The notes under the pieces are model-generated. The model made no database searches and was not told the DNA's origin. It worked only from the letters and a program-made list of their open reading frames with translations. 64,000 nt of DNA, from the IMG/VR virus record IMGVR_UViG_3300043418_000114, positions 186,001-250,000 of that record; one strand, 5' to 3'. The position numbers were made by a program, and so were the translations under genes. This DNA is from a virus. Shown here one piece after another: positions 1 through 64,000 of the stretch (its first letter is position 1; each line of letters begins with the position of its first letter).

Positions 1-1
1 T

Positions 2-403
2 ACACCAGAACAAGTCTACGATTTCTTCCGCAAGCTAAAACCACTACCAGGTGGACAACTAATTATCAATTGGTTGAAAGAAAACAAAATCCCCTTTACC
101 GTACTGAGTGCTCCTCTACGGGGCCCATACGCCGATGTTAGTAAGCAAGCCAAACGTGATTGGTTAGATGAACATAATCCAGGTACTAGCGAAGATGCTA
201 TCTTTACTAGCGGCAAGCAAAAGTACGCAGTGACAGATGGTGTTGCTAATGTACTAGTTGACGATTTTGGACCCTATATCCAAAAATGGACAGATGCTGG
301 CGGCATACCCGTCAAGCATGAGGATGAATCAGAAGTTGCAAGTGCCGCTGAGGACACTATTGAGAAACTAGAAAAGATTTATTCTCCTTATCTAAAACGA
401 TAA
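2..403 (+). CDS. HAD-type 5'-nucleotidase-like phosphatase, 3' part
   Basis: The reading frame is open from the first complete codon, so the N-terminus with the nucleophile Asp motif lies outside the window. The visible part has the HAD landmarks of the deoxyribonucleotidase (NT5C-type) group: VLSAPL as motif II, SKQAKRDWL supplying the motif III lysine, and VLVDD as motif IV, the acidic Mg2+ site. Such enzymes dephosphorylate nucleoside monophosphates; in phages they are placed in nucleotide recycling. Family is fairly sure, substrate is not. The next gene begins 7 nt after the stop. Confidence 0.7.
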   Translation, partial: TPEQVYDFFRKLKPLPGGQLIINWLKENKIPFTVLSAPLRGPYADVSKQAKRDWLDEHNPGTSEDAIFTSGKQKYAVTDGVANVLVDDFGPYIQKWTDAGGIPVKHEDESEVASAAEDTIEKLEKIYSPYLKR

Positions 404-410
404 GTAGTAG

Positions 411-596
411 ATGACTGCTCCAGGACAAAACCAAACACGTTACGAAGTTATAACACAAGAAGATCCAGAAACTGGTGATCTTCTTATGCCTATTCCACCT
501 GAACTATTGAAAAGTCTGGGATGGAAAGAAGGCGACGAAATAGAATTCGGCATCGACGACTCTGGTAATTATATTCTAAAACGAGTTGATAAATGA
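411..596 (+). CDS. Small SpoVT/AbrB-like (MazE-fold) protein
   Basis: 61 aa with the pattern of a swapped-hairpin AbrB/MazE domain: MPIPPELLKSLGWKEGDEIEFGI followed by a short strand ILKRV. Such domains bind DNA as dimers and occur as antitoxins or small regulators; no toxin partner is adjacent. The stop overlaps the start of the next gene by 4 nt (ATGA). A DNA-binding role is inferred from the motif only. Confidence 0.6.
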   Translation: MTAPGQNQTRYEVITQEDPETGDLLMPIPPELLKSLGWKEGDEIEFGIDDSGNYILKRVDK

Positions 597-1000
597 GCGA
601 ATACGACATAGATTTATCGGACATGGCTTACACAACACTAACATCACCTAATTCAAGTTTAGTCCGGGGTGCAACTGGAACAACAGCAACAAACAACGTA
701 TACACAGTAGCAGGATCAAACGGGTCAAGTGCCATGTGGTCTGATACTGTTACTATATCTGCGGCACCCCACCCATCACTTGCAGTAAAAGGTGATGCCA
801 CGTTTGAAGGCGATGTTAAAATCAATGGCAAGTCAATCGGTGACTCACTTGAGCGTATTGAAGAACGACTAGCTATCTTACGTCCTAACGAAGAACTAGA
901 AGAAAAGTGGGAAAACTTACGTGGCTTACGTAAGATGTATATGGACCTCGAAGCTGAGATTATTGAGAAAGAAAAGATGTGGGGTATACTCAAAAAGTGA
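593..1000 (+). CDS. Conserved phage protein with C-terminal coiled coil
   Basis: 135 aa. The first ~70 residues are Ser/Thr/Gly-rich and non-helical; around 62-80 lies a short beta segment (VKGDATFEGDVKINGKSIG) that resembles tail-fibre or baseplate decoration sequences; residues 83-135 are strongly helical and charged. A virion-associated role is inferred from composition and from the downstream fibre genes. No enzymatic motif is seen. Confidence 0.7.
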   Translation: MSEYDIDLSDMAYTTLTSPNSSLVRGATGTTATNNVYTVAGSNGSSAMWSDTVTISAAPHPSLAVKGDATFEGDVKINGKSIGDSLERIEERLAILRPNEELEEKWENLRGLRKMYMDLEAEIIEKEKMWGILKK

Positions 1001-1003
1001 TAC

Positions 1004-1031
1004 TTGACAATTAACTAAATTCCAATATAAT
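1004..1031 (+). promoter_or_regulatory. Sigma-70 type promoter
   Basis: TTGACA at 1004-1009 and TATAAT at 1026-1031 with a 16-bp spacer, directly upstream of the gene starting at 1062. It is the only clear plus-strand sigma-70 promoter in the first 7 kb. Confidence 0.75.
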
Positions 1032-1061
1032 AGCGCATATATCAACTATGTCCAAACAGCC

Positions 1062-1457
1062 ATGACAATGCATCTCGCACATCCCTCCCTTTCCATGGGT
1101 GGCAAGCGCAAAGGCAAAAAGAAATTTCGCAATGCAGACGAAGCACGTAAAGCACGTGAGCTTGATGCTGAGTGGGAACAAAAGCAAAAAGAGTGGGCTA
1201 AACTCAGTCCACTTGCTAACAAAAAAACAACATTCAAGCCTGCACCTTCCCTGAGTCCGCAGATTCCTGCAGGCCGTGATACAACTCGTCACATCAAGAG
1301 TCTAGACACTGGTCACACTGGTGCAATCGCTAGTAAACAAATCCCACAGTACACTGGCACTAAGATCATCGGCATTGGCACCCTGCACAAATCAAATGCT
1401 GTGCCTATTTTCAGTGATGAAGAAGCGGTTGAAATTTCAAGGATGCGCCGTGGCTAA
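1062..1457 (+). CDS. Basic hypothetical phage protein
   Basis: 131 aa, very Lys/Arg-rich at 13-50, then a low-complexity middle and a hydrophobic stretch TGTKIIGIGTLHKSN; the C-terminus is DEEAVEISRMRRG. It lies behind its own sigma-70 promoter and starts the block leading to infA. A nucleic-acid-binding or scaffold-like role is possible from charge alone. Function unknown. Confidence 0.7.
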   Translation: MTMHLAHPSLSMGGKRKGKKKFRNADEARKARELDAEWEQKQKEWAKLSPLANKKTTFKPAPSLSPQIPAGRDTTRHIKSLDTGHTGAIASKQIPQYTGTKIIGIGTLHKSNAVPIFSDEEAVEISRMRRG

Positions 1458-1701
1458 TTTCTATTTTGAGATTGCTGACTGCATGATAGACAAAGTTGGC
1501 GGCAAGTATTACATGACCAGTAAGTCAATCACTAGTAATCTTGCCGGAAAATCTCAACGACTATTAGAGTATAGCGATAGGGCTTGGTGCGAAAAAGAAG
1601 GCGCAGTCTGGTTTATTAAACACCGCATGGATCCAACTGCCGAAGTTGACTTGAAGGAATTCATGTGGATCAAACTTAGTGCGGAGGATGTACGTGGTTA
1701 A
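1450..1701 (+). CDS. Small protein of the WIKL/LRW-tail family
   Basis: A GTG start at 1450 is chosen because an AAGGA sits 6 nt upstream and the start overlaps the previous stop by 8 nt, as is usual here; a longer version would run inside the previous gene. The 83-aa product ends LKEFMWIKLSAEDV, nearly the same ending as the next gene, and resembles the minus-strand array at 14-19 kb. Function unknown. Confidence 0.6.
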   Translation: MANFYFEIADCMIDKVGGKYYMTSKSITSNLAGKSQRLLEYSDRAWCEKEGAVWFIKHRMDPTAEVDLKEFMWIKLSAEDVRG

Positions 1702-1981
1702 TCAAAAAACTCCAGCAATGGTCAATCAATACTATTGTGAGTTAGAGCATGGCTATCAGAGCATTGAAGCTGGCATCTATACTTTCAACAAAGGCCAAGG
1801 CACAAGACACCCTGCTAGTAAATTGCGATATATAGATATTGCTGATAGAGTTTGGAAAGAAAACGAAGTTGGCGTATTTGTAATAAAAAATACTCACAAG
1901 AGCGTAGGTATACCAAACAAACTCGCAGGTGACGAGTTGAAAGAGTTTATGTGGATTAAACTCAAAGCACAAGATATTTAA
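1694..1981 (+). CDS. Paralogue of the preceding small protein
   Basis: 95 aa from a GTG at 1694 with GGAGG 6 nt upstream, overlapping the preceding stop; an ATG at 1718 is the alternative start. Its end ELKEFMWIKLKAQDI matches the neighbour's DLKEFMWIKLSAEDV, so the two are a tandem duplication that has diverged elsewhere. No catalytic motif. It precedes infA by 21 nt. Confidence 0.65.
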   Translation: MVNQKTPAMVNQYYCELEHGYQSIEAGIYTFNKGQGTRHPASKLRYIDIADRVWKENEVGVFVIKNTHKSVGIPNKLAGDELKEFMWIKLKAQDI

Positions 1982-2002
1982 GGAGCGTAAAGCAAAACAC
2001 AT

Positions 2003-2218
2003 ATGGCAAAAGAAGAAACTATCAATATGGAAGGTAGCGTCATTGAGGTACTACCCAATGCGACATTCCGTGTAACCCTAACATCTGGTCAGACCGTTAT
2101 GGGATTTATCTCAGGCAAGATGCGACAGCATAACATCAAGATTCTACTTGGCGACAGAGTAGAAATTGAGTTCAGTCCATACGACTTGAGTAAAGGACGC
2201 ATTACAAGGCGCAAGTAA
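2003..2218 (+). CDS. infA: Translation initiation factor IF-1
   Basis: 71 aa, the length of bacterial IF-1, aligning from end to end: MAKEE start, [37 protein letters not shown] and the diagnostic [13 protein letters not shown] tail. IF-1 is an OB-fold protein that occupies the 30S A site during initiation. The basic loop and the PYDLSKGRI signature are intact, so it is probably functional. The stop overlaps the next start (TAATG). Phage-borne IF-1 is known from very large phages. Confidence 0.96.
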
Positions 2219-2838
2219 TGCAATTCTATGACAAGTATATTGGTCATTCTCTCGGCAATGACTTTAACAGTCTTGGACATAGATGTAGAGAAATAGATGA
2301 CATAAATCATCGAAATTATATATTGTTTGTTGGTGACAATATAACGCTTGGGTTAGGTACCTCCATTGAGGAAACGTATCCGTATCTAGTCAGTAAACAA
2401 TTGAACATGGATTACTACAATCTTGCGGTGTTCAATGGTGGATTGGATGCATCCAAGTATAATATGATATCATGGCAAGCGAATCAACCTACGCCTAGAG
2501 CTATCGTAGTTGGACATGAGTTCTTAAATTCATTCCTTACAGCAGATCAGAATTTTCAAAACTGGAAAACATGTGATTTATCCGATGCTAGCGTTCAGGA
2601 TATTTTTGATGCTGGCAATACAAATGGCTTTTTTACCACGAGACAATTCTTAGCTGAAAAGATATTGAAGAATCTAATAAAGGTTCCTATCTATCAGATA
2701 GTGTTCAATGACAAAACACCACTGTTTACTAGTGGGATAGTCAATATAAAATATGATGGTGATCCATACAATCACACCGATATCACGACTGTGGTAGTGA
2801 ATGCAATGCGTACTAATACGAGAAAGATGCTACCATGA
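2218..2838 (+). CDS. SGNH-hydrolase-like protein lacking the catalytic Ser
   Basis: 206 aa, homologous to the next gene: both contain the run YILF.G....G.G...E.TYPYLVSK with a Tyr-Tyr-Asn-Leu-Ala strand after it. In SGNH/GDSL esterases the first block carries the nucleophile Ser (GDS); here it reads FVGDNITLG, with Asn where Ser is expected, and the C-terminal half is shorter. It is likely a non-catalytic paralogue, perhaps structural. Fold is inferred from block I and order of strands. Confidence 0.6.
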   Translation: MQFYDKYIGHSLGNDFNSLGHRCREIDDINHRNYILFVGDNITLGLGTSIEETYPYLVSKQLNMDYYNLAVFNGGLDASKYNMISWQANQPTPRAIVVGHEFLNSFLTADQNFQNWKTCDLSDASVQDIFDAGNTNGFFTTRQFLAEKILKNLIKVPIYQIVFNDKTPLFTSGIVNIKYDGDPYNHTDITTVVVNAMRTNTRKMLP

Positions 2839-3566
2839 AGTTTCATGGCGATTTCATAGGTTTAGACAATCAGAATCAAATAGAACAGTTCACTGGTGGT
2901 GATTCTAAGAATCAGTTCGAGCGTCATTTGATTACTCAGCCAGATGATTGGTATTATAGAAATACAGCTATCACATATCAATTTAACGACAATGGTCATC
3001 GTTGTAAGAACATAGAAGATGTAGACTTAGACAATTACATATTGTTCACTGGTTGCAGTCACACTATGGGAATTGGATTAGAGCTAGAAAAGACATATCC
3101 ATATCTTGTCAGTAAACGTTTAGGATATGATTACTACAATCTTGCAATTCCGGCAACTGGCATAGATGTAGTTGAATACAATTTGTTGACTTGGTGGGCA
3201 ACTATAGAGAAAAAGCCAAAATACGTATTCGTGCAGTTGCCAGATCATAGTAGATTTGTGTCATATTTTGCACAATATGATCACCTGGTAGAGCGGGGCA
3301 CGTGGTCGATTGACGATAGGGATTTACGTTTCATTGTGAATGGCGAAGACTCTGGATTCTTTCATGCCAGAAAGATTCTTCATCTAAATAACATTAAGAA
3401 TACAGTGAATGTGCCATTGTACACATTTAACTTTGGGGCACAAGTTTCATATGGATCAGAAGACTGGTGTATGAAACAGATAGATAAAGCAAGAGACTTA
3501 TCTCACAGTGGGATATTGTCCAATATTGAGTTTTCGAATCAAGTTTGTAATAGGATACCATTATGA
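2835..3566 (+). CDS. SGNH/GDSL-hydrolase-like protein
   Basis: 243 aa. Block I reads FTGCSHTMGIG with the Ser in the nucleophile position; an N-terminal extension and FVQLPDHSRF in the middle fit an SGNH fold. Such enzymes remove acyl groups from sugars or lipids; near tail genes this could modify host surface glycans. It forms a tandem pair with the upstream gene (4-nt overlap). Activity is inferred from motif only. Confidence 0.6.
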   Translation: MKFHGDFIGLDNQNQIEQFTGGDSKNQFERHLITQPDDWYYRNTAITYQFNDNGHRCKNIEDVDLDNYILFTGCSHTMGIGLELEKTYPYLVSKRLGYDYYNLAIPATGIDVVEYNLLTWWATIEKKPKYVFVQLPDHSRFVSYFAQYDHLVERGTWSIDDRDLRFIVNGEDSGFFHARKILHLNNIKNTVNVPLYTFNFGAQVSYGSEDWCMKQIDKARDLSHSGILSNIEFSNQVCNRIPL

Positions 3567-3883
3567 TAACATTAACAGAATCGGCAATTGCCAAAATAGC
3601 AGAAGTATTAGAGGACGAGAGTCCAAGTTCCAGACTTAGAATGTATGTCCAGGGCGGTGGATGCGCTGGTTTCTCATATGGATTTACCATCGACGATCAA
3701 ACTAACGACGATGACTTTGAAATCCCAGCTGGCGCTACGACAGTTCTAGTTGATAGCATGAGCGCACAGTATTTGACTGGTAGCACAGTAGATTATGAGG
3801 AAAGTCTAATGGGTGCCAGCTTTAAAATCAAGAATCCACAAGCACAATCTACCTGCGGATGCGGAGCCAGTTTTAGCGCATAA
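3563..3883 (+). CDS. erpA: A-type iron-sulfur cluster carrier, ErpA-like
   Basis: 106 aa matching the IscA/ErpA/HesB family over its whole length: LTESAIAKI at the N-terminus, the first cluster Cys in GGGCAGFSYGF near residue 34, the SxxYLxGSTVDYEESLMGASFKIKNP core and the paired cysteines in STCGCGASFSA. All three cluster-ligating Cys are present. These proteins deliver Fe-S clusters to apo-enzymes. The sequence is closest in feel to proteobacterial ErpA, pointing to acquisition from a host. Confidence 0.92.
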   Translation: MITLTESAIAKIAEVLEDESPSSRLRMYVQGGGCAGFSYGFTIDDQTNDDDFEIPAGATTVLVDSMSAQYLTGSTVDYEESLMGASFKIKNPQAQSTCGCGASFSA

Positions 3884-3901
3884 TCCAGAGTTGCCCGTTT
3901 C

Positions 3902-3937
3902 TCCTTTATTGATAAATACAATAATAAGGATGAAAAC
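3902..3937 (+). promoter_or_regulatory. T4-like late promoter
   Basis: GATAAATACA upstream of the fibre-like gene at 3938 resembles the T4 late element TATAAATA recognised by gp55-type sigma; an AAGGA ribosome site lies between it and the ATG. No -35 element is visible. Confidence 0.5.
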
Positions 3938-5167
3938 ATGGCAATTCCAGGCATTCAAGTCATTAATGTTGGCTTACCTAATGAATCAGCAAACAGCGAT
4001 TCAATACGTAACGCATTTAACAAAACCGTAACTAATTTTAACACTCTATTCGATAACGCTAGTCCGTATAATACATACACTGGCAACACTGGCATTTCAG
4101 TAGCGGCAAATGCTACTAGCGGCACAGTAGACATAACGAATACAGGCGTCACTAACATCATAGCTGGTACTAACATTGTTGTTAGTCAAGCGAATGGTAA
4201 CGTAACAATCTCTGCTACTGGCGGAGGTGGTGGATCTGGAGGCACAGTCACCAGCGTTGGCATCGTGCCAGGAAGCACAAGTAGACTGACTGTTTCAAAC
4301 AGCCCAGTAGTGTCTGCTGGCAACATGACAATCGACTTGGCCACTAGTGGTGCGATTGCTGGCTCATATGTATATCCAGCAATCACAGTTGATAGCTATG
4401 GTCGTGTTACTAACATTGCAAATGGCGCTAGCGTTGGCACTGTCACTAGCGTTGGTATTACCCCTGGTGCAGGTATCCAAGTCACTGGAACTAACCCAAT
4501 AACGACTTCTGGCACACTTACAGTGGTGAACACTGGCGTAACTAGTTTGAGCGCTGGTACGGGCATTATGCTAAGTGGAAGTAACGGTAACGTCACTATC
4601 AGTACTAGCACATCAGGTGGTACCGTAACTAGTATTGTACTCAGTAGTTCAACATTAACAGTAACTGGTAGTCCAATTACCAGTGCTGGCACAATCACTG
4701 TAGATTTGCCAAGCACGATAACCTTGTCTGGTAACATCACAGGTGGTAACTTAAAGACTGCTGGTATAGTATCTGCTACTGGCAATATTAGTGGTGGCAA
4801 TCTATTGTCATCAGGCGGAATCCTCTCAAACAACAGTTCTGGCATTGGTTATGCAACAGGCTCAGGTGGCACAGTCACTCAACTAACATCACGCACAACT
4901 GGTGTAACAATCAACAAGATTTCTGGCGCAATCACTCTATTCTCTGCCGCTGGCACATCATCATATACAACGTTTACTGTCACGAACAGCACAGTAGCGG
5001 CAACTGACGTAATTATCGTCAATCAAAAATCTGGTACTGACAAGTATGAAGCATTCGTAACTAACGTTTCATCTGGTAGTTTTGACATTACTTTCTCAGA
5101 TACTTCAGGTACAACTACTGAGCAACCAGTATTCAATTTCGCTGTTATCAAGGCAGTGGCGGCATAA
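3938..5167 (+). CDS. Tail-fibre / neck-fibre-like structural protein
   Basis: 409 aa built from repeats of the type GTVTSVGI-x(n)-TVSGSPITSAGTITVDL, at roughly 105-140, 165-200 and 220-260, a pattern known from phage fibre proteins. Gly/Ser/Thr-rich, few charged residues. The C-terminal ~80 residues (SYTTFTVTNSTVAATDVIIVNQ...) form a distinct beta domain. Preceded by a late-type promoter, consistent with a virion protein. Confidence 0.82.
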   Translation: MAIPGIQVINVGLPNESANSDSIRNAFNKTVTNFNTLFDNASPYNTYTGNTGISVAANATSGTVDITNTGVTNIIAGTNIVVSQANGNVTISATGGGGGSGGTVTSVGIVPGSTSRLTVSNSPVVSAGNMTIDLATSGAIAGSYVYPAITVDSYGRVTNIANGASVGTVTSVGITPGAGIQVTGTNPITTSGTLTVVNTGVTSLSAGTGIMLSGSNGNVTISTSTSGGTVTSIVLSSSTLTVTGSPITSAGTITVDLPSTITLSGNITGGNLKTAGIVSATGNISGGNLLSSGGILSNNSSGIGYATGSGGTVTQLTSRTTGVTINKISGAITLFSAAGTSSYTTFTVTNSTVAATDVIIVNQKSGTDKYEAFVTNVSSGSFDITFSDTSGTTTEQPVFNFAVIKAVAA

Positions 5168-5176
5168 GGATAAGAA

Positions 5177-6856
5177 ATGATAATCGGATCAATAACAATA
5201 ACATCTTTAGACTCAATCGGCAACAATGTTGCTGGCGATACTCTAATACCGGTTGTAAACATGGATGGTGTCCCAACGACACAAAAGATGACAGTGGCCA
5301 ACTTAATGCAAGCTGGCATAGGAGCTAATCTAGGACCTGTTGCTAATGTGACAATCTCAGGTGGCACTAACGGATACGTACTACAAACAGATGGTACTGG
5401 TAATTTAAGTTGGACTGCTCAGACTGGTGGGGGCGGTAACGGATCAGTGGGCGGTGCGAACACACAAGTTCAATTCAATGATGCTGGTAATTTCGGCGGC
5501 GATACTGGATTTACATTTGATAAAACCACCGGTGCATTAGCAGTTACGAAACTAGATACAGCGACGGTGTATCACTTAAATGGTGTAGTTGTAGAAAACG
5601 CTGATTTAACACACGGTGCAACTTCTGCACTAATTATTCCAACAAATGGAAACACAACTAATCCAGCACAGTTAAACAACTTTTATGGAAACGTTATTGT
5701 CACTAGTGGTGTTGATGTTGACCATCTTAAGGTATGGACATTTAATGCTAATGGCGCAATCACTTTTCCTAATCAACCTACTAATCAGCGAACTGGTAGT
5801 GGCGAAGCACTAATGTTTGCCAAAACAGGCACTCAGAAAATAATTGGCACACAAACAGGAACAGCAAATATACCAGTCGTAGAACGATTAGTAGTTGCAG
5901 GTGGTGATGGATTTGATACTGGTGAAGGTGGTGATATCTATCTATGGGCCGGCTCAAGTGGAGCCAACGGTGGCGGCGGCGGTGATATCAAAGTAGATGG
6001 TGGCACTGGCTACAATGGTAGCGAGGGAGGTACTATTAAGATTCGCGGTGGACAGAGTAATGACACTGGTAATGGTGCTGGATATGGCGGTTTTGTTGAA
6101 ATCTATGCCGGTAGTGGCAAGTACGGTGCACCAGTTGACATTCGTTCCGGTCAAGGTGACAGTCAAGCTAATAGTGCTGATATCAGATTGAACACACCGT
6201 ACGGCGGACAGTGGACGTTTGATAATTATGGCAACTTAACACTACCAAGTGGCGGCAAACTAGGCTATGCTGGCATGGGATGGACAGGTCTGCATGGTGC
6301 TAATACTGGGACTCCGTTGGAAGTAACGGCATACACTAATACTGGAAATACTTCTTCACAACTATTCCTTAATAATAATGGAAGTCTAGCACTCTTTACT
6401 TCCGATGAAGCTAACGCAAACTCTTATTCATGGAATTATAACAGCAATGGTAGTTTGACATTACCTAATATTGGTGTAGGTGTCGGATTAGATGAACAAA
6501 CAGTAATTCAAAGTCAACGTAAGATTATACCACCAAATCGTTATAGCGCATTAATTGATGGTAATACACCAACTGTAGTTTATACTGCTAGTCAGGGTTC
6601 ATTATCACTAAAAACAACACTTGTTGTCCAACATGCTGGTTTTGGATTAGAGATGTTTGATGTGTCCGCAGTCAGTGCGGGCGCTAATGTTATCTATAGT
6701 GTAAGCAATAGATTGAATGCTACTGGTCAACCTGATACTACAGCAGTAGTTGATTGGGATAGTACTCAACTAGCAATAACATTGACTGTTAATTCAGGCG
6801 CAACTACAAGTTGGGTAACATACGATTCTACCGAATTCGGTATCGCAGTAGACTAA
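5177..6856 (+). CDS. Large tail-fibre-like structural protein
   Basis: 559 aa. Begins with a fibre-type N-terminal strand (SITITSLDSIGNNVAGDTLIPVVNM), has VGGANTQVQFNDAGNFGGD near 95, a trimeric-fibre-like motif, and a Gly-rich beta-helix-like centre around 250-330 with repeated GG-DIxxx-GG units. The C-terminal ~120 residues form another beta domain. It follows the other fibre gene by 9 nt and ends before the terminator at 6910. Receptor-binding is inferred. Confidence 0.82.
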   Translation: MIIGSITITSLDSIGNNVAGDTLIPVVNMDGVPTTQKMTVANLMQAGIGANLGPVANVTISGGTNGYVLQTDGTGNLSWTAQTGGGGNGSVGGANTQVQFNDAGNFGGDTGFTFDKTTGALAVTKLDTATVYHLNGVVVENADLTHGATSALIIPTNGNTTNPAQLNNFYGNVIVTSGVDVDHLKVWTFNANGAITFPNQPTNQRTGSGEALMFAKTGTQKIIGTQTGTANIPVVERLVVAGGDGFDTGEGGDIYLWAGSSGANGGGGGDIKVDGGTGYNGSEGGTIKIRGGQSNDTGNGAGYGGFVEIYAGSGKYGAPVDIRSGQGDSQANSADIRLNTPYGGQWTFDNYGNLTLPSGGKLGYAGMGWTGLHGANTGTPLEVTAYTNTGNTSSQLFLNNNGSLALFTSDEANANSYSWNYNSNGSLTLPNIGVGVGLDEQTVIQSQRKIIPPNRYSALIDGNTPTVVYTASQGSLSLKTTLVVQHAGFGLEMFDVSAVSAGANVIYSVSNRLNATGQPDTTAVVDWDSTQLAITLTVNSGATTSWVTYDSTEFGIAVD

Positions 6857-6909
6857 TAACAGTGGTACAACCCAAGTTGTAAATTGGGGCTATACAAAGC
6901 TATAAAATG

Positions 6910-6936
6910 AAAAAGCCCCTCACTTGGGGCTTTTTG
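6910..6936. terminator. Bidirectional rho-independent terminator
   Basis: AAAAAGCCCC-TCACTT-GGGGCTTTTT: a 10-bp A/T-flanked hairpin with T-runs for both directions, at the meeting point of the plus fibre operon and the minus early genes. The last codons of the minus gene ending at 6920 run into it. Confidence 0.92.
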
Positions 6937-7150
6937 CTTTCTTTGGGGTCTTCATCTGAGACAACATGTGTTCAGCGTACTTATGCATACACATCACTGG
7001 AATATTGTCCCAGTATTCTTCTAGATAAAATGGACAACTACCGATCCACTGATTTGTGTCAATGTAATGTTTCAGTTCACGTAAATCTTCATCCCGTGTA
7101 GGATCAAAAAGCCGACGATTACTGACCGCATTAAGTAGAGAATATCGCAT
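6920..7150 (-). CDS. Small hypothetical phage protein
   Basis: 76 aa with RYSLLNAVSNRRLFDPTRDEDLRELKHYID and an aromatic CPFYLEEYWDN segment; the Lys-rich end KTPKKAKSPK is encoded by the terminator hairpin. Last gene of the first minus operon. Function unknown. Confidence 0.65.
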   Translation of the reverse strand: MRYSLLNAVSNRRLFDPTRDEDLRELKHYIDTNQWIGSCPFYLEEYWDNIPVMCMHKYAEHMLSQMKTPKKAKSPK

Positions 7151-7152
7151 GG

Positions 7153-7347
7153 TTAGCTATCCATTTCCATTGAGTTGTATTCTTTAACAACATCAAGTAC
7201 TTCTTCCTCTGTGTTACAGATAATTTTACAGTTCTTCCATTCACTGTCGTCATCGCGGCCGCCAACTTCGACCATCCAACCATTGTCGTAACGATTGATT
7301 GTAATTGATTCGTTTACTTTTGCTAGTTTGCCTAGTTTATTTGCCAT
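7153..7347 (-). CDS. Small conserved phage protein
   Basis: 64 aa; core NRYDNGWMVEVGGRDDDSEWKN and an acidic C-terminal helix EEEVLDVVKEYN. Starts behind AGGAG and a sigma-70 promoter 20 nt upstream. No enzymatic motif; function unknown. Confidence 0.75.
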   Translation of the reverse strand: MANKLGKLAKVNESITINRYDNGWMVEVGGRDDDSEWKNCKIICNTEEEVLDVVKEYNSMEMDS

Positions 7348-7369
7348 TGTTACTTCTCCTTAAAACTTA

Positions 7370-7398
7370 ATGATATCAAATAACTCAGAGTGAGTCAA
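7370..7398 (-). promoter_or_regulatory. Sigma-70 type promoter
   Basis: Reading the minus strand: TTGACT (7398-7393), 17-bp spacer, TATCAT (7375-7370), immediately upstream of the gene starting at 7347. Confidence 0.65.
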
Positions 7399-7412
7399 CT
7401 ATTTGTTTACCA

Positions 7413-7568
7413 TTAACCTGGAATAGCACTCTCAGACATAAGAAGACGACCGTACTGTGCTTTTGCCATCTGCACAGCTTGATGGGGATTATCAGCACGA
7501 ATCATCACACGACCAAAGCCTGCACCAGGTTCGTCTTTGTATTTTACCATCACATAATATGTGTTCAT
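7413..7568 (-). CDS. Very small conserved-looking protein
   Basis: 51 aa (MNTYYVMVKYKDEPGAGFG... ending SAIPG). The ATG overlaps the stop of the upstream gene (ATGA), the usual coupling in this region. Contains AVQMAKAQYGR, a short amphipathic helix. Function unknown. Confidence 0.65.
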   Translation of the reverse strand: MNTYYVMVKYKDEPGAGFGRVMIRADNPHQAVQMAKAQYGRLLMSESAIPG

Positions 7569-7798
7569 TTTACAACTCCAGTTAAAGTGAATTTACCAAG
7601 TGCTTCTTTTGCGTCGAACAAGTTTTCAACATCATCTAAAATCTCGGCAGTCTGTTGAATGAGTTCAGTTCGTGCCATTCTGATCAATTCGATGGCATAC
7701 TGTGCATCATCATCGCTGATTGTAGCATACCAATTCTCAAATTGTTGAGGCGACAGTGACATGATAAACAAATAATTATCGCGGTCATGTTTGTTCAT
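7565..7798 (-). CDS. Small hypothetical phage protein
   Basis: 77 aa, mostly helical: LSPQQFENWYATISDDDAQYAIELIRMA then an acidic helix. Coupled to both neighbours by overlapping stop/start codons. Function unknown. Confidence 0.75.
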   Translation of the reverse strand: MNKHDRDNYLFIMSLSPQQFENWYATISDDDAQYAIELIRMARTELIQQTAEILDDVENLFDAKEALGKFTLTGVVK

Positions 7799-8013
7799 TA
7801 TACGACTCCAGCTTCCTTTGTGTAATCAAGATCGAGTTTGATGTGACCATATCCATTCTTTATCAGATTGGCAGTCACTCGTGAAGATGCCATTCGCTTC
7901 ATCCAAACAGTTGTATGGACACCTCATTTAGTTTCTCGACCAGTTACTCTAGTGCCGTTGATGTAAACAGCACCCAGATTGGTGACTTCTACGTTAACTC
8001 GTTTGGATCGCAT
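7798..8013 (-). pseudogene. Small gene interrupted by one in-frame TGA
   Basis: From the ATG at 8013 the frame reads 29 codons to a TGA at 7924-7926, then stays open in the same frame for 41 more codons to TAA at 7798. The flanks (VTGRETK / GVHTTVWMKRM) look like one continuous ~71-aa protein, and a single TGG-to-TGA change would explain the break. Start and stop overlap the neighbouring genes exactly as for intact genes. It may be a broken gene or a readthrough case; compare the release factor at 35137. Confidence 0.6.
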
Positions 8014-8426
8014 TATGCAACCTCGTATGATTTGTTCCACTGGCCGATGTTCACATCAACATACCAGCCCACATCGAAGTAATCTGATTGAATGTCCGAG
8101 TTGTTGTGATTGCCGTTGTTCATAGCAGTCATGACTTCTTGCAAGAACGTCAATGCTTTGCCATCGAAGTGGTCGTGATACCAGTAAGGGTTAACTTGAA
8201 TAGAACCTTCTGCCTTACGGAAGTTTTGTGGCTCAGCCATGTAACGAGGAGTACGGCTTACAGTACTGTTAAAGTTATCGATAAAGTCGATAGAACCAGA
8301 CTTGATGTTCAACACCAGGGTAGAGTGATTACGAACAGCAAGAGTGCCTTTGACGTTGTACTTTTTCAAGATAGCCTTGACGACTGGTGCGATTTCTGCT
8401 TTGTGATCTTGAGACATGTAAGCCAT
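8013..8426 (-). CDS. Conserved phage protein, early
   Basis: 137 aa; N-terminus MAYMSQDHKAEIAPVVKAILKKYNVKGTL with a beta strand set, an aromatic NPYWYHDHF motif, and C-terminal DVGWYVDVNIGQWNKSYE. The pattern is of a small alpha/beta protein found widely in large phages without known function. First gene after the promoter at 8459-8487; GGAG ribosome site. Confidence 0.8.
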   Translation of the reverse strand: MAYMSQDHKAEIAPVVKAILKKYNVKGTLAVRNHSTLVLNIKSGSIDFIDNFNSTVSRTPRYMAEPQNFRKAEGSIQVNPYWYHDHFDGKALTFLQEVMTAMNNGNHNNSDIQSDYFDVGWYVDVNIGQWNKSYEVA

Positions 8427-8458
8427 TTTGTTTCTCCGGTTTGTTTGTTGATGAATGA

Positions 8459-8487
8459 ATTATATATCCAAATCCATTCGTCGTCAA
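8459..8487 (-). promoter_or_regulatory. Sigma-70 promoter, conserved-spacer early type
   Basis: Minus strand TTGACG (8487-8482), 17-bp spacer containing ATGGATTTGG, TATAAT (8464-8459). The spacer is shared with the promoters at 9366, 20830 and 21634. Confidence 0.8.
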
Positions 8488-8810
8488 GTCAAAGTTAATT
8501 TAACTTCAACAACTTCCAGGTGGGCTGTTTTTTGAGTGTAAGTGTCACGAATGCCGTCAGCCATGTCAGGTCTGGTTGAATTAGCACATTGGTCAATATA
8601 TGCTTGAACATTGGGATGATATCGATCACCGTCAATAGTCCAAGCATTGTATTGCTGTCCGTTTTTCTCACCTTTGAACATGTTCTTGATAGCTTTTTCA
8701 GCATTGGCTCGTGAAACGAATTGTGCCGCACTTTGCATGTCCATGCTAAATGAACGGAAGTTTTGACCTGTACAAAATGCGCCAGTTTCTGTTTCACGAA
8801 TTACAAACAT
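8484..8810 (-). CDS. Hypothetical phage protein
   Basis: 108 aa. Opens with a strand MFVIRETETGAF and FRSFSMDMQSAAQFVSRANAEKAIKNM, resembling small phage proteins with one beta hairpin and a helix. The C-terminal end overlaps the -35 region of the promoter serving the downstream gene. Function unknown. Confidence 0.72.
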   Translation of the reverse strand: MFVIRETETGAFCTGQNFRSFSMDMQSAAQFVSRANAEKAIKNMFKGEKNGQQYNAWTIDGDRYHPNVQAYIDQCANSTRPDMADGIRDTYTQKTAHLEVVEVKLTLT

Positions 8811-8818
8811 TTTTGTCC

Positions 8819-9334
8819 TTAGTTAAAAACTTGACCATCAGCACGAATTTGTGTGATGTTCTCAACATCGAACGTGCGAATCACAACTTTGTCAGACAAG
8901 CCACCTTGTTCGCCTTCGCTAGCTTCTTGGAGACCTTGAATGCTAGATGCAGGAACAACATTCCCGTCAAGAGTGAAGTAAGATGCGCCAGCTTTCAGGA
9001 AGATCACTTCAAGATAGTGCTTAGTATCGCCGTTCTTAGTATGTTCAACGATTGGCATGTTCTCAAGACGAGTACCCCATTGACGAGGACCCAGTGTGAA
9101 GTTTGCAGGGTCTTTGCCTTCTGCAATCAAGCGACGATTAACCATATTCTCGTAGCCGTTGGAGTTTTTGTTTTGAAACACCATGACGTTAGCACCAGTC
9201 ATGAACTTCTGAACACGACCTTGATGTGGGTTAGACTTACCGCCAGTAAGTTTAGGAACAGTAACAGTGTCGATAGTTACGAAAGAAGCGCCATTAACGT
9301 TTGCGATGGCGTTGAGAACTTGAGCGTATTTCAT
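8819..9334 (-). CDS. Conserved phage protein
   Basis: 171 aa from the ATG at 9334, chosen for its GGAG ribosome site and because the promoter TSS lies downstream of the longer frame's start. Contains ASFVTIDTVTVPKLTGGKSNPHQGRV and LGPRQWGTRLENMPIVEH, features of a basic beta-rich protein of the kind that recurs in large phages. A nucleic-acid-binding role is possible but not shown. Confidence 0.78.
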   Translation of the reverse strand: MKYAQVLNAIANVNGASFVTIDTVTVPKLTGGKSNPHQGRVQKFMTGANVMVFQNKNSNGYENMVNRRLIAEGKDPANFTLGPRQWGTRLENMPIVEHTKNGDTKHYLEVIFLKAGASYFTLDGNVVPASSIQGLQEASEGEQGGLSDKVVIRTFDVENITQIRADGQVFN

Positions 9335-9365
9335 TTTTAACTCCGTTTTGTGTGTTGATGGATGA

Positions 9366-9394
9366 ATTATATGCCCAAACCCATTTAATGTCAA
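9366..9394 (-). promoter_or_regulatory. Sigma-70 promoter, conserved-spacer early type
   Basis: TTGACA (9394-9389), 17-bp spacer TTAAATGGGTTTGGGCA, TATAAT (9371-9366) on the minus strand, 32 nt before the start at 9334. Confidence 0.85.
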
Positions 9395-9400
9395 CCGTTT

Positions 9401-9577
9401 TTAGGAATTAATTGTATTAAATGGGTCAGTTTCGTCGTATTGTTGATCGTGAATACTTTCTACTACATCGTAGACAAAGGTAACAGGCACTCCCAATCTG
9501 ACCGCAATCATCTTGGGAGGCACATCCTCGTCCAGCAACATTTCGATTTCAAGTGCTAGTTCGGACATGTGGCTCAT
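9401..9577 (-). CDS. Small protein with a possible helix-turn-helix
   Basis: 58 aa (MSHMSELALEIEMLLD... ending NTINS). The segment VPPKMIAVRLGVPVTFVYDVVE resembles a helix-turn-helix with a turn at LGV. Its ATG overlaps the stop of the upstream gene (4 nt). A regulatory role is inferred only from this pattern. Confidence 0.65.
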   Translation of the reverse strand: MSHMSELALEIEMLLDEDVPPKMIAVRLGVPVTFVYDVVESIHDQQYDETDPFNTINS

Positions 9578-9786
9578 TTTGAGGAATTACTAGTAGTGTG
9601 AAACATAATGCCAGTCAGGATGTTCAAACCCCAGGCTTGCAACCAGGTAACTTCTTTGACACCAGTAACAGCGTCAACCAAGCAACCATTCCACAACATG
9701 TACACTGGCCAACTCAGCAAAAAACTGACGAAGACCAAGAGTGCGATGCCAAAAACTACAGTGATAAGTTTTGCTAGAAAATTCAT
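9574..9786 (-). CDS. Small membrane protein
   Basis: 70 aa. Residues 7-31 (ITVVFGIALLVFVSFLLSWPVYMLW) are one clear membrane segment and 49-63 (LQAWGLNILTGIMF) a second, shorter one. Proteins of this shape with a WNGCLVDAVTGVKEVTWLQAWG-type loop are common in large phages. Function unknown. Confidence 0.75.
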   Translation of the reverse strand: MNFLAKLITVVFGIALLVFVSFLLSWPVYMLWNGCLVDAVTGVKEVTWLQAWGLNILTGIMFHTTSNSSK

Positions 9787-9809
9787 GATGATTCCTTTAA
9801 TTGTATGGA

Positions 9810-10037
9810 TTACTTACTATTGATTTCTTTAATCTTTTGCTCATACTCAAGTCGGTTGAGCGTGATTGCGTAGAACAAATAAATGAACCAAGCGACGAGG
9901 CCGCCCCCAATCGCATTGCCAATGATCTGAGCGGGCACATTTGCAACAATGAATGCAACGGCGAATGAACCTGCAATTACACTAACAATGATGCCTGCTG
10001 TAATAAGCATTGCTTTTTGTTTAAGGGAGAGAGTCAT
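9810..10037 (-). CDS. Small two-pass membrane protein
   Basis: 75 aa with hydrophobic segments at about 10-33 and 38-57 and a charged C-terminal tail EYEQKIKEINSK. Preceded by AAGGA. Neighbours the other small membrane protein; a role at the host inner membrane is inferred. Confidence 0.7.
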   Translation of the reverse strand: MTLSLKQKAMLITAGIIVSVIAGSFAVAFIVANVPAQIIGNAIGGGLVAWFIYLFYAITLNRLEYEQKIKEINSK

Positions 10038-10069
10038 ATTTTTCCTTTATAGAGGAGGGTTGAGAAATC

Positions 10070-10321
10070 TTACATTGTCTTTAACAAATGCATCGTTAGA
10101 TCAGGGCCGCCGATCAATACACATTGTTGTGTGTATTTTAAGTAGCCGGTATCTGAGCGATAACCTGTTAGCATGGGAACTACACGAACTTGTTTGGGCG
10201 TTACCTTAATTACTTTGCCCACATATAACATATTATGATGGCAGAATGCCACCGCGTCATCTTCTTTTACTTCACGACCTAACAGGTCTTTGTGCTGTTC
10301 TTCTGGTTGTTTAATAGTCAT
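10070..10321 (-). CDS. Small SH3-like/beta-barrel phage protein
   Basis: 83 aa starting at the ATG at 10321, which overlaps the previous stop; a longer frame upstream is a shadow of the neighbouring gene. DLLGREVKEDDAVAFCHHNMLYVGKVIKVTPKQVRV has the strand-turn pattern of a small barrel domain. Function unknown. Confidence 0.7.
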   Translation of the reverse strand: MTIKQPEEQHKDLLGREVKEDDAVAFCHHNMLYVGKVIKVTPKQVRVVPMLTGYRSDTGYLKYTQQCVLIGGPDLTMHLLKTM

Positions 10322-10469
10322 CTTTGTATCTATGTTTCGGGCGACGATTGTATTGCCCCTTCTTAGGCTTTTCAACCTTAGGCTGGAAGGGCAATTCATC
10401 ATCAAACAGTGCCTTGTGGACACGGCGTTTCATGGGCTCGATTCGGAAGGTGATAGTTTCTCGTTTCAT
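10311..10469 (-). CDS. Small basic protein
   Basis: 52 aa, MKRETITFRIEPMKRRVHK then FQPKVEKPKKGQYNRRPKHR; strongly basic. First gene behind the promoter at 10479-10507, only about 9 nt after the -10 region's expected start site, so the leader is very short. It overlaps the next gene by 11 nt. Confidence 0.6.
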   Translation of the reverse strand: MKRETITFRIEPMKRRVHKALFDDELPFQPKVEKPKKGQYNRRPKHRYKDDY

Positions 10470-10478
10470 AGTGAGAGT

Positions 10479-10507
10479 ATTATACTTCCAAATCGAGTTC
10501 TTGTCAA
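10479..10507 (-). promoter_or_regulatory. Sigma-70 type promoter
   Basis: TTGACA (10507-10502), 17-bp spacer with CGATTTGGAAG, TATAAT (10484-10479) on the minus strand; it overlaps the last codons of the gene ending at 10504. Confidence 0.8.
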
Positions 10508-11820
10508 ATCTCTTGTTTAATCTGGGTGATTACACTATCCCAGGTGGTATCTGTCTGTCTGAACAATTTTACACAAGAATAGAAGGGACTGTCACTTCTT
10601 TCGGTGAACCAGCGCCAATCGCATCCATATTGACTCAACATTACATACGTTGGTACTCCAAGAGCGCCAGCTAAATGAGCAGTCACGGTGTCAACTGTTA
10701 CGATCAAGTCACATTGAATCATCAACTTTGCAGTTTCATGAAAATTGCCTAGAGTGGGAACCAATACGTTGTATTCCTGCAACAAATGTTTTTCTTCATC
10801 TGTTAGATCGAAGTTCAAACATACAAGTTGAATATCATCACGTGAAATCTCAAGGAGCTTTGCAAGATCCATCTTTCTAAAGCGAGTGATAAATGCAACA
10901 CCATTACTTCCCCACTGAATACCAACACGTTTCTTTGTAGTTGGTTGCAAGAATCTCATGGAGTGTGGAGTTATCGTTGTAGATAGATACTGGTCTGGAT
11001 ATGGGATTGTGTCGATAGTAGTGCCGAAACATTTAGGCAATGAAAGCAAAGGCACATTATAATGATAAGAGGGAACTTCATCTATTTTTGAGGTTACAAT
11101 TACGTTTGGGAAATTTTCTTCGAACAAGCTAACTAGCGGCTGTCTTACAAGTAGCACAACTGTGGCATTAAGATTCGCTAGCATCTTTACATAGCGCACA
11201 AACTGAATACAATCACCAAAGCCTTGTTCTCCGTAAACAAGTACAGTTAAGCCATTGACATTTTGTGTGCCATCCCACTCTGGTCCATGGTACACTGGCT
11301 TAAAGCTAGTTGCACTTTCATAGTACCAACGTGCGTCATAGTTCTTCCAGCCTTCAATTAGATCACCCTTCATTAGGTGACACACACTTTCATTCAAGCG
11401 ATGCACTGGATCATTGCTGTAGGTTTGTGCTATCTTGCAGAAATTCGCACCAATCTCTGGCATGCCAAACTCGCGCAGGCTATTGCCATAGTTGCTGTAC
11501 GCCGATGCGTTCTTTGGATCAAGAATAAATGCTTGACCAAAGTCCATCATTGCTTGTTTGTAGTGTCCTAGAGTTCTGAGGACTGCACCTCTACTGATTA
11601 AACTTTCAGCATAGCCAGCGGCGATCGGTGCTTCGAAATACTTCAATGCCTGATCGAGTTGATTCAACTTTATACAGGTCAATCCACAATTATGTTGAAT
11701 AACGTAATTGTCAATGCCATCATTGAGAATTTTCTCATAGCATTCTTTTGCTAGTTCAAACTCTCCAATCGTGTAATGTGCATTACCTCGATTGAAAAGT
11801 TCAAGTTGTGCTTCATTCAA
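10504..11820 (-). CDS. TPR protein fused to GT9-like glycosyltransferase domain
   Basis: 438 aa. Residues ~1-160 are TPR repeats (e.g. GEFELAKECYEKIL, GHYKQAMMDFGQAFILDPKNASAYSNYG). Residues ~185-430 resemble heptosyltransferase-like (GT9/GT41-type) domains: VLVYGEQGFGDCIQFVRYVKML, then CDLIVTVDTVTAHLAGALGVPTYVML, the donor-site signature. Likely adds a sugar to a protein or surface glycan. Phages use such enzymes for virion or host-surface modification; the acceptor is unknown. Confidence 0.82.
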   Translation of the reverse strand: MNEAQLELFNRGNAHYTIGEFELAKECYEKILNDGIDNYVIQHNCGLTCIKLNQLDQALKYFEAPIAAGYAESLISRGAVLRTLGHYKQAMMDFGQAFILDPKNASAYSNYGNSLREFGMPEIGANFCKIAQTYSNDPVHRLNESVCHLMKGDLIEGWKNYDARWYYESATSFKPVYHGPEWDGTQNVNGLTVLVYGEQGFGDCIQFVRYVKMLANLNATVVLLVRQPLVSLFEENFPNVIVTSKIDEVPSYHYNVPLLSLPKCFGTTIDTIPYPDQYLSTTITPHSMRFLQPTTKKRVGIQWGSNGVAFITRFRKMDLAKLLEISRDDIQLVCLNFDLTDEEKHLLQEYNVLVPTLGNFHETAKLMIQCDLIVTVDTVTAHLAGALGVPTYVMLSQYGCDWRWFTERSDSPFYSCVKLFRQTDTTWDSVITQIKQEI

Positions 11821-12103
11821 TTGATATCTCCACGGACTTTACGCTTTTAACAGTAAAGCTACGCCACTCTTTTTTATCCGTGTCGAATACTCGCATGGAT
11901 TCAGTTGACTCTTTTCGAGGAGTTGCGCCCTCCTTGATTTCAACTTTAGGCAGTTGTGCTGGTTCAAGTGTGCAGTTCATGACACGCTCGGTGCCATCTT
12001 TTTTAGTAAAAGTTACCTTAGCAGGACCAGCTTGTAGCATACCATGAAGCCACTCACGAAACTTATTCCACTCTTGATCTGTAAATTCAGCTTTAATTTC
12101 CAT
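11813..12103 (-). CDS. SH3-barrel (DUF2693-like) phage protein
   Basis: 96 aa from the ATG at 12103. VTFTKKDGTERVMNCTLEPAQLP and MRVFDTDKKEWRSFTVKSVKSVEI match a small phage protein family described as SH3-barrel fold. The acidic N-terminal helix FTDQEWNKFREWLHGML is also typical. Molecular role is unknown in the family. Confidence 0.78.
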   Translation of the reverse strand: MEIKAEFTDQEWNKFREWLHGMLQAGPAKVTFTKKDGTERVMNCTLEPAQLPKVEIKEGATPRKESTESMRVFDTDKKEWRSFTVKSVKSVEISIE

Positions 12104-12395
12104 CTGTTTCTTTCTCTGTTGGCAAACAACCAAATACGATGATAGGAATAATTGTTACAAACGTAACTAAACTAAACCATGGGTTAATTCCTGCGTCACG
12201 GCAACGTCTAGCTGATGTGGCAAACATCAAATAGAATGATAGTATCAACGATACAAATGCCACGATGCTACCGATTACTCCTAGCAACACCGATAGCAAA
12301 ACAATAAACGGCATTACAGCTAGGTAACAAATAAGCAACACACCCCAGAATTCACTGCGGGTTGATCGACCGCTAAAGCTAAAATATTTTTCCAT
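12093..12395 (-). CDS. DUF805-family membrane protein
   Basis: 100 aa. FSGRSTRSEFWGVLL at the N-terminus and RRCRDAGINPWFSL near 62-75 are the two hallmarks of DUF805, separated by a long hydrophobic segment (about 20-58); a further segment follows. Inner-membrane location inferred. The biochemical role of DUF805 is not established. Confidence 0.85.
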   Translation of the reverse strand: MEKYFSFSGRSTRSEFWGVLLICYLAVMPFIVLLSVLLGVIGSIVAFVSLILSFYLMFATSARRCRDAGINPWFSLVTFVTIIPIIVFGCLPTEKETDGN

Positions 12396-12685
12396 TACAG
12401 TACTGCCATTCTGAATAGTGCTACACTGTCGATAGATACCAGCAACAGGTAATTTGAAAGCATGCCTAGACTCTTACGTGTCCATGCGGCCCATGCAAAG
12501 ATCGCACATTGCGAGATAAAGATGGGATACAGAATAAGAAAAGGTGGTGTTGGCACAGTTAACATCATAGTGATTGAGCATCCAATGCTCATGAACCATG
12601 CCAAGATTTCTAAGAAACATCTAAGAGGATTGCTTTTCCAATCCTCTTTAATCCAGTTGATTACGCCGTAAAATAATTCATTCAT
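12395..12685 (-). CDS. Conserved phage membrane protein
   Basis: 96 aa from ATG 12685. MNELFYGVINWIKEDWKSNPLRCFLEILAW then membrane segments at about 23-45, 47-66 and 73-95. Closely resembles a small membrane protein seen in many T4-type phages. Coupled by overlap to the neighbours. Function unknown. Confidence 0.78.
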   Translation of the reverse strand: MNELFYGVINWIKEDWKSNPLRCFLEILAWFMSIGCSITMMLTVPTPPFLILYPIFISQCAIFAWAAWTRKSLGMLSNYLLLVSIDSVALFRMAVL

Positions 12686-12978
12686 TGAGTACATGTCCGT
12701 GTGCGAGTTACTGTACCATTGGGTTGCATTGTTTCTACCCAAGGTGTGCAGTTTTCTTTTGATTGATAGATGATTGGTGGTTGTTGCTGTTGCACAATCA
12801 CTGGCTGTTGTTCAACAATCACAGTTCGTGGATGACTGAGTTCGTAACCAATCACACCTCCAATGATTGCTGGACCTACCCAGCCTCCGCGATAACCACC
12901 ATAGTAATGATGATGGTAATGTTGAGCAAATGCTGGCGCTGATGCTAGTAATGCTACTGCTAATAGAACTTTTTTCAT
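12682..12978 (-). CDS. Secreted His/Gln-rich protein
   Basis: 98 aa with a textbook Sec signal peptide (MKKVLLAVALLASAPAFA, cleavage after Ala-Phe-Ala) followed by a His/Tyr/Gly-rich stretch, a short hydrophobic PAIIGGVIGYEL and a poly-Gln region; C-terminus CTPWVETMQPNGTVTRTRTCTQ may form a disulfide. Looks like a bacterial periplasmic protein acquired by the phage. A periplasmic role during infection is inferred. Confidence 0.75.
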   Translation of the reverse strand: MKKVLLAVALLASAPAFAQHYHHHYYGGYRGGWVGPAIIGGVIGYELSHPRTVIVEQQPVIVQQQQPPIIYQSKENCTPWVETMQPNGTVTRTRTCTQ

Positions 12979-13005
12979 GATAGTCTCCTATTCGTATTTA
13001 ACGTA

Positions 13006-13542
13006 TTAGGAGGTCACCTCGTTGACCTTAGTTTCATTGTGCTTGTCAATAGCCTCTTGCATGAGAATTTCGACCATCTTGTTTAATGTGATATCACGCT
13101 TGTGAGCTTCTAATGCCAGCTTCAATAACATATCATCTTCGAGTGTCAGTGGAACTTCAATACGCTCGTCGAATCCAGTACCAATAGAGATAGCTTCTGC
13201 TTTGTATAGCCAATCTTCCTCGGTCTCAAGATCGTACCACTTTACATCGTCCCATGCTTGATTAGGATCAACTTTACGTTCTTTGGCTTCTGTAATCATT
13301 GCTTCCTTGAATCGTGGATCTAACCAACGATATGGTTTGATTTCACTTGGAAACCATTCATCTGGTTTAACACTGACCTCTGCCTGATAGACTTCTTGCG
13401 TCTTGGAGTTGAATACGACACTAACGTGACAGTACTCAGTTTCATAATCTAAGTATCGTGCATTTGGCCAGCAATCCCATTGATACTCACTGCCATCAGT
13501 GATTTTATGAGCCATGATTTCATTTACTTGTGCTAGTTTCAT
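13006..13542 (-). CDS. Conserved phage protein, acidic
   Basis: 178 aa; aromatic N-terminal half (YQWDCWPNARYLDYETEY, CHVSVVFNSKTQEVYQAEVS) and an acidic helical C-terminus TLEDDMLLKLALEAHKRDITLNKMVEILMQEAI that looks like a ribbon-helix-helix segment. Function unknown. Confidence 0.72.
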   Translation of the reverse strand: MKLAQVNEIMAHKITDGSEYQWDCWPNARYLDYETEYCHVSVVFNSKTQEVYQAEVSVKPDEWFPSEIKPYRWLDPRFKEAMITEAKERKVDPNQAWDDVKWYDLETEEDWLYKAEAISIGTGFDERIEVPLTLEDDMLLKLALEAHKRDITLNKMVEILMQEAIDKHNETKVNEVTS

Positions 13543-13820
13543 TTGTTGTCCTCGAAATACATTTGTGCCAATCGCATCATTAGTGCGGCGTGTTCTTTGC
13601 TTTGTGGAACTTGAACACTACGTCCCTCTTTCAAATCGTTGAATTCTTTCAAGAGTGGTTCAATGTCGTTATTATATATTTGTTCCATCGTTTTGTAAAG
13701 CATAATGGCATCTTGTTCAGTCATGCCTGCTGTCCATGAAGGATCGCCTTGTTCTTTACGTAGACCATAGTCATGACGATAGGTCATGCACATGTTATAG
13801 ATGATTTCTTCTTTTGTCAT
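13539..13820 (-). CDS. Helical hypothetical phage protein
   Basis: 93 aa, nearly all helix: EEIIYNMCMTYRHDYGL, MTEQDAIMLYKTMEQIYNNDIEPLLKEF. ATGA-coupled to both neighbours. No motif of known function. Confidence 0.75.
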   Translation of the reverse strand: MTKEEIIYNMCMTYRHDYGLRKEQGDPSWTAGMTEQDAIMLYKTMEQIYNNDIEPLLKEFNDLKEGRSVQVPQSKEHAALMMRLAQMYFEDNK

Positions 13821-14056
13821 TTTGGATATCCTTTATCATAATCCCAACCTTTACCACCGAGCTTTTCCCAGTTATCCCATTTCTGAGCTTCATCCTTACA
13901 ACGCTGTGGTTGACCCATGGAACCAATTACTGCATTGCATGTATCACATCTATGGGCGCATCCTGAACCAAAATCATAGTAAGCAGTACCACCACATGGC
14001 ATATAGATTGGATCTAACGCAGGATGCTTGTCATCAAAGTCGGTATAGTAGTTCAT
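13817..14056 (-). CDS. Small zinc-ribbon-like phage protein
   Basis: 79 aa with GCAHRCDTCNAVIGSMGQPQRC: two CxxC-type pairs spaced as in a small zinc site, followed by a Trp/Lys-rich tail. Metal binding is inferred from the cysteine spacing; function unknown. Confidence 0.75.
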   Translation of the reverse strand: MNYYTDFDDKHPALDPIYMPCGGTAYYDFGSGCAHRCDTCNAVIGSMGQPQRCKDEAQKWDNWEKLGGKGWDYDKGYPK

Positions 14057-14331
14057 TTCATTATCAATTCTTTGAGTTTCTTGGCAGTGATAATTTCATG
14101 GACACCCTTGACTTCTTTGATGACCATCTCCAATTCAACTACTTCCCATTCACTCACACGATTGCGTCCACTGTCACTTCTGCTATCACTATTCATGACA
14201 CCAGTAACAAACGTTCTTAGTTGCCCCAGTGTCTGAAAGATTCTTCCAGATTTATCGTAACTCTGATAGTAAGGTGTACCCCTCACAAATAACTCAGGGT
14301 CATCCTTTTTTCTAATTTTATAGTATATCAT
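14053..14331 (-). CDS. Hypothetical phage protein
   Basis: 92 aa; an N-terminal RKKDDPELFVRGTPYYQSYDKSGRIFQTLGQLRTFV and C-terminal WEVVELEMVIKEV are typical of a small family of phage proteins with one beta sheet. Function unknown. Confidence 0.75.
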   Translation of the reverse strand: MIYYKIRKKDDPELFVRGTPYYQSYDKSGRIFQTLGQLRTFVTGVMNSDSRSDSGRNRVSEWEVVELEMVIKEVKGVHEIITAKKLKELIMK

Positions 14332-14332
14332 A

Positions 14333-14602
14333 TTATTCCCATCTTAATTTAAACCACATATACTCTTGCTCACACAAAAACTTAAATGTATATCGGCCAG
14401 AGTATATCCTGTTGCCATCGTCATTGTCGTAACCTTCACCCTCGGCACATATAAACTTATACCCACGCTCATCCTGCAACCATTTGTATGCCTGAACGTA
14501 TACCCGATAGTTGGGCACAGTATGTAACAACCAGTCATTACACTCACAATGATTCTCGTGGCGACAAATATCTGTCCACTCTAATTTAACTGTGTCTGTC
14601 AT
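14333..14602 (-). CDS. LRW-tail array protein 1
   Basis: 89 aa from the ATG overlapping the previous stop (ATGA). Shares with the following genes the layout: variable N-terminus, a Trp in the middle (YKWLQDERGYK), then an F-x-F strand and the ending EYMWFKLRWE. First (most downstream) member of the array at 14.3-19.1 kb. Function unknown. Confidence 0.72.
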   Translation of the reverse strand: MTDTVKLEWTDICRHENHCECNDWLLHTVPNYRVYVQAYKWLQDERGYKFICAEGEGYDNDDGNRIYSGRYTFKFLCEQEYMWFKLRWE

Positions 14603-14853
14603 AGCCATCTCAACACAAACCAGGTGCGTTGCTCCTCTGTTTTGAATCTAATGTAATCACCTGGTGGATTGATTGCGCCAAATTTAGCCAATTCTTGATT
14701 CGCAATTACTCGCAAATGCATTACCCGCCATGGATAAGTCAGCTTCTTTACATGATCGCAGAAGTTGTCCCACAGTGGTGTTACATTCATATCATCTGAA
14801 CATACCTGTAACTCATATGGATATGCCCTAAGTTGTTCCGTATCTTCTGTCAT
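14599..14853 (-). CDS. LRW-tail array protein 2
   Basis: 84 aa. The start at 14853 is chosen because the upstream gene's last codons TTG AGG TGG provide the Shine-Dalgarno and its stop overlaps this ATG. Ends RFKTEEQRTWFVLRWL. Carries MNVTPLWDNFCDHVKKLTYPW, the mid-protein Trp region. Function unknown. Confidence 0.75.
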   Translation of the reverse strand: MTEDTEQLRAYPYELQVCSDDMNVTPLWDNFCDHVKKLTYPWRVMHLRVIANQELAKFGAINPPGDYIRFKTEEQRTWFVLRWL

Positions 14854-15236
14854 AGCCACCTCAATATAAACCAAGCATAATCTTTTTCATCACGAAATCT
14901 AATACGATCAATATGTATATCATACCAGCGTGTCCACGCATCCGGTCGTCTAGGGCGTGGACCAAAATGTTCAGTACACCATGCTATGACTTCATCATAA
15001 TCGTCATAATGATGGTCTGCATCGTACCATCGGGCACGGCTGAATTGATATTTTGGCTGTTGTTTGTAGCTGGCTTTCATAGTAAAGATTTCACCCACAG
15101 AATCTGTCATAGTTTGTACACCTAGAATAGATTGGGCTAACAGTTGAGGATATACTTGCCTAATCATGGGCATGAGTATCTGCTGGCCTGTGGCGGTCAC
15201 ACTGGCCGCTAGATTGGGATTATAGTGATGCGTCAT
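14850..15236 (-). CDS. LRW-tail array protein 3
   Basis: 128 aa; longest of the array. Contains IAWCTEHFGPRPRRPDAWTRWYD and ends RIRFRDEKDYAWFILRWL, closely matching array protein 5. Start at the ATGA overlap (15236). The near-identity of the C-terminal third with protein 5 shows recent duplication. Confidence 0.78.
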   Translation of the reverse strand: MTHHYNPNLAASVTATGQQILMPMIRQVYPQLLAQSILGVQTMTDSVGEIFTMKASYKQQPKYQFSRARWYDADHHYDDYDEVIAWCTEHFGPRPRRPDAWTRWYDIHIDRIRFRDEKDYAWFILRWL

Positions 15237-15472
15237 GACCACCTCAACGTAAACCACTCGGCGTCTTTTTCATCACGAAATTCGAACCATTCGATATCCC
15301 ACGTGCCGTCAATCGTTTCACTGCCCAAGAATCCTGGATGATCTTTGCCATAAGTCCAACGCTTTTTATAATTATTGTGTGCTTCTGGGGGACCAAACAT
15401 ATCAGTCATCCATTTCCATATCTCGGTCATTTCCTGAATAGTGCGTTCAGTATTTCTAGTATAGACTTTCAT
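15233..15472 (-). CDS. LRW-tail array protein 4
   Basis: 79 aa; IWKWMTDMFGPPEAHNNYKKRW and the ending FRDEKDAEWFTLRWS place it in the array family. Start at the ATGA overlap with the upstream stop. Function unknown. Confidence 0.75.
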   Translation of the reverse strand: MKVYTRNTERTIQEMTEIWKWMTDMFGPPEAHNNYKKRWTYGKDHPGFLGSETIDGTWDIEWFEFRDEKDAEWFTLRWS

Positions 15473-15810
15473 GACCACCTCAACATAAACCACTCGTAGT
15501 CTTTGCTATCACGAAATCTAAATGTTCTGTTGACATTAAAGTACCAACGTGACCACGCATCAGGATACTTTGGGTCCGGACCAAACTGTTCAATGCACCA
15601 GTTATATGCGCCTGCACCGTCTTTAGGCAATTTAGCTTCATGCCACTTAGCACGGCTGAACTTGTATTTCGATTCACTCATAATAGTTGGAATATAGGGA
15701 GCATAGTATGCTCCATCAATCAATATTGAATCAAGTGTACTTTCTATTGTCTGTGCAGTAAGTAATATTTCCTTGCACAAGTTTGAATTATAAATTTGAG
15801 TTTTATTCAT
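15469..15810 (-). CDS. LRW-tail array protein 5
   Basis: 113 aa; YKFSRAKWHE and YNWCIEQFGPDPKYPDAWSRWYF, ending FRDSKDYEWFMLRWS; sister of array protein 3. N-terminal helix region variable. Function unknown. Confidence 0.76.
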   Translation of the reverse strand: MNKTQIYNSNLCKEILLTAQTIESTLDSILIDGAYYAPYIPTIMSESKYKFSRAKWHEAKLPKDGAGAYNWCIEQFGPDPKYPDAWSRWYFNVNRTFRFRDSKDYEWFMLRWS

Positions 15811-16115
15811 TGGAACTTCAAAATTAACATTGAATAGATTTTTTCAGGTACATCAAAGTATGAATCGAATGTCCATCCAGTGTTAGCCTCAACTGCACAA
15901 TCTTGTTCACGTAACCACTTGCCTGCATCGCTATCTCTGCGGGTTCTAATAGAATACCACTGTTCGCCATCAACAATAGCTTCATCAACTTTTTCAAATT
16001 GAAAATTCTTTGATGTTGGATAGTAGTATGAACTTTTGCCAGTTCGTCTAGCCTGCATAATCAGCATTTCTCCTGCTTTGAAACCACCTGATTCAATGTC
16101 GATAAATGTTTTCAT
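15807..16115 (-). CDS. Array-associated protein, diverged tail
   Basis: 102 aa from ATG 16115 (AGGTGG ribosome site 5 nt upstream). FIDIESGGFKAGEMLIMQARRTGKS at the N-terminus and a weakened family tail YSMLILKFQ. It is coupled to the array but may be a separate small phage family. Function unknown. Confidence 0.65.
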   Translation of the reverse strand: MKTFIDIESGGFKAGEMLIMQARRTGKSSYYYPTSKNFQFEKVDEAIVDGEQWYSIRTRRDSDAGKWLREQDCAVEANTGWTFDSYFDVPEKIYSMLILKFQ

Positions 16116-16390
16116 GACCACCTCAATGTTATGTAAGTGTAAAGCGATTCGTGCACCAGATAGGGCATGCAATTCATTTGGCCCCAAGAAGGCGTTCCTT
16201 CACACCACATGTCGTCTGGTTGTTTCTCGATCCAACGTTGTAAGCTGGTAACGAATACATTGATTTCATACCACATCACACCGCTTGAATCAGGACTGGA
16301 CTCAACATACACAAATGGAGTTAAACCCGCTGTATTAACTACATGTGGGTACATTGAGTTTACATCTGAGTCTAAAAAGTTTATAGCCAT
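16112..16390 (-). CDS. LRW-tail array protein 6
   Basis: 92 aa; WYEINVFVTSLQRWIEKQPDDMWCEGTPSW in the middle and the ending HESLYTYITLRWS. The start overlaps the preceding stop. Function unknown. Confidence 0.72.
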   Translation of the reverse strand: MAINFLDSDVNSMYPHVVNTAGLTPFVYVESSPDSSGVMWYEINVFVTSLQRWIEKQPDDMWCEGTPSWGQMNCMPYLVHESLYTYITLRWS

Positions 16391-16611
16391 TTTAATGCAA
16401 AGATGGTTGCATCTTTGTGTACTGCAAATTTAAATACTGCTTCATCCCATTCATCACTACAGACCCATGATCCTTTGCAATTCTTTTTGCACCATCTGGT
16501 AGCGGCACTAACTCGCTGGTCGTGTTCGTACCAGCGCTGATCTTCAATTGCACGTACAGTAATGACATGCGGATGTTCTCTTCGGGATTTCCTACGTTGT
16601 GCTGAGTTCAT
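16381..16611 (-). CDS. LRW-tail array protein 7
   Basis: 76 aa; basic N-terminus, ATRWCKKNCKGSWVCSDEWDEAVFKFAVHKDATIFALKWL at the C-terminal half matches the family's W-C...W...F-x-F...F-x-L-x-W layout. Function unknown. Confidence 0.72.
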   Translation of the reverse strand: MNSAQRRKSRREHPHVITVRAIEDQRWYEHDQRVSAATRWCKKNCKGSWVCSDEWDEAVFKFAVHKDATIFALKWL

Positions 16612-17303
16612 GATACTGAATATAGAATGTCAGAGGTTTGATATTGTGTGCCAGCGTTTTGATTATTTTCTACCCATTCCATGACTTTCTTATATCCGAA
16701 TGGTTCTATTAATTTGAAAGCATCGTGTTCGCAGTGCCCATAAAATTTATTAAGAAAATCATTTGATTCAATGACAATCACTGGTTTGTATTTCTCAATA
16801 GTAGCCAATGCGCCTTGAATGGCCGCTTGTTCATATCCTTCAATATCAAGATGAATTAAATCTGGACGTAGATTCAATGAATCTATCTTCAATTGAGGAA
16901 TATTTCCGCCACCGACTACTCGAATCGCACCAAGATTTTTGTTGCCGCCCCATGTGTCCGGTGGTGGTGAAATAGCTAGACCACCTGGGTCATTTCCCAA
17001 ACAGCATTGAAACTTGAAAATGTTATCAGCATTCGCATTATGAGTAAGACATTGGAACCATTTACTGTCTGGCTCAAACGTATACACATTTTCAAAATGA
17101 TTGGCATACAATTTAGCATATAGTCCAGAATTACCGCCAGCTTGAATAACTGTCGATCTACCATCAACATACTGCATGATCGTTTCTGGAAAAGTTGCGG
17201 CATCATGACGATTAAAGAAATCCCAACACATGGTATCCTGGGCCGGCCATAGCCAACCCGCACCAAATACGTCACTGTCTCTAATTTCTAACTCTTTGTT
17301 CAT
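16608..17303 (-). CDS. FkbM-family methyltransferase-like protein
   Basis: 231 aa. STVIQAGGNSGLYAKLYANHFENVYTFEPD is the SAM-binding loop and acidic strand of FkbM methyltransferases, and DLIHLDIEGYEQAAIQGA is the second family signature. FkbM enzymes O-methylate sugars or polyketides. Start at the ATG overlapping the previous TGA (17303). It interrupts the LRW array and may be a cargo gene modifying glycans; substrate unknown. Confidence 0.85.
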   Translation of the reverse strand: MNKELEIRDSDVFGAGWLWPAQDTMCWDFFNRHDAATFPETIMQYVDGRSTVIQAGGNSGLYAKLYANHFENVYTFEPDSKWFQCLTHNANADNIFKFQCCLGNDPGGLAISPPPDTWGGNKNLGAIRVVGGGNIPQLKIDSLNLRPDLIHLDIEGYEQAAIQGALATIEKYKPVIVIESNDFLNKFYGHCEHDAFKLIEPFGYKKVMEWVENNQNAGTQYQTSDILYSVS

Positions 17304-17494
17304 TCTTTCCACTTTTTCGATTCTACACTATTGCAATGAATGCAGTAGCGCACTTGTTTTGTAAATGACGAATAACTACTTGTAACAGGATCACTCCACT
17401 TAGTCCACGTGTGCCAATTGAATCGGCACCAGAAGCTAGTCACTGCCGGTGGCAAGTCTTGTAGTGAGCGCCATGTGTTGATCTTCTCGTTCAT
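17300..17494 (-). CDS. Small Trp-rich CxxC phage protein
   Basis: 64 aa: FWCRFNWHTWTKWSDPV and YCIHCNSVESKKW, giving a CxxC and many Trp. Very similar short proteins recur in large phages. Zinc binding would need further ligands and is uncertain. Function unknown. Confidence 0.75.
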   Translation of the reverse strand: MNEKINTWRSLQDLPPAVTSFWCRFNWHTWTKWSDPVTSSYSSFTKQVRYCIHCNSVESKKWKE

Positions 17495-17721
17495 ATCTTT
17501 AACAGAAACATCATTTGATCCTGTGTGTTATCAAACTTCAAGTAGTTACGACCTTCTTTCCAATTATACACCTGTTCAGCATTAAATTCTCTCTTTATAA
17601 AGCCCCATAAATCCATTGTATATCCATTAGGATCCATCAACATCATGTTAATGATGCTGTCTTTGTAGTCCGTAATTGGAACTAACTTTTTGCCTAACAG
17701 TTTATATAGAAAGAATTTCAT
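17491..17721 (-). CDS. LRW-array-related protein 8
   Basis: 76 aa from the ATGA overlap. ITDYKDSIINMMLMDPNGY..LWGFIKREFNAEQVYNWKEGRNYLKFDNTQDQMMFLLKI: keeps the F-x-F and terminal F-L-L-K pattern but lost the final Trp. Function unknown. Confidence 0.68.
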   Translation of the reverse strand: MKFFLYKLLGKKLVPITDYKDSIINMMLMDPNGYTMDLWGFIKREFNAEQVYNWKEGRNYLKFDNTQDQMMFLLKI

Positions 17722-17903
17722 TGCCACCTCAACATGAACCATAATTTATGGGATTCATCAGAGAATTCAAAATGCTCGTCAACATAATCCCAATCGTAAC
17801 CAATCGTATCATCTAACCAAGTTGATAACTGGTACCATTTCCCTTCATTATTATACCAATCACCAGTTCGTGGGAAATAAACACGATAGATATTTTTCTT
17901 CAT
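17718..17903 (-). CDS. LRW-tail array protein 9
   Basis: 61 aa, the shortest full family layout: YQLSTWLDDTIGYDWDYVDEHFEFSDESHKLWFMLRWQ. It shows the minimal conserved unit. Function unknown. Confidence 0.75.
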   Translation of the reverse strand: MKKNIYRVYFPRTGDWYNNEGKWYQLSTWLDDTIGYDWDYVDEHFEFSDESHKLWFMLRWQ

Positions 17904-18130
17904 GCAAACCTCAGTGAAAACATAAACGCATCTTGTTCACGTATGAACACAAAATTAGTGCAATTATTGAATCGTTCATATGTCCAACCACGTTTGTCAT
18001 ACAGACTATATCCATCATTGTCACATTCTACTACATTTAACTTGCACCATGCAAGTGCTTCTGCTACATCCTTTGATGCATATAGTTTTGTCATTACATG
18101 ATAGTCATCTGCCAGACTTCGTTTAATCAT
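17900..18130 (-). CDS. LRW-tail array protein 10
   Basis: 76 aa from the ATG at 18130, after AGGTGG in the upstream gene's last codons. ALAWCKLNVVECDNDGYSLYDKRGWTYERF, ending FIREQDAFMFSLRFA. Function unknown. Confidence 0.74.
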   Translation of the reverse strand: MIKRSLADDYHVMTKLYASKDVAEALAWCKLNVVECDNDGYSLYDKRGWTYERFNNCTNFVFIREQDAFMFSLRFA

Positions 18131-18324
18131 GTCCACCTCAAGCTAAACCACTCGGCTTGTTTTTCGTCGTCAAACTGAAAAGTATAATGAGTCTCAAGAT
18201 TGTAATAATCTGGTTTAAACCATCGCCATTCAACAAGATGCTTCCATCCCTGTTGTTGAATCCATTCAAACACATCAGGAAGAACTTCATCCTTTTTCAG
18301 ATTAACATGTATGTTATAACTCAT
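18127..18324 (-). CDS. LRW-tail array protein 11
   Basis: 65 aa: VFEWIQQQGWKHLVEWRWFKPDYYNLETHYTFQFDDEKQAEWFSLRWT. Same layout, coupled to its neighbours. Function unknown. Confidence 0.74.
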   Translation of the reverse strand: MSYNIHVNLKKDEVLPDVFEWIQQQGWKHLVEWRWFKPDYYNLETHYTFQFDDEKQAEWFSLRWT

Positions 18325-18533
18325 GACATTAGAATTTTAAAAATCTCATGATACGTAGTTTGACATTGTTGCAAAGCCCAGTTCAACTGTTTCGCAGGCA
18401 TGTCATCAACAACGGTGTCAATGTCTTTATCTAAATCCAAATGACTGTACATACGCTTAAACACCATGCGATTCTTGTCCTCAAGCAAGTGCAAAATGCG
18501 TTTAATCTCAGTACGTTTTTGCTTCGGTGTCAT
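18321..18533 (-). CDS. Small helical phage protein
   Basis: 70 aa, charged and helical (KRTEIKRILHLLEDKNRMVFKRMYSHLDLDKDIDTVVDDMPAKQLNWALQQC). Not part of the LRW family. Similar short proteins occur in large phages. Function unknown. Confidence 0.74.
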   Translation of the reverse strand: MTPKQKRTEIKRILHLLEDKNRMVFKRMYSHLDLDKDIDTVVDDMPAKQLNWALQQCQTTYHEIFKILMS

Positions 18534-18535
18534 GA

Positions 18536-18862
18536 TTAAATCTTGAATGTAGCCCAGAATGCAGTCTTCTCTAAGTCACTTTGAAACTCGGGATAGACTT
18601 CATCGAGTTGGTCTTTGTCAACTTCTTTATAGCCCTTGTTTGTTTTCTTTTCAAACATCAACATAGCGTCATAGCTTGATCCAGAAAACAATTTAGTTTG
18701 CAGTTTAGCACCACGACGGCCCCAAAACGAAACGTACTTGTTTGTGCGGAATGGCCATGCTGATGTATTTACTGGCACATCTTGTGCTAACAGAATGATG
18801 CCCCAAACTTTGTCTGCGTTTGTCTTTTCGTCTTTGCACCAACCGATATGCTCATATTTCAT
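18536..18862 (-). CDS. WGR-domain-like phage protein
   Basis: 108 aa. NKYVSFWGRRGAKLQTKLFSG contains the WGR-type core and the flanking Trp and Lys fit a WGR domain, a nucleic-acid-binding module also found in PARP proteins. C-terminal helices QLDEVYPEFQSDLEKTAFWATF. DNA-end or RNA binding is inferred from family knowledge. Confidence 0.7.
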   Translation of the reverse strand: MKYEHIGWCKDEKTNADKVWGIILLAQDVPVNTSAWPFRTNKYVSFWGRRGAKLQTKLFSGSSYDAMLMFEKKTNKGYKEVDKDQLDEVYPEFQSDLEKTAFWATFKI

Positions 18863-18865
18863 ACT

Positions 18866-19120
18866 TTACTCCATTGACAATTGTTTTCGTTCAAACTGTT
18901 CTAACGTTAACACTTCTGGGAATTGTAGCACAAACCAGGTAGCAATTGCTTCGTTGTAGAAAACAAATTCAACAAAATCTTCTGTATCATCATGCCAATA
19001 CCATGTCCAAGTTGATTTGTCATATGAGCATTTGCCAAAGTTTTTCTCGACCCAGTTCCACTTTACCATCATGTCTTCAAAGTGTTTATGACCGTGTCGT
19101 GGGATAACAAACGTAGTCAT
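18866..19120 (-). CDS. LRW-array relative with extended tail
   Basis: 84 aa; KWNWVEKNFGKCSYDKSTWTWYW then FVFYNEAIATWFVLQF, the family layout, but the final LRW is replaced by LQFPEVLTLEQFERKQLSME. Most upstream member of the array. Function unknown. Confidence 0.7.
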   Translation of the reverse strand: MTTFVIPRHGHKHFEDMMVKWNWVEKNFGKCSYDKSTWTWYWHDDTEDFVEFVFYNEAIATWFVLQFPEVLTLEQFERKQLSME

Positions 19121-19506
19121 ACATTGAACCCTGCACTACGCAATTCAACGAGAGCCTTGTTTCGATTAGTAGGATCAACTTCGATTTTGATGACTTTGCC
19201 AGATGAAATCAAGTCACTCATGTCCTTGGCTTCTTTCAGCCCAGGGCCACGCCGGTCAACAGTACGAATAGCTTTAATCATCGCAACACGATTAGCATTC
19301 GGAGAATGACTAGCAATGGTGATGATATTGTTATATTCACCAGTCAGCATTGCAAAGAAAATCTGACCCTTAACGTCAGGGTCAAGAGTACTTGCAATAG
19401 TATCCCACAGTTTCATGCCTTCATCAGTACCGTAGGCTTCTGTGATACTACGCATGAAGTTCATGCCACTTTGGATAATGTCTTGTTTGTTTTCAGCAGG
19501 AATCAT
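19117..19506 (-). CDS. Ribosomal protein L7/L12 C-terminal-domain-like protein
   Basis: 129 aa. Residues ~70-129 (NANRVAMIKAIRTV... GLKEAKDMSDLISSG... NKALVELRSAGFNV) match the bL12 C-terminal domain, the part of the ribosomal stalk that recruits translation GTPases. The N-terminal ~65 residues are a phage-specific helical domain and not the L12 dimerisation domain. Phage bL12-like proteins are known in large phages; here it presumably interacts with the host translation GTPases or ribosome. Confidence 0.85.
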   Translation of the reverse strand: MIPAENKQDIIQSGMNFMRSITEAYGTDEGMKLWDTIASTLDPDVKGQIFFAMLTGEYNNIITIASHSPNANRVAMIKAIRTVDRRGPGLKEAKDMSDLISSGKVIKIEVDPTNRNKALVELRSAGFNV

Positions 19507-19820
19507 TTTTTAATACCAAGAACTTTCTTTTCTTCGGCAGTCAATTTAGACAATGCCTCTTTGCGAATACGTGCTTCGTGTGCTTTCTTTTCTTTTGCTT
19601 CACGTGCTTTACGGTCAGCTTCTTGGTGAAATTCCCACCACTCACGGACTTCATCATCACGTAGAATCAGGAAATCACCTTTGCCTTGTTCCATTAGTTC
19701 AGTTATTACTTTACAAGCAATACGAGCCAACTTGTCATTATTCGCTTTGAGTTCTTTGTACTGCCAACTTTCTGTTGGCGAACCGGTGCGATCATTGTCT
19801 TCATAACTCATGCATGGCAT
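19503..19820 (-). CDS. Hypothetical coiled-coil phage protein
   Basis: 105 aa from ATG 19820 (the longer frame would overlap the upstream gene). An acidic/Trp N-terminal part and a long charged helix EADRKAREAKEKKAHEARIRKEALSKL ending TAEEKKVLGIKK. Its tail resembles that of the protein at 30447 (SDEERELLGL). Function unknown. Confidence 0.7.
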   Translation of the reverse strand: MPCMSYEDNDRTGSPTESWQYKELKANNDKLARIACKVITELMEQGKGDFLILRDDEVREWWEFHQEADRKAREAKEKKAHEARIRKEALSKLTAEEKKVLGIKK

Positions 19821-19821
19821 T

Positions 19822-20088
19822 TTATTGTCCCATCCTGTCAGGGTTGAGTTCCCAACCCATATCTGAATTTTCTTTTTTAAGTTTTTCAAATTGGTCAACG
19901 CACACTTCTACATCAACAAGGATACGCTTGAGTTCGTCAATGTTGATTTCAAGGAATTCCATTGTTACTGATAACGCTCTTGCTTCTCCTTGAGACAGAG
20001 TGTATTGTTTCTGCAACATTTCGGCCATCATCCGTTCCTTGCCGGCGATTGTGTTACGCAGATTCTCTGCTACGGTTTGGATGTTCAT
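19822..20088 (-). CDS. Coiled-coil hypothetical protein
   Basis: 88 aa predicted as two helices: VAENLRNTIAGKERMMAEMLQKQYTLSQGEARAL and MEFLEINIDELKRILVDVEVCVDQFEKLKKE. Similar coiled-coil proteins are common in phages. Function unknown. Confidence 0.74.
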   Translation of the reverse strand: MNIQTVAENLRNTIAGKERMMAEMLQKQYTLSQGEARALSVTMEFLEINIDELKRILVDVEVCVDQFEKLKKENSDMGWELNPDRMGQ

Positions 20089-20360
20089 AGTTCAACCCAA
20101 AAATGTTCTGCCAATTTATTGCGAAGGGTAGCATTATACAGATTCCAATTGATTTTGGAGCCAGGTGTTTGAATGCTTTCATCTGCCTTTAGCTCATTAC
20201 AAGTTTCTTTGCTTATTTTATTACATTCTGCAACAATCAACTCGGCGAACTTTTCTTTGAACAATGTAGCCTGGCTTGGGTTATTTGCATTAGCCCAGTT
20301 CCAGGTTTTATCTACGAATTCCCAAGCCTGCTTCTCAAGTTCTTTAATTCGTTCGTTCAT
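20085..20360 (-). CDS. MNERI-family small phage protein
   Basis: 91 aa: starts MNERIKELEKQA, has EKFAELIVAEC in the middle and AEHFWVEL at the end. Paralogous copies occur at 24735, 29266, 29732 and 29989. The family is abundant in T4-type phages and has no assigned function. Confidence 0.78.
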   Translation of the reverse strand: MNERIKELEKQAWEFVDKTWNWANANNPSQATLFKEKFAELIVAECNKISKETCNELKADESIQTPGSKINWNLYNATLRNKLAEHFWVEL

Positions 20361-20509
20361 TTGACTTCTTTCAAAATTTTGTTGATAGCATCAGGCAGAA
20401 ACTTTTTCATTTCTTCTGCGTCAAGGAAGTCACCAAACGTTCCAGGCGCTTTACTGTATGTTTGTGCATCGAGCCATTTCTTCAATGCCTCAATTTGTGT
20501 CTCAGTCAT
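20357..20509 (-). CDS. Very small hypothetical protein
   Basis: 50 aa (MTETQIEALKKWLDAQTYSKAPG... NKILKEVK), helical and acidic-basic. ATGA-coupled at both ends with AGGAAG upstream of its start. Function unknown. Confidence 0.65.
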   Translation of the reverse strand: MTETQIEALKKWLDAQTYSKAPGTFGDFLDAEEMKKFLPDAINKILKEVK

Positions 20510-20823
20510 TTTTCTTCCTCCGCTTTAAGTTCTGCCAGCATTTCAGCAATCAGTTTGTCAGCAAGTGCGTTGCGGCGCACGGATTCTTCACGGGTCCAAC
20601 CACGTGAAACAAAGTTTTTAAATGCACATGACCCATGACGATCCGAACCGTGAGTAGAACCAATTGGCATACATTCAGGAGCATCAAGGCATCCATCCAA
20701 GTCCAACCAGAAGCCAGTAGATGTGATTTCAGTTGTTTCACGATCTACCAAACAGTACAATGGAGTGCGACCGTATGTGTACTGGTAGCTAGGATGAATT
20801 CGGATGCTGTGTTCGTATGTCAT
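20506..20823 (-). CDS. Hypothetical protein, apparently leaderless mRNA
   Basis: 105 aa from ATG 20823. The -10 box of the promoter lies only 6 nt before the ATG, so transcription should begin at or beside the start codon. Contains WLDLDGCLDAPECMPIGSTHG and ends in a charged helix RNALADKLIAEMLAELKAEEEK. Function unknown. Confidence 0.72.
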   Translation of the reverse strand: MTYEHSIRIHPSYQYTYGRTPLYCLVDRETTEITSTGFWLDLDGCLDAPECMPIGSTHGSDRHGSCAFKNFVSRGWTREESVRRNALADKLIAEMLAELKAEEEK

Positions 20824-20829
20824 GGTTGA

Positions 20830-20858
20830 ATTATACATCCAAATCCATTTAGTGTCAA
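20830..20858 (-). promoter_or_regulatory. Sigma-70 promoter, conserved-spacer early type
   Basis: TTGACA (20858-20853), spacer CTAAATGGATTTGGATG (17 bp), TATAAT (20835-20830) on the minus strand; identical spacer to the promoter at 21634. Confidence 0.88.
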
Positions 20859-21109
20859 CCGATTAACTGTAGAATCTTTTCTTTGCAGTCTTCTCGACTA
20901 CTCTTTGCATTAGGACTGTACTTGAGTCCCGGCTCAGGGTCGCACCTCGATGCACATTCATTGATAAGCAAATTGGCAAATGCCTTGATGAATTCAGCAG
21001 GAATCTCATACGTGATTTCGCCGTTGGAAGTTTGCAACATAAAATCCTGTGAATCGAATCCCATGTTGTATGTGGCTTCTTCTGCTAGTTTACTAATAAT
21101 ATCGTTCAC
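20855..21109 (-). CDS. MNERI-family-related small protein
   Basis: 84 aa: MNDIISKLAEEATYNMGF, AEFIKAFANLLINECASRCDPEPGLKYSPN, ending EKILQLIG. The KAFANLLINEC segment corresponds to EKFAELIVREC of the MNERI family, so it is a diverged member. Function unknown. Confidence 0.68.
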   Translation of the reverse strand: MNDIISKLAEEATYNMGFDSQDFMLQTSNGEITYEIPAEFIKAFANLLINECASRCDPEPGLKYSPNAKSSREDCKEKILQLIG

Positions 21110-21606
21110 TTCACCAACTCCATAACTTTAGTTGCATCAGCTTCGTCACCACGGATGCGAGTGAAAACATCACTGTTATCCATGCGATCATAATAAGTAC
21201 GATTTGCTTTGGCAGCCTCTACGATGACCAGTGGGTTTTGCAACCAACGACCATTATCACCAGCTGGCTTGAATTCAAAAGTACGATCAAACTCAAAGTC
21301 AAAGCCGCTGTCATCATAGATGTAGTTGCCAATAAAACTATTCATCTTTGAAACCCAACCTGGATTATAGTGATAGCTATTGCCAATGTTACTAAAATCC
21401 ATGCCAGAGATTTGCCAGATCATCTGAATAATCTCGCGGCCAATCTTAGCATCAGAGTCGCCGCCACAATAAGCCATCTGGTCACTGTATGCGAGAATGT
21501 AGCGCATCATTTCAGCAACGCCAGGGTCTCTATTGCATGTAGCTTTGAGTTCGTCAATTTGCAGTTGCAGATAGTCGTGTGATTTTTTAGATACGATATC
21601 AAACAT
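21106..21606 (-). CDS. Hypothetical phage protein
   Basis: 166 aa. Helical N-terminus (VSKKSHDYLQLQIDELKATCNRDPGVAEMMRYILAYSDQM), a YHYNPGWVSKMNSFIGNYIYDDSGFDFEFDRTF centre. First gene of the unit driven by the promoter at 21634; ribosome site AAAG is weak. Function unknown. Confidence 0.72.
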   Translation of the reverse strand: MFDIVSKKSHDYLQLQIDELKATCNRDPGVAEMMRYILAYSDQMAYCGGDSDAKIGREIIQMIWQISGMDFSNIGNSYHYNPGWVSKMNSFIGNYIYDDSGFDFEFDRTFEFKPAGDNGRWLQNPLVIVEAAKANRTYYDRMDNSDVFTRIRGDEADATKVMELVK

Positions 21607-21633
21607 TGTGGTCTTTCGTTAATGAATGACTGA

Positions 21634-21662
21634 ATTATACATCCAAATCCATTTAGTGTCAA
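21634..21662 (-). promoter_or_regulatory. Sigma-70 promoter, conserved-spacer early type
   Basis: TTGACA (21662-21657), spacer CTAAATGGATTTGGATG, TATAAT (21639-21634) on the minus strand. Confidence 0.88.
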
Positions 21663-21913
21663 CGACCTTCTGAATTCTTAATAAACTCGAACAAGTTTGC
21701 TTTATTGTATGCGTTCTTTACGATAGGAAGATTGTTTCGCCACGTTGCAAACTTTAATATTGAATTCTCAACAAAGTCCAATGTTCGTATGCGGAACATA
21801 GGAACAATAGAAATGATGCCAGCGATTATCAACATCAAAACAATAAACGGCACAATTGGCACCGTGATTGCCCAAAATATGATATTGAGCTTTGCGTCAG
21901 GACTGAGTTTCAT
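21659..21913 (-). CDS. Small membrane protein
   Basis: 84 aa from the ATG overlapping the upstream stop. Residues ~9-36 (LNIIFWAITVPIVPFIVLMLIIAGIISI) are strongly hydrophobic, followed by a basic C-terminal half RTLDFVENSILKFATWRNNLPIVKNAYNK. One or two membrane passes. Function unknown. Confidence 0.72.
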   Translation of the reverse strand: MKLSPDAKLNIIFWAITVPIVPFIVLMLIIAGIISIVPMFRIRTLDFVENSILKFATWRNNLPIVKNAYNKANLFEFIKNSEGR

Positions 21914-22278
21914 TTGTATCGCTTCGCTTTCTTGTCGTAGCCGATCTTGTCGTAGAAGTCCCATACTCCCTTGCATACCGGCACAGTGTTGATATCAACT
22001 CCAAGATCATCAAGGTATTCTTTGATGGGGCGACCTGTAACTTGCTCACCACAGTACTTCACAGTGCGAGAATACTCCATCCAGTTCATACCCTTGTATA
22101 GTCCACCAGAGGTATCAGGATACGCACGTTTCAATTCACGGTCACGAAACCATTGAAACGAAATGCACTGAGGATAAAAGTTTGGTTCATTTGGTGTCGG
22201 CACTTCAACAATGAAGAATTTACCATAGTCACCAGAATGACGGTTAGGTTCGTGTAGTTCCATTAGATATTGTCGCAT
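21910..22278 (-). CDS. Hypothetical phage protein
   Basis: 122 aa; MRQYLMELHEPNRHSGDYGKFFIVEVPTPNEPNFYPQCISFQWF then GVDINTVPVCKGVWDFYDKIGYDKKAKRYK. Mixed alpha/beta. No known motif. Confidence 0.72.
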   Translation of the reverse strand: MRQYLMELHEPNRHSGDYGKFFIVEVPTPNEPNFYPQCISFQWFRDRELKRAYPDTSGGLYKGMNWMEYSRTVKYCGEQVTGRPIKEYLDDLGVDINTVPVCKGVWDFYDKIGYDKKAKRYK

Positions 22279-22280
22279 GA

Positions 22281-22511
22281 TTATTTTCCTTCAGGCTTGT
22301 TGCATTCCCAGAACACTTCGTTGATGCCGCATTTAATGCAGTGTCCGCCTTCGTGTTCGTAGCCTTTGAGTGCAGATGCAAAGTCATGGTTACATTCAAA
22401 TCGATATGACTTGAGTTCCGCAATCATTGCATCTTGCTCCGCCAATCGTTTGGCAAGTTCGCGGCGCTGTTTTTCAGCGTGTTCGATTTGATCGAGTAGA
22501 GTCACAGACAT
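22281..22511 (-). CDS. Coiled-coil protein with Cys/His cluster
   Basis: 76 aa from ATG 22511. Helix LLDQIEHAEKQRRELAKRLAEQDAMIAELKSYRF then CNHDFASALKGYEHEGGHCIKCGINEVFWEC, where C-x-H ... H-C-x-x-C ... C could bind zinc. Behind the promoter at 22539. Function unknown. Confidence 0.72.
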   Translation of the reverse strand: MSVTLLDQIEHAEKQRRELAKRLAEQDAMIAELKSYRFECNHDFASALKGYEHEGGHCIKCGINEVFWECNKPEGK

Positions 22512-22538
22512 TGCAGTTCCTTTTAAATGTATAGGCTT

Positions 22539-22567
22539 AGTATACATCCAAAATGGTTTAATGTCAA
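22539..22567 (-). promoter_or_regulatory. Sigma-70 type promoter
   Basis: TTGACA (22567-22562), 17-bp spacer TTAAACCATTTTGGATG, TATACT (22544-22539) on the minus strand. Confidence 0.85.
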
Positions 22568-22570
22568 CAA

Positions 22571-23005
22571 TTATGTGGCTAAAAATGCACGTAGATCTGG
22601 GAGAATTCTACGTTGTCGATTGATAACGTCTTGTTCCCAAGGTAGATTTTGATAGTATTGATAGTCGGCGTTCTTAGGAACAGGGTAGTTGTTACCGTTC
22701 CAGATATATTGGCCGTTTGATGTGTTAGACAGTTTGCCTGTCTTAATTTGACTTAAATGTAACAACTCATGTAAGAGAACTTGTGGTATCTCTCTGACTG
22801 TTAATTTAGAATTGACATTAACCCTATTCTTGAATCTAGGGTTAACAGGGGTGTTTCCGTATTCATGGTCTGCGAGTGCCGCAAATACAATTTCAATATC
22901 AACAGGCAGTTCAACTACTGTTGATAAGTATTCAACCACACGAGTTGCCAGTGCCTCTCGTTCTGCTATTTGCTCACCTGCTTGATAAATGAATCTGATT
23001 GCCAT
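22571..23005 (-). CDS. Zincin-type metallopeptidase-like protein
   Basis: 144 aa. VLLHELLHLSQ places HExxH at residues 79-83, and LPWEQD near 125 supplies a plausible third Glu ligand, as in SprT-like or phage metallopeptidases. No signal peptide, so cytoplasmic. Substrate unknown; could act on DNA-protein crosslinks or in virion assembly. Confidence 0.72.
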   Translation of the reverse strand: MAIRFIYQAGEQIAEREALATRVVEYLSTVVELPVDIEIVFAALADHEYGNTPVNPRFKNRVNVNSKLTVREIPQVLLHELLHLSQIKTGKLSNTSNGQYIWNGNNYPVPKNADYQYYQNLPWEQDVINRQRRILPDLRAFLAT

Positions 23006-23298
23006 TAGTGGATTGTCTCGCCGAATGAACTATTGATCCAACGCTTTAGTTCTTTCTTTAGGTCTTTCTCGGTATAGCCCATTGCGCCTAAACGCATGAC
23101 CACCTCTGTAAATAGACCTAGTGTAGCTACGCCATATACGTATTCTGGATCTTCATTCTCGTGTTCGAATTCGTCTAGTTGTTCTAGTACGTTCTCGTTC
23201 AAGAATTCGCTTGCTATCTCGGCACTATGTTCAAATTGCCAGTCTTCGTATTCTTCTTCGGTTAATTCCCTTACTTCGATTCCTGACTTTTCGCTCAT
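23005..23298 (-). CDS. Acidic hypothetical protein
   Basis: 97 aa, strongly acidic (ELTEEEYEDWQFEHSAEIASEFLNENVLEQLDEFEHENEDPEY), overlapping the metallopeptidase start by 1 nt. An acidic mimic or inhibitor is conceivable but not supported by any motif. Confidence 0.7.
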   Translation of the reverse strand: MSEKSGIEVRELTEEEYEDWQFEHSAEIASEFLNENVLEQLDEFEHENEDPEYVYGVATLGLFTEVVMRLGAMGYTEKDLKKELKRWINSSFGETIH

Positions 23299-23302
23299 AG
23301 TG

Positions 23303-23761
23303 TTACTCCTGAATAGTATCTTTATTTATGACGTATTCGTAGTTGGTTGTCTCTAGATTTTCTCTAAAGATAATAGCACCATTTTTCAAATGAAAACGTC
23401 TTGCCATGTTAGTCTTAGGACTCAGAGTTACAAACCTAGTTACACTTGGGTATTTTTCTTGAATCCCTTTCACCGCCCTAAGCAATAATTCCTTGCCTTT
23501 GCCACTCTTATAAGACCAGATTGTGTAGAAGATTGCAGTCGTAGGGACTTGACTTGTGTTATTCAAGTCAGTTACATCTTCTGGTACAAAATCATGAAAA
23601 CTCACACAAACCATCGCCTCTGGATTCTGTTCCTCGTCTGTCAGGGCGGCAATTAAGCGACCGTTTGATACTCGGAAATCCGCAGGAATCTCAGGACGCA
23701 CTGGATCGTCCTTGATGAATTCCAATAATTTGTGTGTGAGGTCTTGAATGAAGTGAAGCAT
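23303..23761 (-). CDS. GNAT-family acetyltransferase-like protein
   Basis: 152 aa from ATG 23761. SGKGKELLLRAVKGIQEKYPSVTRFVTLSPKTNMARRFHLKNGA corresponds to GNAT motifs A and B (acetyl-CoA loop and the following helix-strand). A TATAAATAA element sits 5 nt upstream of the ATG. Closely resembles a small acetyltransferase-like protein found in T4-type phages; acceptor unknown. Confidence 0.72.
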   Translation of the reverse strand: MLHFIQDLTHKLLEFIKDDPVRPEIPADFRVSNGRLIAALTDEEQNPEAMVCVSFHDFVPEDVTDLNNTSQVPTTAIFYTIWSYKSGKGKELLLRAVKGIQEKYPSVTRFVTLSPKTNMARRFHLKNGAIIFRENLETTNYEYVINKDTIQE

Positions 23762-23766
23762 AATGT

Positions 23767-23776
23767 TATTTATACG
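23767..23776 (-). promoter_or_regulatory. T4-like late promoter abutting a start codon
   Basis: Minus strand TATAAATAA ending 5 nt before the ATG at 23761; the transcript would start at about the initiation codon. Confidence 0.5.
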
Positions 23777-23792
23777 TATATTATAAAAATCC

Positions 23793-23818
23793 AAAAAATA
23801 GGGACTTTCGCCCCTAGT
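23793..23818 (-). terminator. Rho-independent terminator (minus strand)
   Basis: On the minus strand AGGGG-CGAAAG-TCCCT followed by ATTTTTT. It separates the unit starting at 24390 from the gene at 23761, which has its own late-type promoter. Confidence 0.75.
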
Positions 23819-23869
23819 ACTGGTTACGAGTTCCAGTGCCACTCAATCTTTGTGGTCGGTTACTATTAT

Positions 23870-24076
23870 TTAATCAGATTTGTGTGACAGGCGTGTGACA
23901 ATCTCACGTAATCTTTCGATTTCAGTTGCCGCCTCGTCCAATAAGTTAGCAATTTTGTCCGGTTTGCCTTCTGTTACAGCGAGTCGTCCTGGAATCTGGC
24001 GTCTGATTTCAGCCCGTTTTCTCAGTCTGAATACTAGACTTTGCTCCGCAACTGGTAAATGTGATTCGTCTTTCAT
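23870..24076 (-). CDS. Small basic helical protein
   Basis: 68 aa from the ATG overlapping the upstream TGA. LVFRLRKRAEIRRQIPGRLAVTEGKPDKIANLLDEAATEIERLREIVTRLSHKSD: basic first half and a heptad-like second half, a layout common in phages. Function unknown. Confidence 0.7.
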   Translation of the reverse strand: MKDESHLPVAEQSLVFRLRKRAEIRRQIPGRLAVTEGKPDKIANLLDEAATEIERLREIVTRLSHKSD

Positions 24077-24390
24077 CGTTTGAGTTCCTCCCATACTTCC
24101 TGTCGCTCACTGTCGTAAATTCGGTGCAATACAACTAACCAGTTGTATAAGAAAAAGATTACAGGATTAGCAAGTAGGATGTAGAGCCAAAATTGATCCG
24201 GGCGTCCGCCTGATAGTCCAACTATTACTAATGCGCCGACAATAAACTGAGCAATGCCCAGTAAAAACGTGAGGACAATTGCCGCAAACATTTCATCTTC
24301 AATTATATCACGATAACCTTCAATCATGCCATAATTACTGTCGAATAATCGAAATTGAATTCTCTTTAAAATCCATACTATAAAATTCAT
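24073..24390 (-). CDS. Small membrane protein
   Basis: 105 aa with hydrophobic segments at about 33-58 and 66-88 and charged ends. Coupled to its downstream gene. Function unknown. Confidence 0.7.
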   Translation of the reverse strand: MNFIVWILKRIQFRLFDSNYGMIEGYRDIIEDEMFAAIVLTFLLGIAQFIVGALVIVGLSGGRPDQFWLYILLANPVIFFLYNWLVVLHRIYDSERQEVWEELKR

Positions 24391-24399
24391 ATCAACTCC

Positions 24400-24738
24400 T
24401 TAAAATGGGATATCGTCATCCCAGCTAGCTGGATATTCAACTGGCTTAGGCTTAGGCGCTACGTAGTTTTCATCATGGAAGTTATCGAATACTTCTTGGT
24501 AACCACCACTCCAATCACTAACACTACGCAACCTGTCTTGATTATCACACAAGATTTCAACCTTGTCTAAGCTAGAGTAGTCACCGCTAGGGCAGTCATG
24601 AACCGTGACATACCCATCAATGTATGTACCGTTCCAACGACCATTGACCACATGAAAGTCAAAATGGGTGGGACTGTATTCTTGCTCGACATTAACAAGC
24701 AAACTTGGTTTATCTTTTGTACCTAACATTAGTCTCAT
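24400..24738 (-). CDS. Protein with an SSB-like acidic C-terminal tip
   Basis: 112 aa. The body has strands (SLLVNVEQEYS, TYIDGYVTVHD) and no OB-fold SSB signature, but the last residues are PASWDDDIPF, the same DDDIPF tip by which bacterial SSB binds repair and replication proteins. A decoy or recruiter of host SSB-binding proteins is a reasonable inference; the rest of the function is unknown. Confidence 0.75.
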   Translation of the reverse strand: MRLMLGTKDKPSLLVNVEQEYSPTHFDFHVVNGRWNGTYIDGYVTVHDCPSGDYSSLDKVEILCDNQDRLRSVSDWSGGYQEVFDNFHDENYVAPKPKPVEYPASWDDDIPF

Positions 24739-24944
24739 TCTTCAACTCCGAAATGTTCTTTAATCCTGTGTTCAATCTTTACTGCTACATCGGCATTGAG
24801 TTCTGCCTTGTCCCACATGTCATACGGAACACGGATACATTCCCGAACAATCAACTCGGCGAACTTTTTAGAATTAAACCAAGGTGGACCATATTGTTTC
24901 GGCTCCCAGCATTGCGCTTCAAGTTCTTGAATTCGTTCGTTCAT
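24735..24944 (-). CDS. MNERI-family small phage protein
   Basis: 69 aa: MNERIQELEAQC, KKFAELIVREC, and IKEHFGVEE at the end, the complete consensus of the family. Coupled by ATGA to both sides. Function unknown. Confidence 0.78.
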   Translation of the reverse strand: MNERIQELEAQCWEPKQYGPPWFNSKKFAELIVRECIRVPYDMWDKAELNADVAVKIEHRIKEHFGVEE

Positions 24945-25282
24945 TCGTCATCCTCGTTATAGAAAACTTTGGTATGGTCAGTGATGTTGTAACCACTTAA
25001 ATTTAGTCGGCTTCTTGCAGGAATATCACCACGTACATATTCGTACTTGATAAACTTACCCAACTTGGCATCAATCTCAGCTACAGTACATCCATGCCAT
25101 CCTCTGCCAAGAATGTATTTTACTTTCACCCATTTGACATTGTTTTCAGGTGCACCGGTATAGCAACTTTGAAAACTGTAATAGTCACTATGTCCACCAT
25201 TCATGCTCATAAGAGACAGAGGACGACACCAATCTTCTGGATCAACTGTGTCATTGGCTTCAAGTAATTGCAGTGTTATCAT
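24941..25282 (-). CDS. Hypothetical phage protein
   Basis: 113 aa with EDWCRPLSLMSMNGGHSDYYSFQSCY and VKYILGRGWHGCTVAEIDAKLGKF; mixed beta and loops. Function unknown. Confidence 0.7.
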   Translation of the reverse strand: MITLQLLEANDTVDPEDWCRPLSLMSMNGGHSDYYSFQSCYTGAPENNVKWVKVKYILGRGWHGCTVAEIDAKLGKFIKYEYVRGDIPARSRLNLSGYNITDHTKVFYNEDDE

Positions 25283-25542
25283 TTAACTACCCTTAATGTT
25301 GTTGGGTCTTCCCTACGCTTGTGCATTTCACACATACCATGACCCTTTTCAAAGAACACGATTGCTGGCATATCTGGCACAGTACAGCCATATCCAATCA
25401 CAGTAGTGATGGATGATTTCGTAGCTAGACTTTTGTTCCAGGGATGACCTACGATGGCACGATGATACTTGCAGTTACAACAGCAACTGCCACTACTGTT
25501 GCCGTCTTCTTCTCGCCATCCCTCGAAGCATAATTCTAGCAT
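25279..25542 (-). CDS. Cys-rich, probable zinc-binding phage protein
   Basis: 87 aa: CFEGWREEDGNSSGSCCCNCKYH and, later, GYGCTVPDM...GMCEMHKRR. At least seven Cys plus His in metal-site-like spacing. Similar Cys-rich proteins are frequent in T4-type phages. Function unknown. Confidence 0.75.
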   Translation of the reverse strand: MLELCFEGWREEDGNSSGSCCCNCKYHRAIVGHPWNKSLATKSSITTVIGYGCTVPDMPAIVFFEKGHGMCEMHKRREDPTTLRVVK

Positions 25543-26051
25543 ACTTTACTTTCGTCAATCTTTTCGCACAACGATTCGTACTGTTTAAAACTTACTCCGA
25601 GTGCTTCTAGCCATTTGGTAAAATAACGATCCAGTTCATTGCTTCTGGCATGTTTTCCATAATGATATGTAGCGAAGTCCTTCAGGTTCTGTACCTTATC
25701 AGCAATCAGCATTTCATTGACTTCAAGAATAGGACTCAATTTCAATGGATAATCTGTATCAATCTTGTCGCTTAGATATGCATTGGCAATGTTACGATAT
25801 TCCATCGTTAGGAGCAATACATGTGGCTCAACAAAGGAAGCCATATAGTAGTTCTCTTGCAGGTCTTCATCTGCCTGAAACAATGGATGCAAACAGAATG
25901 CCTTCTTGGTTGTTTCTACTGCACCGATTTCTTTTAGAATAATCAAGCCTTCGTTGATGTGATTAATCAGAGGGACCTGACTGCGCTTGGCAACACGGTC
26001 GCCATAGTGCTTGGCAATCAACTTGTATTCGACAGAATTTTTGATACTCAT
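25536..26051 (-). CDS. Conserved phage protein, HD-like fold possible
   Basis: 171 aa, mostly helical. VPLINHINEGLIILKEIGAVETTKKAFCLHPLFQADEDL is the conserved core; the His/Asp placement resembles small HD-type helical proteins of T4-like phages, but a complete HD metal site is not certain. Function unknown; nucleotide hydrolase activity is only a possibility. Confidence 0.68.
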   Translation of the reverse strand: MSIKNSVEYKLIAKHYGDRVAKRSQVPLINHINEGLIILKEIGAVETTKKAFCLHPLFQADEDLQENYYMASFVEPHVLLLTMEYRNIANAYLSDKIDTDYPLKLSPILEVNEMLIADKVQNLKDFATYHYGKHARSNELDRYFTKWLEALGVSFKQYESLCEKIDESKVC

Positions 26052-26155
26052 GTTACCACCCTATATCGTGAGTGCGGATACGTTTCAACAAGCCATTCTA
26101 ACAGGTCTTCGCTGTATGGCAATCTGATTGAATCATATTTGTTTGTGATGTACAT
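26048..26155 (-). CDS. Tiny possible protein after a terminator
   Basis: 35 aa (MYITNKYDSIRLPYSEDLLEWLVE... RVVT), ATGA-coupled to the next gene. The ATG directly follows the T-run of the terminator at 26155-26184 and has no Shine-Dalgarno, so it would be translated only from readthrough RNA. Weak call. Confidence 0.4.
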   Translation of the reverse strand: MYITNKYDSIRLPYSEDLLEWLVETYPHSRYRVVT

Positions 26156-26184
26156 AAAAGAAAAGGGCGAACAAGTCGCCCTCT
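26155..26184 (-). terminator. Rho-independent terminator (minus strand)
   Basis: Minus strand AGGGCGA-CTTGT-TCGCCCT followed by TTTCTTTT; ends the single-gene unit from the promoter at 26707. Confidence 0.9.
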
Positions 26185-26200
26185 CACATGGGAGCAACTG

Positions 26201-26626
26201 TTATGCAGTTTGTGTTTCGGCAGTGTCTGCTTCTTGAGTAGTGGCAGTAGCACGTGCTTTGATTGCGTCAAGAGAGAGTTCAACCTTGACTTCTTTTTGC
26301 TTTGCAGGCTTGGCGGTACGCTCAGAGAGAGCTTCTTGAATAGTTGCCTGATCTGCGGGAGATTGGAAATCTGCATGTTGAGCCAAGAAAGCAAGTGCTT
26401 GCTCTTTAGTCATTGCGTTAGGCAATTCGACCAGGTCAACACGTTTGCTGTCCAGGAAGCCATCACCACGACCACCCAGATCATAAGAGACACCGATCTT
26501 GCGATCAGAGGACAGAGTTTTCACAAGACGGATCATGTCGTTACCATAGCGAACTTTGGTAACAGTGACATTCTCGCGAGAGTGAGTAGTAATACCAGCA
26601 ACAGTAAAAAGTTTAGAAGTAGACAT
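26201..26626 (-). CDS. Conserved early phage protein
   Basis: 141 aa from ATG 26626, the first gene behind its own strong promoter and terminator: a monocistronic unit, suggesting high expression. LFTVAGITTHSRENVTVTKVRYGNDMIRLVK and VDLVELPNAMTKEQALAFLAQH are typical of a widespread phage family; the last ~40 residues are low-complexity Ala/Thr/Glu/Lys. Function unknown. Confidence 0.75.
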   Translation of the reverse strand: MSTSKLFTVAGITTHSRENVTVTKVRYGNDMIRLVKTLSSDRKIGVSYDLGGRGDGFLDSKRVDLVELPNAMTKEQALAFLAQHADFQSPADQATIQEALSERTAKPAKQKEVKVELSLDAIKARATATTQEADTAETQTA

Positions 26627-26706
26627 ATATTTCTCTTTCAAGATAACACCTGAGATTAAAATATCGTAATTGCTGTCAGGCACCACAATCACGACTTGGA
26701 ATAATT

Positions 26707-26735
26707 AGTATAAGTGGAACGGTATCAAATGTCAA
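26707..26735 (-). promoter_or_regulatory. Sigma-70 type promoter
   Basis: TTGACA (26735-26730), 17-bp spacer, TATACT (26712-26707) on the minus strand; ~75-nt leader before the gene at 26626. Confidence 0.85.
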
Positions 26736-26752
26736 CAGTATCTTACCAGAAA

Positions 26753-27823
26753 TTAAACCATTTTGTATCCAACGGAAAACTTCATTGCATTTTTGTAGCT
26801 TTCCAGCAACACAATGCGTTGATCTTCACTAGGAACTGTGTTAGATTTCAACGGAGACAAGTCAATATTAAAACTTTTGCTTACATCTTCGATATTGCAA
26901 TCTGGATGAATTAATGGCAAGCAATCATTATAGATTGATTCAATGAATCTGTAATTGGAGAAACAATGAGAATCGTAGCTAGGCAACATGAACGTAAACT
27001 TAGAACGTTTCACTTTGTCAAGGTACTCATTCCCTGGAATATGTGAGTTCTCGCCAGTGAATTCATTTTTGCAATACACGTTTGCGACCTTGAATTGACT
27101 AGCAATATTATTGACATATTCTGGATAATGTTCACGACCGCTATCATCTAGAATTGTATATCCAAACGTGAAGTCGTAGCACTTGTCTACTGCTTCCTCG
27201 AATAGTGGATTCTGCTTCGCTTCAAAATAATATTGCAGACTATCTAATCGATTCGCGTTGTACTTAGGAATGTCGTATCCGTGATACAGATAGAAGTTGT
27301 CGCCAACAGCAACGTCCGTATGAAATAAGTCACAACTCATTTCATTTGGATCATATGCCATTTCATGCAGAGGAATTCCATACTCACGATGTGCTTTCAA
27401 CATAGCAAGAATGTTGGTCAAGTGAGTGCCGAGAGATTCAAACTTGATCTGTCCACCATCATGTGGGAAAACACCCTTACGCTTTTGGTGACGACCGATA
27501 TTGCTATTGTGAAAATCTAGTCCACCAATGATATACAAGGCATCGTAGTCCTTCAAGAATGCTGGGTTAATATCGTTGTAGATATCAATCCACTTGTCAA
27601 ACTTTTTTGCCTCGTTATCGTAGTATAGACGATAGCTATCATTCATTTCATTGATGCGAATCATTGAATGCTGTTCGATCAACTTCTTTGATGCGGGTGA
27701 TTTCTTACTAGTGAGTAAATCGATTTGATCGTGGTGATGTTTCAGAATAGTGAAGTGGCGACAGATGTTCGGGCCTTCTCGACCATCAATCGCACGTGTT
27801 GTATAAAATAGACATTTTGACAT
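26753..27823 (-). CDS. Putative glycosyltransferase
   Basis: 356 aa. KVKRSKFTFMLPSYDSHCFSNYRFIESIYNDCLPLIHPDCNIEDV resembles the C-terminal donor-binding part of exostosin-like/GT1-like glycosyltransferases. The N-terminal half has ALYIIGGLDFHNSNIGRHQKRK and PLHEMAYDPNEMSCDLFHTD. Probably glycosylates DNA, protein or surface sugar; family assignment is tentative. Confidence 0.6.
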   Translation of the reverse strand: MSKCLFYTTRAIDGREGPNICRHFTILKHHHDQIDLLTSKKSPASKKLIEQHSMIRINEMNDSYRLYYDNEAKKFDKWIDIYNDINPAFLKDYDALYIIGGLDFHNSNIGRHQKRKGVFPHDGGQIKFESLGTHLTNILAMLKAHREYGIPLHEMAYDPNEMSCDLFHTDVAVGDNFYLYHGYDIPKYNANRLDSLQYYFEAKQNPLFEEAVDKCYDFTFGYTILDDSGREHYPEYVNNIASQFKVANVYCKNEFTGENSHIPGNEYLDKVKRSKFTFMLPSYDSHCFSNYRFIESIYNDCLPLIHPDCNIEDVSKSFNIDLSPLKSNTVPSEDQRIVLLESYKNAMKFSVGYKMV

Positions 27824-27827
27824 ACTG

Positions 27828-27980
27828 TTACTTATAGTGGTCGAACCACTGAAAACTAATTCTTCGCCAAGGCTGATACCATGTGAAATAGCCGCCAGTC
27901 AAGTGGACCATACGAACCCCAAACTTTCCAATCTGGAGTTCGTATGCAGTAGCGCCTTTAATACAGCCAATGTAAATCAT
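27828..27980 (-). CDS. Small aromatic-rich protein
   Basis: 50 aa (MIYIGCIKGATAYELQIGKFGVRMV... FDHYK) with HLTGGYFTWYQPWRRISFQWF near the C-terminus. Its ATG overlaps the upstream stop and AGGTGG in the upstream LRW codons is the ribosome site. Function unknown. Confidence 0.6.
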   Translation of the reverse strand: MIYIGCIKGATAYELQIGKFGVRMVHLTGGYFTWYQPWRRISFQWFDHYK

Positions 27981-28156
27981 GCCCACCTCAATTGATATAA
28001 GGTATATTGAATATCAGTTAGCCTCAACCCATACTTTCCAGTACTGGGTTGGTGGGTAGATTTATAGTCATCATTCCACACTGCCCTGCACCAAGCGTGT
28101 ATTTCTTGATATGCAGGTACACGAAGGTGTCTCAAATCAACATATGTTAGATGCAC
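27977..28156 (-). CDS. Isolated LRW-tail family member
   Basis: 59 aa from a GTG at 28156 with GAAGGA 7 nt upstream, right after the RNA-ligase stop. AYQEIHAWCRAVWNDDYK and the ending TLYQLRWA match the 14-19 kb array, showing the family extends beyond it. Function unknown. Confidence 0.62.
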   Translation of the reverse strand: MHLTYVDLRHLRVPAYQEIHAWCRAVWNDDYKSTHQPSTGKYGLRLTDIQYTLYQLRWA

Positions 28157-28157
28157 T

Positions 28158-29063
28158 TCAATTTCCTTCTACAAAGTTACGAACCCATGCTAAACGAGCT
28201 TGCTCGTCCATAGCAGTGTACTCAACAATGTTGGCACGAATAGCGTCAACAAGTGGATAATACTCCTCGTCTAGGTTTTGCTTGATATCTTTGTTCATAT
28301 CAACCAATTTATCTGTACGAGGATTACGTGCTACCCACTTAGAGGTCAAGTAGTAAGGACTCTTGATCTTGGAGCTAACTCCATCTTGTGTATAGAACAC
28401 ATAGCCTTCATGCTTACATTCCTTGACTAAGTTCTTTAGTTGAGCCAGATTAGTTGTTACACTTTCTGGTACAAAACAGTTGAACATTGCGCCAAGTTCT
28501 TTCAACATGAAAACATCATGACCTACCTTAGAACCCCATGCGTTCTCACGATGACCCAAGATGTACATACCTGGCTTTTCAATCACGATATGTGGATCGT
28601 TAGGATGTACGCACTCAAACATGAAAGTCATGTCACGGCAGTCGTCACCCATGAGTGCCATTTGCCAGTCTGTCCAAGGCATGTGCTTTAGCATCATTTC
28701 TTTTGCCATGGTAACAAAATCACTGTCAGTAGAACCAGTAGTAGATACCAATACATCGCCATTGTGCCAAGTCACTGAAACCATAAAGCCATTGACCTTA
28801 CGGAAAGCAGTCACTTGAGTATCATCGGACAACACAGGTGCTTCTTTTTCGATACCATAATTGTAGATTTTTGTGAATGGATATGCAACTAGGTTGAAAT
28901 CCTTGTCAACAATCGTACCACGGCATTCAGCAATGTAGTCGTTCCACAAGTTATCGTAGAACACTTTCTTCTTGTACTTTAACACATAGATGCCGTCGCC
29001 AGCCTCTTTCATGTTCACAAGGCCAGAAGTCTCTACGTAGTTTTTCAATTCATCTTTAAACAT
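28158..29063 (-). CDS. T4 Rnl1-like RNA ligase
   Basis: 301 aa from ATG 29063 (an ATG at 29075 is the alternative). Nucleotidyltransferase motifs are in order: FRKVNGF (motif I, catalytic Lys; the usual KxDG reads KVNG), ECRGTIV just before it, TFMFECVHPND (III), HEGYVFYT (IV) and KIKSPYY (V). Joins 5'-phosphate and 3'-OH RNA ends; in T4 it repairs cleaved tRNA with polynucleotide kinase. The kinase-like gene at 31308 is a possible partner. Confidence 0.88.
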   Translation of the reverse strand: MFKDELKNYVETSGLVNMKEAGDGIYVLKYKKKVFYDNLWNDYIAECRGTIVDKDFNLVAYPFTKIYNYGIEKEAPVLSDDTQVTAFRKVNGFMVSVTWHNGDVLVSTTGSTDSDFVTMAKEMMLKHMPWTDWQMALMGDDCRDMTFMFECVHPNDPHIVIEKPGMYILGHRENAWGSKVGHDVFMLKELGAMFNCFVPESVTTNLAQLKNLVKECKHEGYVFYTQDGVSSKIKSPYYLTSKWVARNPRTDKLVDMNKDIKQNLDEEYYPLVDAIRANIVEYTAMDEQARLAWVRNFVEGN

Positions 29064-29262
29064 CTTTAGTTCCATTTTGTTGAAGACTAGATACGTATTT
29101 TACATCATACCATCCAATTGAGCAATACTTTCTATCAAGTATTTCTGCTTGCAGACGTTTGCCGTTGTCATATTTGACAGAAAGCAACACATATCCATCT
29201 TCACCTTTTTTGCCATCAAGTAGCACAAATTCGCCAATGTCTTGTAGAGTAATTGCAGTCAT
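29056..29262 (-). CDS. Small beta-rich phage protein
   Basis: 68 aa: LQDIGEFVLLDGKKGEDGYVLLSVKYDNGKRLQAEILDRKYCSIGWYDVKYV, the strand pattern of a small barrel. Overlaps the RNA-ligase start. Function unknown. Confidence 0.72.
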   Translation of the reverse strand: MTAITLQDIGEFVLLDGKKGEDGYVLLSVKYDNGKRLQAEILDRKYCSIGWYDVKYVSSLQQNGTKDV

Positions 29263-29265
29263 TCC

Positions 29266-29463
29266 TCAACTCCGAAAATGTTCCTCTACACGATACGATA
29301 GTGTTCCAGTATCTTCTCCACGGTTGTTGCGAAGTATAGTCTGAAATTCTTCCACCATCAACTCGGCGAACTTTTCCAAGTACCACGCTGGAATATTCAT
29401 GGTATGAGTGGTTGAACCGTGATGTGTTGCCTGTTCAGCAAGTTGCTTAATTCGTTCGTTCAT
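29266..29463 (-). CDS. MNERI-family small phage protein
   Basis: 65 aa: MNERIKQLAEQATHHG, YLEKFAELMVEEF, YRVEEHFRS. One of four family copies within 30 kb. Function unknown. Confidence 0.78.
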   Translation of the reverse strand: MNERIKQLAEQATHHGSTTHTMNIPAWYLEKFAELMVEEFQTILRNNRGEDTGTLSYRVEEHFRS

Positions 29464-29732
29464 TTCACAATCTCCACTCGACCTTCGTCGATCATTTTAT
29501 CCCACGCTTGGCAACGATATCCGTTGCAAAAACTTTTGTACACTGTACCGTCTTTTTTGATTTTCTCAAAATTGTAGCTTTGACGGCGAGGGTCTTCTTT
29601 GTCTTTGCCGTAGCAGAATGGGGCCCAGATATGTTTCACACGATACAACCCAGTCTTCCAGTCATCACATTTGTGAATACCTGGAATAGTTTCATTCAGT
29701 TTTACAACATCACCGACTTTGAGTTTGAACAT
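29460..29732 (-). CDS. Small conserved phage protein
   Basis: 90 aa; FKLKVGDVVKLNETIPGIHKCDDWKTGLYRVKHIW then NGYRCQAWDKMIDEGRVEIVK. Barrel-like N-terminus; function unknown. Confidence 0.74.
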   Translation of the reverse strand: MFKLKVGDVVKLNETIPGIHKCDDWKTGLYRVKHIWAPFCYGKDKEDPRRQSYNFEKIKKDGTVYKSFCNGYRCQAWDKMIDEGRVEIVK

Positions 29733-29989
29733 TACTTTGCTCCTAGTTTAGCTATCATACGTTGTTGTGCAATGAACAGTGCCTTGGCTTGGTCTTCGTT
29801 ATTGATTCTTTGTGCCTTGGCGGCATCACGATATTCAATAACTAGATCAGCACAGATTGTAACACATTCCCGAATAAGCAACTCGGCAAACTTCTCAAGA
29901 TGCGGCGCGATGCACAATTCAGTGCCGTATTCCAGATGATACTCTGGAATTTTAGCCTTTTCTGCAAGTTCTTTAAATTGTTTGTTCAT
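29732..29989 (-). CDS. MNERI-family-related protein
   Basis: 85 aa: MNKQFKELAEKAKIPEY, HLEKFAELLIREC, then a longer helical tail IEYRDAAKAQRINNEDQAKALFIAQQRMIAKLGAK in place of the KEHFGVE ending. Function unknown. Confidence 0.75.
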   Translation of the reverse strand: MNKQFKELAEKAKIPEYHLEYGTELCIAPHLEKFAELLIRECVTICADLVIEYRDAAKAQRINNEDQAKALFIAQQRMIAKLGAK

Positions 29990-30222
29990 TATTCAACTCC
30001 GAAATGTTCTTTGATTCTGTCTTTAACAACTTGGGAAATATTGCCATTTATACCATCTTCACGAGTATACCAAACCTGATCTATACATTCCCGAACAATC
30101 AGCTGGGCGTGTTTACCAGCGGCAATGGCATAGTAAATGTCATTGTATCTGCGTTCAGCAGGCACAACGCTGTCTGCATATTCAATAGCCTGCATGTACA
30201 GTTCTTGAATTCGTTCGCTCAT
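29989..30222 (-). CDS. MNERI-family small phage protein
   Basis: 77 aa from ATG 30222: MSERIQELYMQAIEYADSVV, KHAQLIVRECIDQV, VKDRIKEHFGVE. Adjacent to two other copies, indicating tandem duplication. Function unknown. Confidence 0.76.
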   Translation of the reverse strand: MSERIQELYMQAIEYADSVVPAERRYNDIYYAIAAGKHAQLIVRECIDQVWYTREDGINGNISQVVKDRIKEHFGVE

Positions 30223-30226
30223 AATA

Positions 30227-30445
30227 TTACCGTTGAGTAAAAAGTCGGTCATCCACAAACAGCGTATACTCATGCTCTGCTATTCCGGGAATAGGATCGG
30301 AGACACTGATCATTACTTTGAGTTTCTTTCCTAGAAAGAAGTCAATCAATGTATGCAGGTCTTCTTCTACAACAGCATTATGCTGATATCCGTATTGCTC
30401 AAGTTTAACTGAGCCTGCCCAAGAGAAAATTAAAACTTTGTTCAT
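30227..30445 (-). CDS. Small hypothetical phage protein
   Basis: 72 aa from ATG 30445; MNKVLIFSWAGSVKLEQYGYQHNAVVEEDLHTLIDFFLGKK then PIPGIAEHEYTLFVDD. Alpha/beta. Function unknown. Confidence 0.68.
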   Translation of the reverse strand: MNKVLIFSWAGSVKLEQYGYQHNAVVEEDLHTLIDFFLGKKLKVMISVSDPIPGIAEHEYTLFVDDRLFTQR

Positions 30446-30446
30446 T

Positions 30447-30878
30447 TTACAGTCCAAGTAGTTCACGTTCTTCGTCACTAAGCAGTTCATTTACCTTACG
30501 TTGAGCTTCACGCTTAACTTCTAGTCGGCGTTGTGCTTCTCGTTGTTCTTCTTCAAGTTGATCAAGTTTCCATTCCAGACTATCTAAAGTGTCTTGAGTG
30601 TCAACATTCCAACTATAGCTAAGTTCATATTCGGAGTCATATCGTTCACGACTATTCTTCACCACGAACAATCCATTTCGCACTTTAAGATCCATGTCGT
30701 ATTGATTGTTCAGGCGCTCGAATGCCGCCATCAATCGCGCAGGATACTCACGAGCCTGCTCTGCCAAACGATTTACTTCTGCTTGACGTTCACGCTCTTG
30801 GCGTTCAGCTTTTGTTTCTTTTGCCATATCTTTTGCCCAGTTACGTGCGTCACGTTGTTTTGTAGTTTCACGTACCAT
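30447..30878 (-). CDS. Highly charged coiled-coil protein
   Basis: 143 aa: ETKAERQERERQAEVNRLAEQARE at the N-terminus, a short beta part KVRNGLFVVKNSRERYDSEYELSYSWN, and a second charged helix ending NELLSDEERELLGL. Nucleic-acid or protein scaffold possible; function unknown. Confidence 0.72.
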   Translation of the reverse strand: MVRETTKQRDARNWAKDMAKETKAERQERERQAEVNRLAEQAREYPARLMAAFERLNNQYDMDLKVRNGLFVVKNSRERYDSEYELSYSWNVDTQDTLDSLEWKLDQLEEEQREAQRRLEVKREAQRKVNELLSDEERELLGL

Positions 30879-30891
30879 TTTAGGCTCCTAG

Positions 30892-31242
30892 TTACATATA
30901 TTTCAATTCGTCCAGTGCTTCTGCATATGCAGATGCTTCATATTGTTCCATCAGATTGGAAGTAGGACTAGTGCTTTGTGCAGGATAACGTGCTTTGCTC
31001 ATAACACGATCAAGCAATGTTTCACGTGCCTGTTCGATTGTGCAAACTTCTTCGCCTTCGCGTGGAGTAAATGAATACACCAACATGGTAGCTACTTTCA
31101 ATCGTGCCGCATTGTGAAATGCATCGAGGCCCCAGCTAAGTGCGTGTGCAGGATCTTTATCCAAGGCTTCTTTGAATTTGTCGATTTTTGCTTGAGCTTG
31201 CTCGGCGATTGCGGTGAACTTCTTGAGTGCTTTGGCTGACAT
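30892..31242 (-). CDS. Helical early phage protein
   Basis: 116 aa from ATG 31242, 26 nt behind the -10 of a strong promoter. MSAKALKKFTAIAEQAQAKIDKFKEALDKDPAHALSWGLDAFHNAARLKVA then an acidic helix ATLLDRVMSKAR. Fully helical. Function unknown. Confidence 0.74.
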   Translation of the reverse strand: MSAKALKKFTAIAEQAQAKIDKFKEALDKDPAHALSWGLDAFHNAARLKVATMLVYSFTPREGEEVCTIEQARETLLDRVMSKARYPAQSTSPTSNLMEQYEASAYAEALDELKYM

Positions 31243-31273
31243 TTTGGGCTCCAGTGTGTTAAACAATGACTGT

Positions 31274-31302
31274 ATTATATGCCCAAAATGTTTTGTTGTC
31301 AA
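31274..31302 (-). promoter_or_regulatory. Sigma-70 type promoter
   Basis: TTGACA (31302-31297), 17-bp spacer with CATTTTGGGCA, TATAAT (31279-31274) on the minus strand. Confidence 0.87.
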
Positions 31303-31307
31303 CCGTT

Positions 31308-31772
31308 TTACTGAGCGTACCAGATTTCTTTGAAGCCTTCGTCTTCGGTAGGAGGATCGTAACTCTCAATCATGTTTTTCATCACATGCTCAGGAATGTT
31401 TTTGCCAACTCGTGAGTTCAATCGACGATCATGTTCTTCCTTCTCAGGAGTCTTAAAGACCACCGCGATAAACTCATAACCAGGCAACATATTGAACTTG
31501 CGTTCACGACTGCGAATGGTAGTAGAAGTCTGGTCCCAGATCACATCCAAGTTGTTTGCATGACAGACTGCCGCCTGATTAGCCATCAACTTAACAGCAA
31601 TAGGCATGTAGTCTTTGAACACTTCATTGTAAGTCTTGCCTTGGCGAACTGCCTCAGCTTCAACGAAATTGTCAGTAGAAACAACAGGCATGTCCTTGGT
31701 CCAATCTTGGTTCTTAATCCAAGTAGACTTGCCTGCGGCAGGCACACCAATCAACATATAACACTTAGGCAT
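31308..31772 (-). CDS. P-loop polynucleotide-kinase-like protein
   Basis: 154 aa. Walker A GVPAAGKST at residues 9-17; VVSTDNF and VIWDQTSTTIRSRERKF are the acceptor-side elements of T4 PNK-like 5'-kinase domains; DRRLNSRVGKNIPEHVMKNM is the lid region. Phosphorylates 5'-OH RNA or DNA ends, if the resemblance holds; the 3'-phosphatase domain of T4 PNK is missing. Together with the ligase at 28158 it could repair nicked tRNA. Confidence 0.78.
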   Translation of the reverse strand: MPKCYMLIGVPAAGKSTWIKNQDWTKDMPVVSTDNFVEAEAVRQGKTYNEVFKDYMPIAVKLMANQAAVCHANNLDVIWDQTSTTIRSRERKFNMLPGYEFIAVVFKTPEKEEHDRRLNSRVGKNIPEHVMKNMIESYDPPTEDEGFKEIWYAQ

Positions 31773-31781
31773 ATTTTCTCC

Positions 31782-32189
31782 TTACTGAAACACTGTCTTT
31801 GCTACGGTTGATGCCAACTTGCCGTCATACTGACCGGCATATGCTTCTTTCAAATGTTTCATGAATGAAGGCATGCTCTCGTGATGGAGGGCAATTTCAC
31901 GAAGGGCGCCTTCTCCAAGTTGCTGAGGCAAAAACTGTTCCAAAACTTCGCGTTCGACCACGAATTCAACGAATAGTTGATTACGAGCTTGAAGGGCGGC
32001 AATGGTTTCATCGATATTCTTGATGAATTTCTTTACCACAGCAACAACTTCTTGGTCAGTAGTTTCTCGATTGGCATTCTTACCAACCATGCTAGCTTCG
32101 CCCAACAGCGTAGTCAACAGACTCGCTTGTGGATCACCGGACTTACGTGCGGCAACTTGTCTTGTTTTGATTTGTTCCATCAATGTCAT
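31782..32189 (-). CDS. YqeY/GatB-domain protein
   Basis: 135 aa covering a YqeY-like domain: LLTTLLGEASMVGKN, TTDQEVVAVVKKFIKNIDETIAAL, then EREVLEQFLPQQL and FMKHLKEAYAGQYDGKLASTVAK. The domain is shared with the tRNA-binding part of GatB amidotransferases, so tRNA interaction is possible. It sits beside the kinase-like gene in a phage rich in tRNA genes. Confidence 0.85.
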   Translation of the reverse strand: MTLMEQIKTRQVAARKSGDPQASLLTTLLGEASMVGKNANRETTDQEVVAVVKKFIKNIDETIAALQARNQLFVEFVVEREVLEQFLPQQLGEGALREIALHHESMPSFMKHLKEAYAGQYDGKLASTVAKTVFQ

Positions 32190-32199
32190 TTTGTTTTCC

Positions 32200-32742
32200 T
32201 TAGTGATGGGCGCGAATTTCGCCCTTTAATGCATCAGCAATCATATCATCTAAATTGCTAACTACTCGACCAGTTGCGTCAAATGCAACATCACGGGCAC
32301 GATATTTCTCCATGCCAGTTTTGTTACCATGAACATGTCCATAGAAATGAACACTGCCACGATGCATTTGGTCCCATTCCCAGATAGGGTAGTGCAACAT
32401 AATCACGATTTGTCCATTGTGATTATAACGCAAATATTGATGAACTTCTTTAAACTGAAGGCGAAACAATTCATCCTGCAACAATTTGCGGTCATGATTG
32501 CCTTCAATCAAAATCTTTTCACCATTTAATCTGCATAAGATATCAACTGCATCTTTTGCAGGCAAGAAAGCAAAGTCACCCAAGATGAATGTTTCATCTT
32601 CTGGAGCTACCTTACTGTTCCACTCTGCAATCATCTTCTCTCGCATATCTTCTACATCCTTAAAGCCTGCCCGAGTTACTGGACAGAACTTCATGATGTT
32701 TGCGTGACCGAAATGCAGGTCACTTGTAATCCATTTTGTCAT
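32200..32742 (-). CDS. Calcineurin-like metallophosphoesterase
   Basis: 180 aa with the whole motif set: WITSDLHFGHANI (DxH), FILGDFAF (GD), EGNHD (GNHD), MLHYPIWEW (H) and FYGHVHGN (GHxH). Two-metal phosphoesterase of the type common in large phages; substrate (nucleotide, RNA end or phosphoprotein) not determined. Confidence 0.9.
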   Translation of the reverse strand: MTKWITSDLHFGHANIMKFCPVTRAGFKDVEDMREKMIAEWNSKVAPEDETFILGDFAFLPAKDAVDILCRLNGEKILIEGNHDRKLLQDELFRLQFKEVHQYLRYNHNGQIVIMLHYPIWEWDQMHRGSVHFYGHVHGNKTGMEKYRARDVAFDATGRVVSNLDDMIADALKGEIRAHH

Positions 32743-32942
32743 TTTGTTGTCTTTCTTAAACTTTTCTCAAACCATTCAGTTAGGTATGAGTTTTGACTAG
32801 TAACATTGTCCTCGTAGAACTCTTGTTCTGCGGCAACACGAATCATAGTGTATAACTCAGTGATGCGTTGTGGATGATCGAATCCTTGACGCACTTGCTT
32901 ACGAAATACGCGAGTCAAGAACCAACGTTCAAATTTTGTCAT
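32739..32942 (-). CDS. Small basic phage protein
   Basis: 67 aa: MTKFERWFLTRVFRKQVRQGFDHPQRITELYTMIRVAAEQEF. Resembles a short family present across many phages. Function unknown. Confidence 0.76.
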   Translation of the reverse strand: MTKFERWFLTRVFRKQVRQGFDHPQRITELYTMIRVAAEQEFYEDNVTSQNSYLTEWFEKSLRKTTK

Positions 32943-33199
32943 ACGTATTCCTTATTCAAACGTTCACGTGCGGCACTTGCGAATTCGCTGATGTTACCAC
33001 ACTTATCTTCCCAACGCAACAGATTTCGACAAGTGTAACCAATGTCACGCTTATTGTAGCAAACTGCTTCCTGATTTACTTCACCATTAACCAACACACG
33101 GCAGTGATAGTTGCCATTGATATTGCGAACAGTTACTTCATGTTCTACTGCACCAACGAGACAACGCTGGATGCGAATGAGTTGTTTATATCGTTCCAT
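32939..33199 (-). CDS. Hypothetical phage protein
   Basis: 86 aa from ATG 33199, chosen because the longer frame would overlap the neighbour entirely. GAVEHEVTVRNINGNYHCRVLVNGEVNQEAVCYNKRDIGYTCRNLLRWEDKC. Function unknown. Confidence 0.7.
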   Translation of the reverse strand: MERYKQLIRIQRCLVGAVEHEVTVRNINGNYHCRVLVNGEVNQEAVCYNKRDIGYTCRNLLRWEDKCGNISEFASAARERLNKEYV

Positions 33200-33200
33200 G

Positions 33201-33398
33201 TTATTCTCCAATGTACTCACGAACCCATTCAAACTTAGCTTCGCTAGCTTTGACCCATTTGAATTGTTCACGGCGTCTGTTAATCTTGTCAAAGTCGAAA
33301 CATATAAAGATCCAACCTTTGTCCTCTGAGAACATGACGGTATCTTGGACTTTGACAATCTGTACGATTTTGTCTTTCATCTTTGCTACAATCATCAT
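33201..33398 (-). CDS. Small hypothetical phage protein
   Basis: 65 aa; MMIVAKMKDKIVQIVKVQDTVMFSEDKGWIFICFDFDKINRRREQFKWV. GGAGA ribosome site, short leader from the promoter at 33422. Function unknown. Confidence 0.72.
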   Translation of the reverse strand: MMIVAKMKDKIVQIVKVQDTVMFSEDKGWIFICFDFDKINRRREQFKWVKASEAKFEWVREYIGE

Positions 33399-33421
33399 TA
33401 TGTTCTCCGGTTAATGCATGT

Positions 33422-33450
33422 ATTATATAACCAATTCCATTTAATGTCAA
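33422..33450 (-). promoter_or_regulatory. Sigma-70 promoter, conserved-spacer early type
   Basis: TTGACA (33450-33445), spacer TTAAATGGAATTGGTTA, TATAAT (33427-33422) on the minus strand. Confidence 0.87.
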
Positions 33451-33749
33451 CCGAATCTTGCTTTGTCAGGAAAGAGTCGTCTTGCATCAATTCTAGCCTG
33501 TAGATAAGTTTCTACCACTTGAGTATCCATTTTCTTAAATCCAGATTTAAGCAAAAAGAATAATTCATCCTTCTCAGACTCTACAGTAACTGCGTGTACA
33601 TCACCTTCGCTGATTTTGGCAACTGAGTTGCAAATAAATGTTATCTGCACTCCCAGTTCTCGTGTTAACACATCAGGTCCAGTCATGTCACCTGGGACAT
33701 AATCATACTGATAGGTATTAGGAACGTCAACGTAGAATACGTAGCTCAT
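33447..33749 (-). CDS. Hypothetical phage protein
   Basis: 100 aa; VDVPNTYQYDYVPGDMTGPDVLTRELGVQITFICNSVAKISEGDVHAVTVESEKDELFFLL: beta-rich first part, helical tail. Its end overlaps the -35 of the promoter at 33422. Function unknown. Confidence 0.7.
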   Translation of the reverse strand: MSYVFYVDVPNTYQYDYVPGDMTGPDVLTRELGVQITFICNSVAKISEGDVHAVTVESEKDELFFLLKSGFKKMDTQVVETYLQARIDARRLFPDKARFG

Positions 33750-33982
33750 GTGCGTTCTCGTTGTACTCGGCCTATACGTGCTGACTTGTTCCAGTCATAC
33801 TTTACACCGTCAGGAGTCTTACCGTCTACAACAGAGTCAACTCCAAACATACCCACGATTTCAAAGTCCGGACCTGTGATAGTCACAAACTCGTTCATCT
33901 TCTTTGCGTACTTCATAGCTTCGTCCAACGACAAAACTTCATGTTCTACACTCTTACCTTTTACTTTATACATTAAAGTCAT
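33746..33982 (-). CDS. Conserved small phage protein
   Basis: 78 aa; LSLDEAMKYAKKMNEFVTITGPDFEIVGMFGVDSVVDGKTPDGVKYDWNKSARIGRVQRE, a pattern repeated in many phage proteins. AGGA 9 nt before the ATG. Function unknown. Confidence 0.76.
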   Translation of the reverse strand: MTLMYKVKGKSVEHEVLSLDEAMKYAKKMNEFVTITGPDFEIVGMFGVDSVVDGKTPDGVKYDWNKSARIGRVQRERT

Positions 33983-34220
33983 TTAAACTTATCCTTTTCA
34001 ATCCATACTTGTTTGATATTTCTATGTGATCGGCAATTGCCTCTTTCTTTGTTTTATATCGTCCTAACACCGCACTCTCACCATTACCATAAAAGATACA
34101 ACTTTCATATGGGGCATACTTATACAAGTCGCCATCTAATTCAACTGTGCTTAGTGAGATATCAGCTGGGAACATCCAAACATGATCATCGCTTACAATT
34201 TGCCAACGCTTGCTATGCAT
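33966..34220 (-). CDS. Conserved small phage protein
   Basis: 84 aa from ATG 34220. RWQIVSDDHVWMFPADISLSTVELDGDLYKY...CIFYGNGESAVLGRYKTKKEAIADHIEISNKYG is a recurrent phage pattern. Function unknown. Confidence 0.74.
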   Translation of the reverse strand: MHSKRWQIVSDDHVWMFPADISLSTVELDGDLYKYAPYESCIFYGNGESAVLGRYKTKKEAIADHIEISNKYGLKRISLNDFNV

Positions 34221-34224
34221 ACTA

Positions 34225-34725
34225 TTAAGTGTCACCAAGTTGTTGCGGACTACGCTTAGGGATGATAAGTCCGGATTCAAGTTCGATTCCATTAATTGTA
34301 TGAGGCTCGTTTTCGTCATAAGTCCATCCCAATGCTTTCATCATCTTGTGCTTTACTAGCAAGTTAGGACTGCGAAACACTTCTGTGTCTTGAAATCCCA
34401 TCATTACGCCAATCTCACAAACTGCGCCACTACGACACACACCGGCATGACAATGAACAATCACGTTCATGTGATTTTCTTGTGCATGTTGTAGCAATCG
34501 AACTAGTTCATCGGCTTGCTCTTGACTGCATCTCCATGCTTCGTCAAGTGAGTAATCATTTGCTTCAATATCAAGAAACTCAAACTGATGAACTTCTTTG
34601 AATTTGTACAAGGGAGTAGGAAATTCATAAGCAGGATCAACAATTTGAATCAGCATTGCATTGTCGCCAGGGTTGATATGAAACCCTTTCTTGATATCAC
34701 TGAGTGATACGTTTTGAATCCACAT
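34225..34725 (-). CDS. Cys-based protein phosphatase (DSP/PTP-like)
   Basis: 166 aa from ATG 34725 (GAGAGGA ribosome site). VIVHCHAGVCRSGAV contains the HCx5RS phosphate loop with Cys92 and Arg98; an Asp/Asn before it (EANDYSLDEAW) may act as general acid. Dual-specificity-type phosphatases in phages probably dephosphorylate nucleotides or host proteins; the exact substrate is open. Confidence 0.82.
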   Translation of the reverse strand: MWIQNVSLSDIKKGFHINPGDNAMLIQIVDPAYEFPTPLYKFKEVHQFEFLDIEANDYSLDEAWRCSQEQADELVRLLQHAQENHMNVIVHCHAGVCRSGAVCEIGVMMGFQDTEVFRSPNLLVKHKMMKALGWTYDENEPHTINGIELESGLIIPKRSPQQLGDT

Positions 34726-34727
34726 TG

Positions 34728-35135
34728 TCAATCCTCTCGAAACATTTTAATCATGGGTCCGTCAAGATAATCTCGACCTGGATCCATGTCACTGTAAACA
34801 GTCTTACTACCAAACTTCTTTTTCAATCGTTCATATTCAGCTAGTTCTTTGGCTTCTTTCGCCGCCTTGTCGGCTTTGTTTTTTGCTTTAGTTTTAGCTT
34901 CAACTGCGAGTCGTGCGTTATATTCTTTGTCAGTTTCTTCACGGCGTTCACGCAACTTTAATTCTTTGCCACCATCATAGCCGTAGTGTTCGATATCGAA
35001 ATACACATCACGATTGCCCATTTCTTCTCGGAGTGCCTTCATGCGTTCGATGATTTCCTCAGGAGTTCTACCGTCAAACTCACAGAAGTCAACATACTCA
35101 TTTGCTTCAACATCTAAAATTTTACGTTTGCTCAT
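34728..35135 (-). CDS. Charged coiled-coil phage protein
   Basis: 135 aa from ATG 35135 (AGATA ribosome region). FDGRTPEEIIERMKALREEMGNRDVYFDIEHYGYDGGKELKLRERREETDKEYNARLAVEAKTKAKNKADKAAKEAKELAEYERLKKKFG. Very high charge in the helix. Function unknown. Confidence 0.72.
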   Translation of the reverse strand: MSKRKILDVEANEYVDFCEFDGRTPEEIIERMKALREEMGNRDVYFDIEHYGYDGGKELKLRERREETDKEYNARLAVEAKTKAKNKADKAAKEAKELAEYERLKKKFGSKTVYSDMDPGRDYLDGPMIKMFRED

Positions 35136-35136
35136 A

Positions 35137-35808
35137 TTATCTCCAAAGTAAATCAAAGTTGCCAGCTAGTACTTTAGTAGCATTAGCAACTTTACCTGTT
35201 AAGTGATCTTGAACTTTATCATCTTGGAAACGATATGTGCGAATCTTGTCACCGCGCATGCCAGAACCAACCTGAGTCTTTCTATCACTAGCTATTTCGT
35301 TATTGTACATCATTTGGTTATTGCTGTCAACACGTTCTTGTATTGCACTCAATGCTTCGTTATAGCTATTCTCACGGCTACGACATTGAGCCGTTGCAAC
35401 TACGCCGCTTGGGATGTGCGTGATTCTGCAACTGTTTTGATGCTTGTTACGATGTTGACCACCTGCACCAGTGCCACTATACCATTCGATTCGTAAATCT
35501 TTTTGTTGTATAGTTGTTGTGATTTTAGCAGGATCGATAACGGCAACTGTCACTGTGCTTGTATGCACTCGACCTTTGCGTTCTGTTGGCGGTACACGTT
35601 GTATTCTGTGTCCACCTGGCTCGTTGTATAAGCCGGATAAATCAGTACCCTCTATCTCTAGATGGATCTCGCCTTGATGCTCATTTATCAGGCGGGTAGT
35701 TCAGCCGAGCTTGGAAGCCATGCGAATATAAGACTTCGCTAAATCTTTTACAAACAACTTACTGTCATCGCCACCTTCTGCGGCTCTAATCTCAATTACA
35801 CGTTTCAT
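35137..35808 (-). CDS. Class-I release factor (RF1-like) with in-frame TGA
   Basis: Start ATG 35808 after AAAGGAG. The frame encodes IEIRAAEGGDDSKLFVKDLAKSYIRMASKLG, then TGA at 35701-35703 (codon 36), then continues in the same frame: GGHRIQRVPPTERKGRVHTS (RF1-type PxT region), GTGAGGQHRNKHQNS (GGQ peptidyl-hydrolysis loop) and a full C-terminus. The N-terminal domain of bacterial RFs is absent, as in short phage/organellar types. The TGA stands where RFs usually have Trp. Product depends on readthrough, frameshift-free suppression or is broken. Confidence 0.85.
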
Positions 35809-35870
35809 GATATTCTCCTTTAATTGTGTTGAGTATTTATTATACACTATAAATCCGTATCTGGAAATAA

Positions 35871-35908
35871 GAATGGCCGGACACTTCCACCACAGAAGCC
35901 CCGGCCTT
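35871..35908 (-). terminator. Hairpin, possible terminator
   Basis: Minus strand AAGGCCGG ... CCGGCCATT followed by a modest T-rich tract; 6-7 bp GC stem with a ~20-nt loop. It could end the RNA running out of the Ro-like gene before the release-factor unit. Confidence 0.45.
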
Positions 35909-35909
35909 A

Positions 35910-36262
35910 GTTGTTTACACTGTCTCACGTTATAGTTTCTGGAAACTACTATTCGTCAACCTAGGGCTTTGTCCGTATCCTGAAATTGGATCGTGTAGTA
36001 GTCCCTATGCACTAAACTACGTTGTGGTTGTAGTCAATACCTCACACATCATAACGACTGTGTGACGCCGGGTTTTAGGTTTGATATGTCACTAAATGCT
36101 CAATCCTGAGAAAGATTTTACGGCATGCCAGCATTTTTTACTGTGAACAGAAGGTGTCTCGGATACTATTTTAAACTTCTTCATATCAAATTAGGGGTTG
36201 AATGATTAGGCTGACTCCTGGGCGTCCCCTGGCTTTATTTAAAGTGACTCACACTCACCTAA
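35910..36262 (-). ncRNA. Gene-free structured RNA region downstream of the Ro-like gene
   Basis: No coding frame. On the minus strand several closed helices follow one another: TGATTAGG/CCTAATCA (8 bp), TTTGATATG/CATATCAAA (9 bp, ~100 nt apart), TCACACA/TGTGTGA (7 bp) and TAGTTT/AAACTA. This looks like a string of small structured RNAs rather than an untranslated tail. Function unknown; Ro-bound RNAs are a possibility given the neighbour. Confidence 0.5.
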
Positions 36263-36273
36263 TCAATCAGTAG

Positions 36274-37695
36274 TTACGACAAGTCGTAACGTGTCTTCAT
36301 CACTGTCTTCAACATGACGGCTTCTGGTGTGAAGTCTTCCAAGTCGTTAGACAATACAGAAGTTGCTAGTGCTGGGCTAAAGCCTGACACTAGTGCAGTA
36401 CCACTCTTATCGAATGACACTGGTGTGTTACCGTAACTTGCGTTCAAGTTCCAGAAGACAACTTTTGGAAGTGCGTAGCCTGCGGCTTCGTACTTACGTG
36501 CGATCATTTGCATCGCGGTGTCGTCATGCTTAACACATTGGTTAAATTGCATGTCTGAGAAGATAACAAGAGTTTCAGGCATTTCTGCTTGTGGAACACT
36601 GTTTTCTGTCGCAGTCTTCAGGATCTTTTCAAACGCCTTGTGAAGGTCTGTACTCATATCCCAGTTAGACTTGACCATTTGGTCAATCTTTTGGTTGATG
36701 TTACCCTTTAGGTGCATCAATTCTGGCTTGCTTGAGAAGGTCAAGAAGGTATCTTTGAACTTACCCTTGTTCTTATCAGCAAAGTACAAACCTAGGCTAA
36801 CAGCAACTTCCATGCAAGACAGGTTGCTCTTAGAGCCATGACCACCTGCTGGACAAGACATTGAACCAGAAACGTCAACCAGAGGAAGAACGTTTGCATC
36901 GCCAACGTAGTTAGGCATTGCTTCCCATTGCTTTTGGATCAAGTCAGTTTCAGTCTTGTTAAACTGCATCCAACCACCAATACGACCCTTCAGTACGTCA
37001 TATGGGAACACTGCGCCTGCGTTAACCTTAACACCAGCTTCGCCCTTAACGAGCTTAGTTACATATTCAGCGTATGTAGTACCATGACGGCCAAACGCTT
37101 TCTTGTAACGTGCATGTGCCACTGAAGGAACATGTGAGTAGTTGATGTTATCCCAATTTTGGGCACACATTTGTGTTTCAACAACATTAGTAAGGCCGAC
37201 TAGGCTCTTACGATATTGTTTAGGGGTCATTCCGAAGAATTGACGGATTTCACGTGCTACTTCACCTTTACGTGGAGTCCACTTAGCCGCAAGACCGTTA
37301 CCTGCACGTAGTGCATCGCCGAGCATAGTGTATGCCTTGGCCTTCACAGGCTGAGTCTTAAACACTAGCAAGTCGTCGTAACGACCCAATTCTGGAATCT
37401 TAGCCATCAAACGCATTGCGTCTTCTGGGTTAGTCTTTTCCAAGTGAACGAGGATGTCTCGGAAGACTTGACGTTCACCTGAACCACCACGTGCATCACG
37501 TGCCCATTGAGCGATACGCAATGCAAGATCAGAGTTCTCTACATAAGCCGCTGTGAAAGCCGGCACGATGTTTTTACCACGGCTTGCACCGATGTTGTAA
37601 AACAAATCAACACATGCGTTAGCACTTGATTTGCGAGCCTTCATACCATTGGTGGTACGAGTTGATTGATTCTTAACTGCTTCTGCGAATTGCAT
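36274..37695 (-). CDS. Ro60/TROVE-like vWA protein (DUF2828 type)
   Basis: 473 aa. Residues ~1-240 are helical repeats resembling the TROVE ring of Ro60 (e.g. NIVPAFTAAYVENSDLALRIAQWARDARGGSGERQVFRDIL, IPELGRYDDLLVF); ~265-470 is a von Willebrand A domain with intact MIDAS DVSGSMS (Asp274, Ser276, Ser278), VIFSDMQFNQC and FWNLN. Ro60 proteins bind Y RNAs and misfolded RNAs and help RNA decay. Structured RNA flanks the gene on both sides, and a sigma-70 promoter lies at 37793. Ribosome site AAAGGAG. Confidence 0.85.
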   Translation of the reverse strand: MQFAEAVKNQSTRTTNGMKARKSSANACVDLFYNIGASRGKNIVPAFTAAYVENSDLALRIAQWARDARGGSGERQVFRDILVHLEKTNPEDAMRLMAKIPELGRYDDLLVFKTQPVKAKAYTMLGDALRAGNGLAAKWTPRKGEVAREIRQFFGMTPKQYRKSLVGLTNVVETQMCAQNWDNINYSHVPSVAHARYKKAFGRHGTTYAEYVTKLVKGEAGVKVNAGAVFPYDVLKGRIGGWMQFNKTETDLIQKQWEAMPNYVGDANVLPLVDVSGSMSCPAGGHGSKSNLSCMEVAVSLGLYFADKNKGKFKDTFLTFSSKPELMHLKGNINQKIDQMVKSNWDMSTDLHKAFEKILKTATENSVPQAEMPETLVIFSDMQFNQCVKHDDTAMQMIARKYEAAGYALPKVVFWNLNASYGNTPVSFDKSGTALVSGFSPALATSVLSNDLEDFTPEAVMLKTVMKTRYDLS

Positions 37696-37721
37696 AGTAA
37701 CTCCTTTCTATGTGTGTTATG

Positions 37722-37789
37722 CAACAGGATGCGCTTTTAGTTTCATCTATGAATTGAAATTTTAAAGTTTGCTGAATGCATCCTAAAAC
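37722..37789 (-). ncRNA. AGGAT/ATCCT-helix RNA element A
   Basis: Minus strand: TTTTAGGATGC-ATTCAGCAA ... GCGCATCCTGTT; 7-bp closing helix AGGATGC/GCATCCT, conserved CAGCAA, internal hairpin TTCAAT/ATGAA-like. It begins at the start site expected for the promoter at 37793 and is therefore the 5' leader of the Ro-like mRNA or a separate RNA. Member of a seven-copy family. Confidence 0.65.
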
Positions 37790-37792
37790 TTG

Positions 37793-37821
37793 ATTGTACT
37801 ACAGTAGTCATTGTATGTCAA
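37793..37821 (-). promoter_or_regulatory. Sigma-70 promoter for the Ro-like gene
   Basis: TTGACA (37821-37816), 17-bp spacer, TACAAT (37798-37793) on the minus strand; transcription would begin at the edge of element A. Confidence 0.82.
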
Positions 37822-37835
37822 CTGTAGTTCGAAAA

Positions 37836-37995
37836 ATAAAACAGGATCGTTGTTGACTGCTTTTTGAATAGGGCCATCACTCCTATTGCGATAGATGCAT
37901 TTCAATAACTACCTTCAAAGTCCGTAGACTCCAGTAGTTACCATGCGATCCATCAGTTCCAATAAAGTAAATTATTGCTGTACCGATCCTAAAAA
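37836..37995 (-). ncRNA. AGGAT/ATCCT-helix RNA element B, multi-branched
   Basis: Closing helix AGGATCG/CGATCCT with CAGCAA next to it. Inside on the minus strand: hairpin CAATAA/TTATTG; an 11-bp stem GATGGAT-C-GCAT/ATGC-ATCTATC with one bulged C, topped by TAACTAC/GTAGTTA; and AATAGG/CCTATT. Three arms on an outer stem give a cloverleaf-like plan. A bulged C in a long helix is a feature of Ro-binding Y RNAs, but the sequence is not the classical one. Confidence 0.6.
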
Positions 37996-38305
37996 TAAAC
38001 GGGATGTTTGAACGTAGTTTATTTTATTGTCTGGTTGAGTCTAACTCACCTTTGCAGGACTTACGTTCCTCAACCATATCAACAATTCATGTTGACTATC
38101 TAGTAATTGAGTCTGCTACTAGCAACATAGAATGTCTTTCCATTCTGTCGTCTATTCCCTGAATGCTTAGTTGCCTAAGAGTATTGCTACTGTCTCCCGA
38201 CCACCTTCTATAGCTGATAGTTTGATTTTTAAATGCTGAACACATCCCAGTCATTCAATACAAGTATTGTATCATCAATACATGTGATTTTAAACTGTTT
38301 TGGGT
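37996..38305 (-). ncRNA. Gene-free structured region upstream of the Ro-like gene
   Basis: No coding frame. Minus-strand helices include TGGTTGAG/CTCAACCA (8 bp), AGAATG/CATTCT, TCAACA/TGTTGA and, at 38252-38265, CAATAC-TT-GTATTG. The last includes a TACAAT with a weak upstream TTTAAA 17 bp away, matching the -10 region of the tRNA-array promoters, so transcription of this region may begin near 38250. Confidence 0.5.
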
Positions 38306-38307
38306 AA

Positions 38308-39441
38308 CTATCGTAAATTAATTTTTACGTTAGGGTCTAATGTGATGCTAGACCAATTCTTGTTGAAATTGCCCCATATATCTTTCTCATTCTTGTAATC
38401 AGAAAGCAATGATAGCAATTGTGGATTGAATCGCTCAACTATCTTACGTTGAATAAGACCTGTTGTGGAATTCAGGGTGATATCCTCTACTGACATTCTA
38501 TGAATCGTTTGAGGGATTCGTATGTCTGCGAAAGGACTAAAAGTCATGTTGTTGTCAATGTGCCAATACTGATGATCATAAAAAATTGTTGAGTATAAAA
38601 ACTTCATCAACTGTTCTTGGTCGTAGTATTCTTCCATTGAATCTTTGTACTTGGCTACAACATTGGGACGCTTCAAAAACCAATAAAGATAATCAGTTTC
38701 TTTAGCTAGTTCGTCAATGTGTTTGCCTTGATAGTTTGCCAATGCGTTGATTGCTTCGCCGTCACGGTACTGATATGTCTCTGCATAGAAGCCAGTTGCA
38801 TACCAATTTAATTCCGTAAATGCACTTGATACATCATATCCCCAGTGTTTACTGGATACAAAGTCTACCAAGTCACTATCGTACTCTCTAACTCTGCCCA
38901 AAAACTTATGTAACGTATCGTCACCTTGTTTAGGCACATATGCTGTTAGAGTATAGTCTTTTGTGTAGCTGTCTAGTACAGCCCATGTTGTTAGGGTATC
39001 CAGTCCTGCTGAATACAACACATTCATGCGTTCAATATTATTGTACTTGTAGAAGTTTCGTGTGTTTTCTAACAATATATCGCCGATGATAATCGACGAC
39101 TCTTCCAATGACAGTAGGGTATCATTGGGAATTTTAGGTTCATTGTATGTAACAATGCCGTAGCCTTCAGTGGCTAGGTTTGTTTGTTCACCATTGCGTT
39201 CATATAATGGAAAACCTCTGAGAACTGGGTGATACACTTTTTCGTCATGTATCACGCACCATTTCCCAGCTGGCTGATAGCCATCAAGTATTTCTAGTAG
39301 CGTATCTGCTAGAGTACAATCTACGCTATAACCCTTATACCAGATGTTATCTTTTTGTTTCCAGCCGCCATCTAAAAACAGGCGATCTGAAACTTTGTTC
39401 ATCGCCTGTATTGGACAATTGGATCCGATGTAGAAAAACAT
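38308..39441 (-). CDS. Asparagine-synthetase-like PP-loop ATPase
   Basis: 377 aa. MNVLYSAGLDTLTTWAVL at ~140-157 is a PP-loop (SxGxDS/T variant) of the N-type ATP pyrophosphatases; the C-terminal ~200 residues with HIDELAKETDYLYWFLKRPNVVAKY fit asparagine-synthase-like domains. The N-terminal part resembles the beta-rich half of such enzymes but lacks the Cys1 glutaminase residue. Could amidate or adenylate an acceptor, possibly tRNA or peptide; unassigned. It overlaps the omega gene by 1 nt. Confidence 0.7.
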   Translation of the reverse strand: MFFYIGSNCPIQAMNKVSDRLFLDGGWKQKDNIWYKGYSVDCTLADTLLEILDGYQPAGKWCVIHDEKVYHPVLRGFPLYERNGEQTNLATEGYGIVTYNEPKIPNDTLLSLEESSIIIGDILLENTRNFYKYNNIERMNVLYSAGLDTLTTWAVLDSYTKDYTLTAYVPKQGDDTLHKFLGRVREYDSDLVDFVSSKHWGYDVSSAFTELNWYATGFYAETYQYRDGEAINALANYQGKHIDELAKETDYLYWFLKRPNVVAKYKDSMEEYYDQEQLMKFLYSTIFYDHQYWHIDNNMTFSPFADIRIPQTIHRMSVEDITLNSTTGLIQRKIVERFNPQLLSLLSDYKNEKDIWGNFNKNWSSITLDPNVKINLR

Positions 39442-39665
39442 TATCGCTTGTTGCCGATGCGCTTTAGATAATCACGGCCGACTAGGCCCTTTTCGATTTC
39501 TTGCAATGCAGTAACAAGATGGCCTGCTTTTGTTGCTAGTTTTGGTCGATGACCACGGGATAATTCACGAGTACGTTGACTTGCGATTAGAATCAAATCA
39601 TATCGATTGCCAACTGCATTAACTGCATCTTCGCTAGTATAGCGAACTCTACTTTCTGTCGTCAT
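39441..39665 (-). CDS. rpoZ: RNA polymerase omega subunit homologue
   Basis: 74 aa. SEDAVNAVGNRYDLILIASQRTRELSRG is the conserved omega core (T/S-x-E-D-A-V-x-x-x-G-N-R-x-D-L-x-L-x-A), followed by TALQEIEKGLVG. Omega wraps the beta' C-terminus and helps polymerase assembly. The homology is convincing; whether it joins the host RNA polymerase or a phage one cannot be seen here. Phage omega homologues are rare outside very large phages. Confidence 0.88.
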   Translation of the reverse strand: MTTESRVRYTSEDAVNAVGNRYDLILIASQRTRELSRGHRPKLATKAGHLVTALQEIEKGLVGRDYLKRIGNKR

Positions 39666-39694
39666 TTTTTACCTTTTAAGGTTGTTAATAAACA

Positions 39695-39770
39695 TGGAGC
39701 GGGAAAAGGGGCTCGAACCCTCGACCTATACCTTGGCAAGGTATCGCTCTACCAACTGAGCTATTCCCGC
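39695..39770 (-). tRNA. tRNA-Gly(GCC)
   Basis: Minus-strand cloverleaf; anticodon loop TTGCCAA, stems ATACC/GGTAT; acceptor GCGGGAA paired with TTCCCGC, discriminator T and encoded CCA. Ends the minus-strand tRNA array at its low-coordinate side. Confidence 0.97.
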
Positions 39771-39776
39771 ATGTTC

Positions 39777-39851
39777 TGGTACATCGACACGGTTTCGAAC
39801 CGCGGACCCTCTCCGTGTAAAGGAGACGCTCTACCCCTGAGCTATCGATGC
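39777..39851 (-). tRNA. tRNA-Val(TAC)
   Basis: Anticodon loop TTTACAC on TCTCC/GGAGA; acceptor GCATCGA/TCGATGT; ACCA end encoded. Confidence 0.96.
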
Positions 39852-39862
39852 ATATATTCTAT

Positions 39863-40051
39863 TTAGCCACCCTGTTGGCTATCTTTAATTTCTGTTCCCC
39901 AGTCAATTTCCTTCTTGTCATCAGACATATCAGGTAATGGAGGTGGAACGTAACGTTCACGCTTTGGCTTTTCACCAAAGATTTTGTCCATGTTCTCACC
40001 GAATTCTGTAGGACTAATACTAAATGGACGAGGACGAGAACCCTTGCTCAT
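39863..40051 (-). CDS. Small Pro-rich phage protein
   Basis: 62 aa: MSKGSRPRPFSISPTEFGENMDKIFGEKPKRERYVPPPLPDM. Coupled to the next upstream gene (stop overlaps start). Similar short proteins are seen in large phages; function unknown. Confidence 0.68.
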   Translation of the reverse strand: MSKGSRPRPFSISPTEFGENMDKIFGEKPKRERYVPPPLPDMSDDKKEIDWGTEIKDSQQGG

Positions 40052-40218
40052 TACTTAGATTCCTTACGTGAACCCTTCTGACGGGCATCGCTCTCTGCGA
40101 TTTGTGTAAAGCTACGCAAGAATGCGCCACGCTTGTGTGAATCTAGAATTGTTGCAGATGCTATCTTAACTAGCTTGCCTAGCTTCACTGCTTTTGGATC
40201 ATAACCTCTACATGTCAT
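40051..40218 (-). CDS. Small basic protein between tRNA genes
   Basis: 55 aa: MTCRGYDPKAVKLGKLVKIASATILDSHKRGAFLRSFTQ, ending KGSRKESK. AAGGA ribosome site; located just downstream of tRNA-Pro. Function unknown. Confidence 0.66.
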   Translation of the reverse strand: MTCRGYDPKAVKLGKLVKIASATILDSHKRGAFLRSFTQIAESDARQKGSRKESK

Positions 40219-40241
40219 ACTATTTTCCTTTTATGTTAAAT

Positions 40242-40319
40242 TGGTCTCGGTAGTAGGATTCGAACCTACGACCCTCTGCTCCCAAAGCAGATGCGCTAAC
40301 CAGACTGCGCTACACCGAG
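40242..40319 (-). tRNA. tRNA-Pro(TGG)
   Basis: Anticodon loop TTTGGGA on TCTGC/GCAGA; acceptor CTCGGTG/TACCGAG; ACCA encoded. Confidence 0.97.
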
Positions 40320-40325
40320 ATTGTT

Positions 40326-40399
40326 TGGATGCGGGTGACAGATTCGAACTGCCGATGCTCCGAGCTTATGAGACTGGAGTGGTGACCACCCTACCCGCG
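40326..40399 (-). tRNA. tRNA-Met(CAT), initiator-like acceptor
   Basis: Anticodon loop CTCATAA. The acceptor CGCGGGT/ACCCGCA leaves C1 opposite A72, the unpaired 1-72 position typical of initiator tRNA, but the three G-C pairs of the initiator anticodon stem are absent and the D arm is short (GGTG-GTCAC-CACT). TCCA encoded. Confidence 0.85.
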
Positions 40400-40410
40400 T
40401 AAATCGTTTT

Positions 40411-40485
40411 TGGTGCGTGATAGAGGGATCGAACCTCTGACCTTCTCAATGTCACTGAGATATTCTACCGCTGAAATAATCACGC
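40411..40485 (-). tRNA. tRNA-Val(GAC)
   Basis: Anticodon loop GTGACAT on TCTCA/TGAGA; acceptor GCGTGAT/ATCACGC; ACCA encoded. Confidence 0.93.
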
Positions 40486-40488
40486 ATT

Positions 40489-40613
40489 TTAACAGGTTCT
40501 CTTTTTTCGTGCTACCACTACACCAACGCGAAGACCAACTCGCGCCTGGGATTCGAACCCAGCCCCTCTTTTTTACAGAAAGATTATTAAGATTGCTGAA
40601 AAGAACCTAATGG
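40489..40613 (-). ncRNA. RNA element G: permuted tRNA(GTA) body in an AGGTTC/GAACCT helix
   Basis: Minus strand order: outer helix AGGTTC(TTTT), CAGCAA, anticodon-type hairpin TCTTT-CTGTAAA-AAAGA (anticodon GTA), T arm CTGGG-TTCGAAT-CCCAG, 3' acceptor GCGCGAG, 6-nt loop, 5' acceptor TTCGCGT, D arm GTG-TAGTGGTAG-CAC, then GAACCT closing the helix. The 3' half of a tRNA thus precedes its 5' half, and the acceptor strands pair over 7 bp. Either a permuted tRNA or a Y-RNA-like tRNA mimic. Confidence 0.7.
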
Positions 40614-40620
40614 TCAAACT

Positions 40621-40696
40621 TGGTGGAGGTGACAGGACTCGAACCCGCTACCTATTGCTTGCAAAGCAACCGCTCTCCCAGGTGAGCTACACCCCC
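40621..40696 (-). tRNA. tRNA-Ala(TGC)
   Basis: Anticodon loop TTTGCAA; acceptor GGGGGTG/CACCTCC; ACCA encoded. Confidence 0.96.
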
Positions 40697-40771
40697 GAAA
40701 TTTGTTACACACTACTTATCTCATTATACGCCATGTGTAAGGGCGAGGCTTCTAACTCTTTCGAGTTTTGT

Positions 40772-40848
40772 TGGTGCGGATGGTGGGACTCGAACCCACA
40801 AAATTTGGCTTCTAAGACCAACACGTATACCAATTCCATCACATCCGC
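40772..40848 (-). tRNA. tRNA-Leu(TAG), short variable arm
   Basis: Anticodon loop CTTAGAA on TTGGT/GCCAA; Leu-type D arm (GATGGAATTGGTA). The variable region is only ATTTT instead of the long class-II arm normal for tRNA-Leu. ACCA encoded. Confidence 0.92.
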
Positions 40849-40857
40849 GTAATTCTA

Positions 40858-40940
40858 TTTATACTGAAACACACTAACCAAGTCTCCTAACCTGTATCAA
40901 CTGCCCCACTTGTGCAGTTATCAATGCGTTTTAGTATAAA
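40858..40940 (-). ncRNA. Inverted-repeat RNA, AAACAC/GTGTTT family
   Basis: TTTATACTGAAACAC pairs with GCGTTTTAGTATAAA (13 of 15). Inside on the minus strand: hairpins AACTGC/GCAGTT and CAGGT/ACTTG. One of several similar elements between tRNA genes. Confidence 0.5.
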
Positions 40941-41118
40941 GGCTATCAGAGGCTTGCCATCGCCCTTAGGTTATACTGATATTACTCGTTGAAATATACC
41001 GAAGTATAGAGTTGGATTCAACAAGACCCTACTACTCACCTAAACTCATGTAGTCTGTAACGCATCATCATGAAGGGTCCAGCGACCTCTATCGTTACAG
41101 CATCTGGTTACATTCTTT
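40941..41118 (-). ncRNA. Structured non-coding stretch
   Basis: No gene. Minus strand has TATAC-TTCG-GTATA, a UUCG-capped hairpin (about 40996-41009), and CTGTAACG/CGTTACAG closing a ~48-nt loop (41057-41100). Confidence 0.4.
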
Positions 41119-41200
41119 CTATACTGAAACACACTGACTCTCCAGTATTTCTACTTTCGCCGAGTTTGACCGCGTAGTCGTGCAATGTGTTTTAGTATAG
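41119..41200 (-). ncRNA. Inverted-repeat RNA, AAACACA/TGTGTTT family
   Basis: CTATACTGAAACACA pairs with TGTGTTTTAGTATAG (14 of 15) around a ~52-nt interior with a GACT/AGTC helix. Confidence 0.55.
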
Positions 41201-42083
41201 TGGAGCACTGAGAATACATGCTTACCGAGTAACACCTCAGACATTATTACAATCCTTGCGAGACTGCTTTCTTCTGACTTCCACTGCAACCTCTTGCGAG
41301 TATCACAGTCTGTTACCAACATCGCCGTTTTAAGTCAGGCATTAGACTTGACGCTGTATGCTATTCTACGCTTTCTATCCCGTTGACCTTTAGAGCCATT
41401 CACTACCGCTAAGTAGTTACGAAACTTCCTGCATAAACAGATTTCACCTTGCGAGTTACGTCTGACTGGATTATCTTGCGACTCCAGTATTAGATGCTTT
41501 TCACATACAACCGAGACAGACTTTGCTTTTTTAATCGATAGAAGGGATCGAACCTTCAGCCGACTGCTTGAAAATGCAGTTGATCTACCATTGATCTATA
41601 TCAACCTACTGTGATGTGCTGTCTCAGTTGCTTCATAATCTTTTGGACTACAAAATACAACACGCCACGTACCTTTTGTCTCGCGGACTACTCAGTCGTC
41701 TTTCACGATTAATGTCGGGTCTCGGCTTTCGCGTACCTCCATCAACCATTCAAACTGCATTACAACTCTTAGATGCGACTCCTCGAATCATAACACTACC
41801 CTTTCTCATACCAATTAACTGGACTGGTTTTGTCGTGAGGTCAGCACCACCTGTTACTCTCTAATGACTTGCGTTACCCTCGATATTATCTCAGGCGCTT
41901 AAGCCACTAATTCTTTCCACAACTTCCAGCGTCATTGTTATCACCACCGGTCTTATCAGTGATGAAACCCTCGCGGGTTTGAGCAGGCTTGCTTAGATGA
42001 ACTATTTCTAGCGCGGGTCTGTAGGAGACTACCGCTTTGGGCCGATCACTCGGCTTATTCTAATGAGGCTAAGCCCCCATAAA
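41201..42083 (-). ncRNA. Large gene-free structured RNA region with an embedded tRNA
   Basis: About 880 nt without a credible gene. The minus strand repeats CTCGCAAG three times plus GTCGCAAG (41255-41490), has GNRA-capped hairpins AAACCC-GCGA-GGGTTT (41965-41980) and GCCGA-GTGA-TCGGC (42042-42055), and encloses a tRNA (41533-41605) in a GAGACAG/CTGTCTC helix. Size, tRNA neighbourhood and an internal tRNA recall the GOLLD RNA class; this is a hypothesis. Confidence 0.45.
41533..41605 (-). tRNA. tRNA-Glu(TTC)-like with 8-nt anticodon loop
   Basis: Acceptor GTTGATA/TATCGAT, D arm GATC/GATC, T arm GAAGG-TTCGATC-CCTTC are good. The anticodon stem ACTGC/GCAGT closes an 8-nt loop ATTTTCAA instead of 7, so TTC is the likeliest reading but not certain. 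CCA is not encoded. Lies inside an outer GAGACAG/CTGTCTC helix. Confidence 0.75.
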
Positions 42084-42200
42084 TTCTTATACTCGCATAC
42101 ACTTGCAATATTGAAATTGCCTACCGGAAGGATATCTCACATCCAGCTGTGTCCGCTCACATCCGTATGGCCTATACGTTTATGTATGCGAGTATAAGAA
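42084..42200 (-). ncRNA. Inverted-repeat RNA with an 18-bp perfect stem
   Basis: TTCTTATACTCGCATACA pairs perfectly with TGTATGCGAGTATAAGAA; the interior contains CGTAT/ATACG, GGAT/ATCC and GCAAT/ATTGC hairpins on the minus strand. Confidence 0.6.
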
Positions 42201-42212
42201 CTACTTTCTTAA

Positions 42213-42301
42213 CATTGTTGAACATACTAGTGCATTTCCAAATTATGCTACTCCTCATCAGGGATGGAATCGAACCAACATCCCTAATACATTCAACAAT
42301 G
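42213..42301 (-). ncRNA. tRNA-like element in permuted order, 10-bp closing helix
   Basis: CATTGTTGAA/TTCAACAATG close the element. On the minus strand a T-arm-like GTTGG-TTCGATT-CCATC is followed by a D-arm-like GCAT-AATTTGGAA-ATGC; the acceptor between them is reduced to CCT/AGG. It has the same permuted order as elements D and G but is degenerate. Confidence 0.45.
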
Positions 42302-42323
42302 CTAAGAAAATTCTTAGCAATAA

Positions 42324-42394
42324 TTTTTTAAAGAACATCACTGATTTCTCAGTGTCAATACAAGTATTGTATAAGGTTTTTAATTCACTGTCAA
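42324..42394 (-). promoter_or_regulatory. rRNA-operon-like promoter and antitermination leader 1
   Basis: Minus strand: TTGACA (42394-42389), 17-bp spacer, TACAAT (42371-42366), then boxB-like hairpin CACTGA-GAAA-TCAGTG (42354-42339) and boxA-like TGTTCTTTAAA (42337-42327). The same order stands at 46332 and 46121. It drives the gene-poor RNA region and tRNAs below 42.3 kb. Confidence 0.82.
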
Positions 42395-42424
42395 CAACTT
42401 TTTTAAGATTGTTAACCATTTTAT

Positions 42425-42500
42425 TGGAGCGGGAGGCGGGAGTCGAACCCGTCTATTTCAGTTTGGAAGACTAACGTGTAACCACAAACACTTCACCCGC
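42425..42500 (-). tRNA. tRNA-Gly(TCC)
   Basis: Anticodon loop CTTCCAA; acceptor GCGGGTG/CTCCCGC; TCCA encoded. Its 5' edge touches the late promoter of the plus-strand gene at 42513. Confidence 0.95.
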
Positions 42501-42512
42501 ATAAATAACTTT
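42501..42512 (+). promoter_or_regulatory. T4-like late promoter abutting a start codon
   Basis: CATAAATAACTTT immediately before the ATG at 42513; the transcript would carry almost no leader. Confidence 0.5.
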
Positions 42513-42677
42513 ATGCATATCTATGACGCTATCACAAACTCTGGATTACACATCCACTTGTCCATGAGCGCCGATAATACATTTTACATTCTAGTATACG
42601 ACATTGATAACTTCATGTTAACTATGAAATTTTTCAACAATGTAGATACTGCAATGCAATTTATCCATTCACTATGA
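42513..42677 (+). CDS. Small hypothetical late protein
   Basis: 54 aa: MHIYDAITNSGLHIHLSMSADNTFYILVYDIDNF... FIHSL. Plus strand, opposite to the surrounding tRNA genes, with a late-type promoter 5 nt upstream and no Shine-Dalgarno. Stop overlaps the next start (ATGA). Function unknown. Confidence 0.6.
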   Translation: MHIYDAITNSGLHIHLSMSADNTFYILVYDIDNFMLTMKFFNNVDTAMQFIHSL

Positions 42678-42865
42678 GTAGCCCAACAGATTACGAAATC
42701 TTATATAGATTAAACACTAGTCCATATGCAGAGACTAAGAGTTGGGTACTGCCTAATACATTCAAAGCAATGTTCTCAAATGAGAACTTACCTGAATTTG
42801 TTATTGATGAACTATTAAAGAAACAGACGTTTAAATTAGACGATCAGTTTCCTCAATACAAATAA
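42674..42865 (+). CDS. Small hypothetical late protein
   Basis: 63 aa: MSSPTDYEILYRLNTSPYAETKSWVLPNTFKAMFSNENLPEFVIDELLKKQTFKLDDQFPQYK. Second gene of the small late unit inserted between tRNA genes. Function unknown. Confidence 0.68.
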   Translation: MSSPTDYEILYRLNTSPYAETKSWVLPNTFKAMFSNENLPEFVIDELLKKQTFKLDDQFPQYK

Positions 42866-42867
42866 TC

Positions 42868-42943
42868 TGGCATCCCGGGAGGGATTTGAACCCCCAACTT
42901 ACGGTTTTGGAGACCGTTGCTCTGCCAATTGAACTACCGAGAT
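42868..42943 (-). tRNA. tRNA-Trp(CCA)
   Basis: Anticodon loop CTCCAAA on ACGGT/ACCGT; acceptor ATCTCGG/CCGGGAT; GCCA encoded. D-stem position 24 is G, so it is not the Hirsh-type UGA suppressor form. Confidence 0.97.
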
Positions 42944-42947
42944 ATAT

Positions 42948-43013
42948 AAAACAGGATGCTTATTTTTCAATTAAAAGTTGAATTATAAGATGTTGCTGGA
43001 CGCATCCTAAAAC
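42948..43013 (-). ncRNA. AGGAT/ATCCT-helix RNA element C
   Basis: Minus strand TTTTAGGATGCGTCCAGCAA ... GCATCCTGTTTT; closing helix AGGATGC/GCATCCT, conserved CAGCAA, inner hairpin TTCAA/TTGAA. Lies between tRNA-Trp and tRNA-Ser. Confidence 0.62.
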
Positions 43014-43014
43014 T

Positions 43015-43104
43015 TGGCGGAAACGGTGAGATTCGAACTCACGGACCCTTTGAAAGATCGCCGGTTTTCAAGACCGGAGCCATAGACCACTCGACCACGT
43101 TTCC
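43015..43104 (-). tRNA. tRNA-Ser(TGA)
   Basis: Anticodon loop CTTGAAA on CCGGT/ACCGG; long class-II variable arm; acceptor GGAAACG/CGTTTCC; GCCA encoded. Confidence 0.97.
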
Positions 43105-43117
43105 ATTAAAATATTTA

Positions 43118-43203
43118 TACCATATGTAAACACACTAGCGTTTTTCACTAAACTACAACTTGACTGGACTTGACCAGTGACTCTATTGTGCTTGCATATG
43201 GTG
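43118..43203 (-). ncRNA. Inverted-repeat RNA, AAACACA/TGTGTTT family
   Basis: TACCATATGTAAACACA pairs with TGTGCTTGCATATGGTG; the interior on the minus strand contains ACTGG/CCAGT. Confidence 0.52.
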
Positions 43204-43312
43204 ACAGTTTAGTCCGATAACTGCCAAGAGTTGTGGTGATCCGGCACACCTTTTATGTATAAGTTGACTACAAGAGGCTTATACACTAGGGCCTTCACGT
43301 TGCCCTATTTTT
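43204..43312 (-). ncRNA. Short structured stretch
   Basis: No gene. Hairpins CAGTT/AACTG and GTATAAG/CTTATAC (7 bp, 43256-43283) are visible. Confidence 0.35.
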
Positions 43313-43442
43313 TAATACCATATAGAAACACACTGTCGTTTCTCTTTCCAGTCTAGACAACCTCGCTTACGAAGCACGATTATATCACAGGATTACGCAT
43401 CCTGCTCGTCACTGTACTCAAGCAATGTGTTTTTATATGGTA
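43313..43442 (-). ncRNA. Inverted-repeat RNA, AAACACA/TGTGTTT family
   Basis: ACCATATAGAAACACA pairs with TGTGTTTTTATATGGT (15 of 16). The interior holds AGGAT/ATCCT and GCTT/AAGC hairpins. One strand runs into the CCA end of tRNA-Lys. Confidence 0.52.
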
Positions 43443-43512
43443 GGGGCACAGGGAATCGAACCCTGATAGACCGGTTAAAAGCCGGATATTCTAGCCGTTG
43501 AATTATACCCCC
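43438..43512 (-). tRNA. tRNA-Lys(TTT)
   Basis: Anticodon loop CTTTTAA on CCGG/CCGG; acceptor GGGGGTA/TGCCCCT; ACCA encoded. Confidence 0.95.
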
Positions 43513-43515
43513 ATA

Positions 43516-43590
43516 TGGTCCCAGTGCTGAGATTCGAACTCAGTTCTCTCGGCTTAAGAGGCCGGACTTCACCTTCAAAGTTTCTCTGGG
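43516..43590 (-). tRNA. tRNA-Lys(CTT)
   Basis: Anticodon loop CTCTTAA on CGGC/GCCG; acceptor CCCAGAG/CACTGGG with one A-A mismatch; D arm ACTT/AAGT; ACCA encoded. Confidence 0.9.
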
Positions 43591-43689
43591 ATGGATCGTA
43601 AGAAATTTTCTTTTACGTGCCATCTGAGACCATACGGGGGTCAAAGATGACACTATCGTTTACCTGAACGTTTCATGTCATTTACCTTT

Positions 43690-44046
43690 TTAAGATTTAA
43701 GTGCTTTTAAAATATTATCCCAAGATTCAGTTGGATTATGACCTTGATCTAGCAAGGCAACATAAGTCTTAACTGCATCTTCTGGAATCTTGAAATAGAT
43801 GTTTGCGTAGGTGCAGTCGAATGAATCATCTTCATCACGAACGTACCATGGATGACTTGACATTTCATCAAATACATCTTCATAGTCTTCACGATTGCCA
43901 CCACCATTACGTGTGTGAACAACAATGTGACCATCTTCTACATAAACATCACGAAAGCGACCGAAGTCACCTTTTGTTTTATCTAACAGACTCAGGAGTT
44001 GATCCGAGTTAGGGTTAGTGCCAAACATCATGTTATACAAACTCAT
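43690..44046 (-). CDS. Conserved T4-type phage protein
   Basis: 118 aa from ATG 44046 (AAAGGAG). FGRFRDVYVEDGHIVVHTRNGGGNREDYEDVFDEMSSHPWYVRDEDDSFDCTYANIYFKIPEDA is a pattern repeated in many T4-type phages. Inserted between tRNA genes. Function unknown. Confidence 0.78.
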   Translation of the reverse strand: MSLYNMMFGTNPNSDQLLSLLDKTKGDFGRFRDVYVEDGHIVVHTRNGGGNREDYEDVFDEMSSHPWYVRDEDDSFDCTYANIYFKIPEDAVKTYVALLDQGHNPTESWDNILKALKS

Positions 44047-44144
44047 TTCATTCTCCTTTGTTAATTTGTGGAAGTTCCGATAGCACCCATCGTCACTTAC
44101 AACCGTTGAGTAGCCTTGCATCAAAACAGTGCTACTATTTGCTC

Positions 44145-44219
44145 TGGAGGACAGGATAGGAATCAAACCTACCTAGAACGGATTTGCAATCCGCCACATA
44201 ATCGCTCTGTCACCTGTCC
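44145..44219 (-). tRNA. tRNA-Cys(GCA)
   Basis: Anticodon loop TTGCAAA on GCGGA/TCCGT; acceptor GGACAGG/CCTGTCC; TCCA encoded. Confidence 0.96.
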
Positions 44220-44228
44220 ATATTTTGT

Positions 44229-44316
44229 TGGCGGAGCATGTAGGAATCGAACCTACTCACCTCTTTCGAAATGATGGATTAGCAATCCATTGCCTTAACC
44301 GGTCGGCCAATGCTCC
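44229..44316 (-). tRNA. tRNA-Ser(GCT)
   Basis: Anticodon loop TTGCTAA on TGGA/TCCA; class-II variable arm; acceptor GGAGCAT/ATGCTCC; GCCA encoded. Confidence 0.97.
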
Positions 44317-44345
44317 GTAAAATATCTGATTAAAAATCATAAAAT

Positions 44346-44486
44346 AGTGTATTCAGCTGGCAGACTGCAACAAGATACTATCCTCTAATATATTAGTATC
44401 ACAGTGATATTAAGTTCCGGACCCTAATATCACCAAAGTCTGGCAAATAAGATATATAAATTCAAAGTTTATTAAATGAATACACT
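44346..44486 (-). ncRNA. Structured RNA with nested helices and two hairpins
   Basis: Closing helix AGTGTATTCA/TGAATACACT (10 bp perfect), then CAGACT/AGTCTG, enclosing GATACTA/TAGTATC and GTGATATTA/TAATATCAC (9 bp). The perfect nesting over 140 nt without any gene is strong evidence of a folded RNA. Not recognised. Confidence 0.65.
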
Positions 44487-44499
44487 AATTTATGATTTT

Positions 44500-44576
44500 T
44501 GGTGGGCCCAACAGGACTCGAACCTGTGGCCAAGGAATTATGAGTTCCCTGCTCTAACCAACTGAGCTATAGGCCC
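44500..44576 (-). tRNA. tRNA-Met or Ile2 (CAT)
   Basis: Anticodon loop CTCATAA on GGAA/TTCC; acceptor GGGCCTA/TGGGCCC; ACCA encoded. Body could be elongator Met or Ile2 whose C34 is lysidine-modified; sequence alone does not decide. Confidence 0.93.
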
Positions 44577-44591
44577 ATAATCTAAAACCAT

Positions 44592-44619
44592 ATTATAATA
44601 CACTCCCAATGCATGTCAA
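44592..44619 (-). promoter_or_regulatory. Sigma-70 type promoter
   Basis: TTGACA (44619-44614), 16-bp spacer, TATAAT (44597-44592) on the minus strand, upstream of tRNA-Met/Ile2 and tRNA-Ser(GCT). Confidence 0.75.
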
Positions 44620-44633
44620 GCACTGTAACTTCA

Positions 44634-44707
44634 TGGTACATCTTGAACCACAGTTTCGAACCTGTGAAATGTAGCACTATCTAGTATCAACTCTTTCGAA
44701 TTCAAAA
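44634..44707 (-). tRNA. tRNA-like element, anticodon not recognisable
   Basis: T arm CACAG-GTTCGAA-CTGTG and an 8-bp acceptor TTTTGAAT/GTTCAAGA are visible, followed by TGTACCA; the D and anticodon arms do not fold normally. A decayed tRNA or tRNA mimic. Confidence 0.4.
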
Positions 44708-44762
44708 CATACTAGACCCGGCAAGCTGGGGCCTCTATATATGACAAGAGTATACTATAATA

Positions 44763-44849
44763 TGGTGCGGGTGGCCGGAATCGAACCGGCACGGTGTCTC
44801 CACCGACGGATTTTAAGTCCGTTACGTCTACCTATTTCATCACACCCGC
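44763..44849 (-). tRNA. tRNA-Leu(TAA)
   Basis: Anticodon loop CTTAAAA on ACGGA/TCCGT; normal long variable arm; acceptor GCGGGTG/CACCCGC; ACCA encoded. Confidence 0.97.
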
Positions 44850-44856
44850 ATATTAC

Positions 44857-44933
44857 TGGCGCCTCGTAGGGGACTCGAACCCCTGGCCTCTTGCGTGACA
44901 GGCAAGCGATCTAACCAACTGAGCTAACGAAGC
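44857..44933 (-). tRNA. tRNA-Asp(GTC)
   Basis: Anticodon loop CTGTCAC on CTTGC/GCAAG; acceptor GCTTCGT/ACGAGGC; GCCA encoded. Confidence 0.96.
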
Positions 44934-44938
44934 GTAAA

Positions 44939-45014
44939 TGGTGGGCTATCGCGGATTCAAACCACGCAACAACTCTATGTTGTAGAGTTAGGATTTCCAA
45001 TCACTCTAAAGCCT
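44939..45014 (-). tRNA. tRNA-like element with CCA end, atypical arms
   Basis: 3' end is tRNA-like: T arm CGTGG-TTTGAAT-CCGCG, ATAGCCC, ACCA. The 5' side AGGCTTT pairs at 5 of 7 positions. The middle hairpin ACTCT-ACAACAT-AGAGT has no T at position 33, so no anticodon can be assigned. Degenerate tRNA or mimic. Confidence 0.45.
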
Positions 45015-45139
45015 ATAAATTCATCACCGTTGACGTTTTACCATTGAAAGACACGGTGCCATCTGTCTCAGTCGCATTACCTATCACCCCATGCTCGGAT
45101 TCATAGATAGGCATTCTACTGATAATTCAATGTTTATCT
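45015..45139 (-). ncRNA. Structured stretch with a D-arm-like hairpin
   Basis: No gene. CACCGT/ACGGTG closes a hairpin with a D-loop-like CAATGGTA; CTATC/GATAG lies beyond it, and CTGTCTCAGTCGC repeats a motif seen at 41621. Confidence 0.35.
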
Positions 45140-45226
45140 TGGTGGATGCGGCTGGAGTTGAACCAGCAGTGCCTTTCGGGCGGCGGGTTTACAGCCCGCT
45201 GGGGTTACCAATTTTCCTACACATCC
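45140..45226 (-). tRNA. tRNA-Tyr(GTA)
   Basis: Anticodon loop CTGTAAA on CGGG/CCCG; class-II variable arm; acceptor GGATGTG/CGCATCC; ACCA encoded. Confidence 0.96.
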
Positions 45227-45227
45227 A

Positions 45228-45656
45228 TTATTTGTTTTTGCCACACCAAGTGTCAGTCTGTGAATGACAATTGGGACAGAGTAATCTTAAGTTTTTAAAC
45301 TTGTGATTGTGATTATCGCCGTCTATGTGATCTAAATGTAGAGAAATTTCTTTTCCCATCCATTCTTCTAATCCACACGACGAGCATTTGTTATCTAATA
45401 TTTTTTCTTTTAACAAACGCTTTTTCAGTTTTAGTGTTTGATATGTAGGATGCAATCCTTCTAGAATTTCATTCAACTCTATCTTCTTTGCACCACCACC
45501 TATCTTAAAATCTAAACCTAATCTTTTTGCTCTACGCCAAACTGTAACATCTGGCACATTAAAATAATGTGCTAACTTGCTCAAGACTGGCGTAATGTTA
45601 TACTGTTCTATCAATTCAGTATCTGTAAACTTTTCTGTACTATGTTTTTGTTTCAT
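45228..45656 (-). CDS. HNH homing-type endonuclease
   Basis: 142 aa. N-terminal helix-turn-helix-like PVLSKLAHYFNVPDVTVWRRAKRLG; CSSCGLEEW ... ISLHLDHIDGDNHNHKFKNLRLLCPNCHSQT is an HNH nuclease with CxxC pairs. Sits 1 nt from tRNA-Tyr inside the array and starts 4 nt after a CATAAATA late-type element without a Shine-Dalgarno. Probably a selfish endonuclease. Confidence 0.9.
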   Translation of the reverse strand: MKQKHSTEKFTDTELIEQYNITPVLSKLAHYFNVPDVTVWRRAKRLGLDFKIGGGAKKIELNEILEGLHPTYQTLKLKKRLLKEKILDNKCSSCGLEEWMGKEISLHLDHIDGDNHNHKFKNLRLLCPNCHSQTDTWCGKNK

Positions 45657-45660
45657 ACAG

Positions 45661-45670
45661 TATTTATGAA
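45661..45670 (-). promoter_or_regulatory. T4-like late promoter abutting a start codon
   Basis: Minus strand CATAAATA, then CTGT and the ATG at 45656. Confidence 0.45.
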
Positions 45671-45699
45671 AAGTTAGATATGAAATCTAAAAATAAACT

Positions 45700-45776
45700 T
45701 GGTGCCCCCAGCGGGACTCGAACCCGCAGAATCTTGATTTTGAGTCAAGCACGTATACCAATTCCATCACAAGGGC
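45700..45776 (-). tRNA. tRNA-Leu(CAA), short variable arm
   Basis: Anticodon loop CTCAAAA on CTTGA/TCAAG; variable region only ATTCT; acceptor GCCCTTG/TGGGGGC; ACCA encoded. Confidence 0.93.
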
Positions 45777-45813
45777 AAAAAGAAACATACTAGCGATCTA
45801 CTGTTGTTGTGAT

Positions 45814-45875
45814 TGAACACAGGACTTAGTATAAGTCGTCCCAACTCCGCATCTTTTTAACACAAGTCCTGCGGT
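45814..45875 (-). ncRNA. Inverted-repeat element CAGGACTT/AAGTCCTG
   Basis: An 8-bp perfect closing helix around ~45 nt between tRNA-Leu(CAA) and tRNA-Glu. It recalls the AGGAT-helix family but lacks the CAGCAA motif. Confidence 0.4.
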
Positions 45876-45904
45876 TGCTTGTGAGCTAATATATTTCAAA
45901 AACT

Positions 45905-45980
45905 TGGTACTCCGTATGGGAATCGAACCCATCTTACCAACGTGAAAGGCTGGTGTCCTAAACCGATAGACGAACGGAGC
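45905..45980 (-). tRNA. tRNA-Glu(TTC)
   Basis: Anticodon loop CTTTCAC on CCAGC/GTTGG; acceptor GCTCCGT/ACGGAGT; ACCA encoded. Confidence 0.96.
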
Positions 45981-45989
45981 ATAGTTATT

Positions 45990-46106
45990 CACTATATGTA
46001 AACACAAAAGCAATACTAACCGGGCGGTCGATATCGGCGTTAGCCAAGTCACTTACCCAGACTTTCAAACTAATGTGCTTACATATAGTGACTGCTTCAC
46101 AGCAGT
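45990..46106 (-). ncRNA. Inverted-repeat RNA plus adjacent hairpin
   Basis: CACTATATGTAAACACA pairs with TGTGCTTACATATAGTG (45990-46090, 15 of 17); next to it ACTGCT-TCAC-AGCAGT (46091-46106). First RNA downstream of promoter 2. Confidence 0.55.
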
Positions 46107-46120
46107 GTATATGTTGGTTG

Positions 46121-46192
46121 TTTTTTTAAAGAACAGTGCTGATTTCTCAGCGTCAATACATGTATTGTATAACATGTTTGAATCATTGTCAA
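46121..46192 (-). promoter_or_regulatory. rRNA-operon-like promoter and antitermination leader 2
   Basis: Minus strand TTGACA (46192-46187), 17-bp spacer, TACAAT (46169-46164), boxB-like GCTGA-GAAA-TCAGC (46151-46138), boxA-like TGTTCTTTAAA (46136-46126). Drives tRNA-Glu, Leu, Tyr and beyond. Confidence 0.85.
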
Positions 46193-46201
46193 ACTATTTT
46201 T

Positions 46202-46314
46202 AAGTATTTTAGATGGATTCGAACCATCGTTTCACTGGCGATTCCCACCATACAGTTACTATGACTTCACTGTGTGGGCCCTTGCGTCCTAAGCCCCTAG
46301 ACGATAAGACACTT
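46202..46314 (-). tRNA. Large tRNA-like RNA with a long middle arm
   Basis: T arm GATGG-TTCGAAT-CCATC, D arm CGTC/GACG and a ~9-10-bp acceptor AAGTGTC-TTA/TAA-AATACTT (one mismatch). In place of a normal anticodon arm there is a ~10-bp stem CCCAC-ACAGT/ACTGT..GTGGG with a 12-nt loop. First RNA after promoter 3; no CCA encoded. tRNA mimic or tRNA with insertion. Confidence 0.45.
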
Positions 46315-46331
46315 AGAAATAGTCTGACAAA

Positions 46332-46400
46332 TTGTTAAAGAACAGTGATTGATTTCTCAATCGATACACGTATTGTATGCGAGTTTTTATTTAGTGTCAA
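46332..46400 (-). promoter_or_regulatory. rRNA-operon-like promoter and antitermination leader 3
   Basis: Minus strand TTGACA (46400-46395), 17-bp spacer, TACAAT (46377-46372), boxB-like GATTGA-GAAA-TCAATC (46362-46347), boxA-like TGTTCTTTAACAATT. The last motif is very close to proteobacterial rrn boxA leaders. Confidence 0.87.
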
Positions 46401-46445
46401 GCGTTTCCTAAAATATTTTGATAAATAGTTAAAAGGAACCCCAAA

Positions 46446-46943
46446 ATGAAAAAGTACGCAACATTAAGCATTGATAGCTCAACTCTAGCAACTGAAATCA
46501 TGACATATTTGAAATCTTCAATCGATGTTGAGGATAACGATCATCATATCCATGCATTTCACGTGTTAAATTTGACTGATCTTGCCAACACTACACTCAA
46601 CACTACGTTTACCGGATTAACCGCAAAATTCGTGGGGCATTTGACAATCAATGGCAGTCAAATGTTTAATCATTGCTATGATTCTGCATTTATGCTTATT
46701 CCATTGGAAGATTGTGAATCAACAGTGGTTAAGATTTTTGACGTTGCTCCTGGCGCAGTATTTAATCCAACTGACTCTTGCTACATGGACCAAGACTGCA
46801 CACTAGCAAATGCATTGCCACTTACATCACCTATTGTGATTAGTGCGAATACAACTCACACCATTGAAACAACCAACTTCACAAAACTAGCAGATGTGTT
46901 AATGATCATCTTCAATGAAGATGTATCAACGTTACTAGCTTAA
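46446..46943 (+). CDS. Hypothetical late protein
   Basis: 165 aa, beta-rich and neutral: KKYATLSIDSSTLATEIMTYLKSS, FTGLTAKFVGHLTINGSQMFNH, ISANTTHTIETTNF. Plus strand, opposite to the tRNA genes; GATAAATAG late-type element and AAAAGGAA ribosome site upstream. Probably a virion or assembly protein; not recognised. Stop lies 1 nt before the tRNA-Arg 3' end. Confidence 0.72.
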   Translation: MKKYATLSIDSSTLATEIMTYLKSSIDVEDNDHHIHAFHVLNLTDLANTTLNTTFTGLTAKFVGHLTINGSQMFNHCYDSAFMLIPLEDCESTVVKIFDVAPGAVFNPTDSCYMDQDCTLANALPLTSPIVISANTTHTIETTNFTKLADVLMIIFNEDVSTLLA

Positions 46944-46944
46944 G

Positions 46945-47019
46945 TGGTCCGGCGTAGTGGAATCGAACCACTATAATCACTTTAGAAGAATGATGTCCTA
47001 TCCGTTGAACGAACGCCAG
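46945..47019 (-). tRNA. tRNA-Arg(TCT)
   Basis: Anticodon loop CTTCTAA on TCATT/AGTGA; acceptor CTGGCGT/ACGCCGG; ACCA encoded. Confidence 0.95.
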
Positions 47020-47028
47020 ATAACTGAT

Positions 47029-47057
47029 AGCATATCACAATAAAAAGAAAAAGTCAA
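47029..47057 (-). promoter_or_regulatory. Sigma-70 type promoter
   Basis: TTGACT (47057-47052), 17-bp spacer, TATGCT (47034-47029) on the minus strand, just before tRNA-Arg(TCT). Overlaps the terminator hairpin. Confidence 0.65.
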
Positions 47058-47083
47058 GAGATTTTTAGTTTCTTGACTTTTTT
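47049..47083. terminator. Hairpin terminator between tRNA-Asn and tRNA-Arg
   Basis: AAAAGTCAAGA ... TCTTGACTTTTTT: 9-10-bp hairpin with T-run. Its arm contains the -35 box of the promoter at 47029, an economical terminator/promoter overlap. Confidence 0.7.
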
Positions 47084-47086
47084 GTT

Positions 47087-47162
47087 TGGCTCCCCTACGT
47101 GGGCTCGAACCACGGACATTTTGATTAACAGTCAAACGCTCTACCAACTGAGCTATAGGAGA
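47087..47162 (-). tRNA. tRNA-Asn(GTT)
   Basis: Anticodon loop CTGTTAA on TTTGA/TCAAA; acceptor TCTCCTA/TAGGGGA; GCCA encoded. Confidence 0.97.
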
Positions 47163-47169
47163 ATAAATG

Positions 47170-47244
47170 TGGTGCCCTCGAGGTGAATCGAACACCTGAT
47201 CCTCCGCTTACAAGGCGGATGCATTACCACTCTGCTACAAGGGC
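47170..47244 (-). tRNA. tRNA-Thr(TGT)
   Basis: Anticodon loop CTTGTAA on TCCGC/GCGGA; acceptor GCCCTTG/CGAGGGC; ACCA encoded. Confidence 0.97.
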
Positions 47245-47262
47245 ATAATTTTATTTATAGTG

Positions 47263-47291
47263 AGTATATCACAGCAAAACTTTTTTGTCAA
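47263..47291 (-). promoter_or_regulatory. Sigma-70 type promoter
   Basis: TTGACA (47291-47286), 17-bp spacer, TATACT (47268-47263) on the minus strand, upstream of tRNA-Thr(TGT). Confidence 0.85.
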
Positions 47292-47310
47292 GTCTTGCCA
47301 TGATATCTTC

Positions 47311-47871
47311 CTACGAAAGCAAGATTCTAGAATGCTTTGGCACACCTGCCATCAAGTATTCCATTTGGTCTGCAAGAATTGTTCGTTGTTGCAGAATCAT
47401 GTTTTCATAGTGGTTAGGTTCATAAGGAACATAAAGTAGTTCCATACGTGCTTCTTTCAAAGACTTATGACCCTTCTTAGAGTTACATTCCTTACATGCA
47501 GTAACTACGTTCATCCAAGTGTTGTCGCCGCCATGGTACCGAGGTACAATGTGGTCACGGCTTAGATTGTGATAGTTAGGGAAATGTCCACCACAGTATG
47601 CACAAACATACCGGTCACGACCAAACAATGTCTTGTTAGTCAATGCAACATGTGCGTGACGATGTGGGTTATAACCATGACCCTTGATAGCAATAATAGA
47701 AGGAGATTCTAGGTAGCTTAGTGATCCGTCACGTTGTACGCCACCACGATACTTCGCAACAATTTCACCCATAGACCATGCTACGGAGTCAGTTGCGTGA
47801 TATGCAATTGCGTCATCGTTTGAGATCCATTGCCGGGGAACTCCTGAAATATCTAGTGCTAGAACAGCCAT
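47311..47871 (-). CDS. HNH endonuclease
   Basis: 186 aa. DRYVCAYCGGHFPNYHNLSRDHIVPRYHGGDNTWMNVVTACKECNSKKG is a complete HNH domain with CxxC...CxxC zinc site and the DH general base. The rest is a conserved N-terminal beta region and a helical tail. AAAGGAG ribosome site. Likely a phage DNA endonuclease or homing enzyme. Confidence 0.92.
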   Translation of the reverse strand: MAVLALDISGVPRQWISNDDAIAYHATDSVAWSMGEIVAKYRGGVQRDGSLSYLESPSIIAIKGHGYNPHRHAHVALTNKTLFGRDRYVCAYCGGHFPNYHNLSRDHIVPRYHGGDNTWMNVVTACKECNSKKGHKSLKEARMELLYVPYEPNHYENMILQQRTILADQMEYLMAGVPKHSRILLS

Positions 47872-47916
47872 GCTTTTCTCCTTTGTGTTACTGTCTACAT
47901 TTATTTAATGTTCCTT

Positions 47917-47991
47917 TGGAGGGTCGTACAAGATTCGAACTTGTGACTGCTGGTTTCGAAGACCAGAACTCTTCCACTGAGCTAACGACCC
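47917..47991 (-). tRNA. tRNA-Arg(TCG)
   Basis: Anticodon loop CTTCGAA on CTGGT/ACCAG; acceptor GGGTCGT/ACGACCC; TCCA encoded. Confidence 0.97.
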
Positions 47992-48000
47992 ATGTTAATG

Positions 48001-48029
48001 ATTATATGACAAACACCATTATTTGTCAA
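48001..48029 (-). promoter_or_regulatory. Sigma-70 type promoter
   Basis: TTGACA (48029-48024), 17-bp spacer, TATAAT (48006-48001) on the minus strand, upstream of tRNA-Arg(TCG). Confidence 0.87.
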
Positions 48030-48032
48030 ACT

Positions 48033-48108
48033 TGGTGGCCTCGGGCGGGATCGAACCACCGACACATGGATTTTCAATCCACTGCTCTACCATCTGAGCT
48101 ACGAGGCC
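48033..48108 (-). tRNA. tRNA-Phe(GAA)
   Basis: Anticodon loop TTGAAAA on GTGGA/TCCAT; acceptor GGCCTCG/CGAGGCC; ACCA encoded. Confidence 0.97.
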
Positions 48109-48109
48109 A

Positions 48110-48283
48110 TTATTTTTGTTCTGGTATCTTACGCAAGCTATCTAGCTTCACTAGACAATCACGTTGAGTACCCATTCTGAATACGCGCAGATAATCTACG
48201 CCATCAATCTTTTGAATGTCCTTCATGTTTTTACAGAAGAACTTTTCCTTGTTTCTGACATTTTCGAAATAAGTTGTTTTCAT
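48110..48283 (-). CDS. Small conserved phage protein
   Basis: 57 aa from ATG 48283 (AAGGAG): MKTTYFENVRNKEKFFCKNMKDIQKIDGVDYLRVFRMGTQRDCLVKLDSLRKI. Resembles a short T4-type phage family. Placed between tRNA-Leu and tRNA-Phe. Function unknown. Confidence 0.74.
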   Translation of the reverse strand: MKTTYFENVRNKEKFFCKNMKDIQKIDGVDYLRVFRMGTQRDCLVKLDSLRKIPEQK

Positions 48284-48297
48284 ATCATTCTCCTTCT

Positions 48298-48374
48298 TGG
48301 TACCCCAGATGGGACTCGAACCCACAGATACAACGACCTCAACGTTGCGTGTCTACCAATTCCACCACCGGGGC
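48298..48374 (-). tRNA. tRNA-Leu(GAG), short variable arm
   Basis: Anticodon loop TTGAGGT on CAACG/CGTTG; variable region only TATCT; acceptor GCCCCGG/CTGGGGT; ACCA encoded. Confidence 0.93.
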
Positions 48375-48482
48375 ATATATTAGTGCCAGGTTGTCCTTGT
48401 CCCTAGCGTTGCGGCAAGTTGTTTTAGGTTTTGCTTTTACTATGGATCCGCTTTACCTTAAACCACAAAAGGATTTAAACAC

Positions 48483-48572
48483 TGGCAGAGAGTAAGGGAT
48501 TCGAACCCTTGTGCCGCGCTAGCGACCATCACCTTTCCAAGATGCGCCCTTAAGCCTCTCGGGCAACTCTCT
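48483..48572 (-). tRNA. tRNA-Ser(GGA)
   Basis: Anticodon loop TTGGAAA on CATC/GGTG; class-II variable arm; acceptor AGAGAGT/ACTCTCT; GCCA encoded. Confidence 0.96.
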
Positions 48573-48577
48573 ATATT

Positions 48578-48676
48578 TGGTGCCTCTGGCAGGACTCGAA
48601 CCTGCACACTGTGGCTTATCTAGCCACTGCTTTGGGGAGGTATAAGCTCCCTTCTTTACCATTAAGCTACAGAGGC
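48578..48676 (-). tRNA. tRNA-Ile(TAT) with a long variable arm
   Basis: Anticodon loop CTTATAC on GGGAG/CTCCC; acceptor GCCTCTG/CAGAGGC; ACCA encoded. Between the anticodon and T arms are ~29 nt with hairpin GTGGCT/AGCCAC, a class-II-like arm not expected in tRNA-Ile. Confidence 0.88.
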
Positions 48677-48683
48677 ATTATCT

Positions 48684-48775
48684 TGGCGGAAAGCAGAGGA
48701 GTCGAACCCCATCCCCGTTAGGAGAACCCAGTTTTCAAGGCTGGTCGGCACACCAACGCGCCTGCATTACTTTCC
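48684..48775 (-). tRNA. tRNA-Ser(TGA), second copy
   Basis: Anticodon loop CTTGAAA on CCAGC/ACTGG; class-II variable arm CTCCTAACGGGG; acceptor GGAAAGT/GCTTTCC; GCCA encoded. Diverged from the copy at 43015. Confidence 0.95.
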
Positions 48776-48776
48776 T

Positions 48777-49781
48777 TTATTTTTTGACGCCACGGGATGG
48801 ATTGAGCAATTCATGTAGATGCTCAATATATCGGTGGACTTCTTGATACACTAATTTTAGGTATCGTCTACGAACCTGCACTTCTTGTGGGTTGCGCGGT
48901 TCGGCGAATCTATTGCTGATTCTATTGTTTATGTAAGAAATGATATCTTCACTTTCAATGCGAGGAATATCTTGTAGTCTTTCAACTTTATCTAAGCCAT
49001 TTGCTTTAATAACGTCTAATGCCATTTGATGTGCAAATGCGGCAATTTCTTGTGGACTAGCATAATACAAGTCGTAGTAACGATCTTTGTTCTTAGACTT
49101 TACAGCCTTTTGTGCGGCGCTGTAGAACTCACCCTTAGTTTTATCTAAGTAGCTACGATATTCAGTCTTGCCTAGTGGTCTATGTGCCTGTTGCTTGTGT
49201 TGAACTAAGTGTACTGCCTCGTGAACTACAATTGATACAATCTTGTCGATTGCACTGTCCATGTCTTTCAAAAGTACATTAAGAATTTCTCTGTCATTAG
49301 ATTTCAACATCTTGAACAAGAAACTCATGCCCTTTGTTCTATCGCCTGCCTCATAATTGTCATACAAATAAATGCTAAAACGATTCATGATTGTACGAGC
49401 AATTGCTGGCAAGTAAGCACGATTAATAACCATGTTAGAACCCTGTGCGTAACCGCCCATGCCCTTCATGGTACCAAATCTGAACTTAGATATTGCGTCT
49501 TTACCAAGGATCTTTTCCAAGGTAAGTTTCATTTGTTTGGTAATACCTTTTTCAATCTTTTCATTACCTTCACGTTGCATGAACTCACGTACATAACGAT
49601 CACTTAGGTTATCGTCGTTTAAGATTTCTTGCAAGTTTGGATTGTTCATGAATGACTTTTCCAATGCAGACACGCCATTAATAATGCCGTCTTTAACAGC
49701 CCTTGACAAGTCTTCTTCATACTTGGTCATACTTATGGCTTCATCGACCACTTCTTCATTAACAAATTCAAATATACGCAT
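48777..49781 (-). CDS. Zincin metallopeptidase-like phage protein
   Basis: 334 aa from ATG 49781. VSIVVHEAVHLVQHKQQ gives HExxH at 187-191 and YYASPQEIAAFAHQ a downstream Glu ligand. The N-terminal ~110 residues are helical and Asn/Glu-rich; the C-terminus contains RNPQEVQVRRRYLKLVYQEVHRYIEHLHELL. GATAAATA stands 8 nt before the ATG. Possibly a late, virion-associated protease; substrate unknown. Confidence 0.75.
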   Translation of the reverse strand: MRIFEFVNEEVVDEAISMTKYEEDLSRAVKDGIINGVSALEKSFMNNPNLQEILNDDNLSDRYVREFMQREGNEKIEKGITKQMKLTLEKILGKDAISKFRFGTMKGMGGYAQGSNMVINRAYLPAIARTIMNRFSIYLYDNYEAGDRTKGMSFLFKMLKSNDREILNVLLKDMDSAIDKIVSIVVHEAVHLVQHKQQAHRPLGKTEYRSYLDKTKGEFYSAAQKAVKSKNKDRYYDLYYASPQEIAAFAHQMALDVIKANGLDKVERLQDIPRIESEDIISYINNRISNRFAEPRNPQEVQVRRRYLKLVYQEVHRYIEHLHELLNPSRGVKK

Positions 49782-49802
49782 AGTACATATATTTATCTTA
49801 TT

Positions 49803-49880
49803 TGGTGTGTCCTGTTGGAATCGAACCAACTTCTCCGATTTTTCAGACCGGCGCTGAATGACCACACTAGCTCAGGACAC
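49803..49880 (-). tRNA. tRNA-Phe(GAA), second copy
   Basis: Anticodon loop CTGAAAA on CCGGT/ATCGG; acceptor GTGTCCT/AGGACAC; unusually long D arm; ACCA encoded. Confidence 0.93.
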
Positions 49881-49881
49881 A

Positions 49882-50244
49882 TTAAATTGTTTTATATCTT
49901 TTATCTTTTTGCTTGTGTTCTACGTCCCACTTGATTGCGGCGCCAGAACAAAACTTTTCATCTTTCCAGAATCTTGCTCCATTCAATATGAATGGCTTCA
50001 ATACTCTATCACCGTTCCACCAACCACGTTGGCATTTAATGAAGCCTTTTGCTTCTAATTCGTTTCGTAGTTCTTTGAACTCTGGATGATCATCATGTGA
50101 CAATGACTTACATCGATCCTCGCCCTTGATAATCTTAATCAATTGATCTGGTGTTAGTTCGTTTACTGGAATGTGATCATACATTCCCCACTCTTTTTCA
50201 ATCTTAACATCACATAATGAATTCATGTCGATTTCAAACTTCAT
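49882..50244 (-). CDS. Hypothetical phage protein
   Basis: 120 aa from ATG 50244 (GGAGGAAG ribosome site). DHIPVNELTPDQLIKIIKGEDRCKSLSHDDHPEFKELRNELEAKGFIKCQRGWWNGDRVLKPFILNGARFWKDEKFCSGAAIKW. The mid helix and Trp-rich C-terminus look like a small DNA- or RNA-associated domain; unassigned. Confidence 0.72.
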   Translation of the reverse strand: MKFEIDMNSLCDVKIEKEWGMYDHIPVNELTPDQLIKIIKGEDRCKSLSHDDHPEFKELRNELEAKGFIKCQRGWWNGDRVLKPFILNGARFWKDEKFCSGAAIKWDVEHKQKDKRYKTI

Positions 50245-50410
50245 GCTTCCTCCATTGTAGGTTTTTGAGCGCCCAACTATCTTTCTCAAGGACTCACTGG
50301 ATTGTCTCGTATGAAGGAGTTTAGCAACCTTGTACTGCTACTGGCGTGTCAGTCACAAGAATAGGGACCTAGCGCACAAGGGACTCTACTTCTACGTCTA
50401 TCTCAAAAAT
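50245..50410 (-). other. Gene-free stretch
   Basis: No credible gene, tRNA or strong helix seen; probably spacer or unrecognised RNA between the gene starting at 50244 and the mini tRNA-like element. Confidence 0.3.
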
Positions 50411-50464
50411 TGGTGGTAGGCTTTCCTGGCACATGTAACCAGTAAGGCCCGGGCGCCGCCTACC
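50411..50464 (-). tRNA. Mini tRNA-like hairpin with CCA
   Basis: Only 54 nt: acceptor GGTAGGC/GCCTACC (7 bp perfect) followed by A and CCA; inside, CTGG/CCAG forms one short arm. It looks like a tRNA acceptor minihelix with an encoded CCA end and no anticodon arm. Confidence 0.45.
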
Positions 50465-50474
50465 ATAACTCGAA

Positions 50475-50556
50475 TGTGTGTTGTAGGATTCGAACCTACA
50501 TCAGGAGGTTTTTAGGCCTCTTGTAATGATGCCCTAAACATTTATACGAAACACAC
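50475..50556 (-). tRNA. Atypical tRNA with large D region and 8-nt anticodon loop
   Basis: Acceptor GTGTGTT/AACACAC and T arm GTAGG-TTCGAAT-CCTAC are perfect. GAGG/CCTC closes an 8-nt loop CCTAAAAA; the D region is ~25 nt. Anticodon TAA (Leu) or AAA is possible. CCA is not encoded. Confidence 0.6.
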
Positions 50557-50561
50557 AAAAC

Positions 50562-50640
50562 TGGCTTCGTTAGCAAGACTCGAACTTGCGATAGTGGCTT
50601 CAAATCGCGTATGCTGGGTGCCACCGTGTTTCCCAAAGTT
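50562..50640 (-). tRNA. tRNA-like 3' part with CCA, expanded anticodon loop
   Basis: T arm GCAAG-TTCGAGT-CTTGC, TAACGAA and GCCA are tRNA-like; GTGGC/GCCAC could be an anticodon stem around a 21-nt loop. No 5' acceptor partner for TAACGAA is found upstream. Boundaries uncertain. Confidence 0.35.
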
Positions 50641-50826
50641 ACCCTCGTATCCCCTCTGCTAGTTTATCTCACTTTTCTCACATTTCGACCTGTTCCGCAC
50701 TTCCCGGACTCACAGTGTTTGGTTTTAAAGCCTACGCGATTGTTATCTACTTTGTTTTACTAGTTGCCTTATTAATAGCATACTCAATACTACTCTACCT
50801 TCCTCTACACTATAACGAAATAAAAT
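50641..50826 (-). other. Gene-free stretch
   Basis: About 185 nt without a gene or clear tRNA; A/T-rich, no convincing helix family member seen. Confidence 0.3.
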
Positions 50827-50902
50827 TGGCACCGTAGACGGGAATCGAACCCGCCGCGTCTTCATAGACAGTGAAGTATCACCCCTAGGTGAACTCTACG
50901 GT
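50827..50902 (-). tRNA. tRNA-Asp(GTC), second copy
   Basis: Anticodon loop CTGTCTA on CTTCA/TGAAG; acceptor ACCGTAG/CTACGGT; GCCA encoded. Confidence 0.93.
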
Positions 50903-50907
50903 ATAAA

Positions 50908-51447
50908 TCATTTTACAACATCTTGCCAACGAATGACTAGTGATTTGTCGTAATTTTGAGTTTTGTTCTTTCTGCGATTTTCCAATGCAGGAAGATACTG
51001 AAAGTTATCAGGATGATGTAGACCTCCGCATGCCAATGGCACAATATGGTCGACTTCGTATCCAGTTGGACAACTCTCGTAAATTTTTCGAATTAACTGA
51101 CTATCAACGTAATCAGGTGTTGCGTTGTACTTTCTCGCTCTATAGTTTTGTACATTCAACACATTTAATTTTGCAGATTCGTCTTTCGTTTTTCTTCCAA
51201 CTTTATCCCAATAAGCTATTCTAGCCTCTGATATTTTGGCAGAATGTTCTGCTGTTCTCGGCTTAAGTTTCTTTCCTTTGGTACTGGTTTGCTTAATTGA
51301 ACCAGAAGCAATTCCTTCTTTAACCGAGTTGGCTATTTTTCGTTTCGTTTCATCGGATCTAACTCTAGAGTTAGCACACGGTCTACAACAATACTTTCCT
51401 GATCCATATGATCCATCATGTTCACTATTACATTTGAGGCAAAACAT
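50908..51447 (-). CDS. HNH homing endonuclease with zinc and NUMOD-like region
   Basis: 179 aa. CLKCNSEHDGSYGSGKYCCRPCANSR is a zinc site; RSDETKRKIANSVKEG resembles a NUMOD DNA-binding repeat; GYEVDHIVPLACGGLHHPDNFQYLPALENRRKN is the HNH core. GATAAATA and AAAGGAA lie upstream. Selfish endonuclease embedded in the tRNA array, with no intron visible next to it. Confidence 0.9.
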   Translation of the reverse strand: MFCLKCNSEHDGSYGSGKYCCRPCANSRVRSDETKRKIANSVKEGIASGSIKQTSTKGKKLKPRTAEHSAKISEARIAYWDKVGRKTKDESAKLNVLNVQNYRARKYNATPDYVDSQLIRKIYESCPTGYEVDHIVPLACGGLHHPDNFQYLPALENRRKNKTQNYDKSLVIRWQDVVK

Positions 51448-51496
51448 ATTAAATTCCTTTAATATATTTATCGAACCTCGCTCATTCTTTAGTTTT

Positions 51497-51572
51497 TGGC
51501 TCCCCAGGATGGGATCGAACCACCGACATCCTGATTAACAGTCAGGCGCAACTACCGCTGTGCTACTGGGGA
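51497..51572 (-). tRNA. tRNA-Asn(GTT), second copy
   Basis: Anticodon loop CTGTTAA on CCTGA/TCAGG; acceptor TCCCCAG/CTGGGGA; GCCA encoded. Confidence 0.96.
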
Positions 51573-51580
51573 ATAATTCT

Positions 51581-51655
51581 TGGTGCCTCCACCTGGGCTC
51601 GAACCAGGGACTCCCACCTTATCAAGATGATACTCTACCACTGAGTTATAGAGGC
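51581..51655 (-). tRNA. tRNA-Ile(GAT)
   Basis: Anticodon loop TTGATAA on TCATC/GGTGG; acceptor GCCTCTA/TGGAGGC; ACCA encoded. Confidence 0.96.
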
Positions 51656-51665
51656 AATTAATTGT

Positions 51666-51739
51666 TGGTACCCAGTGCAAGAATTGAACTTGCGTCTATC
51701 GATTATCAGTCGATTGCTCTTCCGTTGAGCTAACCGGGC
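51666..51739 (-). tRNA. tRNA-Ile(GAT), second copy
   Basis: Anticodon loop CTGATAA on ATCGA/TCGAT; acceptor GCCCGGT/ACTGGGT; ACCA encoded. Confidence 0.94.
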
Positions 51740-51745
51740 ATTGTT

Positions 51746-51821
51746 TGGTAGATGTGAGTGGATTCGAACCACCGACCTGCTCCGTATGAAGGAGATGCAC
51801 TAGCCGCTGTGCTACACATCC
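51746..51821 (-). tRNA. tRNA-Met or Ile2 (CAT)
   Basis: Anticodon loop TTCATAC on TCTCC/GGAGC; acceptor GGATGTG/CACATCT; ACCA encoded. Confidence 0.93.
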
Positions 51822-51827
51822 ATTGTA

Positions 51828-51902
51828 TGGTGCTCCTTGACAGAATCGAACTGCCACCCCTAGATTACAAAACTAGTCCACTACCATTATGATTAAAAGA
51901 GC
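51828..51902 (-). tRNA. tRNA-Thr(TGT), second copy
   Basis: Anticodon loop TTTGTAA with one T-T mismatch closing it; acceptor GCTCTTT/AAGGAGC; ACCA encoded. Somewhat degenerate. Confidence 0.88.
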
Positions 51903-51905
51903 AAA

Positions 51906-52025
51906 TAAAACAGGATACATTCTTGACGAATGCTCTACCAATTGAGCTAATCTCGCATGAAGCGAAATGTTGGAATCGAACCAACGACACATCGTTTGAT
52001 GTAGTTTGCTGTATGTATCCTAAAA
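51906..52025 (-). ncRNA. RNA element D: permuted tRNA body in an AGGATACAT/ATGTATCCT helix
   Basis: Minus strand order: AGGATACAT, ACAGCAA, hairpin ACATC/GATGT, T arm GTTGG-TTCGATT-CCAAC, 3' acceptor ATTTCGC, 5-nt loop, 5' acceptor GCGAGAT, TA, D arm GCTC-AATTGGTA-GAGC, linker, ATGTATCCT. The acceptor strands pair over 7 bp and the closing helix over 9. No standard anticodon loop forms. This is the topology of YrlA-type Y RNAs or of a circularly permuted tRNA. Confidence 0.7.
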
Positions 52026-52026
52026 T

Positions 52027-52146
52027 TGGCGCCGCCGGAGGGATTCGAACCCCCATCTCTTCCTTGACATGGAATTTTTATATGCTGAACGTACTCTGTA
52101 CAGAGTCACTTTTTATAAGTGTCCTGATCCATTAGACGACAGCGGC
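52027..52146 (-). tRNA. tRNA-Asp(GTC)-like with insertion before the anticodon arm
   Basis: Acceptor GCCGCTG/CGGCGGC, D arm GTC-TAATGGATCAG-GAC, anticodon hairpin TTCC-ATGTCAA-GGAA and T arm GGGGG-TTCGAAT-CCCTC with GCCA end. About 45 nt are inserted between D and anticodon arms, containing hairpins CACTT/AAGTG and ACTCT/AGAGT. Could be an intron or a tRNA mimic. Confidence 0.72.
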
Positions 52147-52153
52147 GATAAAT

Positions 52154-52227
52154 TGGTGCGGGGTAAGGGAGTTGAACCCTTGACTAAACGTTGGCAACGT
52201 TTGATTTTACCGTTAAACTAACCACGC
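52154..52227 (-). tRNA. tRNA-Gly(GCC), second copy
   Basis: Anticodon loop TTGCCAA on AAACG/CGTTT; acceptor GCGTGGT/ACCCCGC; ACCA encoded. Confidence 0.94.
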
Positions 52228-52235
52228 ATAAAAAC

Positions 52236-52312
52236 TGGAATACGGAGTGAGATTTGAACTCACGAATAACTGGTTTGCAATCAGTCCCCTTAGGCCGCTC
52301 GGGCATCCGTAC
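52236..52312 (-). tRNA. tRNA-Cys(GCA), second copy
   Basis: Anticodon loop TTGCAAA; acceptor GTACGGA/TCCGTAT; TCCA encoded. Confidence 0.92.
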
Positions 52313-52322
52313 ATAAATTGAT

Positions 52323-52398
<76 letters not shown>

Positions 52399-52411
52399 AA
52401 ATTCACTTAGG

Positions 52412-52485
52412 GGTGACCGGTGGGACTTGAACCCACAAAAACCTGAGTCACAGTCAGGGTCGTCTACCAATTCCGACACGGCCAC
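52412..52485 (-). tRNA. tRNA-His(GTG)
   Basis: Anticodon loop CTGTGAC on CCTGA/TCAGG; acceptor GTGGCCG/CGGTCAC; discriminator C as expected for His. CCA not encoded; flanks CTTAGG/CCTAAG extend the acceptor helix. Confidence 0.93.
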
Positions 52486-52506
52486 ACCTAAGTAAACTTA
52501 GGAGAA

Positions 52507-52574
52507 ATAAAACAGGATGCGTTTTTGCTTTTTACCAATAAAAGTTTTTTTAATTGCTGAATGCATCCTAAAAA
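52507..52574 (-). ncRNA. AGGAT/ATCCT-helix RNA element E
   Basis: Minus strand TTTTAGGATGCATTCAGCAA ... GCATCCTGTTTTATTT; closing helix AGGATGC/GCATCCT as in elements A and C. Directly follows the terminator at 52575. Confidence 0.62.
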
Positions 52575-52604
52575 CAAAAAACCCTGAGAGGATCAGGGTT
52601 TGTA
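52575..52604 (-). terminator. Rho-independent terminator (minus strand)
   Basis: Minus strand AAACCCTGA-TCCTC-TCAGGGTTTTTTG; 8-bp hairpin and T-run after the gene at 52622. Confidence 0.92.
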
Positions 52605-52621
52605 ATGTGTTGCAAGTATGT

Positions 52622-53275
52622 TTACTTTTTAGGATAAACATACAGTTTTTGCAAGTCTGGTCTTTCAGGTTCTAACCACTCGCCTTTCTTGCACATAGCA
52701 ATGATGCTTTTTGGGCATCCTGCTAACTCTAATTGTGTATAAGAACTAAGTCCTCTACCTTGAATTTTAGGTTGCATATGACATGGCTGAGGAACTTCTC
52801 TCCAATAACCGGTGCCATTGTCTACACCTGATGCAATGTAGTTAGTGTATTCTGCTTTGATACCAGGACGAAAATAAATTGTCAAGCCACGATCAGGTGT
52901 TTCATACACTCTAGGACCATCAACAAATATTTCTGCCATGTCTAAGCATGTCATTACAGCAGTAGGTCGCTGTAGATGATCTAACCTTGTGCCATCAGGG
53001 CATGCACCGTTGTCTAACTCAGTTTTATCGCCGTTAGGCAACTCCATGAACTCGCCATGCTGAGTTTTGAATTCACCGAACAAGTCTTGGTAATTCTCAC
53101 TGATCCAGTATTTCTCGCGTGTCCAATCTTCATCCCTATCGATGGTAGTAGTCACACCTTTAAACACTTTAATATAGCCACTATCGCCGCCATCAAGTGC
53201 TTCATAAGATAATTCTTTATTGACTGTTAATGTCAATTTCTTTGTATTGTAATCATAAATCCATGGTAAAATCAT
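52622..53275 (-). CDS. Hypothetical phage protein
   Basis: 217 aa. FKGVTTTIDRDEDWTREKYWISENYQDLFGEFKTQHG, then a Cys-containing C-terminal half (CPDGTRLDHLQRPTAVMTCLDMAEIF; PCHMQPK; ELAGCPKSIIAMCKKGEW). TATAAATACTAG late-type element and GGAG ribosome site; own terminator. Late expression suggests a structural or lysis-stage role; not recognised. Confidence 0.7.
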   Translation of the reverse strand: MILPWIYDYNTKKLTLTVNKELSYEALDGGDSGYIKVFKGVTTTIDRDEDWTREKYWISENYQDLFGEFKTQHGEFMELPNGDKTELDNGACPDGTRLDHLQRPTAVMTCLDMAEIFVDGPRVYETPDRGLTIYFRPGIKAEYTNYIASGVDNGTGYWREVPQPCHMQPKIQGRGLSSYTQLELAGCPKSIIAMCKKGEWLEPERPDLQKLYVYPKK

Positions 53276-53294
53276 AGTTCGTCTCCGATACTAG

Positions 53295-53306
53295 TATTTA
53301 TAGATT
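53295..53306 (-). promoter_or_regulatory. T4-like late promoter
   Basis: Minus strand TATAAATACT, 19 nt before the ATG at 53275 with GGAG between; the spacing is that of a normal leader. Confidence 0.6.
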
Positions 53307-53315
53307 AATGAATAA

Positions 53316-53392
53316 TGGCGCCACCGAAGAGATTCGAACTCCTGACTCCTTCGTTCGTAGCGAAGTACTCTAATCCACTGAGTTACGGCGGC
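53316..53392 (-). tRNA. tRNA-Arg(ACG)
   Basis: Anticodon loop CTACGAA on CTTCG/CGAAG; acceptor GCCGCCG/CGGTGGC; GCCA encoded. Confidence 0.97.
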
Positions 53393-53397
53393 ATAAT

Positions 53398-53503
53398 ATA
53401 ACAGGATAGTTGTTTTGCAGGGGGAATTGAACCCCCAAGGTTTGATTAGAAGTCAAATTGTGAACCGTTCACATGCGTATTGTTTGCTGTAACTATCCTA
53501 AAA
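53398..53503 (-). ncRNA. RNA element F: tRNA(TCT)-like cloverleaf in an AGGATAGTT/AACTATCCT helix
   Basis: The 9-bp closing helix and ACAGCAA motif place it in the AGGAT family. Inside, in normal order: D-arm-like GTG-AACGGTT-CAC, anticodon-type TTTGA-CTTCTAA-TCAAA (TCT), T arm GGGGG-TTCAATT-CCCCC. The tRNA acceptor is reduced to GCA/TGC and replaced by the outer helix; no CCA. Arg(TCT) mimic. Confidence 0.65.
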
Positions 53504-53504
53504 C

Positions 53505-53579
53505 TGGCATCCTGTACGGGAATCGAACCCGTCTTTATGACTTGAAAGGCCATCGTTCTTACCGATAAACTAACAGGAT
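53505..53579 (-). tRNA. tRNA-Glu(TTC)
   Basis: Anticodon loop CTTTCAA on ATGGC/GTCAT; acceptor ATCCTGT/ACAGGAT; GCCA encoded. Its acceptor resembles the outer helix of the adjacent element F. Confidence 0.94.
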
Positions 53580-53689
53580 ATTAATTCGTTCCCGTGCTAC
53601 GACTTTTACGCAACGACCGTAGTGCCCGATCTCGCAAGTTGCTCCGGACGGGAGTAGAGCAACGTTGTCTTCTTTCTGGCCAGAAATAC
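53580..53689 (-). ncRNA. Short structured RNA stretch
   Basis: No gene. Minus-strand hairpins CTACG/CGTAG, GTTGCTC/GAGCAAC (7 bp) and the palindrome TTTCTGGCCAGAAA. Confidence 0.45.
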
Positions 53690-53765
53690 TGGCACCCCGT
53701 GATGGACTCGAACCACCGCATGTCGGAATCAAAATCCGATGCCTTACCAACTTGGCGAACAGGGT
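53690..53765 (-). tRNA. tRNA-Gln(TTG)
   Basis: Anticodon loop TTTTGAT on TCGGA/TCCGA; acceptor ACCCTGT/ACGGGGT; GCCA encoded. Confidence 0.95.
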
Positions 53766-53771
53766 ATAATT

Positions 53772-53846
53772 TGGTGGAAGCCGAGGGAGTTGAACCCTTC
53801 TAGACAGCGATCTTGCAAGGATCACCCGTAGCCCGCTACTGCCCCC
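53772..53846 (-). tRNA. tRNA-Ala(TGC)-like, degenerate D arm
   Basis: Anticodon loop CTTGCAA; acceptor GGGGGCA/GGCTTCC with wobbles; ACCA encoded. The D region GTAGC-GG-GCTAC cannot form a standard D loop. Confidence 0.75.
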
Positions 53847-54050
53847 AATTGTATGGCGTCCACCGTCGGTATCACACCGCACTCCAAGTCAGCTGGTAAG
53901 TGCTGACCTACGTATCTCACGTTGAGTGGACTGTCTTATACTTCCATCGTTGCCACCACAGCATTGACTACTCATATAAGCACTAACTTGAATAGACGCT
54001 ACCGGGCATTAATATCCGCCCGTATCACAGTTAGTTGGTCTACATAAACT
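53847..54050 (-). other. Gene-free stretch with hairpins
   Basis: About 200 nt without a gene; GTCAGC/GCTGAC and CGGGC/GCCCG hairpins on the minus strand suggest further small RNA. Confidence 0.35.
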
Positions 54051-54137
54051 TGGTGGAACCCTAAGGAATCGAACCTCTTGCCACCACCCACCTTATTATG
54101 GCTACGATTTTACAGACCGCAAGCGGGAAAGGGCTCC
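54051..54137 (-). tRNA. tRNA-Tyr(GTA)-like lacking a normal D arm
   Basis: Anticodon loop CTGTAAA on GCGGT/ATCGT, class-II-like variable arm (GCCA/TGGC), acceptor GGAGCCC/GGGTTCC, ACCA encoded. The D region is too short (CCGC-TT-GCGG conflicts with the anticodon stem). Confidence 0.65.
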
Positions 54138-54148
54138 ATTAAATTGTT

Positions 54149-54222
54149 TGGTCTGGGTGGCAAGAATCGAACTTGCTCCTCGAGTATCCAAGACTCGCCG
54201 ACTTCCATTATCCTACACCCAG
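54149..54222 (-). tRNA. tRNA-Pro(TGG), second copy
   Basis: Anticodon loop CTTGGAT on CGAGT/ACTCG; acceptor CTGGGTG/CACCCAG; ACCA encoded. Confidence 0.95.
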
Positions 54223-54224
54223 AT

Positions 54225-54238
54225 TGATAAATACTATT
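54225..54238 (+). promoter_or_regulatory. T4-like late promoter abutting a start codon
   Basis: GATAAATACTATT immediately before the ATG at 54239; no Shine-Dalgarno between. Confidence 0.5.
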
Positions 54239-54802
54239 ATGAATACACAAAAACTACGCCAACTAATGAATCTATGCGAGGGTCGTAACCCTGATCTAGA
54301 ATATCAAGACGCAGAAGATAAAGTCATTGCTAGACTTCAAAGTTATAAGAGTCAATCTTATACTAAACTTGCTCAAAAAGTCAACCGCATCAAAGAATTA
54401 AAAGATGAGGTCAAGGCCTTAGAGGAAGAAGTCAAACAAGAAACTCGTGAAAACATCAATGATTTGTTTGATGCCGAAGATGCTGTAAAAACACGCATCG
54501 TTGAAACTATGAGTTTTATTCTTACTCTAAGCAAGAATCCAAAAGCTACAGAAACTCCTAAGTACAAGGACATTCTGAATGAACTTACTAATCACTTGAC
54601 TCCAGAGTTGATTAACGTCCTAGAAGGTCTTAAGAAACAAATGGTTACTGTTACTCAGAAAGAACCATCATTGAAAATTGAACCACTTAAGGAAGGTTTC
54701 TTAGGCTCATACTTTGCACGTTTGAAAAACGCTGTTATGAGTTGGGGTCAACGTTATGACCAGAAACTCGATAACTTAAAGCGTTTAGCTTACTCAAAAT
54801 AA
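54239..54802 (+). CDS. Helical late protein, possibly virion-associated
   Basis: 187 aa from ATG 54239. Long charged helices RLQSYKSQSYTKLAQKVNRIKELKDEVKALEEEVKQ, then helical bundle ILTLSKNPKATETPKYKDILNEL; C-terminus LGSYFARLKNAVMSWGQRYDQKLDNLKRL. Late-type promoter, plus strand among minus tRNAs. Could be an assembly or structural factor; unassigned. Confidence 0.72.
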   Translation: MNTQKLRQLMNLCEGRNPDLEYQDAEDKVIARLQSYKSQSYTKLAQKVNRIKELKDEVKALEEEVKQETRENINDLFDAEDAVKTRIVETMSFILTLSKNPKATETPKYKDILNELTNHLTPELINVLEGLKKQMVTVTQKEPSLKIEPLKEGFLGSYFARLKNAVMSWGQRYDQKLDNLKRLAYSK

Positions 54803-54804
54803 GT

Positions 54805-54882
54805 TGGCAGAGGTAACTGGATTCGAACCAGTGTTCACGATTTCAAAGACCGTAGCTTTAGGCCAGACTAAGCTATACCCCA
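54805..54882 (-). tRNA. tRNA-Gln(TTG), second copy
   Basis: Anticodon loop CTTTGAA on ACGGT/ATCGT; acceptor TGGGGTA/TACCTCT with 1-72 mismatch; GCCA encoded. Highest-coordinate tRNA of the array. Confidence 0.9.
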
Positions 54883-55123
54883 ACAAAAAACGCTATTCAT
54901 TAGTATACAGGACATAAGGCCGTCAGGAGGCGAAATGCAGTGTTCATCCTATGATACTAGTGAATAGCATCTTGCGATGCTATGCTAGAGTCAATGCTCT
55001 AGCCAGTTATTTGTACTCCCGGGTTCTCGCCCACGGTTTCATCCAACTGTCCGCCCGTTCAAAGTTTATTATAGTGTTCTTTCAGGACCTCGTTTCCTGG
55101 GCTTACGCTCTTATTCAACACTG
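54883..55123 (-). ncRNA. Structured leader region of the tRNA array
   Basis: No gene. GCTATTCATTAGTAT pairs with ATACTAGTGAATAGC (54892-54968, 14 of 15); GCATC-TTGC-GATGC and CTAGAG/CTCTAG hairpins follow. This RNA would be transcribed from the promoters at 55649-55775 ahead of the first tRNA. Confidence 0.5.
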
Positions 55124-55376
55124 TTAATCAGCATAGTTTACTAGCTTTTTCAAACTAGCTAACTTTTCCTGATCCTTTTTCGCTCTCTCATACTTGTTTC
55201 GCATGAGAATTCTAACTTGTTCTTTTGACAGAGTATGGTTCTTTAACCAGTTATCTTTGTCAGAAGAACTTAATCTTATTTCATCCTTCAATTTTTATCA
55301 ATCTTTCTTTTTGTTCTGTTGTATTTTTGCTACATTCAAAACAAAAAACCTCTGGGTTTTTAATCCAGAGGTTTCA
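55124..55376 (-). pseudogene. Frameshifted gene fragment
   Basis: On the minus strand one frame encodes PEVFCFECSKNTTEQKERLIKIEG and stops; a -1 shift at that point continues DEIRLSSSDKDNWLKNHTLSKEQVRIL...KLVNYAD to TAA at 55124. The CxxC start resembles the zinc element of HNH-type endonucleases; no start codon is found. Probably a decayed endonuclease remnant. Confidence 0.4.
55343..55373 (-). terminator. Rho-independent terminator (minus strand)
   Basis: Minus strand AACCTCTGG-ATTAAAAA-CCCAGAGGTT then TTTTGTTTT; terminates the small gene at 55398 and overlaps the fragment's 5' end. Confidence 0.88.
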
Positions 55377-55397
55377 TAATCTTTTTGGAGTGTTACT

Positions 55398-55571
55398 TTA
55401 AGCGTAACCGTCTCCTTCTATGAAACTCTCTGGTGTTCTCGCATCATAATTGCTCTCTGATCCGCGAATACTAGATAAGCCTGATGTACCAAACGTAGCC
55501 CATACCGGCTGTTGCAATGCGAAAGCATTTAGCCCTGTATGTTTAGCGGTTTGACACATTATGTTTTTCAT
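55398..55571 (-). CDS. Small hypothetical late protein
   Basis: 57 aa: MKNIMCQTAKHTGLNAFALQQPVWATFGTSGLSSIRGSESNYDARTPESFIEGDGYA. GATAAATAA lies 8 nt before the ATG and no Shine-Dalgarno is seen; a terminator follows. Short acidic C-terminus. Function unknown. Confidence 0.65.
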   Translation of the reverse strand: MKNIMCQTAKHTGLNAFALQQPVWATFGTSGLSSIRGSESNYDARTPESFIEGDGYA

Positions 55572-55648
55572 AGTAAGTTTATTTATCTCTGATTAAAAAT
55601 TTAGTCATTTAAGACTGGTTTTTTGTTGTTTTTGCAACGTATGAGTGA

Positions 55649-55677
55649 AGTATAACTTGTTTTCGATTAGTTGTCAA
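55649..55677 (-). promoter_or_regulatory. Sigma-70 type promoter (array, inner)
   Basis: TTGACA (55677-55672), 17-bp spacer, TATACT (55654-55649) on the minus strand, pointing into the tRNA array. Confidence 0.87.
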
Positions 55678-55719
55678 CAACTTTTTTCGTTAACTTGTCC
55701 AAAACTTCAAAATTCTTTT

Positions 55720-55775
55720 TTGCTCGATTTCTCAAGCAATGTGTGTAGTATATATCTGTTTTGAGTTGTTGTCAA
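55720..55775 (-). promoter_or_regulatory. Sigma-70 promoter with boxB-like hairpin (array, outer)
   Basis: TTGACA (55775-55770), 17-bp spacer, TATACT (55752-55747), followed by GCTTGA-GAAA-TCGAGC, the same GAAA-capped hairpin as in the rrn-like leaders at 42.3 and 46 kb. No good boxA is seen after it. Confidence 0.82.
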
Positions 55776-55791
55776 ACTTTTTTGGACATCT

Positions 55792-56820
55792 TCACAACAA
55801 CCATCGTTGATTCTTCATTGTCCACTCTACAACATCACGAAGTTTATCTTGAAATGTGTACTTTGGTTTCCAACCCAACGATGCCAGATACTCTCCTGAC
55901 AAACTGTAGCGAAAATCATGACCAGGTCGTTGACTATCATTTCCAGTGATTTGATATTGTAGCGTCTTGTTCATCACTGTAGCAATCATTTTGGCAACTG
56001 CTAGATTACTAAATTCCTCATTTGCTGTGATGTTGAATTTAGGACAGGTGATGCCTTCTGTGTTGGATGGCAATGAAAACTGCTTGTGTGGCAGATTCAT
56101 AATGAACAATGTGGCTAGAGCCACGTCTTCTACATAGATCCAATGACGTAGTCCACTCACTGTGCCAGTACTATCGCCATGAATTGTAACAACTTCATCG
56201 TTCGATAACTTATTCATCACTAAACCAATGAACTTTTCTGGATTCTGTCTCTCGCCGAACGTGTTCATAACGTGTAGGCAGTATATTGGCATGCCATACG
56301 TATTCTCATATGCTACGCACAGTTCTTCTGCCGCGGCCTTACTTGCACTATATGGACTACGACTGTTATATCTGTCGTATTCGTTGAAATTTACACCAGC
56401 TGGAGCACTTCCAAAAATCTCATCCGTCCCAAAATAGATGAACTTTTCTAGATTAGGAAGATGATGCCTTGCATATTCCAATAGGTTACATGTGCCTACC
56501 ACGTTGTCTTGAATGAATTGAACTGGATTTTGTATGCTTCTGTCAACGTGACTACCCGCGGCTAGGTGAATAATATAGTCAACGTTGCCTAGTTGTTTGG
56601 CTAGCTGAGGATTAATTTCTGCACGAAGATCATGGTAGATTACTCTAAGATTATGATTTACTGGATCTAACTCATCGCGTATTTCGACTAATCTATTCAG
56701 ATTGCCAGAAAAATCCAGTCTATCCAGACTAGTCACCTGGTAGCCTCTCGACAATAGTTGTTTTATTAGATGATGACCAATGAATCCTGCTCCACCTGTC
56801 ACTAGTACATTTTTACCCAT
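55792..56820 (-). CDS. dTDP-glucose 4,6-dehydratase-like SDR enzyme
   Basis: 342 aa extended SDR: NAD-binding VTGGAGFIGHHL at 6-17, LAAGSHVDRSI, FGTDEIFGSAP, catalytic YSASK near 157-161 and C-terminal RPGHDFRYSLSGEYLASLGWKPKYTF, the RmlB-type substrate region. Makes 4-keto-6-deoxy nucleotide sugars for surface glycans. The TATAAATA late element is 4 nt before the ATG. Exact sugar substrate not certain. Confidence 0.87.
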   Translation of the reverse strand: MGKNVLVTGGAGFIGHHLIKQLLSRGYQVTSLDRLDFSGNLNRLVEIRDELDPVNHNLRVIYHDLRAEINPQLAKQLGNVDYIIHLAAGSHVDRSIQNPVQFIQDNVVGTCNLLEYARHHLPNLEKFIYFGTDEIFGSAPAGVNFNEYDRYNSRSPYSASKAAAEELCVAYENTYGMPIYCLHVMNTFGERQNPEKFIGLVMNKLSNDEVVTIHGDSTGTVSGLRHWIYVEDVALATLFIMNLPHKQFSLPSNTEGITCPKFNITANEEFSNLAVAKMIATVMNKTLQYQITGNDSQRPGHDFRYSLSGEYLASLGWKPKYTFQDKLRDVVEWTMKNQRWLL

Positions 56821-56824
56821 CCAG

Positions 56825-56832
56825 TATTTATA
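56825..56832 (-). promoter_or_regulatory. T4-like late promoter abutting a start codon
   Basis: Minus strand TATAAATA then CTGG and the ATG at 56820; the divergent plus operon has AATAAATATC just before its ATG at 56862. Confidence 0.55.
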
Positions 56833-56848
56833 GACAAGGTTCCTTCAG

Positions 56849-56861
56849 AATAAATATCAAC
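56849..56861 (+). promoter_or_regulatory. T4-like late promoter for the biosynthetic operon
   Basis: AATAAATATCAAC ends directly before the ATG at 56862. No sigma-70 promoter is visible, so the operon appears to be expressed late. Confidence 0.5.
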
Positions 56862-57764
56862 ATGGACATACTGACTATTACATGCGACCGCGACTTCGAT
56901 ATCATGGAGTCTCACGCCAAAAGCATTCAACGTTTTTTGGCACCATGTAAGCATTGGGTTTTCGTAAATCAGTCAAAACGCTCACGCCAAGACTGGATGG
57001 AAATGCTAGAGCCATATTACACAAGGCATGAACTAGAAATTGTCTTCACCGATGACATAGAATCATTTGGTGACTTGAATGGTTGGATCGTTCAACAGAT
57101 ATGGAAGATACGTGCAGTAGATTGGATCAAAAAGGATTACGTTGTTTTTGATTCTAAAAACATATTTGTGCGTGACACTGACGTTGGCACATGGACTCAT
57201 GAAGGACCTGGTGTGTTTGGATACTTACCCGACACTGAGCAGAAGCCAGATGATCCTGACTTTGATTTAACTATCAACTACATTCTGTCTGCCAGAGATT
57301 GCTATGTAAAGTACTATAATTTACCAGCAATTAAAAAGACTATGAACATTATCACGCCATTCGTAGTGCGTGAAAAAGTAATGTCTGAGTTGTCAGCTAT
57401 GATCAAAAAGAATAACGTGTTTGTAGACGTACCAATCGACGACAAGGTTATATGGCATGGTGACTTTTTGCTATACAGTATGGTAGCAGAAAAATATGGA
57501 CTACTAGACACTGAACCTGACTTCCATCTTCCAGGCGATGTTACTAGTAAATCTGTATTCTATCATCATTCAGAATGGGAACAAGATGCATACAAGAGTG
57601 GGTTTGATAGATTACGCAACAATGAAAACTATGCGTGTTTGAGTCTACATCATACCTGGTTAGCGAATGCTTCAATGAATGAGCGTGTGGAAATGGCAGA
57701 GTTCTTAGAGCAATTGGATGTGCTACCAGAACGATTAAAAAAACAAATATTGAGAATAAAATGA
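56862..57764 (+). CDS. Putative glycosyltransferase (DUF6492-like)
   Basis: 300 aa. MDILTITCDRDFDIMESHAKSIQRFL opens a GT-A-like fold; VVFDSKNIFVRD is in the position of a DxD strand; SVFYHHSEWEQDAY and SLHHTWLANASM occur at the C-terminus. Comparable proteins are annotated as DUF6492 in glycan clusters. First gene of the plus operon; its stop overlaps the next start. Sugar transfer to the product is inferred. Confidence 0.68.
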   Translation: MDILTITCDRDFDIMESHAKSIQRFLAPCKHWVFVNQSKRSRQDWMEMLEPYYTRHELEIVFTDDIESFGDLNGWIVQQIWKIRAVDWIKKDYVVFDSKNIFVRDTDVGTWTHEGPGVFGYLPDTEQKPDDPDFDLTINYILSARDCYVKYYNLPAIKKTMNIITPFVVREKVMSELSAMIKKNNVFVDVPIDDKVIWHGDFLLYSMVAEKYGLLDTEPDFHLPGDVTSKSVFYHHSEWEQDAYKSGFDRLRNNENYACLSLHHTWLANASMNERVEMAEFLEQLDVLPERLKKQILRIK

Positions 57765-58537
57765 GACATGAACAAACTAAATTAGACAATCATATTCTTT
57801 TTGCAATTCAGTTACTGAGTTATGCCTCCATTCCATTGATGTTCATGTATGCTACTATTGGACAATGGATTATTGCCAGTATCATGTGTTTCTTGTTATA
57901 TCACGTTGGTGTTGCAGTTACATTCCATCGTTTGTTAACTCATAATTCGTTCAGCACAGGTCCAATCACTAAAGTGGTGATGACAATCTTAGGCACATTA
58001 GCTACTAATGGCAGTTCATTGTACTGGGTTGCACTGCACACAACACATCACAAGTATTCAGATAGTGATAAAGACGTTCACAGTCCACGCTTTGGCTTCT
58101 GGAAGACTTGGTTCATGCCTATGTATCCACATAGCCCAGTTGACTCTACTAAGCTAGCTATCCGTTTAGCTAAAGAGCCATTGCAATTGTTCTTACACAA
58201 GTACTATTGGTTCGTTATTGCCGCATATGTTCTAATGTTGTATGTCATTAGTCCATTCGCTATCGTATATGCTTACTTGTTCCCTGTAATGTTCTCATGG
58301 GCAATGTCAGCAGGCATCGTCAACACACTATGCCATGTTCGTGGATATCGCAATCACGAGACTAAAGACAATTCAACAAACATTCGTTGGTTCTCTTGGA
58401 TCACAAACGGTGAAAGCTATCATAACAATCATCACGCTAGACCAAGCAGTGCTAATTTTGGTAGCGATACCGAGTACGACCCAGGCTACTCGTTTATCAA
58501 GTTGTTAGCAAAGTTGAAACTGGCAACCTTAAAATGA
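57761..58537 (+). CDS. Membrane fatty-acid (acyl-CoA-type) desaturase
   Basis: 258 aa with the three His boxes of front-end/delta-9 acyl desaturases: HRLLTH (56-61), HTTHH (93-97) and ESYHNNHH (221-225). Hydrophobic pairs at ~13-50 and ~145-185 give four membrane passes. Introduces a double bond into a membrane-bound acyl chain using a di-iron centre. A phage-borne desaturase next to a ketoacyl synthase points to a lipid or polyketide product. Confidence 0.9.
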   Translation: MRHEQTKLDNHILFAIQLLSYASIPLMFMYATIGQWIIASIMCFLLYHVGVAVTFHRLLTHNSFSTGPITKVVMTILGTLATNGSSLYWVALHTTHHKYSDSDKDVHSPRFGFWKTWFMPMYPHSPVDSTKLAIRLAKEPLQLFLHKYYWFVIAAYVLMLYVISPFAIVYAYLFPVMFSWAMSAGIVNTLCHVRGYRNHETKDNSTNIRWFSWITNGESYHNNHHARPSSANFGSDTEYDPGYSFIKLLAKLKLATLK

Positions 58538-58851
58538 TAATTGGCAAACCTAAAGGCAAAGACCACTATACTTGTTCCTTGAGTGATAAGTATTATGAGA
58601 ATCAATGTAAGAATCCACCAGATTATTACAGTTTGTTTGACTTCCATCAAGTGCCAGATAGCTATACCTTCGTTCCTGACATAAAGAACTATGATAAATT
58701 AGAGAAAGTATGTTATCTATTTCATCACAGGCTAGTTCAGTATTATATTGATCACAATTTAGATCCTGATACCCCGTGGTGGTGGTATGATGACAAAGAG
58801 TTACATGCATTAGCAGATAGGCTAGCACAAAGAATAAAGGACACACTATGA
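58534..58851 (+). CDS. Small acidic hypothetical protein
   Basis: 105 aa: KGKDHYTCSLSDKYYENQCKNPPDYYSLFDFHQVPDSYTFVPDIKNY, then a Trp-Trp-Trp-Tyr stretch and helix ELHALADRLAQRIKDTL. Coupled in the operon on both sides. No known motif; an accessory of the pathway. Confidence 0.7.
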   Translation: MIIGKPKGKDHYTCSLSDKYYENQCKNPPDYYSLFDFHQVPDSYTFVPDIKNYDKLEKVCYLFHHRLVQYYIDHNLDPDTPWWWYDDKELHALADRLAQRIKDTL

Positions 58852-59672
58852 GTACTAAACGAATTTCACACAAAAACACGCCAATGGTCATGCGTATTCC
58901 ATTGCCAGCATCACTAGCACAATTGCAAAAAGAAACACTAGATTTGATTGCTAAACCAAAAGAAGAACGCCGTAGAGTTGACAATGATTCAACATTCGCC
59001 GCACTTGACGCAGGCGAAGAAGGCAAGTACTCAGTCTATTCGAATGATGGCATCGATATGCAAGGCACGACTGGTGAAAAGTTTGAGTACAACGTTGCAT
59101 CGTTCTTTGAAATGAATGACAAAGCCAAGCAATGGGTAGCTGACAATGGCGGCCATCGTCGTGTTATCAGTCCACTAAATCGCTATCGTGGCTACATGAA
59201 TCCTTGGGTCAGTGAGTACTGGGATCCAGGACTAGACGAGCGTGTGTTTGACAAGCCAACTGAGTTGAACGTTGGTATCTTTAAAGAACTAAACGATTGG
59301 TTCAGTAACAAAGGCTATAGTGTTCGTCGTAGTGCTTTAGTCAGAGTTATGCCGCACCAATTCTTGAGTCCCCACGTTGACACTGGTCCTGATTTTATCG
59401 TTCGATTCCAAATCCCAGTTATTCACAATGACAAAGCGGTAATGGGTTTCAGAAAGTCTAAGACTGATCCATGGACAGTATTCAACTTCGAACCAGGTTA
59501 CATCTATGCTGTTAACTCAGGACTAGAACATTTTGCACGTAACGATGGCGACGATGACCGAGTTCAATTCCGTATCTGTGTTGAAGAATACAATGTATTA
59601 GAAGAACTAGGTTTCGAAGAATGGAATCAAGCCATGACTTGGGAAGATTGGGAAACACCCAAGTATGACTGA
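58848..59672 (+). CDS. 2-oxoglutarate/Fe(II) oxygenase, Asp/Asn-hydroxylase-like
   Basis: 274 aa. SPHVDTG gives His176 and Asp178, SGLEHFARN gives His228, and FRI (Arg242) is placed to bind 2-oxoglutarate: the ligand order of aspartyl/asparaginyl beta-hydroxylase-type oxygenases. Likely hydroxylates the pathway product or a carrier-bound intermediate. Followed by a second enzyme of the same class. Confidence 0.82.
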   Translation: MSTKRISHKNTPMVMRIPLPASLAQLQKETLDLIAKPKEERRRVDNDSTFAALDAGEEGKYSVYSNDGIDMQGTTGEKFEYNVASFFEMNDKAKQWVADNGGHRRVISPLNRYRGYMNPWVSEYWDPGLDERVFDKPTELNVGIFKELNDWFSNKGYSVRRSALVRVMPHQFLSPHVDTGPDFIVRFQIPVIHNDKAVMGFRKSKTDPWTVFNFEPGYIYAVNSGLEHFARNDGDDDRVQFRICVEEYNVLEELGFEEWNQAMTWEDWETPKYD

Positions 59673-60303
59673 TTGCTATCAAAGTCATGGTAGCGTTGAC
59701 GAACAAATTGTACTTGAGTTGCACAAATATCTAGACAGTATTTTTCCTCAAGAGATTCGTAATAGTTATCCATTGTCTGAGAATGTGTATTACACATTCC
59801 ACATGAAATACTTGTTTGACAAAAGCGTACCATTGGACATGGACGCATTGTCGTGGTATGGCGATGGTGAACGCACAGTTGACTTGATATATGATATGCA
59901 TCCCTTGAAGATTTACAAGGTCATTGAATCAGTTAGACGAGGGGTAATTGATATCATCGCTGTGGTAGATGATGCGCCTGGTAATGAGACCTTCAAAGAA
60001 TTCATCGGGGCCATGGAAGAAAAAATGGGTCGCAAAGTCCTGAAGGTTGCATTCAGTGTGTGTGGCGAAGGCCATAGAATTAAAATACACAAAGACTTTT
60101 CTGTTAAATACGACAACAAACTTCACTTAGTTATTAAGAACGGTGGAGTTAGTTCGCTTGTATGGTACGACGACAATTTCAAAGAACTTGCTAGATGTAA
60201 TGGGCAAAGTGGTGAATTGTTCTATTTTGAGGGTGACAAATACTTTCACCGTTTTGATAGACCAAAGAGCGAACGCATACATCTAATTATGTGCTTTGAA
60301 TGA
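59665..60303 (+). CDS. Second 2OG/Fe(II) oxygenase-like protein
   Basis: 212 aa. IKIHKDFS gives His142 and Asp144, followed by LHLVIKNGG, and YFHRFDRPKSERIHLIM gives His195 and Arg204, the beta-hydroxylase arrangement. Shorter than its neighbour and different in sequence, so a distinct enzyme rather than a duplicate. Overlaps the upstream gene by 8 nt. Confidence 0.75.
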   Translation: MTDCYQSHGSVDEQIVLELHKYLDSIFPQEIRNSYPLSENVYYTFHMKYLFDKSVPLDMDALSWYGDGERTVDLIYDMHPLKIYKVIESVRRGVIDIIAVVDDAPGNETFKEFIGAMEEKMGRKVLKVAFSVCGEGHRIKIHKDFSVKYDNKLHLVIKNGGVSSLVWYDDNFKELARCNGQSGELFYFEGDKYFHRFDRPKSERIHLIMCFE

Positions 60304-61718
60304 AACAGGTTGACTTTCTAATAATTGGCGCAGGCCTTGCTGGAATTGGTGCGGCAGTTCACTTCCAAAAACAATACCCAAACAAAACTTTTGCTATCGT
60401 AGAGAAACGTGGTAGTATTGGTGGCACATGGGATGTGTTCAAGTACCCAGGTGTTCGTTCAGATAGCGACATGTTTACACTGGGTTACAGTTTCAAACCG
60501 TGGACTGGTAGTTACTATGCCACAGGACAAGAGATTAACAACTACATCAAAGAAACTGCCCAAGAATACAACATTACACAACACATCCATTTCAACACTA
60601 CAGCTAGTGGCTTAGAATGGCAAGACAATCAATGGACTCTATATACTAACAACGATATGTTCGTTGCCAAATTCGTATTGTTTGCTACCGGTTACATCAA
60701 CCACGAACGTTCACACTTCCCATTCATCAAGAACCACAATAGTTTTAAAGGCAAAATCATTCATACTCAGTACTGGGATAGTGACATAGACTATACAGAC
60801 AAGAAAATAGTCGTGATTGGCAGTGGGGCTACTGCATACACATTAGTGCCAGAACTTGCAAAGACAGCAAAACACGTGACTATGATACAGCGTAGTCCTA
60901 GCTATGTACGCAGTGAAGAACGTAACCCTGAATGGTTAAAAGACATTCGTAAAGAACTATCAGACCCACAAGAGATTCATGACAAGGTTAGATTGTACAG
61001 CACTCATATACAGCACAATCAATTTCACAATAGCAGACAAAGACCTGAAGTAATGAAACGGTTGCTTATTAACGATGTTAAGAAACAACTGGATCCAACT
61101 GTTGATATTAAACACTTCACTCCAAACTACATGCCATGGGACCAGCGTATCTGCAAGATTATTGACAATGATTTCATTCAGACTGTCAATAGTGGCACAG
61201 TTTCAATCGAGACTGACACGATTGAATCGTTTACGGTGAACACCGTTGTATTATCATCTGGCAAAGAAGTTGAAGCTGACATTATTGTTATGGCAACTGG
61301 ATTCAAGACTCGCATGATGGGAGATATCTCTATCAAAGTCGATGACGTTGACAAAGATTATACCAAACTAAAAGCATACAAAGGAACAATGATTGAAGAC
61401 TTGCCTAACTTAGGCTATATATTTGGGTATGCCAGCATGTCATGGACGTTGAAGTTAGAACTAGCACTGTCATTCTATTCACGTGTATTTGATTACATGG
61501 ATAAAAACAACTATTCAGTGTTTGTACCATTTGATGAAAACACAGTTGAGTCTGGCACAGGCTTTATTGATTTGAGTGCAAACTTCTATACACGCAGTGA
61601 AGATAAATTCCCTAGACAAGGTGTTGAGTTACCTTGGCAAAACACAAACAATATCGTAGTCGATAAGACTATGTTATTAGAAGACCCAATAGATGATGGA
61701 GTATTGAAATTCAAATGA
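60300..61718 (+). CDS. Flavin-containing (Baeyer-Villiger-type) monooxygenase
   Basis: 472 aa. FAD loop IGAGLAGIGA at 8-17, YPGVRSDSDM near 52, FKGKIIHTQYWD at ~157-168 matching the BVMO fingerprint FxGxxxHxxxW, NADPH loop VIGSGATA near 177. Inserts oxygen next to a ketone, or oxidises S/N atoms. In context it may act on a keto-acyl chain made by the ketoacyl synthase. Confidence 0.88.
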   Translation: MKQVDFLIIGAGLAGIGAAVHFQKQYPNKTFAIVEKRGSIGGTWDVFKYPGVRSDSDMFTLGYSFKPWTGSYYATGQEINNYIKETAQEYNITQHIHFNTTASGLEWQDNQWTLYTNNDMFVAKFVLFATGYINHERSHFPFIKNHNSFKGKIIHTQYWDSDIDYTDKKIVVIGSGATAYTLVPELAKTAKHVTMIQRSPSYVRSEERNPEWLKDIRKELSDPQEIHDKVRLYSTHIQHNQFHNSRQRPEVMKRLLINDVKKQLDPTVDIKHFTPNYMPWDQRICKIIDNDFIQTVNSGTVSIETDTIESFTVNTVVLSSGKEVEADIIVMATGFKTRMMGDISIKVDDVDKDYTKLKAYKGTMIEDLPNLGYIFGYASMSWTLKLELALSFYSRVFDYMDKNNYSVFVPFDENTVESGTGFIDLSANFYTRSEDKFPRQGVELPWQNTNNIVVDKTMLLEDPIDDGVLKFK

Positions 61719-62362
61719 GAGCTTGGACTAAATTCGAACACGGTAATGAAGTACACGAACACATGCTAGATGAGTTTTTAAAGACTCCTGGCATGCCTGA
61801 ACACATGTCAAGTAGAGAAGGCATTAAGATTGCAAAGTTCCAAGAGCATCCTGCTAGTGAGTTCTATATGCTAGTTGTTAGTGGCAAGATGGTAGGATGC
61901 TGTGGCTTCTATGTGTTGCATGATGACAATGGCATATTGTACTGCAAGAGCCCATATCGTTTATACATTTTACCTGAAGGCAATGGTGCATACACTGCTA
62001 ATCGTACCAGTTGGGAAAACATCAGTAGAGATTGGCTAAGTCGTTGGCCTGATATTCCATTCTTGGCAACAGTAAATGTAGGCAATGAAAAGATATTGTA
62101 TTATGAGATTCTTGGCATGCAACGATATACTGACAGATTGCCACTAGATGATCCATTCAGACAAAATCAAAAGTCATTCTACTTGCATCCCAAATTAGTC
62201 AAAGAAATGTACACGTGGCAATATGCATGGTATACCACTAACTATGTTGGATTTCAACGTGAAGAAATGGACATGGATGTTGAAGTCAAGAAACAAATTG
62301 AAGACTACTGGGCTAAAGGATATTGGCTTGGCAAGGGCAACACTGACAGGACAACAGTATGA
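61715..62362 (+). CDS. Acyltransferase-like protein (GNAT-type fold possible)
   Basis: 215 aa. EHPASEFYMLVVSGKMVGCCGFYVLHDDNGILYCKSPYRLYILPE has the beta-sheet core of GNAT-like N-acyltransferases; the CoA-binding loop is not canonical. C-terminal helix EMDMDVEVKKQIEDYWAKGYWLG. Could load or transfer the acyl chain onto an amine; assignment is weak. Confidence 0.55.
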   Translation: MRAWTKFEHGNEVHEHMLDEFLKTPGMPEHMSSREGIKIAKFQEHPASEFYMLVVSGKMVGCCGFYVLHDDNGILYCKSPYRLYILPEGNGAYTANRTSWENISRDWLSRWPDIPFLATVNVGNEKILYYEILGMQRYTDRLPLDDPFRQNQKSFYLHPKLVKEMYTWQYAWYTTNYVGFQREEMDMDVEVKKQIEDYWAKGYWLGKGNTDRTTV

Positions 62363-63561
62363 CAGACATAGCCATTATTGGAGTAGGTATTGTTGACAGT
62401 TTAGGTTTCAACAAAGACGAATGCTGGAACAACATGCTCAACGGTGTTGTTGGACTAAGCCCTAATGTTCTATTCAATAGAGAACAATATCCTATATCAA
62501 AAATCAATAGTGTTCATAGCGTAGACTTGAACAAGATAACACTTGCCGAGTTCACTGACAAAGAAAGACAGAATATGGATCGCATCTTTTTGCTTTCCAT
62601 GCATTCAATATTAGACTGTATCAAAGACAGTAATGTTACATCCACTGATGTTTCAATGATTGTAGGCATGACTAGTTCTATGAAGAATTTAGAACTAGAA
62701 TCTTGGAACAGATTACTCAATAATAAACGCACTGCGCCTAGACAAATGTACTTTGCAATGCGTGATACTATCACATCGACAATCACTCGAATGTTTGGGT
62801 ATACGGGTGCAACAAGTACCATGAGTAACATGTGTACTACATCTATAAGTTCGTTAGATTATGCTGTGCGTTTGTTAAACGACAACGACTGTGCATATTC
62901 ATTAGTCACTGGAGTAGATTCGTTCGTACACCCTCTTGACATGTATGTTATGCAATCAATGGGTGCAACATGCATTGACGAAAATCCATTAACCAAACCA
63001 TTTGACGAGAATCGTAATGGTATCACATTAGGTGAAGGCAGTTGTTCATTCATGCTAACCACCTTAGCTAATGCTAAAAATAACAATCATAAAATCTATG
63101 GCATTATTAAGGGAATAGGTCACGGTACTGAATCTGTGCATGAAACTGACATGAGTACAGATGGTATTGGTTCACGCAATGCTATCAACATGGCACTAAG
63201 AAAAGCAAACTTGTCCAGTGCCGATATTGGATACGTTAATTGTCATGCAACAGGAACACCTCAAGGAGATACTGTCGAATATGATATTGTCAGTAGCATG
63301 TTCCCAAACGTAACAGTAGGTGCAAACAAATCAAATATCGGACACACCATGGGTGCGTGTGGTATGCTTGAGTTGTTCTACACGATCATGGCGTTGAATC
63401 GTCAGGTAGCACCACCTATCGCTAATTTAATTACCCCTATAGGTCATTCAATAAATATCCCAATGACCATGCAAACAATTGACACTATGTATGCCCTAAA
63501 GAATTCTTTTGGCTTTGGTGGCAAAAGTAGTTGCGTTGTCATTGAACGGGGAACATTATGA
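62359..63561 (+). CDS. Beta-ketoacyl synthase (KAS/FabF-like)
   Basis: 400 aa, thiolase fold with complete catalytic set: Cys159 in SNMCTTSISS, His296 in NCHATGTPQGD, Lys324 and His329 in GANKSNIGHTMGACG, and C-terminal NSFGFGGKSSCVV. Catalyses decarboxylative condensation of malonyl thioesters. Shorter than FabF-type by few residues and diverged at the N-terminus. No acyl carrier protein or KR gene lies within the window, so it may use the host ACP. Confidence 0.92.
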   Translation: MTDIAIIGVGIVDSLGFNKDECWNNMLNGVVGLSPNVLFNREQYPISKINSVHSVDLNKITLAEFTDKERQNMDRIFLLSMHSILDCIKDSNVTSTDVSMIVGMTSSMKNLELESWNRLLNNKRTAPRQMYFAMRDTITSTITRMFGYTGATSTMSNMCTTSISSLDYAVRLLNDNDCAYSLVTGVDSFVHPLDMYVMQSMGATCIDENPLTKPFDENRNGITLGEGSCSFMLTTLANAKNNNHKIYGIIKGIGHGTESVHETDMSTDGIGSRNAINMALRKANLSSADIGYVNCHATGTPQGDTVEYDIVSSMFPNVTVGANKSNIGHTMGACGMLELFYTIMALNRQVAPPIANLITPIGHSINIPMTMQTIDTMYALKNSFGFGGKSSCVVIERGTL

Positions 63562-64000
63562 AGTTAGCAATGGTTTCAGCACATACAGTTGACTTTTACC
63601 ATTTTTTCAAAATTCAATATGCAATGATGCAGATGTATGACCCATTGGTTAAAATCACTGTAGCAAAGAGTGATACATTCGAGCAGTTCAATGAGAAGGT
63701 TGATTGGGTAGATTTAGGATATCCTGATTTCTTGCATCCAATGCATCGTAACTATACAACCAAATTCAACTTTGCACGTGCTCCGTTGGCACAATCAGTA
63801 GATGCAGACCGAGTAGCATGGGTAGATGCAGATATATTGCCTCTAGTTCCAACCGCTATTAGCAACTTCATGACTGTAAGTGACAAGCCCACAGTAGCAC
63901 ACAATGTATACATGAGCGATGAACAATATGATGGGTGGAATAGTCTTACTGAATGGTATGGAGTTGGTAAGTTACCATGTTATAATTGCGGATTGGTTGC
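63558..64000 (+). CDS. Glycosyltransferase-like protein, 5' part
   Basis: Begins at ATG 63558 overlapping the previous TGA and runs off the window end. MKLAMVSAHTVDFYHFFKIQYAMMQMYDPLVK then RVAWVDADILPLVPTAI, a DxD-type metal site of GT-A glycosyltransferases. Ninth gene of the operon; a second sugar-adding step is inferred. Confidence 0.65.
   Translation, partial: MKLAMVSAHTVDFYHFFKIQYAMMQMYDPLVKITVAKSDTFEQFNEKVDWVDLGYPDFLHPMHRNYTTKFNFARAPLAQSVDADRVAWVDADILPLVPTAISNFMTVSDKPTVAHNVYMSDEQYDGWNSLTEWYGVGKLPCYNCGLV

Follow-up and report, generated by a model that had tools for sequence, protein, structure and literature searches.

A 364,247-bp virus record from IMG/VR (IMGVR_UViG_3300043418_000114) carries an operon of twelve overlapping genes. 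On balance, this operon appears to encode a pathway dedicated to acyl chains, located in a jumbo-phage biosynthetic island of hypervariable content. Phages appear, judging from predicted proteins, to have pathways devoted to lipids or natural products, since relatives of the two core enzymes of this operon lie side by side in many environmental viral sequences, some of them with a complete carrier-protein set. The broader proposal, for which we see about equal weight on either side, is that the operon is the variant with a BVMO and a FabG-like reductase of an undescribed class of phage acyl-ACP clusters (phage-type ketosynthase (KS), tandem desaturases and oxygenases, some with ACP, phosphopantetheinyl transferase (PPTase) and FabZ), whose output during infection would be lipids or natural products specific to phages.

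The window analysed is a stretch of 64,000 nucleotides, positions 186001-250000 of the record, and the tail of the operon was read beyond it (locus L002). Genes A to L run from 56862 to window-frame 66562 (Table 1), and all 11 junctions overlap, by 4 bases (A/B, B/C, C/D, E/F, F/G, G/H, H/I, J/K, and K/L) or by 8 bases (D/E and I/J). The initial annotation had described at least nine plus-strand genes joined by stop/start overlaps; order, strand, and overlaps are as claimed, and the actual count is 12. Its view of the genes as phage-borne also holds, the operon being one overlapping unit within a 364-kb record that includes a terminase, closest to other jumbo-phage terminases. Late-phage control, also claimed, found no support: the late promoter motif TATAAATA is not enriched, with 17 occurrences where permuted motifs average 19.6. 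PADLOC detected no defence system, returning weak single matches only.

Table 1. Genes of the operon and its neighbours. Positions are those of the window unless given in the L002 frame.
Feature	Position	Strand	Basis
dTDP-glucose/GDP-mannose dehydratase-like, divergent; tie to operon uncertain	55792..56820	-	GDP_Man_Dehyd 197 bits
Gene A, DUF6492, putatively glycosyltransferase-like	56862..57764	+	PF20102 38.9 bits, cut-off 22.9
Gene B, membrane fatty-acyl desaturase	57761..58537	+	PF00487 63.1 bits, cut-off 29.7
Gene C, 105 aa, no assigned family	58534..58851	+	no Pfam or PHROG match
Gene D, Asp/Arg-hydroxylase-type 2OG/Fe(II) oxygenase, 274 aa	58848..59672	+	HxD...H...R; PF05118
Gene E, probable second 2OG/Fe(II) oxygenase, 212 aa	59665..60303	+	HKD...H...R pattern; PF05118 weak, E=0.15
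Gene F, type I Baeyer-Villiger-like flavin monooxygenase	60300..61718	+	FMO-like 51.8 bits, cut-off 22; Pyr_redox_3 over cut-off
Gene G, GNAT-like (weak)	61715..62362	+	PF00583 E=0.12
Gene H, FabF-like beta-ketoacyl synthase	62359..63561	+	PF00109 88.3 bits, PF02801 97.7 bits; cut-off 20.8
Gene I, glycosyltransferase-like	63558..window-frame 64337 (L002 9558-10337)	+	DxD-type motif; Anp1 sub-threshold, E=0.027
Gene J, FabG-like SDR (short-chain reductase)	L002 10330-11094	+	adh_short_C2 168 bits
Gene K, PP-loop protein	L002 11091-12032	+	SGGMDS motif
Gene L, methyltransferase-like	L002 12029-12562	+	adjoins K in other phages
Rubredoxin, first gene beyond operon end	L002 12555-12683	-	PF00301 28.7 bits
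Rubrerythrin, beside rubredoxin	L002 12685-13137	-	

The ketoacyl synthase with an intact Cys-His-His triad that had been proposed for this operon is confirmed in gene H, in which both domains exceed their Pfam cut-off and C159, H296, and H329 are accompanied by K324. In alignment, all 59 phage-type KSs have the same C/H/K/H residues, and dN/dS ranged from 0.06 to 0.18 across eight phage KS pairs. By profile score gene H is a member of the KS superfamily and not FabF proper, because it reaches only 222 bits against the curated NCBIfam FabF equivalog TIGR03150 (cut-off 493.75). It shares fold family and catalytic residues with FabF (KAS II) of bacterial type II fatty-acid synthesis, but is about 24-29% identical to the relatives found and falls in phage groups apart from the sampled FabF proteins. 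In a tree with 36 bacterial KSs drawn from the matches listed in a genome-contig scan, gene H joins the KSs of loci L044 and L171 with support of 100/99, and the phage KSs separate from these bacterial ones, with the exception of the L115 and L153 KSs, placed among the bacterial sequences; the phage label changes 2 times on the tree compared with 29 when shuffled. The deep joins are unsure because of long branches. Among the matches listed, that scan held only ordinary FabF-like proteins (24-29% identity), and as the bacterial sample consists of these matches, a closer bacterial KS clade may exist. KS matches in isolate phages were short unannotated or bacteria-like records, which were treated as bacterial DNA.

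The desaturase assignment of gene B likewise stands, with PF00487 over cut-off and all three His boxes present (HRLLTH, HTTHH, and HNNHH, plus H192). These His positions are invariant in 13 aligned phage desaturases, the sole exception being in the third box, whose first His is nearly invariant, and the protein is related to the solved acyl-CoA desaturases 4ymk and 4zyo. Two 2OG/Fe oxygenases had been claimed, and the case is firm for gene D and weaker for gene E, a probable second member recognised by its residue pattern and its marginal profile score. Gene D by itself matches PF05118 at E=0.02, and is convincing as an Asp/Arg-hydroxylase-type enzyme on account of its relatives: H176, D178, H228, and R238 are invariant among six aligned phage family members, five of which match PF05118. 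Its predicted structure (pLDDT 33) was too poor for use. The BVMO-type monooxygenase was identified correctly as gene F, whose FMO-like profile score is over cut-off and which carries both BVMO fingerprints, FKGKIIHTQYWD and GGTWDVFKYPGVRSD; the sequence fits FxGxxxHxxxW[P/D] (FKGKIIHTQYWD) and GGxWxxxxYPG (GGTWDVFKYPG). It shares 41-43% identity with an EthA-like enzyme from Acinetobacter, and its matches in the PDB are phenylacetone and cyclohexanone monooxygenases. The BVMO of 'Acinetobacter phage MD-2021a' is adjoined by rpoA and ribosomal genes and was treated as bacterial DNA.

Assignments for the remaining genes are more tentative. Genes A and I are weak candidates for glycosyltransferases. 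The acyltransferase-like protein of the initial annotation corresponds to gene G, which is at best GNAT-like; it has one clear phage homologue, in the desaturase cluster of L151 (E=4.9e-6), and its fold model was uninformative (pLDDT 44). Gene K has 19 relatives in IMG/VR, and the K and L pair is present in other phages without the rest of the operon. Gene C matched no phosphopantetheine-site family. Extension past position 64000, suggested as a way to find further pathway genes, brought the ketoreductase-type gene J, but no ACP was found anywhere in the record. Neither were AcpS, FabZ, or an acyl-AMP ligase (PF00501) detected in these 364,247 bp, which may be incomplete. The ACP and phosphopantetheinyl transferase of a self-sufficient type II FAS/PKS are thus absent from the window's record, and, lacking ACP, AcpS, and FabZ, the phage would need host components to elongate chains. 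Small proteins encoded directly upstream of several phage KSs were considered as ACPs but do not resemble them.

The chemistry of each of these enzyme families is established. The original proposal, that an acyl or polyketide-type chain is built and oxidised, draws support from the predicted families and their intact active sites. Briefly, the phage KS would condense a malonyl unit onto an acyl chain held on host ACP, the FabG-like reductase would reduce the keto group, the membrane desaturase would introduce unsaturation, hydroxylation or oxygen insertion would fall to the two 2OG enzymes and the BVMO-type enzyme, and the GNAT-like, PP-loop, methyltransferase-like, and glycosyltransferase-like proteins would attach or decorate the product. 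We infer the substrate, the order of the steps, the use of host ACP, and the product. Altering the surface of the infected cell would be the most likely use of such a pathway, with the virion or a released small molecule as alternatives.

No close copy of the operon was present in IMG/VR, and its exact gene composition was not found elsewhere there with the patterns tried. Scans with single sequences or narrow patterns for the KS, gene D, and the BVMO gave no matches, whereas broader KS alignments recovered viral relatives, and desaturase and KS alignments together added approximately 150 further viral loci. The KS and the BVMO had been suggested as anchors for homologous operons; the former led to many viral loci, the latter to none in IMG/VR with the patterns tried. 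After removal of near-copies, 49 distinct phage-type KS loci were obtained, 20 of which have a desaturase within 10 kb of the KS, adjacent to it in 15. With a modest control set, a desaturase lay near the anchor in 0 of 19 PP-loop-anchored phage loci versus 19 of 48 KS-anchored ones (Fisher p=0.0005). FA_desaturase was the commonest Pfam family among 81 KS-neighbour genes (20), followed by 2OG families. Co-occurrence in related phages, which the initial annotation had named as a test of its proposal, is observed, as KS and desaturase recur together widely.

Several of these cousins are more complete. L164, a 364,554-bp record with a terminase, and L197 encode KS, ACP, FabZ, PP-loop, Rieske, and AcpS proteins in a row, with desaturases near; in L164 the KS, ACP, FabA/Z, Rieske, and AcpS proteins all exceed their Pfam cut-offs. 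The L169 and L144 clusters also contain ACP, AcpS, and FabZ, so that an own ACP and phosphopantetheinyl transferase are present in all four. L160 combines a type III PKS-like gene, AcpS, and a 2OG gene with seven tandem desaturases, and in L115 and L153 the ACP, KS, and desaturase genes stand side by side. That some cousins have both a carrier protein and the enzyme to activate it suggests that those phages make a dedicated product, and by extension the window's phage as well.

The closest view of the island comes from L044, a 73-kb contig found by KS alignment, whose KS is 39% identical to gene H. Its cluster comprises this KS together with eight desaturases and Rieske, radical SAM, PP-loop, GNAT-like, and 2OG-like genes. 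About 40 proteins are common to this contig and the window's phage at 25-79% identity, and the two clusters have the same right-hand neighbours, a shared island edge, which together indicate that these jumbo phages are related and fill one island differently. One of those neighbour genes also occurs in L186 and L045, beside yet other gene sets. Related phages differ in their clusters at a single genomic position, which suggests that varied chemistry is selected for, and this turnover is in keeping with an arms race, whether over surface chemistry or over a bioactive compound. About 11 kb downstream of the operon are large, repeat-rich, tail-fibre-like genes, a closeness that fits a surface role.

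Bacterial contamination or a chimeric contig is hardly credible as an explanation: the record is an environmental virus contig, but the operon lies inside 364 kb with phage-type terminase and RNR genes, and its flanking genes are common to the related phage contig at the same place. It is possible, though unlikely, that the genes are independent auxiliary genes, the desaturase (and the KS) adjusting host membrane fatty acids or fluidity and the others being unrelated passengers. The window's phage, of which gene B is the sole desaturase, is consistent with this, and single desaturases are known phage genes described as acting on host lipids (vFAD, PMC7300359; PMC7678222), among them the cyanophage lipid desaturases of Roitman et al. 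2018, as cited in PMC7678222. Like gene B, these are His-box membrane enzymes of aquatic phages related to acyl-CoA desaturases; unlike the clusters found here, they are described as single genes, with no KS, ACP, reductase, BVMO, or multi-desaturase operon. Twelve overlapping genes speak against independent action. Cousins holding up to eight desaturases and their own ACP and PPTase go beyond fluidity control alone, to which BVMO, 2OG, and PP-loop genes would contribute nothing obvious.

A virion or tail-fibre modification island, its 2OG hydroxylases, glycosyltransferases, and acyl enzymes acting on the products of nearby structural genes, appears quite unlikely, since KS, FabG-like, and desaturase enzymes work on substrates bound to carriers or lipids; we know of no acylated virion protein in tailed phages. 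In its favour are the downstream tail-fibre-like genes, the L180 and L305 clusters, which adjoin structural-looking genes, and Pelagibacter phage Mosig EXVC030M (MT647606, L042). The Mosig island likewise consists of overlapping genes, with a desaturase, Asp/Arg hydroxylases, an N-acetyltransferase, and a methylase beside tail fibres, but the region shown lacks a ketosynthase, a BVMO, and a FabG-like reductase, and its desaturase is 29% identical to gene B. A phage relative of the bacterial polyyne/alkyne antibiotic clusters, making a small bioactive molecule, is very unlikely. Several desaturases with an ACP, as in those clusters (PMC8406139), also occur in some cousins (L160 and L164 being multi-desaturase arrays of this kind), and a rubredoxin adjoins the window operon, on the opposite strand and beside a rubrerythrin. 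Against this, the defining acyl-AMP ligase is missing from the window's record and from 16 of 17 other records tested, the window's record has no ACP and one desaturase versus three, and, unlike in the polyyne clusters, a KS and many 2OG oxygenases are present. A dedicated acyl-chain pathway remains the reading that we favour.

Phage-linked type II fatty-acid genes are also known from roseobacters, as prophage acpP-fabF-fabG (PMC8224337), but in ordinary bacterial fab order, in predicted prophages and with no desaturase/oxygenase cluster described. 'Fatty acid' auxiliary genes have been described at the community level, summed over many viruses (PMC11360552), and a large 2026 survey of jumbo phages mentions lipid metabolism in general terms only (PMC13037316). 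No account of KS-desaturase clusters in single viruses was found in the open-access literature searched. Here, single viral records join a chain-building enzyme with desaturases and oxygenases, and some add a carrier protein and its activator; if these clusters are active, the phages would be producers of acyl compounds and would do more than adjust the lipids of their hosts.

The K-L pair at the operon end, a PP-loop protein followed by a methyltransferase-like protein, was found repeatedly in phages at loci L004-L022, with no ketosynthase (KS) or desaturase gene nearby. Some phage cousin clusters of the operon hold multiple desaturases or a carrier-protein (ACP) set, as tabulated below, and the additional desaturases of the L164 record sit outside its single listed cluster.

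Coordinates of the operon flank, cousin clusters and other genes (locus frames; window frame for tRNA genes)
Locus	Coordinates	Feature
L002 (operon end)	12555-13137	Rubredoxin and rubrerythrin pair, a short way beyond the window, convergent with the operon end
L160 (phage contig)	7740-8768 and 9890-15424	Chalcone-synthase-like (type III PKS) gene, holo-ACP synthase (AcpS), 2OG oxygenase, seven tandem desaturases
L164 (364.5-kb phage record)	5245-10735	KS, ACP, FabZ, PP-loop, Rieske, AcpS, one desaturase
L197 (phage desaturase cluster)	12423-13718	UbiB/ABC1-kinase-like gene
L020 (phage contig)	12141-13079	TctC-like gene
L171 (phage contig)	15415-16296	TctC-like gene
Window	39695-54882	45 predicted tRNA genes
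Window	41532-41606	Predicted tRNA, four-base anticodon tttc called

The UbiB/ABC1-kinase-like assignment and the resemblance of two genes to TctC-type periplasmic tricarboxylate-binding proteins were judged by eye. Within the phages collection, contigs named 'Acinetobacter phage MD-2021a' (records CAKLQH02/CAKLQF02, e.g., locus L041) resemble bacterial chromosomal DNA, with rpoA and ribosomal genes among their contents.
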